Shown here: positions 1 to 64,000 of the stretch, piece by piece
Position numbering within the stretch: position 1 is the stretch's first letter
How the letters are laid out: each line of letters opens with the position of its first letter
Source: Xestospongia muta
Taxonomy: Eukaryota; Porifera; Demospongiae; Haplosclerida; Petrosiidae
Assembly (NCBI GenBank): GCA_963693285.1
Contig: OY848922.1
Coordinates: 5,940,923-6,004,922 of the forward strand
Direction of reading: 5' to 3'
DNA length: 64,000 nucleotides
The notes under the pieces: model-generated
Databases searched by the model: none
What the model saw: the letters and a program-made list of their open reading frames with translations, nothing else
What the model was told of the DNA's origin: nothing
Made by a program: the position numbers and the translations under genes

Positions 1-4
1 AGCC

Positions 5-3000
5 TTATTTTTGTGTAATCGAGAGAAACTTCTGCATAATATTTTCAGCTACATTAGGCTCATTAACTGGTGGTAATTCAACTGCAATTATTATTGTACT
101 CCATTTAATTGGACTTGTTTGTTTGTCAAACCATATCTGAATGACAGCTGAGAGTCTGTCTGCGTCATCAGTCCTTTCAGTACATAAGTTTTCTAAATCT
201 CCATTTTTAATACTTAAGGCCTCCCCAATTTTTCTCCACTTATAAGCAATAGGAAAAAGTAAACGAATAAGGTCTAACTTGTTTCCTATAGTTAGAAAGA
301 AAATTATTAAAATTAGTAAAGAATTTGACATAACTACATATAGCTCTAAGAGAAACATTTTTAAAAAAAATTAATAACTATTTCTGAATTCCTTAACTCT
401 TACCAATGGTTACTGAATAGTCAGCTATCTTTTCACATTCAGTGATTAGGGTAGTATCAAAGGGATCTACAAAGGAATGTAGTACATCTTTATATGCAAG
501 AATGTTTTAGAATAAAACTGAAGATTAGAATGCTTTGTTAAGCTTTGTAACTTTGTATTAACTAAATGTAAACTAAATTTTTATCAGATGATAAATTTTA
601 AAATAATACTAAAATTATGCACAACTTGAATGCTTATAAGACTAAGCTCTGATAGTCAGTTACTCATAATAGTTTGTTTATTTGCTAAAATATGTGTTGG
701 TATATGTCCAATAAGTTTAGTCTAGGGTCTTTTTTCATGGCTATTTCTTGCAATCTTTAATACATGTTCAGGATGTAGTAATTGATGACCTTCATGATAG
801 CATTGAACAAGCTTATCAACTCATTCTTAAACTAGTAAAACTAAAACTAACACAGAATCTTAAACTGATTTCAAAAAAGTAAAATAACTAACTAAACCAA
901 AAACAAATTTAAAGCAGTTAAAATCACTAAAACTTTAAGATTTTCAAAAGTCAAAGAATTTAAAAGAAACAAGACAATAATTTTGCTAACTTAATCTGTC
1001 TTGTCTAGTTATAATTCCTTAAATAAGGCTATCTGTTGTTTAATTTGCTAGTTGAGTAATATTTATGTTCTTTATGTATTATGTATATATATAATACACA
1101 AAGCCTTACCATTATTAACAGGAATAGAAACTTCTCCCTCATGTTGAAGAAGTACACCACTGTCAGTAACATCTACAATGAAAACAAAACAATCAACACA
1201 AAATAAGATCAAGCAATTATAGGTGCAAAAATTAATAATAGAAAATTGGTATATTTATATAAGAGTTTATGCTACTTGTTTATACCTAAATTCAGTTGTT
1301 TTTGACTTGTGTTTGAATGATCCTTATTCACCTCCTCTTTGTCTATTTATAAAATATATTATTTTAAGTGAGAATAATATATTAAGCAATAAAGTGCTGT
1401 TATTGATGCATTGAGGGAACTAAAAGTGGAAAAGTGGCTTACCTAATCCCATCATCCAACATTGATATCTTTTTGTTAACTCAATTGGTTCCAAATCTTG
1501 TACACTACATGATGCTATTGTGACATTATCACTACTAACATCAACTAAAGCCAGGTGTATAGAGGGCATATCTGGTTGATGATGATGTTTTTGATTGCAT
1601 AAGATCGCTGGATTACTTTTTAAGGCTGATGGATGGTACACCAAAGGGTTGGCACAGGAGACAACAGCAGCCATAATGACTGATCGTAACATAGAACATT
1701 CAGAAGCTTTGCCAGTCCAATAGATTTCCATCCATAACATTGTATCAACTAGAAGTAGTGAACCAGGAGGTTTCTTGGAGTATAATTTGACAGCAAATCG
1801 TAGCTGACATGGAAATTGTGCAGTAAGACATTCCAGTGTAAAGAATGGAGGTTCTTTTCTATTTAGCAATGCAACAACTGCAGCTGGAAATACACCCTAA
1901 ATGACAATATATATACATATATATAATATTATGTATACACTATATAGTATACATAGCAAATATACTTATGCATACCTGTGGTACAACTTCATGTTGAAAT
2001 GACAAAATCAATGGCTCACACGTTTTACAAAACTTTCGTTTTTCATCACTTTTGAGCTGCTTAGGAGATAATGCACTTGGAATGAAGTAGTAGGTTGCGT
2101 TATCACGTTTAACTTTTGCAATGATACATAAATTGCTAAGCAAATGCAAGAAATCAGCTTTTTCGAAGAGACCAGGGACAAATTTAATAGAAACAAAGTC
2201 TAGCAAATCATCAGTAAACAAGCCTTCACGTTGAAGTCTCCTGTGAGCATCAGGTGGTAACATCACTCCTTTGTCAAACAGCATTTCAGGGAAATCGATG
2301 AAGGATACACGAATTAAGTTGGAGAGAGCATCCAAAAAATATTGAGGGTTTGTGAAGACAAGGTGAGAACATGACTCAAAGTGCAAAAACACAGAAAGAG
2401 ACTTGAAGAAAGAGATTGCTCCAAATATTTGCCGTTTTGACATCCCCAGTGTTTGACCAATATCTTCACATCGAGCTAGTGCAACAATACCATGACCTTC
2501 ATTATCGCCTTCCTCTTTCACATTGGATTCCAAAACGTACCAAGGAATTGGAACTTTTTTGTAACAACTGCCTTCTTATGCCCTGTAACAATAGTTCTAA
2601 TACGTAATGACATCTCATTGCGATTTTCTAAGCACATATTGTTGACAGGAAAAATAAGCTCTTGCTTAGCTTCATTATAGAATATCAGTTGATCTTTATA
2701 TTGCCGTAGAGCTAATATAAGCTTAGCATTCTTTGTCTCTAGTGACTCCTGAAACATCTTCCTGAATCCTTTTGTTTTGTGATTCATTTCATCTTCATAG
2801 GTATCAACAATGACAATAGTTGGTAATGAATCATCTTCAGTAGTGTCGACTTCAATAAATTTAGCTGATGAGATGGAACGCACATATGTAGTAATGAGCT
2901 GAAGATTGGTCATCCTAAGCTCCTTAGGTTGGGTTAGTGGTTTACCATCAATTGAATACTGGAAGATTGGCTTACTTGACAGTTTATCTGTCAACTTGTG

Positions 3001-6000
3001 CACAAGTAGAATGACTGTATTGCCATGCACAAAGGCTCTAGAGACATCAGAAAACTGTGGTTGACCACCACTATCAAGCACATATATCCACATTGATTCA
3101 GAAAGTTGACGAGATGATGTACCACTCATTGCACTAAAAATGTCTTTAGAGAGTTCTAAAATGCTTTCCTCCTTACCGTCTGTGTGAATAGCTAAATCAT
3201 TATCTGGGCTAAAAGACTGAGATTCCACTAACTGTTGTTCATTAGATCTTCCATTGGCTAAAATTGCATTTTCTTTAGTGGGTAATGGAAGCTGGTGTAT
3301 CTCAAAAGTTGCTGGATCATTTACTAATGGCTCTTCATCGACATCTGATAAAAACGTGTCTCGTGCATTCTCGCAATATATATCTGACGAAACCGAACTT
3401 TCCACAATGCATAATGACGACTCTTCTTTTGTACAGTTTCCAAGAACATCTGAGTGCGCTGCATGACTTGCTGAATCCTCTTTAATGCTTACCATGTCTG
3501 TGTTTGTGCATTCTCCTTGTTTATGTTTTGTTATAGACTTGAAGGCTGTAGTATTTAAACTTGCTTGAACACGAATATCTTTTGCTAACATTTCCATGAG
3601 CTGCTTTGTTGTGATCATTTCCCAAGTTTTAGAACTGTCAAGTGTGGCTACTCTTTCAGCAGCTCTAATTGGTCGATCAGCGATAGCTGTGCTGTGATGA
3701 TGACGAGGGGGATCCCAATTAAAGAGAAGATGTTTTAAGGATGTCTTGCCAACTGCAGGAGGACCAGCCAAGAGCAATTTTATGATTGATAAAATGACAT
3801 AACCTTCATCAAGTGCTTTTAATAAAATACATTTGTCTAGGATGAAAAAGTTATGAAAGCATAACATCTATAGTATAATTATGTTTACCATTTTCAATAG
3901 ACTGCTCTAATAAAAGCACAGCCACATTCACATGTCCCTTCTTATATGCTAACATCAATGGGGTATTTCCATCCTAGAGAAAAATATCATCTAAATTAGC
4001 GTAGTTAGAAAGAAGAACTTTATACAATTACAACTACACAAAAATGTCTTTTTTAGATGAAATATATAATAGGTGAACATGGTTTAATTTTTTGTAGCAT
4101 TATAGACATCTTTGGTTTATTTAAGAAATATAAATTTAAAAAATATCAACAGTAATGTTGTAGGTAGGCCAATCAGGCTTTCATTCTCTCATACGTAATG
4201 ATAAATTGCTAGGCAATGAATAGTCGCAATAAACTTTGTTGTCATAGTACAAAATACAAATAAAATATAATTAATGAGGCCAAATACGCTTTTTCTATAG
4301 ACTCTAAAAAGTTGATTCAAAAATAAACTGGACATTAAATATTTTTAATGCAGTGCAAGAAGTATAAATCTTCATCATTTGAAAGAGGCCATGGATATGG
4401 ACCCTTGAAGAAGCAGGTCTGCATACAACAGGTCAAATGATGTGAAATCTGAAGTAGTCAATCAATCCAACGTCACAGGATTAAGAATTATTTCTTTGCA
4501 AACCAAAGCAACTGATGATTAATGTTCTTGCTAATGATTGAACTATATTTTTTATAATGAACCAGCACTACTAAAATGATAAAGACAGAATCATTTCTCT
4601 TACCTTCCTTTAAAGAAACATGCTGTTTATTTATTTACTTCCATTGCACAAGCTTAAATCATAATAAAAATTGCTCAAGTTTGTTATGTGTAGAGGCATA
4701 CATTTGACTAAAAGTTGAATTCATAACTTACCATATGCTATATAGGTTTGTACAAAGAAAACTATCAAATGACTCATTTAGATCTAGCAACTGTCTTTAT
4801 TGTATCCTTATAAATATGAATATTGCAAACAATATTCAAACCCAGTTGCAATACTAGGAAGCACATGTTAACATTGCCGTTAGTTTGTGTTACTTTAGGA
4901 TAAATAGAAGTGTTCGAGAATTAACAAGTGTCAAAGAAATCTAATTTGGTCAAAGGTTTGTCATAGATAAGCAATTGTAGATGGTACAATGAAATCTACT
5001 TGTGATTACATAGGTTAAATTAAGCCTCAAATATCCATTGACCTTAGTATAAAAGCAAAGGATCTTGTCATTCAATTTTTGTTTGACCTTGTCTTCATAC
5101 ATGGTCATTATCAATATTTTAATACAAACACAAGTTGTTTATTTCAAGCACATAATTGTTATGTACTTTTAAAACAATTGTGAGAAGAAATCCATCTGTG
5201 ACAGCTAATAACTTAGTAAAAAATCACCACCCTCAAGCATAAAATTTTAAATTGAAAGCATAAGTTATGTATATAAATGATTATCTATTTACTGCAATGG
5301 TGTTGTTACTTTATAAAATAATCATAATGTGGGGATGCCCAAATTAGAAGTACACACTCAAGTCATATAGTCCTGCATGAGACAAATTAAATGGATGAAA
5401 CTATATAACACATAATGTTTTCTTCCTTCTTCGCTACTTATTTACATAAAACTATAACCATGCTGATAATAAGTATAGGCTTATATTGTAGATTTTTTTA
5501 TTATTAAAACTAGAAAAGTAATTACTCATATAAATAGTACAGGCAATCAATGCTACTATTCTGTTGCCCACACAATGAATAGTTCCCATCATAAGGGTGT
5601 GACTGCTTTTTAACTGCAGTCATGACAATGGAATATTGACCAAAAGGAGCTTATAAGAATCTATATATACTTAATGAATCAAATGAAGTTGACAAAAAAA
5701 TACACTATGACTAACATTGAAATATTTGATGGAAAAGGTATATTAGTAGCTTATTGCTGGTGACAAATGATACTTGAGTATTTTGTTTGTACAGATCATG
5801 CAAAACTATACATATATAGAGTTATAACATGATAAACTTATTCTTAGGTTAATTTGGTACATTGAACACATCAGGTACATAAATGAAGTGATTATGCCAG
5901 TCTTCATTTTTAACAAACAATAACAAATAGCAAAAAAGAGTATTTTCACTGATCAATAATAATATTTTAATATCATACTTGGGCATTATTGATAAACTAC

Positions 6001-9000
6001 GACTACTTGATATAATCAAACAGTGATCTTTCATACCTTATCAACAACAGTAATGTCAGCACCATTAGTAATTAATATTTGGGTGATCTCTGGTGAATTA
6101 TTGGTGGCTGCCCAATGTAATGCAGTCCAGCCATCCTGTATCAATAAAACAAAGAAGCAGTACATACTCAAAGATAAATTTCAACTCTATGTATTATTAA
6201 CAAGTTATGTTCAAGTATATATACTTACTAAATAATCTACTCTAGACTAGTATACCACATTACTAAACTCTTAACAAACCAATCTATCTAAACACAGGAA
6301 TAATCAATATAATTGTGCCAGAGAACCTCTGCTACTTTTAATTATGACTATATCAAATAACAAGTCACAGTTATGAAAACTGTACCTACACTAGTGACTG
6401 TTTATTGACAAAACTATAGTTAAATGCTTGAAGTAATCCTTTTATCAATGAATTAAAACAAAAACTAAGTGTTCCATATTCCACCCAATCACATATAATA
6501 ATAAAAATGGCTTAATTTAAGCTAAATTGATATGAGAGTGTGAAAAATTTTTATTAAATATATATTTCAGATAGGGCAGTTATTATAGTAGAAATGTAAA
6601 ACAGTAAGTTTTTGTTTGTATTTGTCGTTATTGATATTACATAATTAATAGTCTAGTCTATCTTTTACAAAAGATCACAAAGACTCATTTTCAGTGATTT
6701 ATTGAAACTTGAATATGTGTATGTTATATACATATTGTTAAATGGCTAGCAATAGAAAAGTGAAAACCATTATGTGGATTATTACAGAAGAAAGTTGAGT
6801 AAAGAAATAAAAAATTATCATAATTTTTTCAACTTTAGATAATACACATCAAAGAGTGTTTTCACAAGTTTGATGAGCCAAATTTAGTAGTATTGGTCTA
6901 ATGAATTAACATTGCTATTTGTGATATCTCTTTTCATTTAATGACAAATTGTATACCTGCAACTGTTAATAATGTTAAAAGTATCAATGAATGTGTGTCA
7001 AGGTGTATAGAATATAGTTGACAACAGAAAAACAGTTTACAAAACAGCACATTTCAGTGAATTCATAAGTATTATGTAAAATACAATATATCCTAGTCAC
7101 ACCTCAACTACTCCTCTTCACTACATGTTACTACTCACAAATATCTCTTTCTAACTCTCGCTTCAATTTTACACTTTTATTCTAATCAGTGTCAGCTTTA
7201 AGGAACTCGACAGTAGAGATGACCTCTTAGTAAATTTTACAAGTTACAGTTGAGACTATATTTGGACTAGCAGTCAGAAAAAAAGAGCATTGATTTTGGA
7301 ATAGCTATCAAATAAAAAGTGATAGCATAATTGCATTGGAAGGAAGATTACAAATTGCTACTAAGTGTTGAATTTATTATAAACCAGTACTGTTAATGGT
7401 GGTAAACACAGCAATGACTTCCTTAAACTTGTGTTATGGTCAACCATAACATTTTCTTAGGTCAGTGGTAGTTCTAAGTGAAATGAATATCAAGATATAG
7501 TGTCAAAAATAATTACACTTGTCATTAATGGTTCCTACAAGAGTTCTTCTTTGACTATAGAATAGATATTCTGATGATTTTCCATCAGACTAGCAATATT
7601 ATTATACAAAGTATTCCCAAAACGTTTATGGAGACAACTTTGTCTGTTCTGCTCTCTATTGTCCATACATTTTACTAATCTCAAGCTTCAAATAATAAAT
7701 AACTCTATCACATTTATAGATGTTTTCACTAGTTCTATTATAGAATGATATTCCCCTGCTGAGCTTGAACCTGTCATTTTCTATATTGAAATCTTTACTT
7801 AATGAAGTGTTTTCATGTGACATGTTACCAAACTTTCATTCTTTTTAACCCTGCAAGTTTCATATAGTGTGCTCATGTAATAAATATTCTAATCATTCTA
7901 GTAAGTTATAAAAGGTTCTGTTTAATGATATCTATTATATCTATTATGTCTTACTTCAAATGATGACTGAAAATAATGAAATTAAGTGTCTACAAATTCT
8001 GTTGAGTTGTTTATCAATAACATTGTGTCTTTCTAATTCTTATTTCCCCTAGACTTATGCAAACACTCTTGAGGCCATAGTTTTGCATGGATTTAATAAA
8101 GACTGTACAACATGTAATAGCTGCTTCCTTAGTTCTGAGACTAACATCTCTTTCTTGTTTGATAAGTTACGAAAGTGTTTGTTAATCTAATATTAAAATC
8201 AATCATGTTTCCCTTCTTATACCAACCAATGGCATAGCTCTGATCATTAAGGATCACTATGTCTTAGCTGCAGTCATGATATATAAAACAATGGCCAAAA
8301 ACCTTCTATCTATACTTAATGACTGAACGATGTTAGCAAGACACTAAACTATGACTAACAACATTGTTCTATAGTCATGCTCAAATACAGTTACTGTAAT
8401 ATACTCTAGATGGTATGTCATGATATACTGCATTACCAGTCTGTTCAAATGCAGCAAGTAACTAAGGAAATTATGTATGCACAAAGTAATGATTGTAATG
8501 AATGTAATAAAGCTACAAACTTAAAACATATGGAAAACCTGATAGCACAAGTGTATTATGGTCATTGAAAAGGAATAGATACAATATTAAAGATCATTAA
8601 TAACAATCACATCAAAATAAACAGATGTTCTGTGTACCTTAATTTAGCTGCACATTTATAATAATATTTGATAGATAGTATAACCATAAATGTAACTCAC
8701 TTTATTAATTACAGATGCATTTGCTCCTTTCTTTAATAAAAGATCAGCCACTTTGAGGGATCCCCACTGACATGCTAACACCAATGGAGTATTCCCATTC
8801 TAAAGAATTATACGTTTCATAAATAGACTATATAAGCAAAAATATTATATACAAATACAACTACATACATTTCTCATTAACTATAACCAGATATGAAAAT
8901 ATTTTAATTAGCATAGCATTATAGATCTCTTTATGAGATATTTTCTAAGACACTTCTATTATACAAATTTATATTATAATAGCTAATTTTAAAACATTCT

Positions 9001-11768
9001 AAAGTTTATTGGTTGTACAAAAAATATATATATTGCTGAATGTACATTAATTCATAAATAAAAGTTTGCTATGTTACTTTTGAATATAATATTATTTAAC
9101 AAACAAAATAATAGATGTCATAACACTAGTAACTTGTGTTATGGTCAGACATAATGTTTTTTAAATGAATAGTAGTATATAAATGAAATAAATATCATGA
9201 TATAGCATCAACAGTACAGTTGACTTTAAAAGTTTCAATGAATGTGTCACTAGAAGTATAGAATATAGCTGTTGAATTATGGTCAACAGGAAGAGCACTT
9301 TACAAAGCAGCACATTTCAGTGAATTTTTACATGGAAACAGGTATTATGTAAAACACAATGTATCCTAGTCTCACCCAAACTTCTCCTGTTTACTACATG
9401 CTTGTTACTATTTACAAATCTCTGTCTAAGTATATCGCTTCAATTGTTTTCTTTTTATTCTATTCGGGCCAGGACTAAATAATTTTGACATATTGTTTCA
9501 TTTGCTTTCTTATTATTCTATTCAGGGCCATCATTAAATAACTTTAACAGTAAAGATGACCTCTTATTAAGTTTACAATATTCATTAAATGTAACAGAGA
9601 GTTGTAGTAGTAATTCGGAAAAGATTCAAAAGGCTCTACTCTACCTTATATTTGTTTTGTTAATTTATTCACTCAAGCTTTGTGTTGTGTTCTGATGTTA
9701 TATCTTCATCCTCTGTTGAAATATTAACTGTTTTACATACTAAATCCTATTACCCCTAGCTAATTCAGCCAATAGTCAATCCCCAAATACACTTCAATAA
9801 TTCCGGTCACTTGTCTGTTGCTATCTTTGCAAAATTTGCTTAGTTAAAGAAAGTTGATTTATGATATGATCCATAATAAAGATAGAGATATACTATTAAT
9901 TCTGCACTTCTAAATAAAAAAAAATGTTTCTTCACAAAATAATTTTAGGCAACTTTTTTTCATTCTTTTAAGTCTCATATAGTGTGTACACACACTAAAA
10001 AATCATCTACTTTTTGTACAAACTTCAACAAAGAATCTATTAAATATTATATATTATATGTTTGAATTATGTACTTGACGTCATCAGTTTTATTTTAACT
10101 CGTACTTTGTATTAGTATTTCAATGCATAATATTATTATGTGGCTGATTAACTGTGTGGCAGTTCATAATATGCACTTAATCGGTCTGCTTATAACATAT
10201 TTAAAATCATGGATAAGACCATGACAGGACAAATAATTTTTAAAAATCTGAATGAGCTTATGAAAACATGTATTAAATGCGAAAGAAATTCTATCAGTGT
10301 GTTTTGGAATGACAAACAAGAAATTTATTCTCACACAAGTTGCAAGCGTTTGTCAAATTGAATACAATGTCCACTTATTAGATGTCTTGTCATTGTGTGT
10401 ATATTTCAATTTACATTTACTTGTTTACAATAAACTGTATTTATATGACAAGCTATTGTAAAATTCGTTACATAGTTGTGAAAATAGTCAGATATGACAC
10501 TATGTTAAAGCATTTCTTATTAATTGTCTTCTTAGTCATATAGGATAGAGGGGGAGGTGGTAATTATTATAACCTATCAGTTACTATTCAATTTAATGCT
10601 GCTATGGAGTCATTGTTTTGTTGAGTTATTATTGTTGATGTTATTTACAAGTTATTGTTAACTGTGAGTTTTTGTTGCAACTGCTTGCATGCCAGTCATT
10701 TCACAAATCATGGGCATGGTTTCCATTATGAGGGTATGACAGTGACTTCAGATGCAGTTGTGATAAAAAATGGAACAAAACAAGTTTAGAAGAATTTTTC
10801 TATATTTTAATCATTCTAACAAGGTCAATCAGAAGCTAAACTATAAATAATAACCAGTTCTTTCATATAAAAAGAATACTGATAAGTTATTGTATTGCTA
10901 CAGTATTATTTTAGAAGATTGCTCAAGTGTCCATGATCAGGTTATTATATTTATGTAAATATAAGTTTGTTTGTTGCTCTGAAAAGTCACACAAAACGAT
11001 TAAGTTAAAAAAATATGAAGTGGACATGCTTTTATATAAATACATATAAATGTATACAAGTGGATATAGTAAAGGTGTAATTTCAAATTGACAAAATCAG
11101 TCAAGCCAATGCTTTCATCTTAGCAGGTGGTACACAGCAATTTTGTGTCAACAATCTAAAAGTTTGTATTATAATATGATATTATTGTACTTTATAGTTG
11201 ACTAATTTTGTATGTTTCTAAACAAAACATATCTGCAAAGTATGTAACAGTTGACATGAAAAGTGACACTTGATTGTTTAATTTTTTTCAAAAAAACATA
11301 ACACTTCATTTGTTTGTGCAGTATTAAACTTTTATTTTAAGAAAAGCATTGCATGTAAAAGGTTGTGCATCAATAATATTGATGATAAATGTAATTCCAT
11401 CATTCAAGTTTCAATGTAATTTAAGTATTACATGATGAATGAAGAATTATATAACAAAAGAAAGTAAAGAAGTTGAAATTCTCTCATAAATTGTATTGTG
11501 TTGCTGTATGGTAATACACTTGATTTCAATAACCTCAAAAATTGCTATTTACTGTATATAATAATTTTGTACATGGACCAAAGAAAAATAAGCATTACTG
11601 CACATACTAATTAAATTTTAAACATTTTAACAATATTTGATAGGTAGTGTAAGCATAAATGTAACTCACTTTATTAATTACTGATGCATTTGCTCCTTTC
11701 TTTAATAAAAGTTCAGCTACTTTGAGGTATCCTCTTTGACATGCTAACATCAATGGAGTATTCCCATC
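5..11768 (-). CDS. Gene A: ankyrin - Roc/COR-like GTPase - death-domain protein (5' end not found)
   Basis: Ten exons join in one frame, read right to left: 11768-11670, 8799-8701, 6135-6037, 3973-3889 (ankyrin repeats, e.g. DGNTPLMLACQRGYLK), 3836-1976 (GTPase and COR-like region), 1896-1443, linkers 1342-1286, 1172-1110 and 466-404, and 285-5 (death domain, stop at 5-7). The GTPase shows a P-loop GPPAVGKTS and a switch-II-like DSGGQPQF; no clean NKxD was seen. Family knowledge: ankyrin-Roc-COR-death is the order found in DAPK1 after its kinase, so an apoptosis or innate-signalling scaffold is plausible, but that is inference. The exons sum to a multiple of three only if one A is restored in the T-run at 2555-2560, where the reading frame breaks; the paralogue at 22.9-45.1 kb reads through the same place. 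About 1,053 residues are visible. No initiator exon was recognised upstream of 11768, so more N-terminal repeats may exist. Confidence 0.85.
7016..7260. repeat. Dispersed intronic repeat, copy 1
   Basis: This stretch resembles 9285-9620 and 33190-33640. All three share the run around ACAGTTTACAAA, a block ending TTTCAGTGAATT, and the following TATTATGTAAAA. It lies in an intron of gene A. The copies occupy introns of the two paralogous genes, so they may be shared intron ancestry and not an independent mobile element. Confidence 0.6.
8690..9280. repeat. Segmental duplication carrying an ankyrin exon, copy 1
   Basis: About 590 bp including the ankyrin exon 8799-8701 matches 11641-12240, which carries the exon 11768-11670. 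The intron sequence matches beyond the exon (both have the block around TATATACAA, TACAACTACATACATTTC and CATTATAGATCTC). Two repeats of gene A therefore arose by duplication of exon plus flanking intron. Confidence 0.7.
9285..9620. repeat. Dispersed intronic repeat, copy 2
   Basis: This is the best-preserved relative of 33190-33640: both contain the TTTTTACATG, CAGGTATTATGTAAAACAC and ATGTATCCT blocks in the same order. It is in gene A's intron between two ankyrin exons. Confidence 0.65.
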
Positions 11769-12240
11769 CTAAAGAATCAAACATTTTATAACTGGAATAT
11801 TTAACAAAAAATATTATATACAAGTACAACTACATACATTTCCCTTTAGCTATAACCAAAGATGAAAATGATTTAAATAGTACAGCATTATAGATCTCAT
11901 TATAAGACATTTGCTAAGACACCTCTATTATACAATTTGATATTATAATAACTAATTTTAAAAATTTTGAACTTTATTGATTGTACAAAAAAAATAATTT
12001 TTGCTGAATGTATAATAATTCATAAATAAATGTTTGTTATGTTATTTTTAATATAATGTTATTTATCAAACAAAATAGCATAACATTAGTAATTGTGTTT
12101 TGTTCAGACATTATTTTTTAAATGAATAGTAGTATATAAATGAAATGAATGTCATAATATAGCATCAACATACAGTTGAATTTAAAGATTTCAATGAATG
12201 TATATCAAGGAGTATAGAATAAAGTTGTTTATGTCAAAAT
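11641..12240. repeat. Segmental duplication carrying an ankyrin exon, copy 2
   Basis: This is the partner of 8690-9280, offset by about 2.96 kb. It includes the most upstream ankyrin exon recognised for gene A (11768-11670) and about 470 bp of the sequence upstream of that exon on the minus strand. Confidence 0.7.
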
Positions 12241-12424
12241 ATAACTTGTGCATAAGTTTAGTGGGAGAAAAGTCACAATTGTTGACAATTTTAAAACAGT
12301 CTTTGGCTCTATACATGATAACAAATGCTGACATAACACTGTTACAGGGACGTCCTCAGCACATGATAGGCATTTCTCCACAGGCTATGTGTACATGTAT
12401 GATAAATATGTTCAGATTAATAAT

Positions 12425-12995
12425 CTGCAAGCCTTACCCCAGGTGAAAGTTGACAGGGTGTCAAGTCTAAATCTCTCTGTAATGGGATGATGTATGTTCT
12501 AGAGTTACCAATTCTTTATTGTAAACGTCTTGGTGAGGTTAAGCACATAGATGAGAGTGGTTCTAAAAACCGTGAATTACACTTGCACTTTGCAAATATG
12601 AAGCCACCAGAATCTTTTAATTTTAGAAATGACGCATGCAATAGTTCACGAAACTCTTCCCCTGAGCAGTCAACATCTTCAATGACAATCTTCTTTTCCC
12701 CAAGCCCAGCTTCCAACAAAGCATCTTTCTCATTATCAGTAGTTGGTATGATGTCTTGGGCACAACGACTTAAACAAACGAATTTGTGTGCCCATGTTCT
12801 TGCTGCACATTTACAAGGTTGCTTTGCCCAATAGTTTCACAGAACTTCTCTTCTGTCCTAAGAAAGATGATGTTCGAGTGAATTCCCTGCTAAAAGAACT
12901 TTCATTTTTAGATTCTCGAGCTCTAGCAGTGAGCCTTTCTCTGGCTCTTTGGAGATTGCTCAGTGCAACATCACATGTTTGTTGAACTGTAGCAC
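12425..12995 (-). pseudogene. G2/M-phase E3-ligase-like (G2E3-type) invertebrate family fragment, broken
   Basis: An acceptor at 12996-12997 opens an exon beginning GATVQQTCDVALSNLQRAR. After a frameshift near 12830 the reading continues with KTW-like AARTWAHKFVCLSR, then LLEAGLGEKKI, LKDSGGF, an SRxLE segment and, past an in-frame TAA at 12516-12518, NSRTYIIPLQRDLDL. This motif series (GLGEKK, PKLxxGGxE, YIxPIQxDL) is one I recognise from expanded invertebrate proteins annotated as G2/M-phase-specific E3 ligase-like. The identification is from memory of the family, not from a search. One frameshift and one stop argue for a pseudogene, although an unseen intron could hide one of them. It lies just upstream of gene A on the same strand and is not obviously part of it. 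Confidence 0.55.
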
Positions 12996-13010
12996 CTGCA
13001 TTATCTATAC

Positions 13011-13484
13011 ATAGGTAGACATATATGAAAGGTCATTTCTCAACCTATATACCTGCATGCAGATGTGTACTAGAGACTGTGATAGCAGTAACTACACAAA
13101 TAAAATATGTCTACTGATCTGTACACACGATTGTGCTCTTGAATGCAAGTGACTAGATATACTTGGTATGCATGTACAGTATACATACACAATTCAGTCT
13201 CACAAGAGCTAGTGCTAGGGTCATAAGATGCTGACAATGAGATAGGGATGAGTATGGGCCTTTTCGACATCATCCTGTGATATTAAACCTGCCATGTTGA
13301 AACTGCCCTAGTTAAATAAGTTAACCTCATTGACAAAACATAAACATTTGACAGTTAATACTTACAGGCAACTAAAAGTGCTCTCTCAAACTTCAAACTT
13401 ATCTTCGCACCACATAAAGACTGAGCAAACAGTAGCAAGACGTTCATTTATTCTTTCTAGATACTTTTTTGTAAGTCCAATTTA
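13011..13484. other. No gene seen
   Basis: I see no coding exon, RNA gene or clear repeat here. It may be an intron of the broken gene to its left. Confidence 0.4.
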
Positions 13485-14700
13485 ATTGTAAGTGAATTTA
13501 TATATAATAGCTCACCCAAACCAGGAATTAATAGACTTCTCTTAATGTTCTACGACAGCCAATGGAGAGAACAAGAAAAAGTTTTTTGTCTAGAAAAATG
13601 ATGGCACATGAAACAACCAACTATTACTATATTACTCTTACCAGAAGACAGCAGCTCTATTAGAAGACAATGTCAAAAATTAGTCAGCAAGATTGTCCTA
13701 AAATGAGGTTAAGTAAAAGGTGTTGAACACGCCTTGTGTACAACTAACACATGCCCTTAACATGTAAGATCAATAATTATTTTGGTTACATGTCTGCATG
13801 TTTATTTATCAAACAGGTCAACTAAGGTTATTAGCCACATGTGTGTTTTAGGCTTGTGAGCCTGTAAAACTGTACCTAGAGTAAACTACAGCAACAAAAC
13901 ACAGGCATATGTCTAGTCATAAGATGCAACTGATTAATTTTAAGTACATTTGTATATAATAACTCACCTGAGTCTGGACACAAGAAACTTGTGATAACTC
14001 AGATTGTGTAGACGACCAAAGGAGAACAAGTACTTCAGCTTGAATGCTTAACTCTAACACGAGAGCTCTGAACTCTGAAGAATCATTGAATTTCCAACTC
14101 TAACACAAGAGTTCTGAGAGGTCAATCCTAACACAATAATTCTGAAAAGAGTAGTGTTCATATAATTTGACAACTAAGACAACAATGCATTCAAAAAACC
14201 AGCAAGTCTAAACTATTACCAATCTAAAGCTGTCCTAAAAAGGGTCAAGTGAGAGGTGTTGGAACATTTCTTGGTAACAAAGACAAAAACAGTCATTGTA
14301 AAACCACAAAATTATTATACCACATGCCTGAGTGGAGCATGCAAAGACTCATATAATTATCACATAGGTAAAGCTCAATGCCTTGTATGCAATTTAGACT
14401 GGTTGGGTTCTAAATTTAGTAGTTGCTCACTAAAAATCCTAACAGGAATGAAAAGTAGCAGGAAAGTAATTGATACATTGTAAGTACACTTAACATATAT
14501 ATATAATACGCTTATATAAACCAGGATTCCATGAACTTGCAAATATGTTGCAAGAAAACCGAATGAGGAGAAGGAGAACATGGTTTGGTCTAGAAAAACG
14601 ATAGCATTGTGAATTATCAACAATTTAAAAAGTAAATACTCTTACCAGAAAAACAACAGCTGAGACAACATAGTTCTTAGTGAGAGTAGGCTATTTGCTT
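13485..14700. repeat. Three degenerate tandem units of about 450-500 bp
   Basis: Units start near 13490, 13940 and 14480. Each opens with TATATAATA followed by a minus-strand donor-like CTCAC or similar, then a GGAGAACAAG-like block, an ACCAGAAxAC block, and TGTCCTAAAA or CAAGTGAGAGGTGTTG. On the minus strand each unit holds a short exon-like piece with plausible splice sites. The units may be duplicated 5' exons of the broken G2E3-like gene. Divergence is high and boundaries are approximate. Confidence 0.45.
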
Positions 14701-15289
14701 AGTTACTGGCGAAAAAATATGTATTCAAGTAAAGAACATACTTAGGGACTCCCAACAAGCGAGCCAACACACAAAAAGCAACAGAACGCTTTCTCTTCAG
14801 CTTTTGAAAACCACAAGGCAACGTGCAGTGATGTAATATTGCGAATATGCACGAACACGTGTCATGTTAGTCTGCACTAATTATTGCTAATTAAATCAAA
14901 TAGCGTGTAGATGAGAATGAGAACATGCAATAATACAGTAACAATAAAATAAGACTGTAACTATTACTACTCTGTTATATTAGTCTGGGTTTAGGACTCA
15001 TAGTATTATATACTGAGCTCTTCATTGGGACACTGAATAGAGTAACATAATCGATCCCACATGTTGGACCACTAACAAGACAAATGTTAGTGCACTTTTA
15101 TAGTTCCCATGGAAACAAAATATACAGACTTGTTCAAATTTGATGTATGTTTACTAACAATTAGTGTATTCATGACAACACAGATAATATTTTCTCTTTC
15201 TTTTATTCTATCATTTTTGTTAATGTTTAAAATGATTTAAACAGAATAAATGATAAGATCGGCTGAATGTGCCTTCAAATTGTCATAAG
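14701..15289. other. No gene seen; GC-richer block near 14750-14870
   Basis: No exon was recognised. The block 14750-14870 is noticeably richer in G and C than its surroundings, contains CACGTG-like words, and could be a promoter or first exon for the minus-strand pseudogene to the left. This is weak inference. Confidence 0.3.
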
Positions 15290-16145
15290 TCATGTAAATG
15301 ATATAACTCCACTTATACCAGTTACAGAATTGTAGCAGACTTGTTTAAAATTAACATCTGGTGACAACTCCATTGTCTTTACTGGTGGCGTTCTTAGTGA
15401 ATTGTTGGGCAGGTGCGCAGTCAGTACATTGGCTATAAACACTTGTCTGTGCCTGTTAGGTAGCCAATGGGCATAGGAATCGGAATATTTTGCATCAGTC
15501 GCAAAGTAATCTGTGTATTCAGCTGGAGTAATATAATCTGTGCAAATTAGAAATAGCAAGTGACATAGTACTGACTCTTGAAGTATTCCTGAAATGACTG
15601 GTAGTTCTATTAAATGAACGCCATTGTGATAACATATTATACACTACCAGATTAATCATTACAAATCCATCTCAGTAGAAAAGTTACCAATCCCCATATT
15701 TTCTAATTTTAGTAGCAATATTTTATGTGGCACACTAAGAAAGCATTTTTTAGTCAAAGAAAGCTGGGCAAATTGAAGATATCTTGTTCAAAATTTATAC
15801 CAATCATCTCAAATAGAAGTTGAGTTGAGATAGTTGATGTTTTTGGGAGAAAAACTTATTAATTATTTAAAAAGGAACAAGACTCCTGGAAGTGGTTGCT
15901 TAATATCATAAAATATTCTTCTCAAGTAGCTTATCAATAATGGGTGACAGAGAACTAGGACAAAACCTATCAACAGATTGAGGTCCATTTACCTTTGTTA
16001 TAGGTACAGCAGATACTACCTTCTAAGGTGAAAGAACTAAACTGTTAGGTATAGACATAATGAATAGTTTGTAGTAGTAGGTGTGATAGAGACAGCCATA
16101 GTCTCAAACATTTTAACTGTAATTTTGTCTGAATCAGATGATTTT
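15290..16145 (-). pseudogene. LINE-type reverse transcriptase relic
   Basis: Read right to left in shifting frames, the stretch carries the ordered landmarks of a non-LTR retrotransposon reverse transcriptase. They are an MLK-like MFETMAVSITP segment, VPITKVNGPQSVDRF, a PIIDKLLEK segment, the palm-start segment LTKKCFLSVPHKILLLK, ELPVISG-like and SVLCHLLFLI segments, and a YADD-like FATDAKYS. Several stops and frameshifts interrupt it, so it is dead. The endonuclease half was not recognised. The only long open stretch (15290-15559) superficially resembles a PARP domain but is the RT palm region and what follows it. Confidence 0.7.
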
Positions 16146-16640
16146 TTTAATTCAAGAAATAAAATTAAATGATAAACAGTTCAGAGATGAGACTATGCAC
16201 AGGGCTATCAGTTAGGGACAAGAATCTTTACAGGTATGAGACAGAGGTGGAAGTTGATCATTGAAAAATAATGCAATTAAGTTAGTCAGTAATGCATTAA
16301 CTATATCAATGTCAGGCGTTAAACTTCTATAAATATAAGGTTGGGAACAGCTGGTTAATATTTTATTAAACATTTAATATATTTGCAGAACTCCTTTGTA
16401 TGAGGAATAAGATTAGGAACATATTTTTGGCACATATAATAGAGGATACAATACAATATCTTAAATATTTATAGTGTGCTTCAGTACTGCTTGAGAGAGA
16501 GCATTTATACTTTCAGCACCAATTAATAACATGATCAAAAATTAAATTAGTTTCACACATAACCAACAACAATTATTTAAAATAACTATACTACTACTAA
16601 AACAATATGGAGAAACCAATAGTGAACTTCAAATTATTAT
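16146..16640. other. No gene seen
   Basis: This could contain further upstream LINE sequence, but nothing recognisable was found. Confidence 0.35.
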
Positions 16641-16799
16641 AAAATTTAGAAACAACTTATAACAATAACAATACTACTACTACAAAACTAATACTAATAC
16701 TAACAATATTAGTAATAATGTTAATAAAAATAACAATAACAATGATGGCTATGATCATAATAATGATAATAACAGCAACAACAACAACCAACAACAATG

Positions 16800-16840
<41 letters not shown>

Positions 16841-16860
16841 AATAATAATTATAATAATAA
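16641..16860. repeat. AAC/AAT trinucleotide microsatellite
   Basis: Imperfect runs of ACA/AAC and AAT triplets, purest at 16796-16840 (CAA repeats). Long minus-strand open frames of leucine, valine and isoleucine here are artefacts of the repeat. Confidence 0.95.
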
Positions 16861-17089
16861 TTATAATCTGATGAGTTAAATATAGGTCAATGAGAACAGA
16901 AAGTAGATAGTATCTTGAGAATATCACCTTAACAAGTACCTTCATATAATAAGAAGAGAACCATTCTGTTCGTTGCCACGCCCATTTTGACCCCTAATTG
17001 ACCCCAATCTTAAATACTGAAATAGAGAGAATTTCTAGTATGATAGAGTATCGAGACTTACCAAAATTGAAGATTGCTAGTTGAATAAC

Positions 17090-17325
17090 TAAAATTTTGA
17101 ATTGCAAATTTACCATAAAATCGTGAATTCACGAATTGCAATAATCGTGAACTCTCGGTAAAAACGTGAATTGAGAAGTGGAATAATCGCGAATTCACAG
17201 TAAAATCGTGAATTGTGAAATATGATAATCGTGAATTTCCGGGTAGTGTCATGAGTTTTAAGTGTGCAATAATCGTGAATCACTGGTAAATCGTGAATTT
17301 TGAGCGTTCAACAATCGTGAATTTG
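17090..17325. repeat. Minisatellite with AATCGTGAATT cores, period about 43 bp
   Basis: The core AATCGTGAATT (with variants) recurs near 17112, 17143, 17185, 17206, 17227, 17270, 17290 and 17313. It alternates long and short spacing, so that a pair repeats about every 42-44 bp. The core includes CGTGAATTCACG-like palindromes. It sits immediately left of the 31-bp tandem repeat and the gag relic. Confidence 0.8.
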
Positions 17326-17380
17326 ATGCCTATTTTTGTCGTGGTTTGTATTCCATAGTTTTGGGTCTACATGAGGATCA

Positions 17381-17490
17381 CCCTGTAGCGATGTGGTCTT
17401 ATGCACAATCATCCTATAGCTACGTGGTCTATTGCACAATTGTCATATAGCCTTCTGGTCTATTGCTAAATTGCCCTATACAGCTATATG
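17381..17490. repeat. 31-bp tandem repeat, about 3.5 copies
   Basis: Units run TAGCGATGTGGTC..., TAGCTACGTGGTC..., TAGCCTTCTGGTC..., each followed by TATTGCACAAT-like sequence and ending CCTA or CATA. The copies are imperfect. Confidence 0.75.
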
Positions 17491-17522
17491 GTTGTAGTGA
17501 CTGCTTATGAATATCATTATTA

Positions 17523-18050
17523 TTGTTTATTATGTGGAACCCACAAGAAATTGTATTAAAGTTCTTCTGGATCATTTATATATACCTGAAAAGTAAGTCA
17601 TTGTTGAATGAAGGTTCAACCAACGAAAGCAGTGTGATGAAGAGTCTGTCATGGTGTATATTGCTGAACTATAGAAATTATCAATCAATTGTATATTTGG
17701 GAATACTCTAAATGATATGTTAAGGGACAAACTTGACTGTGGATTATCTAGTCCAAAAATTCAAAAGTTTCTACTCGATTACAAGAACCTCACATTTGCT
17801 CAAACCCCGTGACATAGATGTTTCAATGGAACTAGCAGAAGAGAATGCAAAACTCGTTAGTGATTCCCTGGGCAAATCTAACATGTTAAAACTAAAAGAT
17901 ACTTGCCTACAAGTCTCCTGTTACAGATGCAGAAGAAAACATCATGCATCCTGATGTCAATGCTCAAACACAAGCTGTTATAATTGTAAAATGTAAGCAT
18001 AAACCTTTGATATGTGTTCCAAGAAGTAGTTGGATGAACTTAACTGATTC
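17523..18050 (+). pseudogene. Ty3/Gypsy-type gag relic with zinc knuckles
   Basis: One frame reads LNDMLRDKLDCGLSSPKIQ then FLLDYKNLTF, the capsid C-terminal signature common in metazoan Ty3/Gypsy gag. A shifted frame continues with a helical segment (MELAEENAKL). Last come a CCHC knuckle (CYRCRRKHHAS, then C after an in-frame stop) and the start of a second knuckle (CYNC). Frameshifts and stops make it non-functional. No protease, polymerase or LTRs were recognised nearby. Confidence 0.65.
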
Positions 18051-18189
18051 AGAAGCAAAAGAACAAGTTATTTTATTCCACCTAGTCTTCTATGTAGCTA
18101 CATGTATAAAACAAGCCTTACTTCTTTGTATTGCTATAATATTTACAGGGCAGTCTATAAACTGTTCTACAATTTCAGCTTTCAAATGA

Positions 18190-19585
18190 CATGATTAATA
18201 CAAGTCCACATTAAAGTCCACAATAAAATATCAAGTTCGAGCGCTACTCATTATCTCAAATGATTAAACCAGGCTTAGAAGGCCATTCAACCTAAATAAA
18301 ATTGTTGCTTTTTAATATTTTTGTAAAATTTGATTTTTTTTATCCCTGTTTAATGTCATTCATTATATTTTTAAATTACATATGTGAAATTATCATGCAG
18401 TATATATGATGTGAAACTATATATATATAAAGGGTTATGTCATGATTAAAACATTCTTAGGTTGATCTGGAACACAATGCATTCAAGCTACATAACATAC
18501 ATCATTATGTGCCAAATTATAGTGGTATTGGCCTAATAAGTTAACATTGGTATTTGTAATATCTCGTTTCATTTAATGATGTATTTTATACTTGCAACTG
18601 CTAATTATTTACTCGTGTTGTCGTAGGCTAATGTATTGGCATATCTTTGTTTAATAAATAATGCAAGTATACAATGTTTTCTCACTTTATTAAAAGAAGT
18701 CAGAAAATTTCTCTTCTACAATTCTGTTTACTTTATAATATCTAATGTAACATTGACTGAAGAATCATAATGAAATAAATGGCCTACAACAGTAATAGAT
18801 TGACTAATCTTGTACTGCAATGTCAGCATATTCACAAGTAACATCTACTGTAATTATGATATAATTGAATAGTTTATTTGATTGTGTTCACTTTCAGCAC
18901 TCTCTTTGTGATAGACTAATAGTGCCCAATATTTTCATCTCTTAGACCATGCTATTATGTTCTGTAACTAAAGTGAAGGAATTGTACAATATATGGCTGT
19001 TATATCTTGTATATTATTAGATACTGTTCATCTAGATATGTGGACGCTGCTTTATTTTTCTCACAAAGAGGCATGGCTATGTTTCATTAATATGGCTTCT
19101 ACTTTTTGTAGTCTATTCAGTATCCTCAACAATACATAGTGTTGTAGACACCTCCATGTGATGATGATATTGAGAAAGATTTACTTCTCCTTAAAAAATT
19201 ATATTTTAATTTTATTTTGTTATGAAAATGAAAGTAAAATCAGAAATGGTGACAACCCAGCAAACAATTTCGAAGAAAATATTCACTATATTTAGTGTTA
19301 TGTGATGAGACCACTATTTATTCGCATAATAAATTTGGTTGTGATGTAATAGCTCAATATGTATATATGTAAATGAAATGACATACATGCAATGCATAGC
19401 TAGCGAGATATTATGCAATCATGATTAGATAAGTTTCTTCTCATAACATTCATTGATTGGCTAAAAATTTACTATAGTCTCCATTACATGTTCCGTTATT
19501 GCAAGTACCAACTGTTGCTAAATTTTTGTTAAATAAACATAGCTATAACTCATGTGTACTTATATCCAGTGTACTTATATCTTAT
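18190..19585. other. No gene; relic intron of the ankyrin/GTPase family
   Basis: The part 18380-18605 resembles gene A's intron at 5800-5870 and 6870-6970 (shared words such as AACATTCTTAGGTTGATCTGG and the TATTGGCCTAAT block). This suggests remains of a third family copy between genes A and B. No intact exon is left here. Confidence 0.45.
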
Positions 19586-20294
19586 GTCTACTTATATCCA
19601 GTTACATTCATTATAAAAAGACTCCCTTTTAATTATCAATTACAATAGTTATAGGATACTGTGCATTTAACATACTCATATAAATGTATAAGGGACTATA
19701 GTAAGGCATGTAGTACATACAATATGTTTTATCTTACAAGCATGTACATCTAATGATACTTAGCATACTAATGACTATATACCAGTTATAAATGGTGTTA
19801 TCCTTGTGCATACATACATGTATGATAGCATCATAGCTTCTCTAATATATGGTATCTTGATTATCTTCAGACAGGATCTTCTTAATGATTACGTAATATA
19901 CTTTACTAATGATATCTCTATGTGAATATTGGAAAAATTAAAAGATTATACATGATTATGTGTAGGATATACTGTTATAAAGAACGTTTTTTATCAATGT
20001 CACATGTAACCATAATATAATAAGTTATTGAGCTAATATTAAAAATGGTAAATACAATATTAGAGGATTTTTTAGTAAAGGTATGATGTTGATGGTTAGC
20101 AAAATCAACATTGCTGAAAGCTAAAAATAAATTACATTAGACTAGGTAATAAACTCATATGATAATAATATAAAATGTATGCATTAGTTTATGTATATCA
20201 TAGTTTAATGTTAAGATAATACTTATATATAAATAAACTAGTTTTCTTCTAGCCAATGAATGATCTTTATTCACTTGTTCTTCGTCTATTTATC
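19586..20294. repeat. Direct duplication of about 709 bp, copy 1
   Basis: Nearly identical to 20954-21658, at an offset of 1,368 bp. Both start at GTCTACTTATATCCAG and end at TTCGTCTATTTATC. On the minus strand the last 50 bp match the linker exons of genes A (1342-1286) and B (24704-24648), so the block contains a dead exon of the family. Confidence 0.9.
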
Positions 20295-20953
20295 AAATAA
20301 ACTAATTGTCCATCATTGTCATCACTTGGTATAGTATAGCATTGTTATGAAACAACCCATTCTTTCCTCTGTACAGCTGATAGTAGAAGTCATTATTAAA
20401 AGTTTATAACTGCATTGCTATGATGTCATCATGTTATAAAATTGTAAATTTCCACATCTCAAATTGTCATTTACAATATATGCCGTGGTGAACAACTGTA
20501 AAACAAACTACAGCTTATGTTTAATTCATAACTATTATCACAATTATATGGTCAACCACATCCTTCCAACTATATGTCAGTTTATATAGCAGTAGTGTGA
20601 TATTAATCAACAGACTAATAGACAATACTATAGTACTAGTTGGAGTACTTGTAATATTAATAATTTAAGTCATATGTCAAATATACTTCCACATGGCTTT
20701 AAGTTTCAGGATCAAGTGAATATGTCTGTATAATTATATTAGTAGAATATGAGCTTATTTAATTATTGACTTTAATTTTAACTTCAACGTGAAACACTAT
20801 TGTTAAACATTTAATAAACAGAACATTATTAGGTAAAGACAAACAAATCCCACCCATTAACCAATATATAGTAATATTGTTTCAATCAATCTTCTAGTTT
20901 TACACTTACCATTCATAAATTCATCATACATGATCATATAAACATTCATCTTT

Positions 20954-21658
20954 GTCTACTTATATCCAGTTATACTCAATATAAAAAGATTCCCTTTTAA
21001 TTATCAATTACAATAGTTATAAGATACTGTACACTTAACATACTCATATAATGTATAAGGGACTATAGTAATGCACGTAGTACATACAATATGTTTTATC
21101 TTACAAGCATGTACATCTAATGATATTTAGTATACTAATGACAATATACCAGTTATAAATGGTGTTATCCTTGTGCATACATACATGTATGATAGCATCA
21201 TAGCTTCTATAATATATGGTATCTTTATCTTCAGACAGGATCTTCTTAATGATTACGTAATATACTTTACTAATTGATATCTCAGTGAATATTGGAAAAA
21301 TTAAAAGATTATACATGATTATGTGTAGGATATACTGTTATAAAGAACGTTTTTTATCAATGTCACATGTAACCATAATATAATAAGTTATTGAGCTAAT
21401 ATTAAAAATGGTAAATACAATATTAGAGGAATTATTAGTAAAGGTATGATGTTGATGGTTAGCAAAATCAACATTGCTGAAAGCTAAAAATAAATTATAT
21501 TAGACTAGGTCATAAACTCATATGATAATAATATAAAATGTATGCATTAGTTTATGTACAACATAGTTTAATGTTAAGATAATACTCATATATAAATAAA
21601 CTAGTTTTCTTCTAGCCAATGAATGATCTTTTATTCACTTGTTCTTCGTCTATTTATC
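20954..21658. repeat. Direct duplication of about 705 bp, copy 2
   Basis: Partner of 19586-20294, differing by scattered substitutions and a few small indels (for example an extra T in ATCTTTTATTC). High identity indicates a recent local duplication. It again ends in a relic linker exon. Confidence 0.9.
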
Positions 21659-21899
21659 TTAGTCTAAAGTTTGATATCTCTGTTGAGTAATGCTACCACC
21701 AGAGAGGTAAACAATCCATATGTCAAAAAGAAAATAAGTAGATATACTTTTCTTTTAATAAATTACTATGTTGCATTCATTATATAGTAATTATTATATA
21801 GATTACTGCTAGTGTTATAATAATTATATAATCTAATGATCTCTAGAGAAACCTTAAATTTTACAATTGTTATTAAAATTTCAGCTGTATATTTACATT

Positions 21900-21960
21900 A
21901 AGTCATTATAGAAGCACCACATCCATCTACAAAGAAATATAGTAATACATATAACACCTG
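21900..21960 (-). pseudogene. Relic linker exon of the ankyrin/GTPase/death family
   Basis: The acceptor context TATTTCTTTGTAG and the following bases resemble gene B's linker exon 24888-24826 (both have the TTTCTTTGTAGATG junction). The reading frame is lost within a few codons. With the relics at 20.2 and 21.6 kb it supports a decayed third gene copy. Confidence 0.5.
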
Positions 21961-22179
21961 TGTACTTGTACATCATTGATTGTGAGAAGTATAATCAAGA
22001 TATTATCATCTTATTATGACTTCATTCCACAAGTATCTAAATTTGAAATACCCTATGTTTATTGTCTCCACTTCATACTCACTAAACTCATTGTTTCCAT
22101 GTTTATCATCAACATCTATGACGTCATTATCCAGTTCATTATCACTACTACTATCATACTCATCATTGATCTATAGCTG

Positions 22180-22262
22180 GTCACAATACTGTGACTGTGG
22201 GTATTTAATTAACATTCCGCTTGTCACAAATTAGTGACAGTAGTCTCAACATCTATGAGTGT
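22180..22262. repeat. piggyBac-type terminal repeat relic
   Basis: The block around GTCACAAATTAGTGACA and the following GTCTCAA resembles the 43-bp palindromic terminal repeats of the piggyBac copy at 39535-39657. The minus strand beside it (22020-22180) reads an acidic stretch rich in D, E and S, typical of piggyBac transposase N-termini. Probably a decayed element end. Confidence 0.45.
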
Positions 22263-22876
22263 GTGAATACAGGTTATTTTGTAAATACTTTCTATGCTTG
22301 TTTACTTCTTGAAAGTAATTGTTGAAGTGGGTGTGATTTTTTTGAATGCACCTAGCTATTTAAAAGACATCTTAGTGGGAATGTTACTATTATTATTATT
22401 GACAATCATTATCTATTGCAAATTGCCACATTTTATTAATTTATTCTCGTATTTCAAACACTTTCATTGGTACTTTCTTTGTATGACTAAAAATAGATTG
22501 TACTGTTGTTGAACTTCATAGAATTTCTATTATAGAAGATAATTGTATGGAGAAGTGTAAATACGTTTAAGTACAATATGTATAACAGGAATTGATCCTA
22601 CAAATTAAAGTATATACATATAAAAAATATATATAAGTATATATAATGCAAACTAACTAAAATAATAATAATATTTTTCATTGTTCAAAGTTTTTGATTA
22701 ATTATTATATTAAACTATAGTAAAACAAGGGATCAGCATTTACAAAATATTTGTAATTTATAAAAAATTAAATGTAACACTCTAAGCAATGTAATAACAA
22801 ACTGTTCTAGTTGAGTATTTTGTAAGAAAACGTAAAAAAATCAAAATTATTCATACTCAAAAAATAATAACTAAAA
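22263..22876. other. No gene seen; 3' flank of gene B
   Basis: AT-rich sequence downstream of gene B's stop at 22877. Short plus-strand frames have no recognisable features. Confidence 0.4.
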
Positions 22877-23565
22877 TTAATCATTGATTTTTGAGAGAAA
22901 ACAGCATATACTTTCAGCAATAGATAAGTTATCAACAGGAGGTGACTCTATTGCTGTTATAATGGTACTCCATTTAACATTAGTAGGCTGACCATCAATC
23001 CATAACTGAAGAACATTAGAGAGTTTCTGCTCATCACTGAAATTACTCTGATGTAAGGACATCAAAGCTCCATGCCTAATTTCAAGGGCTTCTCCTATTT
23101 CCTTCCATTTATATGCAATAGGAGTTAGTAGACGTATGAGCTGTAGTTTGTCTGGTTTACTGTCTATAATAATATACAAGATGTACAATAACATAAATGA
23201 GTACATATAACAGATACATACATGTTCTATGTAATAATAGAGTGAGTAGTAGATATAAGAAATAATTTTATCCATAGAGTATAAATAAAAAATTTATTGT
23301 AAATGCTGTGGTAGCAAAAAAATTAATTGAATGAAGGTAAAACTTACCAGGATCTTTGATAGTGGTTTCTAAACCTATCTTCTTAGTTACAACTTCTGGA
23401 GTAGCCTCACTAGTGTCTGTAAATGAAAGCACTGCTAACAATGAAAGTAATATATTGGGATAATTAGTTGCAATGAGTTTAATAAGGTTAAAATAAACTT
23501 TAGCTAGAGTTTATCAAAGTTGCTGACCTTGTAAAGGGCATATACTAAAACATGGACAAAGAATG

Positions 23566-23597
<32 letters not shown>

Positions 23598-26500
23598 CAA
23601 CTTTGGATACATATAATAACATTTATAGTTACCATTTTGTGACTCAATTTCTTGAATAATGCGAAGATAACCCATGTCCATTAGAGCTTCAATAAATTTT
23701 GCCCTAGTTGCTTTCCCTCCATCTAACCATGTCATTAACATGTCTTTACGAGCAGGTCCAGGCTGGTGATGATTTTTACTTTTGATGTCCATCAATACTG
23801 CATTCTTAATACCCAAGTACACTCCTAACATTTCCCAATCTTCTATTTCTTTTACATATTTTATTAGAGCAACAAGGTGACATTCATCTAAACAATATAA
23901 GGCAATTATCCCAGTATTAATTCTTAGTATAATACATTACTTACTTAGAGGTCCATCTGGTAGATTTGAGCTTACTGGGATAATTACTGAATCAGTCGCT
24001 GAAAAAAAATTATATGACATTTATAAATTATGGTTTTATGAACATAATTATAAATATTATATAATGCAGTTTGTACATTTGTCTTTCTTACCTGCTTGTG
24101 AGGTAGTAATGGTGAGACACATATCCAGAATACTGCTTGCTATAGAAGGCTCAAGAACTGGAGGTAATTCCACTGCTGTTATTATAGTAGTCCAAGTAAT
24201 TTCACTAGGTTGTTTGTCGAGCCAAAATTGGACAATGTCTGCAAGTCTGTCAGTGTCTTCACTCCTTTGATCTGATATTTTCTTCAGATCTCCATGGCTG
24301 ATCTTTAAAGCCTGTCCAATCTGTCTCCATTTACATTCAATTGGTGATAGTAAATGAATAAGAGCTGGCTTGTTTTCTACAATCACAAAATATCTTTTAT
24401 AAATATACTGCACAATAAAGAAGTTTATATTAGTCATACTGGGAAATTAGAGTGCATTTTTGAAGATACAAAGACTTACCAATGTTAACAGGAATAGACA
24501 CATTTTTCTCATGTTTAACAAGTATACCACTATCAGTAATATCTGTGGTAAAAAATAGTCAAGATGACACAAATATCATTAATGGTACATAATGTAAAAA
24601 ACTATAAATTACTTATATTCATTAGAGTTTACAGGTAATACTTATACCTAAATTGGCTTGTTTTTGTCTAGCCTCTGAATGATCTTTATTCATCAGTTCT
24701 TTGTCTAGTTAAAAAGATAACTTTTTAAAACAGTTATTTGAGGAAAACAATGCTGAATTATATCCAATAAATAAATGTTAATAAATAAGTATAATGAACA
24801 TATCTTAAAGGACTTTAAATCTTACCAAGAATTAATGAAATGTCAGTTGTACTTTCATGTTCAGTATTTAGAGGAGCAACACAAGCATCTACAAAGAAAT
24901 ATAGGTAGTAATCTAATAATACAGGAGGACCTTCATCTTGTACATCATTATTTGTAAAATATAGGGACGGTATTTCTTACCTAATTTGGCTTGGCTTTCA
25001 TGAGTACCTGAATCTGAATTGTCTCTGTTTATTGTATCATAGTCTATTAAAAACAATTTTTACTAACTATATTAAATTAGCATATGATCACTAACCTACT
25101 CCTTCCATCCAGACTTTACATCTGTCATTTAGCTCAACTGGTGGTAAATCTTGTATTGTACAAGATACTTTAGCTATATTCTTCTTGTTAATATTAACAG
25201 CAGCCAGATGAATGGAAGGCATATCTTGCTGTTTCTGATGCTTTTGATCGCAGAAAAAGGCAAAGTTACATTTTAAAGCTGATTGATGATAAGCAAGAGG
25301 TACAGCACAAGAGGCAATGGCTGTAGTAACAACAGATCTCAAAGCTGAGCACTCTTCATGATCACCTGTCCAATAGATCTCCATCCATTTCATTGTATCA
25401 ACAAGAAGTAATGAACCATGGGGATCATTGGACTGCAACTTAATGGCATATCGTAGCTGACAAGGAAACTGTGCTGTGAGACAATCGAGGGTAAAATATG
25501 GTGGCTTCTTTCTGTTTAGTAAGGCTACCACTGCTGCAGAAAACACACCCTACAAATGTACATATTTAGAAATAAAAATAAGCATAATTATTTAGAAATA
25601 ACCATAAGGTTTTTCTAAATTTAAATAATTTTACATACCTGAGGTACAACTCCTTGGTCAAATGATAATACCAATGGCTCACACGATATCACAATTTTTT
25701 TCTTTTCTTCAAGTGTGAGTTGCTTAGGAGACAAAGCACTAGGAATGAAGTAATATAGATTATTGCTCTGATGAACTTCAGCAATGATACAAAGATCACA
25801 CAGCAAATGTAATAGATCGGACTTTTCAAAGAGACCTTGAGCAAATTGAATAGATACAAGATCTAGAAAATCTTCAGTAAAAAGCCCTTCATCTCGTAAT
25901 CTTTGGTGAACATTTGGTGGCAACACTTTTCCTTTTTGCAAGACTTTTTCAGGAAAGTCGACAAACGATACACGTATAATAGAAGAGAGTGCATCTAGAA
26001 AGTATTGTGGGTTAGTGAACACAAGATGAGAATAACTCTCAAAGTGTAGAAACACAGAGAAGGACTTGAAGAATTTAATAGCTCTAGAAATTTGTGCCCT
26101 GGTCATTCCTAGCTTTACTCCTATCTCTTCACAGTGAGCTCGAGACACAATACCATGACTCACTTGATTGTTTTCATCCTTGATGTTTGACTCGAGAACA
26201 TACCAACGAATCGGCGTTTTTCTCTTAACGATTGCTTTCTCGTGGCCAGTTACATATGTCCTAATAAGGGATGACAGCTTCTCACGGTTCCAATATTTCA
26301 TGTTATCAACGGGAATAATAAGTTGCTGCTTAGCTTGATTATAAAAGATCAACTGATCTTTATATGGTTTTAAAGCTGATATGAGCTGAGCATTTTTTTT
26401 TCGATTGACTCTTGAAATGGCCGACGCAGACCTCCCATCTTATCATTATAGGTACCAATTATAAGAAAAGTAGGAGTACATTCATTACCATCAACCAGCT

Positions 26501-29500
26501 TAGCTGATGAAATGGAACGAACAAATGTTGTGATAAGCTCAAGATTACTCATCCTGAGCTCCTTTGGTTGTGTGAGTGCCTCTCCTTCAATAGAATATTG
26601 AAAGACAGGCTTACTTGCCAGACGATCCGTCAATTTGTGCACAATGACATTGATAGTATTGCCTCGAACAAATGCTCTAGATACATCAGCAAACTGTGGC
26701 TGACCACCACTATCAAGCACATATATCCAGGTTGACTTAGATAATTGTTGCTGAGAAACTTTACCCATTTTGGTGAGAATACTCTGAGAAAGCTGTATAA
26801 TGCTAGCACCTTCGTTACTATTGGTATCAGATCCATTGACATTTAAAGGCTGGTCAAGAGAGGAACCTTCATATTTTGTTTCAGCACGTTGAGGTTCATG
26901 CTTGTAAGGAACTTGTTTAGATTCCTTATGTTCATTACCACTTACATGTGCATACCATTTAGTTTTCTTTAGCTGGTCAATTGCATCTAAAGGTGACATG
27001 GTCTCTGGACAGGATTTGGCAGGAGAACTAGGACTCTTACTGCTCTTCAACAATTTGTGTTCGGTATGAAGAGTGACAGATTGAGATTCCATCTCATTAG
27101 CAGACACTTCATATTTTGTTTCAGCACGTTGAGGTTCATGTTTGTGAGGAACCTGTTTAGATTCCTTATGTTCATTACCACTTGCATTTACATGCCCTTT
27201 AGTTTTCCTTAGTTGGCCACTTGCATCTAATGTTGACAGGGGCTCTGGACAGGATTTGGCAGGAGAACTAGGACTCTTACTGCTCTCCAACACTTTGTCT
27301 TCACTATTAAAGGTGACAGATTGAGCTTCCATCTCATTAGCAGACACTTCAATTGATTTCTCGATATCCAGTGATAAATCTGACAAATCTGTCTCTGGAT
27401 CCATGTAAATTGCATGAGTGTGGATATCTTCTGCAAGCATTTGCATCAAATCTACAGTCGTGATTGGTTCCCAGCTTTTGGATCCATCAACAGTAGCTAT
27501 TCTTTCAACAGCTATAATTGGCTGATCAGCAATGGCTGTGCTGTGATGATGACGAGGAGGCTTCCAATTAAAGAGAAGATGCTTAAACGAGGTCTTTCCA
27601 ACAGCAGGAGGACCAATTAACAGTAGTTTTATAATTGACAAAATGACATAGCCTTCATTGAGAGCTTGTAATAAAATGGCTTTATCTAATAAAATCAACT
27701 AAATGGTGATAATACATTCAAATCTTACTTACCATTTTTGTCGATATAATCAGTTAGGTTTTTGTGAAAATTCATTGCTTTGTTCTTAGCTAAAGACAAA
27801 GCAGTGTCACCATTCTATAAAAATATAAAGACCCCATCATTGATGTTAACTATCAGCATTAAGTACAAAATAAAATTAGTATATCATTAACTTTAACTGT
27901 TTTAGGAATCATACATGCAAGGAACACTTTGCAATGAGAAAATTTTTTAAGTACTTCTAGTAATAATGGATGTCAAATCTAATGTAATTCAAATACAACA
28001 ACATATTACAATAAAAACAAAGAATTTCAAAGTATCAACTTTACAGTTTGAAGATCTTTACTATCTTATAAAGTTTAATATATTTTTGTTGCTTAATAAC
28101 TGCATTAGTAAGAATAGTAAGCTTTTGAGAGTTCAATATTCAACAGTTCTTTCAATAAATAGTACAATAATGATCATTTTGAAGCATTTCAACTGTGACT
28201 AATTTTAATTTCATATTTTAATATATCAACTCACTTTATTAATTATGAACCTGTCTGCTCCATTGTCAATCAGAAGCACTGCACATTTAAGGTTTCCCCA
28301 CATACATGCAAACATCAAAGAAGAGTTACCATCCTAGATAAAATACATCAGTAGTTATAACTTTAATTACTATATTAATTTAATAAAAGTAATATTGATG
28401 CCATTAAATAGTGCATACTTCCTTTCCATTATAACAAATGTCCTTTGTAATAATTTGTACAATTAAATGTAAAGTATCACTAAACAATAGGGAGAAATTA
28501 GAATTTATAATGGAATAAATTTAAACATTGTTAATTTTCAAAATGATTGCTTAAATGGAGACACATTCTTTTTTCAATTGTATAAATATTCATAATACAA
28601 TGAACATATTCAAAGTGAACAAGTGAATGACCTAACTTATTGTTATCAGTAACAAATTAGGGTGGAAATAGAACAACTAGCATGTGTGGAAGTGACATGG
28701 AAACACATATTCTCAACAGAAATTTAACTACATAAGGAAGTATATAACTAAGTAAAACTTAAATCTAGATGATTTGCCACTTCATATATTTTACATTGTG
28801 CATATTAGACACAATTCTTTGTTACTTCATTTGCTATGCAATCATCTTGTCTGTTGGGTTAGTTATAATGAGATTAAATGAGGTTACTAAAACTACATTG
28901 ACTAACAAATAAGTATTTCATGGGAAAAATGTTGGTAACGAATGTTGCTAGTTCAAATTGTTCATGATCAGGATAAATATATTCATATAATTGGTAATTA
29001 TGTTGCTAGTAACTTATGTAAGTTTATTTGTTGCTCTTAGAAGCTTAAGTCACACAAAACAACAAATAAAATATTATGAAATGGATATCCCCTTATATGT
29101 ATTCATTAAACAAAAGGTGCCACTGCAAAATTAAAAAAATCTGTCAAGCCAATGGTTTCAATGATTCTAACACAATATAATTTTACTATCTAACTGAAAA
29201 ACTAGATGTGTTTGTTATACAAAGTAGCTGTAACATGGAACATATAACGTAAAAAATGATACTTGAGCATTCTTTTCTACAAATCATGTCAAACTATACT
29301 TATACAGAGTTGTAATATTATCAAAACATTCTTAGATTAATTAGGTACAACTGAACATTCTAAGTACATGAGTGAGGTAACTATGCCAGTCTTCACATTG
29401 GCAAACAATAACAAAATTAATAGTACAAAAGAGTATTTTCACTGATTTATAATAATATTTAATATCATACTTAACATACTATTTATAACCTATGACTACT

Positions 29501-32500
29501 TAATGCAATCATACAATGATCTTTCATACGTTATTAACAACAGTAATGTAATGTCAGCAGACAGATAAAGTACACAATTACTTATGACTTCTCATCATTA
29601 AATGTGTACTTTATCTGCCTGATGTTAATGTACTTGTAATTGTGGATAAGACCATGACAAAACCAAACATTTTATTTTATTATTGCTATACTAAGGTCAA
29701 GGTTCTGACTGAATATATAAAATTGTCTATTTCATTTTATTGTACTCGTGTACTGAATGATGTAAAAATGAGAAAGTAATTCTATCAGTGTATGCAGAAA
29801 AAGCATACAATAAATTTATGTTGCTACACAAGCTACAACAGTTTGTCAAATTAGGATAGATATCACTTAATTGTATTGCATATTTCATTTATACATGCAC
29901 TAATTTATAAAACAGAGTATTGGCTTTAAAAAAACATTGTAAAAATTTTATAGCCATGTAAAAAATCACATATGGCACTATCTTATATTATTTCTTATTA
30001 ATTGTGTTCTTAGTGATGTATGATAAGAGGAGGATGTCATAATTTTGGAGAGGTGGTGTCACTAATGGTAGTGTGTGCACAAGTGCTAAGCTCAAGGAGT
30101 TACTAGTTCTCGGTGTCACCTGCTATCAAATGGACTCATCAAAAGAAATGTACAGAGCTTAAACAATGTGTGATGAAGCTGTAGTATGAGAGCTATGTAG
30201 AACAACATCAACAAACTAAAAGGAATGCTCGTGATGTACATTGTAAACATTACACTTTAACACCCTTTTAACGAAATAATTGCGTGGGCAGGATCACGCG
30301 ATGACGAAATTTAATTTTCCCTCAAGGCATAAGTTCACTGTCAATTGAAGATGATTTGGTAAAAAATTAACTTGTTCAAATAAAGCTATAACGAGTTTCT
30401 AACTCTCTTTTTAAACTGTAAGGATGTTAGTACCAGCTCTGATGAGCATTTGTGTTGCTAGCTTTATTCAAAACTGGACATGGCTCATATTCCTTTCTGT
30501 TTGAGTAGACATTTGATACAGGATGTAGGTATTCACAATAGCTAAGTCTATCAAGTGGAAGGTTGCTCATTTGTACCATTTCACTGTTCTGTGGTTTAAG
30601 CCATAGTATGAAAGTTGATCATTTTGTACCTATCAACCATTAGTGGCTTCTCTACATTTTTTCTTCCTGTAGATGACAATCGTGTTCTGCAAGTCTTCGA
30701 TATCATGCTGCTATCATGGACTGTGCTAAGAATGGTTATGAGCCGTTTATCTTTCCATTGCAAGGCAAGTACGCCATTCTCTAAGTTTTCTGTTCTTACT
30801 TTTCCTTTCTTCAATTCCTTTCATATCTGTCCAGTTTGTCCTTTACCTTTTGCTTTTGATTTCCATTCTAGAGGCATACCTTTTCTATCTACACAGGCTG
30901 TACCACACACTCCCAAAACTTTCAGTTTCATATCTACAAACAGTGATGGGCTGGTATAATAATTGTCCATGTATATATGGTGTCCTGCTTTCTTGAGTGA
31001 CTCAAGTAGTCTCATTACAATAACATATGTAACAGTTTTGTTCTCTCCAACTTCTAACTTATCATCCTTTCCAACAAATTAATACTGTGTTTACACTGAT
31101 CCCCACCTCAAACTCATTTGGTCCTTCCTGTGCCAACATGGTTTGTAGCTCTCGTTTATATTACGAAATTCAAACTCAAAACTAATTATTATTATTAACT
31201 TATGACCACACCTCTAAATTACAAATGGCTGCCTTGATGAGGAAATCTTTATTGGCCTATTTAACGATGAACAGACGATTATAAAAAGACTGAAAAAAAG
31301 ATGTTATAGAGTGAGCCAAGTAAGGAATAAATGCAGATTACTCACTTTTGTCATACTATTCCTTGCTATATCAGTGTTGCCTATTATTCGTGGAGAAAAA
31401 CGACTGTGGTGTTTACCAAGGTAAGTAATAAAAATGTAGGGTATATTCGTCTTTCTTAATGATAGATCTGACTACTGGTAGGCATACATTGTAAAGCAGA
31501 CCTTTACAGAACCTGATTGGATGGCAAATTTAGGTTAAGTAGATCAACATTCAGCCACCTGTGCCATGTACTATTACCAGTCATACCAAAGCAAAATACC
31601 AATATGTGTACACCATTGTCAGTGGAGGAACGTGTTGCTGTAACACTGTGGTTTCTGTCAACACCAGGAGAATACAGGGCTGCAGTATTGAGTTGTGCTG
31701 AGTCGAGCTGACACGGTAGAGTTTATTGGGCTGGCGTGGTTTGATATGGTCCAGTTTGGTATGCGTTTACATGTTGTGCTAACAGAGATTGAACTGAGTC
31801 GACCCCGAGTTAGACCTCTGTGGTAAATGCAGTATAAGTAAGTATTATACATGTACAATAGTCAACCCAATATTACTTGTCAATATGTACCTGCATACAG
31901 AGTCCGATTGTAAGTATAACCTGTTTTTGAGTCAGCTAAAGAAAATGCTTTTAGCCCCCATTTGTTTGGTTTTTTAGGAATGTATTGAAGAAACCAAATT
32001 CTGCCTTTGAGCTAACAATGGCCTCATCTATGGAGAATTCACCTCCAGGGTTATAACTAGCTTGAAAGGTATTAATTAGTGATGTAATAAAGGGATGTAT
32101 CTTATATAATGGATCATATCCTGGTTCACCTTTTTCGTTTTGGCCTTTCTTGTCATTTATGTGTAGAAACTTTAGGCTGAAACACTCCCATGACATTACA
32201 CAAGAGAAGGTGACTGTACTAATTGGCCAGTACTGGGCCCGGTATCTTCTAACTTGGGGTAGTGGACTGTTTCCATTATTATTACCAGAGCGAAAAATTG
32301 TAGCTTTCCTGTTGACGTATGTATCTTCTTTTTCCAATAGTTTAGGCAAGGTCGGTGTGAAACCTCTGGGTGCTCTTGAAAGTGTTGCTGGGCATACAAA
32401 TTTGTTTTGTCAACCATTTCTTCTGTTATCTCTGGTGAAACAAGTTTGTCAAAAACTCAATTGGTGTTTTATCTGTCATATCTTCTGTTCCTTCAGATTC

Positions 32501-35500
32501 TCCAACAAACTCTGGGATATCATATGCTACACTACTCAGAGAAATATGTTTTCTTGCACTGATTTCAATTTCATCACCATACACTATTTCCATACCATCT
32601 ACTATTTCAGTTTCCACATCAAAATCATTGCTAACATTGTATTCATCATCAACTTCAGTCATTTCCATTACATCATTGTCATTCATTACCACTTCATCAC
32701 CATTACTATTGCATTCATCACCATCAGCTCTGTTACACAATTCCATTACTTGCATCACTCCATCATCACTGATATAGCCATCAAAGTCATCATCACTAAC
32801 ATCTCCTGAGGCATTTTCTCCACTTGTAATCATGACTATCACTTGGTCAGCATTGTATCTAGTCATTGTTCTCACACTTTAGTTATTAATATAAAAAGGA
32901 TGTCGCTGTATTTGAATGGTTTACCAAGTAGCAGCCTCTAGAGCAATAAATATGCTCGCCATGTTTAATTACGTAGACTTTGCGCATATAATTATGCTCA
33001 TTGCGGTCAAACGGTTAACTGCATTCATGAAATTTAAGATTGACAAAACAAGTTAATTAGAATCTATCTGTACTCAATAAATCAAATAATTATATTCATA
33101 TATGGTAATTATGTTGATAGTAACTTATATATAAGGTCATTTGTTGATCTTAAAAGCTTAAGTCACACAAAGCATCAAAATAAATAAGAACAGTTAACGG
33201 GAAGAACAGTTTACAAAGCAACACATTTCAGTGAATTTTTACATGCAAACAGGTATTATGTAAAACACAATGTATCCTGGTCTCACACAAACTCCTGCTG
33301 TTCACTAAATGCTTGTTATTATTCAAAAATTTCTGTCTAAGTGTCATTTTGATTGTCTTCTATTTAATGTACTCAGTGCCAGCCTTAAATAATTTTGACA
33401 GTAGAAATGATCAATTATTAAATTTATGCTACGTGTTAAGTGTAAGAGAGAGTTGTATTCATAATTTGGAAAAAATTCAGAAGGCTCTATTCTACCTTGT
33501 ATTGTTATGTTAAGTCATTCACTCAAGCTTTATGTGGTGTTCTGATATTATATCTTCATCCTCTGTTTAAATATTAGCTGTTTATACTAAATCCTATTAC
33601 TCCTATTAGCTGATAGTCAATCCACCAATACACTTTAAGAGTTAATGCATTTATGGATATATGCAGCTAAACCATTTCTAAATAACAGGTACAGCCAAAG
33701 CGATCATAACATATATATATATAACATGAGAGGTAGACCATCTAGATAGCAAACTAATGACTTAGCAGTATCATTATATCATTATAGATAGAGTTGTGCT
33801 ATGGGATGGAAAATTTGTACTGTGCACACAAAGAGTTATAAATGTTAAAGAATTCCAGTGTACTAGTCATAATGAAAAAGGTTAACCTAGCATACAAGAA
33901 TTGTGGATGGACAATCACCTTATGATAGGTCAATATGTCTGCTTGGCTCAGATTAATTGTAATGAAACAGCTTGTCCTTCCCAGGAATTATAGTAACTTT
34001 CACGAACAACTTGCTTAAATTTGTTTCTTTCCACTCTGCTAAAACTATGTAAGTATTGACAAGACTATAGTTCAGGCTAAATGCTTGAAGTAATCTTTTC
34101 ATCAATGAATTAAAACAAAAACTAAGCGTACCATATTCCACCCAATTTCCTATACAGTAAAATAGAACTACCTTAACAGATGATTTGCAGCTTTCTCAAT
34201 TCATTCACTCAGTAATGTCAATAAATACCTATGCTTTTTTTCACATGGAATACTTCCCAATATAGCTATAGGTATTGAATATTTAGTCCCAACAATTTTA
34301 ATAATATATTGTGTAATTGCCTTTATTGTCCAATTCCACAGCTACCCAATAAGCCTGTAAACTTAACAAGTACCAACTGACAGGTATGTACACTATCATA
34401 GGGGTAGGAAAGGGGGGCAGGAGGGGTTGACCCCCCCCCTTCAAAATCAGGGGGGCTAAGCTCCCCCTGGTTTGTAGTCAAGACTATGTACATAATAACC
34501 ACTTGACTGAGTGGTTTTGAAACTGATATTATTAGGTTATTAAAAATTATACCAACTGATTTTGTGGCATTAACAACAAGACTCAACAGCTAACTCTTAC
34601 CACACAACTGTACCTTGTCCTTCAGGAAAGTAATATTAAGCATTGCTGCTATAACTTTATGATATGTTGGTATAGTACTCACAGGATCATTGGCTGTGTG
34701 ACTCTGTCAAGAAAGGAGCATGCTATAGCCCAAAGAAGGGAATTAGAAGCTACAAACCATAATTTTTCTTGTATTTTTTTGTTAAAAAACTAAGTTGCTA
34801 ACCTTTAATTTTGTTTTGTAGGAACAACGTGCTGCCATACTTTGTCGGTTTATAATAAACAAATGGTGTTAAATAGTGCGTAGGAGAACTGATCTGGTAA
34901 AAAAGGCGTAGTCATGCTGATAAGCACGATAAGTCTACAGACAGTATTGAGGCCATTTTCATTTTGAATATACCCCCCCATCTTGTGCCCTGGGCACACA
35001 CTTTAAATACCCGTCCCAGCGGAAGCGTTCAGAATATAGCAACGTGGCGCACGTTTACTCTTTATACTCGACCTTCTCTTTTAAGGTGGCGGTACGGTGA
35101 CGTTAAGAAAATTCATAGCTTAACTTTTTTCTTATATAATTTCTATATCTTTTCTTGTTTTAATACCATCCTTTGACTACTACATTATATCAATGGTCTT
35201 CAACTTCGATAAAAAATTTAAAACAAATTGCATGTATCATTCAAGAGTTACTGGAGTAACAGTATACAGAACAAAGGTACATTTTTCCAAAAACTTCTTA
35301 TAGGTAGACATTAGAAACCTACCTTGCTATTACAGTTATATGAGATCTATAATCCTATGAAAGCTTTTTTTAATTACTGCTATACTTTTTGAGATACACT
35401 AATCAGAGTAAAATCTTTGAGAGCTTTCGGAAAACCGAACGCCATTTTTAAAAATTGGCTTCATAGGATTACTCGTACACGTGTTGTGTAAGGTTGTTCA

Positions 35501-38500
35501 AGATTTCTTACATGTGCGTACTATTAGAGCTGAGATAAATGTACCTTAGTACGACAGTTTGTACTTGCTCATTAAATTTAGCTACAAACCACTGGAATGT
35601 GAAGAGGTATGTCATTATCTTCGAACCACACCCATGTTAATAATAGGTGAAATCTTTTGGCAATATGGTGGCTCTGAAAAGAACCGTTTAAATTGGAAAT
35701 CTGAAGGAGTAGAAGTGAGTCTGTTGGAGTCACACATCAGAACTGATATCAATATCGACTATTTCACCCACAGGCTGACCAGATGTGTGTTTTGGATTGG
35801 ACAACTCAAGTAACATACAGTTGTAATAAAAGTATCTAAGCTTAGGATACATGTTCTTCCAAAAGTCAGGATTGTATTGTATCCTCTCTAGGTGATAGTC
35901 ATTATCTCGAGGAGTCCAGTCAAAGAAATTGCACCAGGTCCGACCAGTAATATGTAATTGTCCCTGAATTTGATAGTAGTAGTTGTGATTATGTTTGAGG
36001 TGAAGTCGAGAATCTTTGAATGACAAGCATAATGTTGAACAATGCTCCTTTTTGGTACTCAAGTCATGTAAAGAAGTTGATTCTGCTCTTAAGAGACATT
36101 TAATTTCTAATAGTCCATTTGGGATAGAATAACTTGGGTCTGTAACAAGTCCATCGGGCGAGGCACCTAGCCAGCAGTCCTTGGTATCTACATGTATTCC
36201 TGTTATTGATACTGATGATAGAGGTGATGAAAGCAATAGTCGTTTTAAATAATCAGTTCGTGCTTCTGCTTCATGAAGATTATCATATCTTATTCCTTTG
36301 GTTTCATGATATTTACCATATAGTAATCTTGTTGTGAGTTTGCTGAAACCAGTGGTCAATTTTCGTTTGCAGATTTCACCAAAAACTGAAGCTGTCAACC
36401 TTCCATGTCTCTGTCTTTGCCATTCTCCACTAACATCCATTGACTGTCCCGCTGTTCGTTTAGCTATTTCTTCAGCCTCAGTATCATTAACTGTCAGTCT
36501 GTCAATATACTCACTATAAATCGTTTCAGTTCTGCCATACTTATATCAACATTTAAGGGATTGTCACCATATGATGAATCTTGTCTTTGTGGTGGACATT
36601 GGTATTTTTTTATTGGTTGTTGACGTTTGTATTTTTCTGTAATTTTTCCGTAAGTATCAAGCTCCAATTTTCTTTTTCTACACTGACCAAACTTAGACAA
36701 ATACACTCGTGGTTTTCCTATCTTCCTTTCCCAAAATTTACTTATCCACTCTGGTCCAAGCTGTACTCGAAGTGCTGCGGCCATTGAACAATGCTGAAAT
36801 GATCCACCTTGAACCCAATTAAAAAACTTTCCTCCATCCATTTTACTAGCACCTTGAATGGCACGAAATAAGCCTGAAGGAAGTGATTCAAGATGACTTT
36901 GAGAAAAGGGAAGAGCTGTTTTTCTGTAAACAAGTAGTTATGTCACAGTTTGAGTGATCACCAAAGTAATGTTTTGGCCCATTACGGAAATCGCTTCTAA
37001 GTGCTTCGACATCACCAGTACAGCTATGAGCAGTGATTGCTTTCCTAGCTGCCTGTGTAATTTTGGTAATGATATGTTTTGTCAACTTACCTGAACCACC
37101 AAAACTGGGATTGTTTTTGACGATATTGGCAAGTCTTGAGTGGTAGGCCTTAACTGCATGGTTTGCACACTCTATCTTCTCAACATGTCTGCCATATGGT
37201 ACTTATGTTATTATGTTATAATGAACTGAACTGTCTCCATCTCCAATAAACTTCATATACCGTAACCCATGCATACATTCGGATAGATTGAACCCTTCCA
37301 CTATTATGTCAGATTCCATGGCTGTTGAAGATCCAGTCCAGTTCTTAAAACAACAATACTCTCTTATATCCTCTCCTTTACTACTAGCAACTGAGCAAAT
37401 TGAACAGTACTTATTTCTAACTCCAATGAATAAAAGACGTTGGGTAGCAAATCCAAAAATAACTCCAACTCCAGAATTAGCGTTGTAGGAGTGTTTATGA
37501 CTCCTTTTACTCCAACCAGCATCAACAACTACAGTTATAGATGGTACATTGTTGTGGTATTCACCTTTTTCTATAGCTATCCGTTTTAACCAGGATATTG
37601 TTCGTTAACAATCTGTTTGGCACTGTTCTTGAACCACCAGCCTTTAATTTTGATACCCCTTCGACGTAGCTGTCGAAACTCTGCATGGACCTGCTCTTCC
37701 ATTAAAGGAAACTGAGCACTTCTTATAAACATCACTCTTTTGGTACCTTTTTTGCTTTTCTTGATTTTTTCCTCATCTTTTATCCACCTCATCACCGTTT
37801 TTGTATTTAATGTAAACGTTTTACATGTTTTGTAGAGATTGCAATCATTTTTTTGTACCAACTATTAACTCGAATCTTTTCTTATCTTGTGTAGCTCCTT
37901 CATGACCGTTTTAAAGATCGTGTTTCTTTTAAAAGGATCCCTGATGCCTCAGATATACTAAATTTCACAGACATTTCTATTACACTCGTTTTTTCACACT
38001 CACTTTTTCACGTGGCATTAATATAACATTAATTATTAATAAATCATTAATAATTATCATTAATAATTATTAATTTATTACCGTAGCGCTTAATAAAAAA
38101 GAGTTCTGACCAAGATAAATGTGTGCGCTTAACAAACAGTATGCACTTAATAACCATATGCTGTCTGCACAGCAAAAGGCTTCCACCATACCTCGAGGCC
38201 TCTTTTGCTTCAGGGCAGAAGGAAGTCCTTTGCGATTGCTCTGGACCATGCCTGGATATAATCAACAATAAGTACAAGGTACAGGATGTAGACATAGAAA
38301 TACCTGTTACAGTAATTCCCTTCCTCTTTAGCTCAGTTGCTATGAGAGGGCTATTATAAAATCTATCAAGGTATACATCATACCCCTTATCCTCAAGTCC
38401 ATCCACCAGTGTAAGGACAACTCTGGCAGTGTGGGGTAACTCAGGTCCTACAAGCTCTGTTGCCCATCCATAGCGTATGGCTACCTTATAAAGGTAGCCA

Positions 38501-41500
38501 GAGACACTGTCAGCAAGTACAAATGTCTTTATACCCCAAGGAGTTAGTTTACCTTTGAGGTACTGTCGAAAAGTAACCCTGCCTTTGAAGGCAATCGCTG
38601 ACTCATCAATAGCCACATGTTGTGAAAGAGTGTAGGATGATTGAAATGCTGGAACTAGATGGTCAAGTAATGGCTCATATCAATATCACAGCTACAAAAC
38701 CCTTCATTTCATCTATTGTCACTAGATGCCAGCTTCTGTACAATGAGTCACGCTTTATCTATAAGCAAGAGGTATGTTAGAGTAACTAATTGTTTATTAC
38801 TACTTACCTGCATACAACCAATCTTCTTAGCAGCATACTTATTGGTATTATACACAAGAAATTGCCACAAAGCATCAAGAAGAATAGAGAAAAACAATCT
38901 TCTGGTGACTGAACAGATGGATATATGTTACTACCAGACGACTGAGTAAATAAGATATAGCTAGGCTCTGTGTCATCTATATTTGGAATGAAAAACTACT
39001 TAGCTACTACACAACTTATCAGCTCCTACTACTATCCAATGATAATCAGGTACTGTGACACCAATACCTCTGCCTCTCCCAATACCTCTTCTTCTACCTC
39101 TTCCTCGAATAGCACATCTTCCTCTCGCAACACCACTTCTTATCCCAGGACCTATTCCTATTCTAGTACCTCCCACTTCTGCAGTATCATTTGTCTCATC
39201 ATTTACATTCTCTTCATCTTGTTTATCCTCAAAGCTATCACTCTCTTCACTATCAACACTATCACTATCATCAAATTCATCATCACTAAAATCCTCTCCC
39301 AATATATGTATTACTTCTCTGCTCTAAACCTTGCCATTGATAATCACTTCTGCTCACTGATAGTAAATATGCAATTGTTGGTACAGCTGGTTAATTTGCA
39401 CATTTATATTATTTATTGCATGCTTATTATTCATTACATGTTGGGCGGGACCATAAATAACTAATAAACAAAGGAGGACTTTCTCGTTGATAAAAAAAAC
39501 AAAGGTTAGTTGAAAAAACAGTCTACTAATGTAATGTCACAAATTTGTGACAATTGTCTCAATTAATAGTACACATGTGTCACAAATTTGTGTCAATTGT
39601 CTCCCTTAAATATACTGATATGTCACAAATTTGTGACAATTGTCCTGTAAGGGTTAAACAACAATCACCCTTCAAAAATTTACAAGCAGGGTTGTTTATG
39701 AATTTGAACAATAAATATATGTACATATTAATATTTCTATTTACTTAGCAATGACAGTTTCTATCTCTTTATTAGCTCAATATAACATGATGTTATTTCA
39801 ACAAGTTTATAACACTACAAAGAAATGATAGGAGAAATGGATTTGAAATGAAACATCAAGAGTTACGAAAAGTCAAGAGTTATCATTTCATGACACTTTA
39901 CAATTACATAATATGTACTAGACTCTTATTGCTTGTTTTATATACATTAAATAGAACAGAGTGTAAAATAGAAGCTTCATTAATATGCTTACATATATAT
40001 ACTGACCTTATCAGTATGGTGGATATTCACACCATGCTGAAGTAACAAAGTAACAATATCTGTGTGGCCATTTTGTGCTGCTTTTATCAGTGGACTCCTT
40101 CCATTCTACAATTAATAAGAACAAAATGTACCTAGAGACATACATTAAGTATTACTTTTTAATTACATGTTATTATATTTAACATTATGTACATGTTCAT
40201 GTACATAACATGTACATGTACTTGATATACTGGTCAATTAAGGACTGGGTATACTCACTTTTTAAAGATTTTAAATGATATATGCGATATGATAAAATTG
40301 GGAAAAAGAATGATCATTTCATAAAAACTAAGAAATTGTTAATTCTTAGTCTCAAAATTGAGTGACTATTGTGGACTTGTTATATTTTATTGCATATTAC
40401 AAGCACTATCTTAATCAACTCTTAAAATATAACAGAAAAGCTTTTCCTGCATTCCTTAAAGTATATTAATATTTACACAATATTAATATCAGAGACAGTA
40501 AACAGTGTTATTTGTTAGCTCAGATTGAAGGAAAGGATTGGAGAAAGTATTTCCTGAATATAGGTGAAATAGTACTTTTGCCAGGTATATATCAATGACT
40601 CATAATGGCAACAGTAAATGACTTCAATTCCCTCCAATCAGGAATGAGTTACCAGGTTATATCATATGTAATGAGATCACTAAACCTCATTGAAAACCTC
40701 CAAAAGAAATGCAGGTTTATACTTAAACTATGCACTCTCAAAAAACAGCCATCGTATGAATTCAAATTGTCACATGATCACTTTATGATGTCATAAAAGC
40801 TCTGATCATAATGTTACTATTTCATCATAATAAACTATATAGTGTTGATAAGCAATAGTAGTACAATTCAAATATTGTACGTTAGTGCTTATCAGTATAT
40901 ACAATGTAACACTAATGACAAAGAAAAACAAAACCATATTTTATAAAACATTCTAAGACTCTTTTGAAGACACTATTGATGCTGTAAGGGACTGGATTAT
41001 TAATGATTTAGAGTACTGCGATTTCTTGATTGCTATGTGCACCAGTGACTCAAAATACTTCATTGATCTCAACACATACATAATATTATAGTCAATTCAA
41101 AATAACATAATTACAATTTTTTTATTCAATTGCTCATGATTGTTGTAGCCATTGGTAATTTTTATTTTCTTATTATAGGTTTTTAGTAAATGTTACAATG
41201 TGATTATAGGAAACTATATATGATAGGTAGTACACAGTGGACTGATGTGTATAATATATACAGATTTTATGAGATATGAGATATCATATGAATAGATACT
41301 TATAGATAAAAGGTATATTTTAACTACGACCTACTCAAATGATCTCCAGTATATAAATCTGCATCTGCAAACAATAATATGTCTATCGTGGCTAAGTGAA
41401 TGCCCATGCTTGACACAAAATTATGTCTATCACATATAATCATTAGTACTGTGATAATTATGTAGTTATTTAAAATAATCTGATTCTATTAATTATAAAA

Positions 41501-44500
41501 AGGTAATATTGTAATGTTTACATTCATTGATGTCTCATATCATGTAAATATACTGTATAGGTTTTTTTTTCAAAGGGGTGGAGGCAATATTTTCTTGGAT
41601 GACGTCAAAAAATTTTTTTGGTTCGTGGTAAAAATTTCGTTGTCGAGCGATCTAGTCTAAACCACACCCTTATACACATGGTGTACAAATGGCATACTTT
41701 GCGATTCAAGCCATGATACGAGACTAGCACCAGTACAAACGGACCTGGGATGCTAAATTTGGGAAACAACTTGAGTGCCAGAGAGAAACGAGTTGGCAGC
41801 TGCAATCAAAGTTGATGGTACAGATTGTGCTAAAGAGCCATGAGGATAGGGTAGGTTGTTCTTTTCCCTCTTGAAGTATTGAAAGAAGGCCATACTGAAT
41901 CTAAGACTCGTTGATCAACAACATGATAACATGCATGCAACCACGTGTACGCATGAATGGGCGTGGCACATTGCATCTAATTAAGTTTTGTGGGTAAATA
42001 TTTCATATTTTGTTTCTCAACCACGAAAACCAAACAATACGTTTGATGTACAACAGGGAGTGTGGTCAGACAGTGTGTCTCAATATATAGCAGGTATATT
42101 ATTATATCTATAGTACCACATAGTACACAGTCTACATAATTGTGTATTGAAAATATAGTGGTTATGTATTGTGTATACATATCAATGTCTAATATGTAAG
42201 CAGTTACAAATTAGTAATAAAAAATTATAACAATAGTCAAAACAATACAAATCATATGTCACATATAAAAAGAATAGCTAGAGAGAAAACTAAATAAAGT
42301 AATAATTATTACTATCATATTATACTGATACTACTACAGTGAACCATGCTTAAAGGACACTGTGAATTAACCCTTTAGTAACGAAGGTTGCATATTTCTA
42401 AGATTAATGCATAGGCATTAACGAGGAAGGTTACAAATCTTCGACTAAAAATACCCTGGTATATTTATTAAGAATGCTCGTCATAGTAGTTAACATAGAA
42501 GAGGAGAACACTAATAAAATGTTTATATTATGGAAAGTGGATACTGTATCATTTGGATCATTCTAAGTAGGTTAATGATTTTGATGAAGAAGATGACTTA
42601 GAATATGAAGTAATGGACACTTTTAACAATAAAAGGTAAAGTATAAAATTATAAACACACAGAGTAGTTATAATAATACAGAAATGTTTCATGGGTGAGT
42701 TTAATACTTTTGCACAAAGAACAGCTTCGACACTTATAACCTCATGAAAATTTCACAAAACAATTCACCTAACCAATGTAGTATTAGAAGGCTTAAAACA
42801 TTTTCGTTTGGAAACTGTTTTGTGACAACACACTAAATTAATTAATTATGATACAGTATATGGGCCTGTGCATTTTCATTGATATATTGTTAAAGTAGAC
42901 ACTTTCATACTATGAACACAAGGTTGTATGGTGTCTGATATATAGAGTATTTACAGTGTATATCAATATAATAATACACTTACATAATCAGGTATAGTAG
43001 GATCTGCTTTTGAATGCAACAGATATTGAACAATATCTGTGTATCCACGACGTGATGCCCACCATATACTAGTCCACTTGTTCTACATGTAATGATAATA
43101 GTAATAGTATAATTATTCATCAATATATCAATAGTACAATCATTATACACACACATACACTGATACATATGTACATACATGTATATGACTATAATGATAA
43201 CTGATAATATTAATGATATGTATTATAATAATTGTGACCTAGCTTGGAAAAACCACACATGTTGTACTAAACATTTGAACAAGCAGTTGTATATAAACAG
43301 TTGCTACATGGTCATTTCGTACATGATCATACCAATCATGGTATCAGGGAAGATCAGTCATTAAATATTTAGATTATAAAGTTGGTAAACATCCTGTACA
43401 AAATGGCTACATAGCAAACGCATATATGCAATTGTTTAGTCAAATTTTTTGGGGTGTAACATTAAATGCTGCACTAAAATGTCTTCCCAAATAATGTCAC
43501 AATTATACATGTACATGTGAAATATGACGTCACATATTTAATTTATATCTCATTAAGTAATGTTATCATATTATTAGCTAAATAATATGAAGTGACAATA
43601 AATAGACTGTACACATAGTGAATAATAAATATATATGATATGGTCTAGGAACCAATAACTACACAAAGAAGGAAGAATGCAACTATATAAAGCCAGTGTT
43701 ACATGAACACACTTACTGTCAATGACCATATAATGATATGTGTAATTATATTCATAGCAAGTCAATCAGATTCATAATTTCACAAGTCTTGAAGCTTCCA
43801 AATATGGACATGACCAGAGTACTGTCATTTTTCTAATACGACTTGGCTTTTTTCATGAGAATTACACACTCCTTCCTCCTTTGTGAAGCTACAGGCTCTT
43901 ACATACTGACTTCAAATGTTTATAAAGCTAGTTACTACTGTATTAACTAAACTGTCATTGGAAAATATTCTTTGAAATCGTATTACAAAATCAGCTTGAA
44001 AAAAATGGCTCTAATACAATGTGAAGGGTCATTAATGAAAGAATTGACCACACCCAACAATTAAAAAACAATCCGTGAACACTTTAGCACATTTTGTACA
44101 CAACATCTAAACATTACAACAAATCTACAAGTTGTACTTGATTATAAAATATTAATACAATCTAATACTATAATTCATTTTATTTAAATGTAGTACTGTA
44201 ATCCAGATGAGCACAAGTGAACAGATAAAACAAAAGTAGCTAGGATATCAGATAAAATTGCCACATTGACTCCAATAATGACTTTATGAAAGTTAATAAA
44301 CATTCAAGCCCCACCCCTTAGCAATAGAGTAAACTATTTATAATATAAGCTGTGTCCATTCATTCATATATCTCAAATGTTATACATAAAATGTTTTAAC
44401 TACATGATTAAACTTTGATAAAGACTTTGTAACACACACACATTAATTTATACTAGGTTGATTTAAAGGATATATTGTGATTATTATTATAATAACTATA

Positions 44501-45097
44501 ACACTTGTATATCATTTATGTAAATAATTATGATGATTTGATAATGACAAGAATTCTTATCATAAGACAATATTATCTCTGAATAGTACTATATTGTCAC
44601 ATACTTACATACCCCATCTTGAGCATTGACGTTTGCTCCTTTCTGTAAAGCTTGTTTCACTTTTTCTAGTCGTCCATTAGAAGCAGAGTTAATCAGTTCA
44701 TTATCCTACCAAAGATATCAAAGTTAATAAATGTAATATTACACATAAACAAGATCATATACAACATAGTTTATAATACAGTAGACATAATATTATAGAA
44801 GACATACTATAACAAGAGTACAGTAACTACTAATATAGTACATTGTACTAAGTATATGGACATGACCTATATACAAACTATAGGGTCAAGTACATACGTT
44901 ACTTATATTAGATCAGATAACCTAAAGTAATCCACCAGGTCATGTTTAGTTTAGATAGAGGGAATATCTTGAATCTGATAGGATTACTGAGTGGACTGGA
45001 CAAAGCTGACCAATCTTATTAAGTGTTACTGAATAAATTCTTTACTTTAGTATATTTAGTATACTTTATAAGTACTTACCAATCTCCTTTGATCCAT
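22877..45097 (-). CDS. Gene B: ankyrin x5 - Roc/COR-like GTPase - three death-fold domains
   Basis: Seventeen exons join in one frame. Exon 45097-45080 (start, MDQRRL); ankyrin 44705-44613, 43082-42984, 40105-40007, 28333-28235, 27814-27733; GTPase/COR 27685-25639; 25549-25096; linkers 25043-24981, 24888-24826, 24704-24648, 24542-24480; death domain 24376-24092; linker 23998-23945; death-fold 23887-23633; linker 23416-23348; death domain 23163-22877. The total is a multiple of three (about 1,395 residues) once one A is restored in the T-run at 26393-26401; gene A reads through there. The P-loop is GPPAVGKTS at residues 188-196; the switch-II-like motif is DSGGQPQF; FFKSFSVFLHF and LVFTNPQYFLDAL mark the COR-like winged-helix part. 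The first and third death domains share KWxxIGxAL, LxxxxW and WSTIITA-type helices. DAPK1-like order without a kinase suggests a signalling scaffold (inference). The fourth intron (40006-28334) is filled with transposons, so whether the full gene is still spliced is open. Confidence 0.85.
26870..27349 (-). repeat. 240-bp tandem repeat (two copies) inside gene B's GTPase region
   Basis: Two in-frame 80-residue units follow each other between the P-loop and DSGGQPQF. Each contains VSANEME, SSKSPSSPAKSCPE and KHEPQRAETKYE. They are hydrophilic and probably disordered. Gene A has an unrelated, shorter, serine- and acid-rich insert at the same place, so this loop is a variable insertion in the family. 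Confidence 0.9.
29260..29570 (-). pseudogene. Truncated relic of an ankyrin exon and its intron
   Basis: This stretch in gene B's fourth intron matches gene A's intron 5780-6036 and then the last bases of gene A's ankyrin exon 6135-6037 (shared CTTTCATAC...TTAACAACAGTAATGTCAGCA). The rest of the exon is missing. Gene B therefore once had, or received, this repeat unit and lost it. Confidence 0.6.
30596..32875 (-). pseudogene. piggyBac-type transposase, broken (copy 2)
   Basis: The acidic N-terminus (32875-32426) is followed in shifting frames by DKTNLYAQQHFQEHP (about 32400), a W-K-K-I-H-T and ALVIIM region, FLHINDK and LYKIHPFITSLINTF (about 32100), and GEFSIDEAIVSSKAEFG. Then come KWGLKAFSLADSKTGYTYN (near 31930), DKLEVGE, HIYMDNYYTSPSLF (near 30975) and LQWKDKRLITILST (near 30740). 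This is the canonical order of DDE_Tnp_1_7 (piggyBac) domains. The D in SIDEA, the D in MDNYYTSP and the D in WKDKR would be catalytic positions. Frameshifts, and an insertion of about 0.8 kb between TYN and GKDD-like segments, make it dead. Confidence 0.85.
31090..31890 (+). pseudogene. PIF/Harbinger nuclease fragment inserted in piggyBac copy 2
   Basis: The plus strand reads FRLSRSTFSHLCHVLLPVI, then TPLSVEERVAVTLWFLST and EYRAAVL (31520-31700). This is the N-terminal signature of Harbinger DDE nucleases. A frame-shifted upstream part (FTEPDWMAN, near 31500) and an acceptor just before it suggest an original intron. Catalytic residues further downstream are absent. The fragment splits the opposite-strand piggyBac transposase, so it arrived later; exact ends and target duplication could not be fixed. 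Confidence 0.65.
33187..33640. repeat. Dispersed intronic repeat, copy 3
   Basis: Third copy of the repeat at 7016 and 9285, here in gene B's fourth intron. Adjacent 33110-33186 resembles 10930-11000 and 29010-29080, and 34050-34150 resembles 6390-6480. These patches look like gene A-type intron sequence carried along when the gene duplicated. Confidence 0.65.
33641..35729. other. Intron of gene B; no gene seen
   Basis: Apart from the intron relic at 34050-34150 and a G/C hairpin near 34410-34480, nothing coding was recognised. The block 34960-35110 is GC-rich and promoter-like and may be a transposon end. Confidence 0.35.
34405..34485. repeat. G/C-rich inverted-repeat block
   Basis: Runs of G and C form nested hairpins: CCCCCCCCTTC pairs with the following AGGGGGG across a short loop, and GGGGGCTAAGCTCCCCC is nearly self-complementary. 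It stands out from the AT-rich surroundings and resembles a transposon terminus or subterminal region; the family is not recognised. Confidence 0.45.
35730..37600 (-). pseudogene. Mutator-like transposase plus YqaJ nuclease gene, broken
   Basis: Reading right to left: VVVDAGWSKRSHKHSYNA, GVRNKYCSICSVA, CCFKNWTGSSTAMESDI, YMKFIGDGDSSVH, then after an in-frame TAA (about 37204) VPYGRHVEKIECANHAVKAY. These are hallmarks of the Mutator-like transposase domain. A frameshift follows FGDHSNCD; then come a cysteine-poor spacer (36841-36494), another frameshift, and a YqaJ-type PD-(D/E)XK nuclease (36440-35730). The nuclease shows RHGRLTASVFG, GASPDGLV, LLEIKCL and YYYQIQGQLHITG. The D, ExK and Q positions of the nuclease are intact, so most damage is upstream. 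Fused Mutator/YqaJ genes are a known kind of transposon-associated gene in invertebrates (from memory). Confidence 0.75.
37590..37930 (-). pseudogene. pogo/Tigger-type transposase DNA-binding domain fragment
   Basis: The minus strand reads TCKTFTLNTKTVMRWIKDEE, KKGTKRVMF and MEEQVHAEFRQLRRRGIKIK, ending VNEQYPG. This is the double helix-turn-helix (CENP-B type) start of pogo-family transposases. Part of the first helix lies upstream of the start codon at 37861 in a shifted frame. The catalytic domain is missing; the fragment abuts the Mutator-like pseudogene, so a deletion or insertion joined them. Confidence 0.65.
38047..39302 (-). pseudogene. piggyBac-type transposase, internally deleted (copy 1)
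   Basis: An acidic then RG-rich N-terminus (39302-39000) is followed by a frame-shifted LVYNTNKYAAKKIG and WHLVTIDEMKGFVA. The sequence then jumps, with the usual central part deleted, to LLDHLVPAFQSSYTLSQ, VAIDESAIAFKGRVTFRQYL, GIKTFVLADSVSGYLYK and DVYLDRFYNSPLIATELKRK. An intron of about 65 bp after GITVTG (GTATTT...CCAG) restores NRKGLPSALKQKR, a conserved piggyBac segment. Two catalytic aspartates (IDES, YLDRF) remain. It lies in gene B's fourth intron. Confidence 0.8.
39535..39657. repeat. Three 43-bp palindrome-bearing terminal repeats of piggyBac copy 1
   Basis: TGTCACAAATTTGTGACA, a perfect 18-nt palindrome, recurs at 39535 and 39621, with a one-base variant at 39578, spaced exactly 43 bp. 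Each is followed by ATTGTC. The block ends at GGG then TTAA (39654-39657), so inward from the TTAA the element reads CCCTTACAGG, as expected for a piggyBac end. These are probably transposase-binding sites. Confidence 0.7.
40106..42983. other. Intron of gene B; no gene seen
   Basis: Between two ankyrin exons. Contains the possible MITE at 41610-42045 and otherwise only AT-rich sequence without recognisable coding. Confidence 0.4.
41610..42045. mobile_element. Possible non-coding DNA element (MITE-like)
   Basis: The ends carry inverted versions of TTTGGTT(TT)CGTGGT (near 41617 and, reversed, near 42035). The interior is much richer in G and C than the intron around it. No protein is encoded. 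The inverted match is short, so this is tentative. Confidence 0.35.
43083..44612. other. Intron of gene B; no gene seen
   Basis: AT-rich intron between the first two ankyrin exons; no element recognised. Confidence 0.5.
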
Positions 45098-45293
45098 TGC
45101 AAAACTGGGAACAAAATAAAGGGCAACACCCAAGTTATAGAGGCGTGGTTATGATGTATGGGCGTGGTGTTATGAATGGTATCTGCTGATCGTGTCGTAA
45201 GCGAATCTCTCAAGCTTCTGAACTATCTTCATTATTATACATTAACTGCTGTACTAGTATCTTACTATCTATGATCTAAAGAAACTCTCAGTA
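45098..45293. promoter_or_regulatory. Shared intergenic region between two divergent starts
   Basis: Only 196 bp separate gene B's ATG (minus, 45097) from the ATG of the small membrane-protein gene (plus, 45294). It contains two copies of GGGCGTGG-like or AGGCGTGG-like GC boxes (near 45150 and 45170), unusual in this AT-rich DNA. A bidirectional promoter is inferred from position only. Confidence 0.4.
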
Positions 45294-46126
45294 ATGTGTA
45301 AGCAATATGTCAATATCTGGTATTCACTGTGTAACATATTCCTTTACTCAGTGGATAGTTTCCTATACTTCATAATTCCTATTGCTGTGGTTGTATTGGG
45401 ATTAAAGTTTTGTTTGTTGTGGTGGAGAATACATTATTATCAACAAGTATGATGTCATTATAATGTTGTCGGTTAATTTATATAATCCTTACAGAGAAGA
45501 CAAGCTCAACTTGCTAGGCAGGACCAGATTCAACAAATAGCAATTTCAAGAACTCAAAATGCTTGGTTAGTTTTATTGATATCAATGTATAGAATTATTA
45601 ACCCTTATGGTCATCCAAGTGGGTGAGGGTTTATTACTTATTTTATATCTCTGTCTCAATGTGTCGTCTATTCTGAAAGCACATACAATGTGGTAGAGTT
45701 TATCATTCCTAAGAAATTAATATATTTATAATACACAATTATTGACATTTTCAATATTGGATTTTTTTTTAAAATGCTTTCTTCTCAAGTTTTTTGAATT
45801 TTAGTTATCTTTTTCTGATAAGATCTTGTGGCCACACCCATTTTTATGAAGTATTGTAATTATAATTGTCACATGATCATTATATTATACACTAACAGTG
45901 ATTATAATAATACATTGTATTACATGTTACTAGAGATACAGCTCATACAAGAACAGATTACTGAAATCTACCTTACAAGGATAGTTACAAGAACATCTTA
46001 TGATAGTCATCATATTATACCATCTCTTGTTTTTCCATCAGGTCAGATTGGACAGTTCATCTGACAATTCCATGTCATTCTATTGTTATAACTCCAAATG
46101 ATCATTTACAATATGGATGGATGTAG
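45294..46126 (+). CDS. Small predicted single-pass membrane protein, three exons
   Basis: Exons 45294-45446, 45495-45565 and 46042-46126 join without a frame break to 102 residues. Introns start GTATGA and GTTAGT and end ACAG and TCAG. Residues about 19-42 form one hydrophobic helix (FLYFIIPIAVVVLGLKF) followed by WWR and then a basic/glutamine-rich segment (RRQAQLARQDQIQQIA), suggesting one membrane span with a charged inner tail. No family recognised. It is divergent from gene B. A degenerate copy of its third exon and 3' flank lies at 62585-63150, where the equivalent exon has an early stop. Alternative 3' exons are possible because the flank also contains a tyrosine-rich frame. Confidence 0.5.
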
Positions 46127-46400
46127 TTATCAGTTAACATCCTATTATGTTACTATCTTATGATGAAGTTGTAAATGGTCAAGATAAGTCAAGTTACGAA
46201 AGTATCAAGATCTGATAAAGTAAGTGTCCCACATCCAGAATAATTTGCTCTTACTGCTCCTAAAGATGACAGTGATGATGATGACATCTTCATATGTTTC
46301 TATAGGAATATCAAAATAATAAATAAAATAGTAAGTGAAGTAGCTACTGAAACTCCACCCACTTCATGTCACTGACTACAACTCATCAATATTGCATGTT
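45843..46400 (+). repeat. Dispersed 0.55-kb repeat, copy 1 (3' part of the small membrane gene)
   Basis: Matches 62585-63150 over most of its length. Shared blocks include CATTGTATTACATGTTACTAG, TCTTGTTTTTCCATCAGGTCAG (one base differs in the second copy), ACTCCAAATGATCATTTACAA and CTCCACCCACTT. It covers the third exon and about 270 bp downstream. Confidence 0.75.
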
Positions 46401-48880
46401 ACATAATCTGTATACTATGAAACTGACTTTGTAAATGATTGTGATGACAATGTATCCTACATTACTGTTGATATATAAGACTAACTGATCTGTCATTTAA
46501 TAGTATGTAGTGTACACAGTCAACACTTCATTTATTCATTCAGAAAAGATAAGGTTTCTTTATTAGCTTTAACTACCTTATACTAAGCTCCTCTGTTTAT
46601 AATATGTAGTGTTTTATTCCTGTTAATAATATAAATTATATCTCACGTACATGTCTATGTACCTTTGATATGTAAGTTTTGTTCAACATGATCATGATAT
46701 AAACAATTCACTTATCATTGTAGTAATACATAGGGTCAGACCTATACATGTTTTAGAAAGGAGGCTTCATTTTCTACACATATAATAATATCACTAAACA
46801 TTACATAGTGTGATCAGAATACATACATACATTAGTCTGTTTGATAAAACTACTGCAGTGATCACTGTCTAATTGTTAAAGTAGCATGTGTTGCTAGGAT
46901 AATCTCATAACATGACAACCATTATATTGAATTAGACATGCTTTAGGTTTCATGATCACTTCATTGTCATTTCACTACAAAGAGAAATAAAATTAACTTA
47001 CAACTGACTCTGTATGTAATGAGGAGGATATAGTCAAGGTCATAACACCAGTCTAGTGTGAGTACATGTACATATATTATATCAGTATGGTTCTTTAGTG
47101 TGTACAGTTGATATAATAAATTAACCACAAACACTCTAATGATTATCCTTATAAGGACAAAATGAATAAGTAATATTCTTAACTATAAAAACTATGTCAA
47201 TGCACTACTGCAATATGATATCTGAAAAATATCTTAATACTATCATAATTTTTAGTACATATCTGTAATACATTGGAAGTAATTGCACTTTAATCTCCAT
47301 GACACATACAATGTTTGCAAATGTTTAAAGAGAATCTGATAAAAAATGAAAAAAATATCTGAATAGATTTCAAATATCTAAAGTTCATTGAAAATTGTTT
47401 ACCAATAAAGGCTATCCTACCTGTCCATTGAACCATAAATCTTAAACTGATAGTAATCCTAGTCATACATATCATAGTTCATTTTAACTTTCCTGGTATT
47501 AACAAACATTTCTTTCAAGTAATCTTACGACAAAGTCTTGATGACACAGATAGTCACACATTATTAGATTTTAAATTCCACAAATCATTAGTCAAAGAAC
47601 ACAGTACAGACATTACAAAGTACTTCAGAGGAAATAGTCCATAGATATGACCAGAACACTAGTACTCATCAATTAAAAACCACTGACTACAAACAGAATT
47701 TGTCCTCATAAATCAGTAAACTATTGTACACATTCAAATACCCTATTTCATACATTTCCTTATTTAATGCTGTACTTAACCTCTCATTTATTTGTCCATC
47801 ACTACATCTATACTTAAGTTACATAGTTGTCACAATCATATCACAATCATACAAGGTGTGACAAGCTTGAGACAACCTAGGTTCAGATTTGTGATTAAGT
47901 AGTCACTCATCACAGTCTACCTTGTCATAAAGTTGTAGTGAATGTTTACTTTATTGTGAACAACCTTGTACAGTGATTGTTAATAGTGCTAGCTAGGCCC
48001 CTATATATAGCATATCAAATTGTAATCCTAAATCTTCTAATTGACTTAGCTTCGTTTATTGTGAATGTTATTAAATAATTATCACAAGTCAATACACAAT
48101 ATATATTGTGTAGTATATATCTATTCTGTTGATTTTTCAGACCTTGTTTATCTGTATATCATAATCAATATGATGAGAGTGTCTTGATCCACATGGTGGG
48201 CTCTTACTTTATTTAAGACATTGCACACTCAAAGCATCTTCAGTCACTTCTATTGATGATCCAGTACTATGTGTTTGGACTAGAACACTCACAAAATGAT
48301 AGACCTATAGTTATAGAGATATGATGACTCTAAGGAAGATGGACAGTAGTTTGTAATTATAAAGTAACTCAGAGTTATTATACATGTACAGTTACTTATA
48401 TATGTATATGTATTATGACATCACTAAATATTTTGTTTACTTCTTTAAAGTTCTAAACTTAGTTTATGTGTATGTAGCTTTTCTTAAATTAAAAAAAATT
48501 GATCATTTATACTTACAAGAACTGTAATACATAGTTATAAGGCGTAAATGTCAGTCTTACAATTACATCCTAAGGATAGAGTTTTTAAATGTATTGTATG
48601 CAAATATTTCAGTATAACTTTACACCAATATTCAACAGTGTATAAAGGTAATTATATCCAGTATCACTGTAATAATTTGTTAGAAGGTATCCTGTAACTT
48701 ACTGTTAAAGTGATCATCAGCTGATCTAAAGAATTACACAGTCAGTATTGATGATGGTGTTGAACAAGTACATCACACAGTTATAACTGACTTTAGTAAG
48801 TCTTTATGTCAAAACCAATGTGATATACAAGATCACTACATTACATCATCAAGTTTAAAAATAATTCAGTCCCCAGGTAG
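46401..48880. other. No gene seen
   Basis: AT-rich sequence; short frames carry no recognisable motif or convincing exon. Confidence 0.4.
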
Positions 48881-51140
48881 CTTATTTATCTACTTTGATA
48901 TGGAAAGAGGTCTCTTCAATGTAAGGAGTACTGAAATGAATTGTTGTAGCAAAGATTGGCAAGTCATCTGAATCCTAGAGATTTTATATGGCTATTATTG
49001 TTATTAATAAAATTATAAATATTAAGTATTTTGAAGGAAAATATACATATATTGTTGCACATGTTATTAGCTTATCCTATGAAATTTTTTAAAAAAATTC
49101 TTTTCATATGAAGTACACTGGTCTCACTAGCCATACTCATTCACTCTTATGAAGTGGAAAGGGTTTGTTAGACTGTAAGTATGTATTTGTTCAGAACACT
49201 ACTGAAAGTTGGTAGACAATAAGGAGCATTGTATAAGTCATTGACAAATTAAAAGACAAGAAGTAAAAGGCTAACCATACCTTAAAAGTCAGAAGCTTAA
49301 GCACTGAGAGGTTATAATTAGTCCAGTACCACCTCCTGAATGATTCCCATACTTACAGTTGATAATTTATCCATGATAATAGACAACACTACCTAAAGTT
49401 AATGTTACCTTCACAAACTGTATCAGCCTCTTAGGACAGCTTTTAGGGATCAATAATTTGGATAGTAATTGAAAAACACAAGACTATTAGCATGTCATTA
49501 CCAATCACTTGAATTAATAATAAAATACCTTCATTGAAAAGTTCTTTGTCTTTCTTGTCATTAAGAGTGAAGAGAAGCTGCTTCAGTTTAGGCCTATATC
49601 TAAGTTCCAATCAAGAATACACAACTGCTCTTTTTTCTAAGTCAGCCAAGTTTCTATTTAGCAAGTGGATAGTAGTCTCTTCATCTAACATGATAATAGT
49701 TTAGATTTTCATTCTAAACAAGAATAAAGAGCAATTAACACATGTAAATAATCACAATGTTAAAAGTCTTATTAATAACTCACTACTTTCCAAATATTCA
49801 ATGATGTGTATTGCTCAAGGATTTCCATAACTGGAGGTTAAATGTTTATTATCCATTTCCATCTACTAGAAAATGTTCTGCTATCAAAGACTGTAGTGTA
49901 GCAAGACAACAGTCTCTTCTTTCTTTTATAACACTCCTGTTGTAACATAGCCACATTTGTTGTTAACACAATTATCATTATCTTAATCATCAATGTGGCA
50001 CTTGTGTCATTCCAACATGTTTCGAGGTCTTCCATCATTTTGGAAATGGTTCAATAGTAACAGTAAATGTTTTAGAAGCAGGTAGAAGATAAAGAAACTA
50101 TCAGTCACATAAATTAGCTTTCCAATTACCCTGAGAAATGAACAACTTCATAGCAAATACAAAATGAAAATTTGTCACACTTACATAACAATTAGAATTA
50201 ATTTAACTCTATTTTCTGCATAGGTTTCAATCTCTTTACAAACATACAGTGTTGTACTGATCACTTGAAGGGTTTCTTGTATGTACCATTATTAATGTGG
50301 AGAGATCTTGAATAATCCTTGTTCTAATATCTCACCTGTGGCTAAGACTTCATCTGTCTGGAAAGAGAAAGCAGAGGGTATCACAAATGTGTGATGTTAA
50401 TTTGACATGTAGTACTAAAAGTCAAGGAACAAGGATTGTCAAATATAGATATTTGCTGTACAAACTTCAGTATAGTTAACTGGTTATCCAGGTAATTGAT
50501 GTCAAGACTTTTGTTTTCCTAATAATGATAATATAATGATAATTATCATAACAAAAACAACAACAGATCAATTTATTGACCTTCTCAGCAGATATTGCAA
50601 TTTCCATAATCTTTTCTGGCTTGACTCTTTCTCCTAGTATTTTCTCATCAACTTCTTTGAGCTGTCCATCACCTATTGAAAGAAACGTTTAGCCATTGAT
50701 CGAAAGATTTGGAAGTTGTTCAAAACTGTATGGAGGATTCCTTCGGATTATAGAAATGCAAGTAGTCTATCAGCCAATAAATATTCCAAGACAGCACTAT
50801 TTACCATTGAACAAAGATTATGCAGTTGTTGTGATAACGCAGGTTCAAAATTCCTATTGCGCATGCTCGTATTTTTTCGAGGGTATTATTAAGAATTTAG
50901 ACACTACTGGTATGCTGAATCTGTCGTGCTGTTATCTTCCTTGTACAAGTAGCCCATGGATCTTTCAAACGTTAAAGTTAATCCGCTCTGGTCACTCCTA
51001 CTACCAAGTATTATGTACTTTTTAGACATATCTGAGAGGTCCATGCATACAGACTCGGCTTCTGTATCACCTGTTGTCTGAGTGGTTCTCAAAAAGATTT
51101 TAAAAACGTTCACTATTTTCAGGAACAATGTGTATGATAT
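48881..51140 (-). other. Possible exons of an unrecognised minus-strand gene
   Basis: Several short open segments have good splice borders. Near 51080-50904: TTQTTGDTEAESVCMDLSDM and following. At 50671-50580: DGQLKEVDEKILGERVKPEK, ending before GTCAAT. Near 50520-50450: ENKSLDINYLDNQLTILKF. At 50038-49838 and 49690-49535: RYRPKLKQLLFTLNDKKDKE, with an in-frame TGA upstream. Near 48975: DSDDLPIFATTIHFSTPYIE. Composition looks protein-like and coil-rich, but I recognise no family, and the phases were not made consistent. It may be one decaying gene, interrupted on its upstream side by the transposon that starts at 51411. Confidence 0.3.
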
Positions 51141-51664
51141 CCACACAGAATTTGAATATGTTCTTCAATCTACTATGGCTTGTTCCTTTCAAGACAGAAA
51201 TCCAGGTGACCCTGATCACTGATTGAATCTTGAAACTGACTCATTCCATAACATAATGTCACTGTACTTTTAAATGAGTCTCAGCCTTTTCAGAACTTGT
51301 CTAGAATATTAGAATTGTTTCTGTATACCCTCCAAGTGACCCTTTGCTGTTTGCAAGATCTACAATAGAGATCAAAAGCAATTCAGGTACCATACTCATC
51401 CTAAGTACTCAACGAATGGCTGAAGACAGGAATGTTTCCATCAAAAATTCATGAAAATAGGCGGAAAATAGGCGTGGTGACTCATATGCTATGAATAATA
51501 TGAACGTTATGCAGCAAGATGACAATGAACTTTGACCTCACGTGACGACAAAAGTAGGCAGGACTGACTGACTGATATCTATTATCACTTTTATTATAAT
51601 GATTGTTGTGCTGGTGAAAATTTACAGTTAGCTCAAGTCAGTGACATATAAGTGTTCTCTTCAT

Positions 51665-51988
51665 TCATTTCGTTGGATTTACTTGGCATTTACCAGAAAT
51701 CTGAGTGCATTTTTTTAGTTTACAGCATTGCTTCAGTTTCCCTGGCCCTCCATATTTTGATTTGTCTTTACAAAATACACAAATGCCACAATCATGTGTC
51801 TGCTTACAACCTGTACAAGTTCCACACCTTTTTCTCTTCATCCCTAAATTTTCAAATACATGGATTTGACAAGTATATAATTTATTCCATTGCATCCATA
51901 TACCTGGTTTAGTATATATACATTCTTTATAATTGAATATTACTTCTGTTATATTTTTGTCATTAGTTAGTTCATCTAAAATTCTCAT
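51665..51988 (-). CDS. CXXC-type zinc-finger terminal exon of the nested MULE
   Basis: 107-codon open frame (likely an exon, not a separate gene) ending at 51665. Residues about 54-94 have the eight-cysteine CXXC arrangement: CxxCxxC, then CxxCxxC, KYGG, and two further cysteines. Family knowledge: CXXC fingers in DNMT1, KDM2 and CFP1 bind unmethylated CpG. Here it would be the C-terminal module of a transposase, in the place where the larger element has a PHD finger. How it is spliced to the preceding frame was not resolved: a stop at 52030 lies between. Confidence 0.7.
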   Translation of the reverse strand: MRILDELTNDKNITEVIFNYKECIYTKPGIWMQWNKLYTCQIHVFENLGMKRKRCGTCTGCKQTHDCGICVFCKDKSKYGGPGKLKQCCKLKKCTQISGKCQVNPTK

Positions 51989-54768
51989 CCTCTCTTCTTT
52001 ATTGGCATGGCTATACAGATGGGTATTAATTAGTTATGAACTAATAAAGACTCAATGGTTGTACATGTTGTAAATAACGGTAGTACATTCCCTATGTTTC
52101 TTCCAGGTGCTTTCCCAGTTTGTTTAAATCGCCACTGATGTTCCATATCTTTGTATGGTGCAATATTCTCTCCTTGAAACTCTGTTGAAGGCACCATTGA
52201 GTTTGATGATGAGGCTGCTTTGCATGTAAGTACTGCACTGTGTAAAAGTGAATTGATGTGAGGTAGGAAGCTATGAACAAATGTGTTCTCCATAGTCACA
52301 GTTTCTTCTAACTGTTTCATGTACAACTGAAATGTCTGAAGTTGGATTGATGGGTCTGTACAAGTGCAGATGTAATGATAATTATAAGTAAATAAACATG
52401 CACTATACAATATGTAAACATGTACATACATACATTAATTGAATTGACAAAATTAATAAATCAATAAAAGGGTCACTTTTTACCTGTGGTTGGATTTCGT
52501 AAACTTTCAACGAACTCAAGATTGTCATCAAAATCAGAGCCACTTGACAGGTGCTCATGAGTGTTGGATGTACACAATGATTCATATTGAAAATCTTTGT
52601 CTAGGTCATTAGTCTCTAGTAATCGAATGCTATCTACTCGGTGAATGTGTTTACAAAGATGACCATTTGTATAGTCATAATACAACTGATCACACTCGTA
52701 CATATGGTAGCATAGTTTCTTGCACTCACTCATGGTACATATTAAATTTGACTCGGTGCATTCAGTTCATAGATCCATTTTCGCCCTTATAATATAACCA
52801 TCTGAATTTTTTCCTGATACACTAGGGACATGCCATGTGTTTGAATCTACTCTCTTCAATACAAAATTATACTATTAAAGCAAAAAACCATAATGATGAT
52901 GATACCTGTACTTTTTCTGCAGGGATAAGCATCCCATTCTGGTGACGATTGCATTCATCTCTCTGAGTAGTTGGAAGATGTACTTTTTTCATATAATTAA
53001 AAAAATTATCTTCTTCTATCCGAAGCAATACATTCAACAGAAAGTCTACTCTCCTATTAACTTTTCCATGTAAGTAAGGGGTTTTCAGCTTGTTGTGAAA
53101 GCTATACAATCATTTTAAATCCAACACACGATTCATGTATATTCTATGTATACCTTTCCAAGTACATATTTGTATCTGTGTCAGCATGCTGGAAGCAACA
53201 ATAACATTTAGCCCACTTCTCTGCATATTTAGTGAAATAGAGATAAAATTTGTTCAAATCTTCATAATCTTACTAACCTGGTCTACTTAAGTAATATTGT
53301 TTAAAGTATTCAATGAACATTGGTTCCTCTTTTATCCAGTACCGACCAAATTGATCTATCAGTTCAGTAAATTTGTCCAAACTGAGCTCTTCAAGTAGAA
53401 TGCACAGTGTTTGGTAAATTTTGACTTGATTTTCAGGAGCAAAACTCCTTATATGATTCCTCCATGACCTAAAAATGAAAAACATGTTAATGTAAAACAA
53501 CGTAAAACAAGTTCACCTGTGCACATGCCAGTGACAGAGTAAATGTTTAAGGGTTGTTCCAAACACAAGGCTTGCTGCATTCCAACCAGTGTTATCTGTT
53601 CAACTAAAAACTAAAAATAATTTTTACTAATAGCATGTAATCAACCATCGTCTGTCATCAGTACTGATACTAATGAATCTGGAGACTACTTCGTAATACT
53701 TTGTAGGAACAATTCCACAACCTCAGTAGTTTCTTGATCTGATATGCACCAAGCAATAGGTTGTCCTATATACATACAAGCAGCATATGAATCAAATGTG
53801 ATTTCAGTGTATTTAAGCTTTAACCTTGACTGAACTCATCCACAACAATACATGTGATCAACTTGAACCAGTAGGCGTTAGTGCCATGGGTGGCATCTAT
53901 ACACAAGATCTTACTACTGTACCTTCTGTACAGTCTCATTTGGAATTCTGTTTGAATAGCTAGGACAAATGAATCACTAGCAAGAGTAGGATATTCAGGC
54001 ATAACCATGCCTTGTTGCTTGTAAACTAGAACAGGATTAAAAGGCTCCATTTCTAGCTCTCATACAATCATATCAACTGATGTTGCATCGTTCTCATGTC
54101 TCTTCACTTGATTGTCTTGCACAGAACACTTGATATTTTGAATGTCTTGAGTTTCACCATGAAAATGATTGAGTCTATCTATATCTTGTATGTACCATCG
54201 TTCAATTTTGGTTTGTAAAATGATTGTCGTTGAACATAGTTAGTATATGCATCCTCCTCCTCTAACTCTTTCTACTTGTAATATTGCTGAAGTAAGTCTA
54301 ACTTGAGGAGTTTTGTGCCTAAATTGTAGGTTGTTACATTTAATCAATGCAATATATGAGTGATCAGAATGGCAATCAATTCAGATCATCTAGTGAAAAA
54401 TTATTAACACATACCAAGAGATTCTTTGTGAATTGACTGACAGTGGTCCAGCAACAATTTCATTGTTTGAAATGGTGGTAATGATTCACATTTGAATGGG
54501 CAAAAAAATCGGTTGCTGTAACTTGATTTCTGAAGATCAGTACATTCATTATGAGTTGAGCTCAAATGAGAAATCTGTCTATCCTTTCGTGAAAATGACT
54601 TGCCACAAATATGACAAGAATAAGCTAAACATAAGCATGAATTATATTTACAATTAACTTGGTTCACGTACTTTTAACTTTGTTTTCAGTTGATATCTCA
54701 TCATTACCAGACTGAGTGTCAGATTTAGAGTTTTCAGCAGACTCAGCAGAGCTAACAGGTTGGCTCAT
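51665..54768 (-). pseudogene. MULE transposase of the nested element: C2H2 - DDE - SWIM-like - CXXC, broken
   Basis: Start at 54768 (MSQPVSSAESAEN) with donor at about 54667; C2H2 exon about 54626-54418 (CHICGKSFSRKDRQISHLSS). Next is a broken exon 54329-53820 matching the larger element's transposase (NDATSVD; CIDATHGTNAY with the first catalytic D), containing stops. Then come PIAWCISDQETTE and MTDDG (second D; one TAG between), LLCHWHVHR (CxxH), 53500-53273, WAKCY with NMYLER (catalytic E, about 53170), and 53109-52867. A SWIM-like HLCKHIH (about 52650) follows, whose upstream CxC is damaged. Two more frames follow (52431-52030, 51988-51665). The last has a CXXC finger: CGTCTGC, CGICVFC, KYGG and KQCC motifs. 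No USP, Ulp1 or PHD module. It is a decayed paralogue of the plus-strand gene. Confidence 0.75.
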
Positions 54769-54922
54769 GTCTCTTTCCAGCTGAACAGTTATCTCCCACC
54801 AAAAACGTGTCGTCACGTGAGGTCAAAGTTCATTGTCATCTCGCTGCATAACGGGATTCGAATAATATATATTACGAGATTGTAGTAATAAAACGTTAAG
54901 ACGTGAGTGCAAGATTAAAAGA

Positions 54923-57900
54923 ATGGATTACGATGACGATTTTTCTGAAGTTCCTGCTGCTTGCCAAAATAGCAAAATGTTTCCTGAAGTTGGAGTTGGA
55001 CTACAGAATCTAGGAAATACATGTTTTGCAAATGCAACAGTACAATCACTGATTCATTGCCCAGACTTTCACAGACACTTGATATCACATAAAGAAAATG
55101 GTATGTAACTTTAACACTTTGCCAATTGTACATTGAATTCTCTGTCTTTTTTTCAAGAATGCACAGGTATATTTTGCATGGTATGTGTACTAAAAAAACA
55201 AAGGAAGAATTGCAAAATAGTTCAACTTCAATTGCTCCAAAGGAGTTGTACAAAAATATGAATAGTAAGTCATAATATACAATATTACTATATATGAATG
55301 TACAATATTACTATGAATCATCTTTCCTAAGAAATATTGCCACATTGGCAGTTTAACAATCAAGAGGATGCACATGAACTTCTACTTGGAATTCTTAAGA
55401 GCCTAGAAGATGCAAACATTAGGTAATTATTATTTTCAAATAATATGTAACAAACAATATTAACATAATGTTTTATTTAGTTCTCAAATAAACATTGGCA
55501 TTGAGACTGCAGGTAAGTAAATGATTGATATGGTGATCACATAAAAATCTTTAAAAATACAGTTCAATGTGTAGAATGTAATGCAATAAAATTAACAGAA
55601 ACTTATCAGTCTCACATTCAAATTGATACACAGGTTGGTTAAATTACAACAATTTGCTGTGTTTAAGTAATTGTTTTCAGAGTGAGAATATACACAAAGG
55701 TATTAGTGAAACTCACAAAGAAGAAATGTTGTCTCTTGATGATCTTGTATATTGCGAACAGTACATTTGGTGGTATTTTTGGACTGATATAAATATATTC
55801 TCTATTAGATGTAAGAAAAATACTCAAGCTGCTTTGAAGCATAACATCTCACACCTACCATCAACACTAATAATTCACATCAGAAGGTAGATAAATTTAT
55901 AAAATTAGATGACTAATGTTACCAGTAAATTAAATGTAAGGTTTACCTGGGAGACTACACATGCTAAGAAAGATAGTCGGCATGTACATATTACTGAGTC
56001 AATAGAAGTCCATGATAAAAAGGTGTTGATATCAATTGAAGTTATGTAATGACATAATCACCTTGTTCATATTAGGCAAACACAAAACGATATACTCTGT
56101 CCTCCATTATTGTGCACATTGGCTCTACCCCACAATCAGGTCATTATGTGACATATGCTCGTACAGCTGAGGGATGGTATGAGTTTGATGATGCATTGGT
56201 AAGTTTTTTTTAATTCAGTGTCAATATTATGAAATTTCATGCTAGGTGACACCAACAGACCTAGCAAATGTTTTAACAAAACAAGCATATATTCTATTCT
56301 ATACTGAGGTTTGTGGCTGAGGTTTGCACCTTGACATTGATCTTGGGTGTATGACATGAGGTGTAAATTATAACATTCCTATCACCACTATTCTGTCTTT
56401 TTCACATTTGTTACCAATATAGGTGAAACATGAAATCAAAAAGAAGCTAAGCTTATCAAATAAGAGAAAACTAACAGCATCCACTCTGCCTACAAAGAAG
56501 GGTTGTTGTTGCTATTAATTACATTTATCACAGTATACTACATGTATTTAGATATGGAGAAGTGTTTTCAAATGCAGTCACTTACTTCAACAGTTGTGTC
56601 AATTTCTTGGGAGAATGAAAAGCGAACATACAAACAGCAAATTAATGTCAAAGGGACTGATCTCCAGCGTCTACGTCAAGTGTGGGAATCAAGTTCAAGT
56701 GGTGAATGTTGGCTCAATGACAATGTATGAAATATAATAGATTACCAATAAAAAAATTTAAATAACATTCCAGATAGTCAATGGCTATATCCTCATAATA
56801 TGCAATAGTATCAAGAAGAAAACTGTAAGTAAAGACATAAGAAGAGCTCACATTAACTCCTTATAGGGAGTGAACATACTACCCATTAGTTCTTTTTTTC
56901 TGGAGGCATTAAATACAAAAGGAATTGACAATATACTTGAAAAGTGGTATAAAAAAGTTAGAACTTCATTACCCATTATTACCAATTGCCTCACTTAAAC
57001 AGATAAAAATGTTTTCAGAATTTGACATGTGGATTATACCTATCAACAGACATGCTCATTGGACAATGATGGTATATAATTTCACAGTCCTTACTTTTAG
57101 TGTATATGTACTCTGAACAGGTGATTGACTTCAAGAGAAGAATCACACATTACACAGACTCTTATGTCTGTCCTACCAATGTAACATGGGCTGAAAAAGC
57201 AATAACGTGAGAAAAAATAATATCATGTACATTACACCTTCCTCTTATGTAATGAATAGGAAATTCATAGACAAAAGATACTTGAAAGAAACAGGAAATA
57301 ACTTTGACTGGACAAAATGGGACAGAAACTTTCATCCTGTAAGTAGAAATACCATAAATGAAAATTAAGGTTTGAAAGGAAAATTTTATTACAATAGGAT
57401 GCACCACTCCAACAAAACTCATTTGATTGCGGGATGTTTGCAATAAAAGTATGTAGTGATATTTGTCATGGATTCCTTTCAATACTAAAAATATAGATGG
57501 CACTATGTATTACTAGCACAACTGATGCAGACTTTACCCAGGTATAAGCTTTATAAATCATGAAAGCGATGTTCATTTACTAGTACAGAATGATGTACCA
57601 AGATTTAGATATGAGGTCATGTATGAAATTCTTAATCAACACCTTTTGTACGTTGCTAAAAATAATATATTATTAATCATGATGCATGTGTTATGCATTA
57701 TATTAGGGAACAAAATGAAGATCGATTAAATCTGCAAAAAAATGCAGCTCTTGCCTGTGCTATTAAAGGTAATCCAACCAGGGGAAGTGCTAGCAATGTT
57801 GGCCTACAGCCCTCAAAGTGTAAGTCTTAATTAATGGACATCTTACTTTGCCATGTGATAGCAACCAATACAACACAACCAACAACTACCAAAGTCACAT

Positions 57901-60900
57901 CACAAGCCAGTAATCTAACTACAGGAAGTGGTACCAAAACAGGTCTACAGCTCTTAAAGAGTAAGTTTTAATTCACAAGCAATTTACTTTGCATACGATA
58001 GCAACCAATGCAAAACAACCCTCAACTACCAAAGTCACAGGAACCACACAAAGGACACAATTACAAAAGGTTAAAATTGGGACAACAATAGTGCAAAATT
58101 AGCACCCTTATATATGTAGGTAGATAACAAATACCAATGCTTGCATTGTGAAAAGGTATATCAAACCAGAAGTGGCCTTTTCAAACATAAGAAAGCTCTT
58201 CATTATGAACATTCTGGAACTCTTCATTGTCAGGAGCCTAACTGCCACTTCACAACACAAAGACTAATACAGCTACGTGAACATTTAACAAACACACACA
58301 ACATAGAGATGAAACTGAAGACAATGACATTTGCAGACAATGAAGGTATAATGCTATCCATGTATCAGCTAAGAGGCTAGTGTTATATTAATCTCCCTGT
58401 AGAATTTAAAACATGGAAAACATGCTTTGAAGAAGAGACTTCATCTTCATTCGTCAAAGCAACAGGAAACAAAAGGGACAGCGATGACAACTTAATATGT
58501 TACTATTATTGTAACAGAAGTGGATTTTACAATACTAAGGGGACTGGAAAACAACAGATGAAAGTTCAAGGGACGTGCAAGCTAAATACCTATTGTACAG
58601 CCTTAATTAAGACAATGACTGAGCAAACTACAAGTAAAGTACAGGTAGAAGTATGTAATACACACTATGGACACACAACAGATCTAGGACATTTACGCTT
58701 ACCTGATAACGTCAGACTCTCTGTTGCTGGACAGTTGCTTCAAGGAGTCTCATTTCAACACATCTTGGACAAGGTACGCGACAGTGTTGGCACAGATTTG
58801 AAACGAGTTCACCTACTAAGTAGAAAAGACATTGGAAATATTGAAAAATCATATCACCTAAATACTAAACAAAGAGATAAGAATGATGCAACAAGTGTGG
58901 ACTGTTGGGTAAAAGAAATGATGGAAAAAGAAGAAAGGAATCCAGTTATTGTTTATAAACCTCAAGGCTGTCCTCAGTCAGTTGAATCCAACAACATGTG
59001 CGATGATGACTTCCTGATATGTCTACAAACACCAATGCAAGCATCCATGATGAAGAAGTTTGGCCATCAGAGAATAATATGCATTGACTCCACCCATGGC
59101 ACTAATAGCTATAATTTCTCTTTGGTCACATTGGTAGTAGTAGACGAATTTGGTGAGGGGTACCCGGTGGGTTGGTGTTTATCAAATTGTGAAGATAAAT
59201 ATGTACTTCACAATTTTTTCACAGCAGTTAAAAAGAGGGTCGGTTTGATAACACCACAATGGTTTATGTCCGATGACGCCGAGCAATTTTATAATGCCTG
59301 GAGGTCAGTATTTGGTGAAGTCAACAACAAGCTGTTATGTACCTGGCATGTGGATAGGGCATGGCGTGAGAAACTCTCTCTGATAAAAGACAAACAGACA
59401 CAGGTAGCAGTGTATCACAACTTGCGTGTTTTACTGGAGGAGAAAGACAAACAGAAATTTCAAATACTTCTGACAAAAACAATTCAACAACTTCAACTGA
59501 ATGACGAAACATCCTCATTTGCAGAGTACTTCATCAGAACATACGTAGGTAGAAAACAACAGTGGGCACGATGCTACAGACAGGGATCATTTATTAATAC
59601 TAACATGTATGTTGAGGCTTTCCATCGTGTATTAAAGTACATATACATGAACGGTAGGATCAATAAAAGAGTTGACAATTGTATCAATACACTGATGAAA
59701 ATTACAAGAGACAAAGCATTTGAACGACTTATAAAACTAACCAAGGGGAAAAAGACAAAGAGATTAATTGACATACACAAAAGACATTTAACCAGCAAGG
59801 ACATGACAGTAGATTCAGTTGAACAAGTTGAACATGGAGTATGGGATGTGACATCATCACATGGTAATGACAAATACAGGGTGACTATGGAGAATGAGGT
59901 ATGCCCAGTGAATTGTAGACTAAGATGCAATGACTGCAACATATGTGTACACTCCTACTCCTGTACATGTCAAGACTATACTACAATAGGAAACATTTGT
60001 AAACACATTCATTTAACGGTACAGTTTCAACAATGCAACAGGCAAGAACAACTAAATAAAAACAACTCAACTATTGATGGAAAAAATTCAGAAAAAGAGC
60101 TAAATGACTTACTTGAAGCAATAACGTCAGATGATGGTGATTTGGACATTATTGAAACCAGACAACATATTTTTAACAAAATTCAGACTATTACAACATT
60201 GGTAGAACAATGTACTGATAAACAGACATTACAAACGATAAACACACAGCTTGGTACCACAATAGGACTGATAAAATGTTATTCGGAGCAGATAAAACCA
60301 GTACTTCCACCAAAAAGACAACATGAACCAGTAAATAAAACTATAGCTCCACAACGACCATTTTTCAGCACTCGTAAGAGACAAAAAACACCATCAATTA
60401 GACTAGCGAAGCCAAAGAACACCGAAAAAGAAGAAATTGAAAAAAAATTAAACAATGACACGAGGTTATATATGGCTAAGAAATCCACATATGGTATGTC
60501 TAAATCTAACATCAAGAAATAAAATAACATTTACCTTCCCTTTATAGATATTCTAACACTGCTATGTACGAAAGATAGAGCAGATAAAGTCATTGATGGA
60601 ACAGCACACAAATTAACACTGGTACAAATGAAAAAGAAAATGGACAACCTACCTGATGAGATAATCAACTTTGATATCACTAACATTCAGGATTACATGA
60701 CAAATGAAGCATGGGAAGCATTACAACAACTAGGTAAGGTGACATTACACTTCAATCATACTATCATCAACACCAAACTACAGTGACTACTAAACGTCTT
60801 GAATGGATGTGCTCTCATTGCCAACTATCTACAACACACAGAGACATGATAGAATGCGATGACTGCTGTAGATGGTTTCACTGGTAAGCATATTAAATGG

Positions 60901-61081
60901 TATATTATATATACTATATATAGAAATGACAACAATAATATACAGACCAAGATTAACATATAATATGTGAATAGTTTACCTTCTATTTTGTAGGACATGT
61001 GTAAATATTGAAAACCCACCAACTGCTGCCTGGATCTGCTCGAATTGCATTAAAATAAAGTCAATTAAAATAGAAGAATGA
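54923..61081 (+). CDS. USP - Ulp1 - C2H2 - FAR1/ZSWIM3-like - MULE transposase - SWIM - PHD polyprotein
   Basis: 27 exons: 54923-55100, 55158-55264, 55332-55422, 55481-55512, 55563-55633, 55681-55886, 55941-56022, 56076-56198, 56246-56308, 56423-56501, 56552-56724, 56774-56824, 56867-56956, 57003-57071, 57121-57206, 57260-57338, 57398-57448, 57497-57541, 57589-57647, 57707-57819, 57862-57960, 58002-58069, 58120-58345, 58403-60493, 60548-60733, 60784-60883, 60994-61081. Total 4,706 nt; adding one A in the run 55192-55198, where exon 2 is one base short, gives 1,568 residues in frame. USP (24-318): GLQNLGNTCF (C34), SGHYVTYAR (H279), EFDD. Ulp1 (about 345-590): LNDN, PINRHAHW (H468), D485 exactly 17 on as in yeast Ulp1, Q532 and FDCG (C538). 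Two C2H2 fingers (679-740). CNRSG FAR1-type segment. MULE D976, D1038/1039, CTWH, E1152. SWIM C1268, C1270, C1280, H1282. PHD about 1514-1560. All triads look intact. Confidence 0.88.
57862..58069 (+). repeat. Tandemly duplicated Thr-rich exon within the transposon gene
   Basis: Exons 57862-57960 and 58002-58069 both start CAACCAAT after an acceptor GATAG, both contain CAACTACCAAAGTCACA, and have similar introns between them (AAGTTTTAATTCACAAGC against AAGTCTTAATTAATGGAC). They encode a threonine-rich linker between the Ulp1 and C2H2 modules. A local exon duplication, in frame. Confidence 0.8.
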
Positions 61082-61196
61082 TTAATTGTTACTCCGCCCA
61101 TTATTTATTTTAAGTTGCTATGAATATATAATGTACTCATTCCTGTGGAAACATTCCTATGGAAACATTCCTGTCTTTAGCCGCTTCTAAGTACTC

Positions 61197-61623
61197 ATAC
61201 TGTACTTTAGTACAATGTTCTACCTTACAACATATGTATACTTTGAATGTATGTAATACTTTGTATCTCTGTTATAACAGAGTGGGAGCTTACCAGAAAC
61301 TAATTCTTTAGTGGAATATTCATACTTCTCACAATTGTTGTACTGTTTCTCTGACACTGTCAACATAATATGACATTGACTTATTAATGAATACATGAGG
61401 TAAGTATTGATTCCAAACGCTGTAAAATATGTTCTTAGAATACTGTATTTGCTAGTTGTTAGGTACATATGGTTATTAAGCATTATTAAGTGCACACATT
61501 TATCTTTGTCAGAATCCTTTTTTTAATAAATGATAATGAATTATTAATAAGCAATATGCATGACCAATAATAAATCCATCTTTCATCACAGATATAGCAA
61601 AATGGTTGTGTTCATTTGCTTAC
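61197..61623. other. Flank of the transposon; possible repeat end
   Basis: On the minus strand, 61450-61520 resembles the plus strand at 38098-38160 (shared TTCTGAC, AAGATAAATGTGTGC, TTAATAACCATATG). This suggests a dispersed repeat end. A short exon-like segment with acceptor and donor lies at about 61358-61299 on the minus strand; no family recognised. Confidence 0.35.
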
Positions 61624-61733
61624 TCTTTCACTAATAGAAAAACTTCTTCAATTGAAGGCGTCCATACTTTTTTGTAAATGTGACTACCTCGAATTACACT
61701 GTCAAATGAGAACTCAGTAGAAACACCAGCCAT
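61624..61733 (-). CDS. HIRAN-like N-terminal exon, partial
   Basis: Starts with ATG at 61733 (MAGVSTEFSFDSVIRGSH) and continues IYKKVWTPSIEEVFLLVKE to a donor GTAAGC at 61623. The segment FDSVIRGxHxYKxVWTP followed by a glutamate-rich end is a pattern I know from cnidarian and sponge proteins that begin with a HIRAN-type domain. The rest of the domain (expected N..D..AV and a VGxxPRE-type stretch) was not found downstream on the minus strand, so this is a fragment or the remaining exons are unseen. Confidence 0.4.
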
Positions 61734-62584
61734 ATCTTCCACGTGTTCAAGTGAGAACCACACTCAGAAAAGTGACATCATCTGCAAAGGCTATTTGTCA
61801 AGCACATATCCTTATTTAGTATATATTTTCTTCTTGTGGAGATACAGGTGCATGTGCTTAATAACTAGCAAATATGATAAAGTCTGTAATTTGTTGTCTC
61901 AGTAGATTGTACAGTGTTCACAATATACAGCTTGCTTACATGTACTTGAGAGTAAAAGTTGAAAATCCATACAATTGTATAGAGGTATTCTGCCTACAAA
62001 ATATATGAGTAATCCCTAAATCCCTCAGCATAATATTGAATACAAACAGACTTTGATACCTCTTCATGACTAAACATATTAACAGGCTGTCATTCTATAT
62101 CAATAATAATAACACAGCAATTGTCTCGTGTTTGTTAATAAACCTTGTTTCTATTCCATCCTGTATGTAGTTGTCTCTGATAGTGTCCTGGAGGTAAATA
62201 CCTTCTAACCCATGAACTAATAGAAACAATTTTTGGCAAATCTAGTAAGACAAAGACTTTATTGATTCTGTTTTGATTGTTTCACTGTACCATTACTTCA
62301 TTATGACTAAAAGTACTTGCTACTTTATTTTGTTCCCTAGGAACATACCTCATACCTGTTGTCACTTCTTCAATGTTAATATTGGGCTATAGTTATCACA
62401 TGACTATGAGGTCAAATTTAGCTTTACATAATTCAGTCATGTCACATCTAACATTATGAAGGTACTTTTTAATTAAGTTTATGTAGCACATTACTTTACA
62501 ACCACAACTATTACTGTTAAAATTATTTGGATTTTACCTCTTTTTGTGATAAGGTCTTTCTATCCACAACTATTTTATTATAGT
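61734..62584. other. No gene seen
   Basis: No convincing exon, RNA gene or terminal repeat was recognised in this AT-rich stretch. Confidence 0.4.
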
Positions 62585-63150
62585 TATAATTGTCCATCAT
62601 CATTAGATTATACACTAACTGTGATTATATTAATACATTGTATTACATGTTACTAGAGATACAGCTCAATAAGAGCAGATAGAGAGACTACTGAAATGTA
62701 ACTTACATAGGCTATTTACAAGAACATGTTATGATAGTCATCATGATATACTATCTCTTGTTTGTCCATCAGGTCAGATTAAATACTCCCATCTGACAAC
62801 TCCATATTGTTCTATTGTCATAACTCCAAATGATCATTTACAATTTGGATGGATATGGTTGTCAGTTAAATGATCTTATTATGTCACCATCTTATGGTCA
62901 AGTTATAAATGGTCAAGATAAACCTATAAAGTTGTGAAAGTGGCAAGAGCTAATAAAATAGGTGTCCCATGTCCATGATATTCTGTACTTACTAACTACT
63001 TATAAAGATGACAGTTATGACAATGCTGTCTTCATACGTTGCCATAGGAACTTCAAAATGACAAGTAAATATAGTAAGTAAGCTAGGTACCCAAACTCCA
63101 CCCACTTATAATATTGATTATAACTCATCACTATTGCAGGTTACATAATT
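62585..63150 (+). repeat. Dispersed 0.55-kb repeat, copy 2 (degenerate)
   Basis: Homologous to 45843-46400. The equivalent of the membrane gene's third exon begins after TCCATCAG near 62773 but meets a TAA within three codons, so the copy is not coding. The first two exons of the gene were not found upstream. Confidence 0.7.
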
Positions 63151-63262
63151 AGTATAGACCTCTTGAGTGCTAAATATTTTCATACATAAACTGTATTGTA
63201 TCTAATATGTTAGACCCACCCATATAGGTGGAGTTTAAGCTGTTGGCCATTTTGGAGTCCTT

Positions 63263-63720
63263 ATGACTACTGGAGGTTCACGTTCAAGTTATATTTCAAT
63301 GCTTTCTGGGGCCAATAGGATACAATTTATTGAAAAAGTGGAACGTTTTAGCGGTAAAGGTTCGGGGAGGATATAGATCCATACCAGATCAAAGACTGGA
63401 TAGATGAAATAGAATTGTGGCCACCAGTTGATTTGGAACAATATATTCGTATTTCATTGACACCGACGGGACTTATATCAAAGAGAAACTGCAAGCATAC
63501 AAAAGTCTCAAAGCGTACAACTGCTATAGCAGGTAAATGCCTTCCCTATTGCATACCTTCAGTTTGCTTGTTTTTCATAGTGGATGAGTACAGACTGTTT
63601 ATTTGCACGTTATGGAGTCAACTGGTGTGTATTTGTTGAAAGCAATTGTGAGTCCTTCCCAGAGGCTCAATGACCAGGCACATGTAGCTTGGACTACTAT
63701 CATTAACTTCATTGTGACCA
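63263..63720 (+). pseudogene. Start of a SWIM/YqaJ-type transposon-associated gene, broken
   Basis: ATG at 63263 opens MTTGGSRSSYISMLSGANRI, which shifts frame before DPYQIKDWIDEIELWPPVD; another shift gives IKEKLQAYKSLKAYN. Removing a GTAAAT...CATAG intron (about 63532-63580) joins YNCYSSG to a TGA (in place of the usual W codon) and VQTVYLHV, then IVSPSQRLNDQAHVAW. The order WPPV, LxAYKSL, AYNxxxSGxVxTV matches the N-terminal region of invertebrate SWIM-finger/YqaJ proteins (recognised from memory). Two frameshifts and a stop: dead copy. Confidence 0.6.
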
Positions 63721-63989
63721 CTATTTTTAACTGAATCATTTTGACCACCATCTTCAACATGAGTGTCATAACTGTAACCACTTCCACTACAGTCCGCATT
63801 TCCAGAATTGGTATCTAGGCTGGTTTCACTTGCATCAAATGGTACGTTATTTACCTTGTCACTACATTTGCCCTTCTTACATTTTTTTAATGTAATTACA
63901 ACTTCATTCTGTTTAGACCTTGAAACATCCCTTAAGTAATGGGAGCTATGAGTATCTGCATATCTTTGATCTTTTGTATACACAAACAC
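63618..63989 (-). CDS. Open frame of unknown function at the window edge
   Basis: 123 codons, rich in S, D, N and K (for example KCKKGKCSDKVNN and DTNSGNADCSGSG), starting at an ATG at 63989. It overlaps the 3' part of the plus-strand pseudogene on the opposite strand by about 100 bp. No domain recognised. It may be an exon of a gene continuing to the right, or chance. Confidence 0.3.
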   Translation of the reverse strand: MFVYTKDQRYADTHSSHYLRDVSRSKQNEVVITLKKCKKGKCSDKVNNVPFDASETSLDTNSGNADCSGSGYSYDTHVEDGGQNDSVKNSGHNEVNDSSPSYMCLVIEPLGRTHNCFQQIHTS

Positions 63990-64000
63990 TGTTGGAGCAT

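Follow-up and report, generated by a model that had tools for sequence, protein, structure and literature searches.

The window analysed here, a stretch of 64,000 nucleotides of the sponge Xestospongia muta (C6:5940923-6004922), contains a Mutator-like element (MULE) with a second MULE nested inside it. The transposase gene of the outer element joins a USP (deubiquitinase-type) and a Ulp1/SENP (SUMO-protease-type) module to C2H2, FAR1-like, MULE, SWIM and PHD segments. Copies were searched for in a genome of 158,027,690 bases in 28 contigs (C1, C6 and so on). The features of the locus, given in window coordinates, are the following.

51403..51411, plus strand: left target-site duplication of the outer element, AAGTACTCA
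51412..61188, no strand assigned: whole mobile composite of outer element and nested MULE, 9777 bp; homology limits common with the C1, C11 and C7 copies, ends re-read
51418..51441, plus strand: left member of the terminal inverted repeat pair I3 (24 nt, 96%), with GGCTGAAGACAGGAATGTTTCC as its core
51493-51501 and 54860-54868: 9-bp duplication GAATAATAT flanking the nested MULE
51502..54859, minus strand: nested second MULE, 3358 bp, with the 46-nt inverted repeat I1 (51505-51550/54808-54853)
51665..54768, minus strand: nested-MULE gene, with C2H2, a MULE-type core, a SWIM-like stretch seen by eye and a CXXC zinc finger
54923..61081, plus strand: USP-Ulp1-C2H2-MULE-SWIM-PHD gene, modelled on the C1 copy (L010) as 28 exons encoding 1552 aa
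54923..56308, plus strand: USP module, exons 1-10 (UCH at aa 25-300), with the frameshift of the window copy in exon 2 (55158-55264)
56552..57707, plus strand: Ulp1/SENP module, exons 12-20 and the first base of exon 21
57707..58069, plus strand: linker rich in Thr, Ser and Gln, encoded by exons 21-23, in which an exon-intron unit is duplicated (57769-57899 / 57910-58039)
58120..58345, plus strand: exon 24, encoding two C2H2-like fingers recognized by pattern
58403..60493, plus strand: exon 25, encoding the MULE DDE transposase, a segment resembling FAR1 and a SWIM motif (by pattern)
60784..61081, plus strand: PHD finger, exons 27-28 (PF00628, 4.7e-6)
61159..61182, minus strand: right terminal inverted repeat (I3, 24 nt, 96%)
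61189..61197, plus strand: right target-site duplication AAGTACTCA, present in one copy only in the empty site L040

Insertion site and copies of the composite element

The gene at 54923-61081 is part of a real Mutator-like transposon that is old and has been mobile recently. The preliminary description, made from the letters of the window, had called it a transposon gene with its ATG at 54923 and its stop at 61081; both positions were confirmed, and the terminal inverted repeats, a 9-bp target-site duplication, an empty site and dispersed near-identical copies bear out its identity. The mobile unit is larger than the gene; it extends from 51412 to 61188 and contains the nested transposon. These ends were placed by comparison with the copies on C1, C11 and C7, which are 98.7-99.5% identical. 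A host paralogue of the left flank on C6 (L040) runs uninterrupted through a single AAGTACTCA, letter for letter, and a second left-flank paralogue on the same contig (L043) represents the empty site with a few differences; a third host paralogue that was tried (L041) was not found by the probe. The duplication matches at 9 of 9 positions around the window copy, at 8 of 9 around the C11 copy and at only 7 of 9 around the C7 copy, and the C1 copy is flanked by a duplication of 8 bp, GTTAGACT.

Target-site duplications of MULEs measure 8-11 bp, and a PHD finger is known from Rehavkus, according to the available text of PMC6446971. The 9-bp duplication of the window copy, with its empty site, lies within this range and is accompanied by terminal inverted repeats of 24 nt (96%) and by a DDE domain (PF10551, 1.3e-10, over the cut-off) whose D, D and E columns are invariant in 15 sequences. 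A DNA search matched the element at no fewer than 80 places in the genome (at least 80; 40 of 187 candidates were scored, and the counts are lower bounds), and the composite is whole or almost whole at four places, on C6, C1, C11 and C7, which fits the outer transposase moving it; that step would have carried both transposons together. A search with Rfam over the window gave no match above the gathering scores.

The possibility that the minus-strand gene in the left part belongs to the gene set of the outer element was rejected, because the transposon with this gene possesses inverted repeats and a duplication of its own and because a stand-alone MULE of the nested type, with the duplication TATAATAAC, is present on C3. 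Further matches confined to the nested MULE were found on C5 and C12. The insertion point of the nested MULE is close to the left terminus of the outer element. Inspection of the left ends of diverged outer copies showed it to be absent from seven (L013, L018, L020, L021, L023, L024/L034 and L026); the left end of an eighth copy, L028, is of another kind. The protein encoded by the nested MULE matches the Pfam profiles zf-CXXC (2.9e-12) and ZSWIM1-3_RNaseH-like (9.1e-9) over their cut-offs, and MULE (4.3e-5) and zf-C2H2 (2.3e-4) below theirs, and an in-frame stop in its gene is common to all four composite copies examined (C6, C1, C11 and C7). The nested MULE is best explained as a passenger of the outer element.

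Reading frame and domains of the transposase gene

In this assembly, the second USP exon of the window copy is thrown out of frame by one base, and the near-identical copy at C1:18.2 Mb (L010) was therefore used for the full-length protein; its spliced frame comprises 28 exons and 1552 aa, with consistent phases, GT-AG introns of 41-114 nt and one terminal stop. The exon chain was curated by hand after an automatic chain of 24 exons had skipped or misinterpreted a number of short exons in the USP and Ulp1 parts. A single open frame of 27 exons had been proposed for the window copy; an exon chain indeed joins all the modules, but it has 28 exons in the L010 model, and the frame is whole in L010 and not in the window copy. 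Among the nine copies that cover the frameshift spot, the window copy included, five are in frame. The catalytic codons of all three enzymes (USP, Ulp1 and MULE) are intact in the window copy and, where covered, in the other copies, except for the first Asp of the MULE set in C1:34.7 and the second in C11:1.38; non-catalytic losses affect a zinc Cys of the USP in C7 and C11:1.38 and a Cys of the PHD finger in C1:34.7 and C11:2.49. Window exons 21-24 contain no in-frame ATG upstream of the C2H2 fingers, and the transposase half therefore has no obvious start of its own; in the linker of L010, by contrast, a Met at aa 600 lies in frame ahead of the fingers. We infer that one protein is made from the 28-exon frame. 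Inside the protein modelled on L010 there is no di-Gly, which argues against self-processing or self-maturation at such a site.

Profile searches with Pfam were performed on the spliced C1-copy protein and judged against curated cut-offs. The USP, Ulp1, MULE and PHD domains that had been named in advance all exceeded them, as UCH (1.5e-45, aa 25-300), Peptidase_C48 (1.6e-17, aa 382-561), MULE (PF10551, 1.3e-10, aa 956-1048) and PHD (PF00628, 4.7e-6, aa 1500-1542), and so did ZSWIM1-3_RNaseH-like (9e-11). The C2H2, SWIM and FAR1-like segments, also named in advance, stand as patterns or resemblances: up to E = 1, no Pfam match to C2H2 or SWIM was obtained in the protein, the fingers being seen by pattern in exon 24 and SWIM as a CxCxnCxH motif whose Cys/His columns are invariant across 15 aligned sequences.

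The UCH domain has Cys, His and Asp boxes with the catalytic set C34, H263 and D278, and the Ulp1 set consists of H452, D469, Q516 and C522, with an H-to-D spacing of 17 and a Q-to-C spacing of 6; Q516 aligns with the Gln of SENP1 in the alignment to this structural relative. The Cys/His/Asp residues and both spacings had been recognized before under a numbering (C34, H279 and D294/295; H468, D485, Q532 and C538) that is now replaced by that of L010. The MULE DDE residues are D960, D1022 and E1136. Among solved structures, the USP module is closest to human USP36 (8bs9, E 7.9e-39, 136.8 bits), the next solved enzyme being USP15 (82.2 bits), and the Ulp1 module is closest to human SENP1 (6nnq, E 4.6e-27, 98.2 bits); USP36 and SENP1, however, are separate host enzymes. 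An AlphaFold model of exon 25, built with 32 sequences (mean pLDDT 73.7), gave four matches to solved structures at E up to 0.001, all of them to the ISCth4 transposase (best E 3.4e-7), which we take to be an enzyme of the IS256 family, the bacterial kin of MULEs.

A Peptidase_C48 scan of the raw genome gave three matches, none at the element, whose Ulp1 exons are short; the spliced protein settled the presence of the domain. Going by family membership, the two modules are a predicted deubiquitinase (C19) and a predicted SUMO protease (C48); some C48 members act on modifiers other than SUMO. In protein databases, unspliced or masked gene models would hide a USP-MULE or USP-C48 fusion.

The module order in the genome and in known transposons

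A MULE profile search of the genome yielded 258 candidates, of which 150 were scored, and a USP profile yielded 132 matches. For 16 of the 150 scored MULE matches, a USP match lies at most 9 kb upstream on the same strand, and for none of the 150 does one lie within 9 kb downstream on the same strand, or on the other strand, so that the adjacency is not one of chance neighbourhood. Eight of the 16 pairs are at places listed for the window's family and eight elsewhere. The preliminary description had staked its reading on further genomic copies with the same order, and such copies do exist, both within the family and in a sister family. The latter is represented at C1:20.99 Mb, C1:11.2 Mb and C7:5.77 Mb, with 95.6-98.0% mutual identity over long stretches. 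The one copy modelled, at C1:20.99 Mb, has 22 exons and 1535 aa in the same order, with UCH (2.8e-40), C48 (1.7e-12), MULE (5.7e-11) and PHD (8.9e-7) all above their Pfam cut-offs in one model; the choice of exons in it followed the matches to the window protein and is therefore not independent.

Between the two families, identity is 39% in the USP, 38% in the Ulp1, 48% in the FAR1 and MULE part, 40% in the PHD finger, 32% in the C2H2 part and 27% in the linker. The sister family keeps the USP C, H and D278, the Ulp1 H, D, Q and C and the MULE DDE; its zinc-ribbon Cys 185 is unmatched in the alignment, and D279 is replaced by V. The sister-family copy on C7 has exact 9-bp flanks, CTCTCTCTG, which form a simple repeat, and part of its middle is missing. 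At a further locus, L049 (C8:1.097 Mb), UCH (6.1e-12) and ZSWIM (3.1e-8) are over the cut-off, MULE is below it, C48 gives no match at E up to 0.01 and Ulp1 is weakly matched by tblastn (E 0.001); with MULE below cut-off and C48 without a match, we do not claim it as a third family of the same order.

Full-text literature searches found no published description of USP, Ulp1 and transposase in combination, in agreement with what had been stated beforehand. Among the matches listed from 5.8 billion proteins (55 of 55, the best 120 of 337 and the best 120 of 1176), none combined USP with MULE or USP with C48. A search for relatives of the protein P0001 gave no pattern match in viral contigs and 18 in bacterial and archaeal contigs, none of which was confirmed. 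The protein LOC135157532 (P0080) of Lytechinus pictus, of animal MULE type with a ZSWIM1/3-like DDE core, is 39% identical over 91% of an 896-aa query and has FAR1-like, DDE and SWIM regions in common with the element's protein. A PHD-like Cys/His stretch can be seen by eye at its C-terminus, although PHD is absent from its Pfam annotation; in contrast to the element's protein, the predicted P0080 starts with the FAR1-like segment and lacks USP and Ulp1.

The element links separate reports, on Ulp1 MULEs, Ulp1/OTU Gingers, C48 CACTAs and VTD/OTU Helitrons, under one theme, the repeated capture of ubiquitin-family proteases by transposons. Ulp1 in Mutator elements was reportedly described in Hoen 2006 and van Leeuwen 2007. 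The presence of Ulp1 in plant MULEs, rightly taken as established in the preliminary description, is paralleled in the Mutator elements of hydra and lancelet, and the available text of PMC2836005, which names all three, mentions no USP in them. Ginger1 transposases carry Ulp1 or OTU, "but not both", and one family has Ulp1 together with PHD, but their DDE core is of Gypsy-integrase type and they have no USP (PMC2836005, available text); in the present protein, rve is below the cut-off (E 0.012) and MULE above. The nearest precedent on the USP side, added here, is the Trichomonas protein XP_001314237.1, in which a Peptidase C19 stands beside transposase_11, a different transposase superfamily, with Ulp1 unmentioned in the same available text (PMC2836005). 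VTD and OTU occur together in 121 Helitrons, which thus share two ubiquitin-protease-type domains per transposon with our element but are rolling-circle elements, with no SUMO protease mentioned in the available part of PMC9741609. Peptidase_C48 is found in CACTA elements of Chenopodium, a different superfamily of DNA transposons and one without USP in the available part of PMC8978399. Words beginning with peptidase, protease or ubiquitin are absent from the available text of PMC6446971. Ulp1 in transposons and a USP beside a Trichomonas transposase were known already, and our searches yielded no report of a union of USP, Ulp1 and transposase; the present element is the first case that we could find in which domains predicted to be of deubiquitinase and SUMO-protease type are joined in one transposase.

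Selection on the modules and the role of the proteases

In comparisons with older relatives of 77-81% identity (L045 and L038), dN/dS was 0.48 for the USP, 0.51 and 0.40 for two pieces of the Ulp1, 0.33 and 0.24 for the C2H2 part and 0.30 for the MULE region, values biased upward because L045 and L038 contain stops; the linker gave 1.16 in one such comparison. Young copies were compared with L010 where both dN and dS were measurable, on few substitutions and with many dead copies, and dN/dS ranged over 0.26-1.13 for the USP (n=9), 0.47-2.12 for the Ulp1 (n=10) and 0.24-1.02 for the MULE region (n=12), the last being 0.24-0.45 in 7 of the 12. For the copy at C2:1.47 Mb, the values were 0.89 (USP), 1.19 (Ulp1) and 0.26 (MULE), with an intron divergence of 0.036-0.040 against a dN of 0.024, 0.036 and 0.017, respectively. 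Fisher tests of protease against MULE substitutions, on rounded counts, gave p values of 0.007, 0.017 and 0.065 in three comparisons, which are not independent because branches are shared. The older relatives reveal constraint on the proteases. In most of the young-copy comparisons, purifying selection on the proteases is not clear, which speaks against a function for them, a pattern that may be due to relaxation, noise or fast evolution. In diverged copies, 70 of 88 exon indels and 32 of 42 intron indels are not multiples of three, and 334 of 351 splice dinucleotides are conserved, compared with 6666 of 7136 other dinucleotides of introns; either measure gives no or weak support.

SUMO and ubiquitin are central to the silencing of animal transposons and to the turnover of transposon proteins. 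The explanation that we favour, and consider rather probable, is that of a Mutator-like transposon whose transposase gene has long carried captured USP36/42-like and SENP1/2-like proteases ahead of the C2H2-FAR1-MULE-SWIM-PHD series, both proteases removing ubiquitin and SUMO at the element. The zinc fingers and the FAR1-like part would bind the element ends and bring the transposase there, the DDE core would cut and move the element, and the PHD finger would read chromatin and tie the transposase to it. The USP and the Ulp1 would clear the two modifiers primarily from the transposase itself, allowing its escape from proteasomal turnover, and possibly also act on SUMO-marked silencing or repair factors. 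Each enzymatic step is predicted from family membership, and the targets of the proteases are guesswork. Judged by its domains, the combination suggests a genomic parasite able to erase the tags put on by the cell, and a transposase with its own deubiquitinase and deSUMOylase would allow a direct test of the roles of both activities. A bolder version, which we put forward tentatively, is that ubiquitin and SUMO erasers plus a chromatin reader in one transposase undo the SUMO- and ubiquitin-dependent host marking by which the transposase is degraded and copies are silenced, fast protease evolution in young copies being the trace of an arms race.

The locus might instead hold two separate genes, a USP-Ulp1 protease and a C2H2-MULE-PHD transposase, with transcripts of their own or alternative splicing in the repetitive linker. 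Exons 21-23, unconstrained in the one comparison and containing the duplicated exon unit, and the Met at aa 600 of L010, a possible separate start, would suit such an arrangement, as would the two-ORF MULEs known from the available text of PMC6446971 and the best 120 of 337 relatives of the MULE half, which have no protease in their Pfam annotation and many of which may be unspliced predictions. We nevertheless regard two genes as unlikely: phases are continuous through the 28 exons, the sister-family model has the same continuous order and the Met is absent from the window copy.

The proteases could be host fragments carried as dead weight without a role, which would agree with USP and Ulp1 dN/dS near 1 in most young-copy comparisons, next to the lower values of the MULE region, and with the Fisher tests, shared branches included. 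Both catalytic sets and the module order, however, survive in the sister family although its proteases are less than 40% identical, and the older comparisons give 0.40-0.51 for the proteases, so that dead weight seems improbable to us. Once the element has excised, the main substrates of the proteases could be DNA-repair factors and not the transposase or silencing factors, in line with a proposal made for Ulp1 and OTU in Ginger (PMC2836005, available text); a role at chromatin suits the PHD finger no less, and we give this target about the same low standing as two separate genes. A domesticated host gene in place of a transposon, for which the long open frame in one copy might speak, is highly improbable in view of the terminal inverted repeats and target-site duplications, the near-identical copies on four contigs and the decayed copies, and it is refuted by the empty site.

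Surroundings and inner structure of the composite element

The composite element (window 51412-61188), in which a MULE is nested within an outer MULE carrying the USP-Ulp1-C2H2-MULE-SWIM-PHD gene, adjoins the following features on its left side and within it:

46000-51411: host sequence left of the composite, with many copies on the same contig (C6), at ~3.7-6.7 Mb
51502-54859, minus strand: nested MULE, whose encoded protein has a CXXC zinc finger at its C-terminus

The left host sequence thereby forms part of a large local repeat array on C6. CXXC zinc fingers form a CpG-binding family. A stand-alone copy of the nested MULE is present on C3, and further matches to it were found on C5 and C12. 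In the Thr/Ser/Gln-rich linker of the outer gene, one linker exon and its intron are tandemly duplicated (57769-58039), the repeats being identical at 73% over 83 nt and at 88% over 48 nt.

Partial copies and relatives elsewhere in the genome

Pieces of the composite at C7:5782959-5785785 keep both ends and lack most of the middle, and are possibly an internally deleted derivative. The element's 3' part occurs in three copies spaced ~5 kb apart at C2:21.90 Mb (matches L029-L031 and L035-L037). One more distant relative may represent a third family:

C8:1096000-1103000 (L049): relative of USP plus MULE type, in which the trace of Ulp1 is weak

At the sister-family element on C1:20.99 Mb, a stretch near agggaggagtgtata was found at both flanks (L046/L047); it exceeds a MULE duplication in length.

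Other genes and transposons in the window

Further loci in the window are:

2521-3867, minus strand: gene with a weak Ras/Roc match, below Pfam cut-offs
25624-27698, minus strand: gene with weak Ras/Roc and COR-A matches, below Pfam cut-offs
35733-37604, minus strand: another transposon, Mutator-like transposase PF20700 (2.9e-38)
38050-38679, minus strand: transposase piece, DDE_Tnp_1_7 match (8.9e-30)

Near the second gene, a weak Death-domain match, also below the Pfam cut-off, lies at 22880-23293. At 35733-37604, a YqaJ-like recombinase domain (3e-12) adjoins the PF20700 transposase on the minus strand. The DDE_Tnp_1_7 piece at 38050-38679 is, judging by the family name, presumably of piggyBac type.
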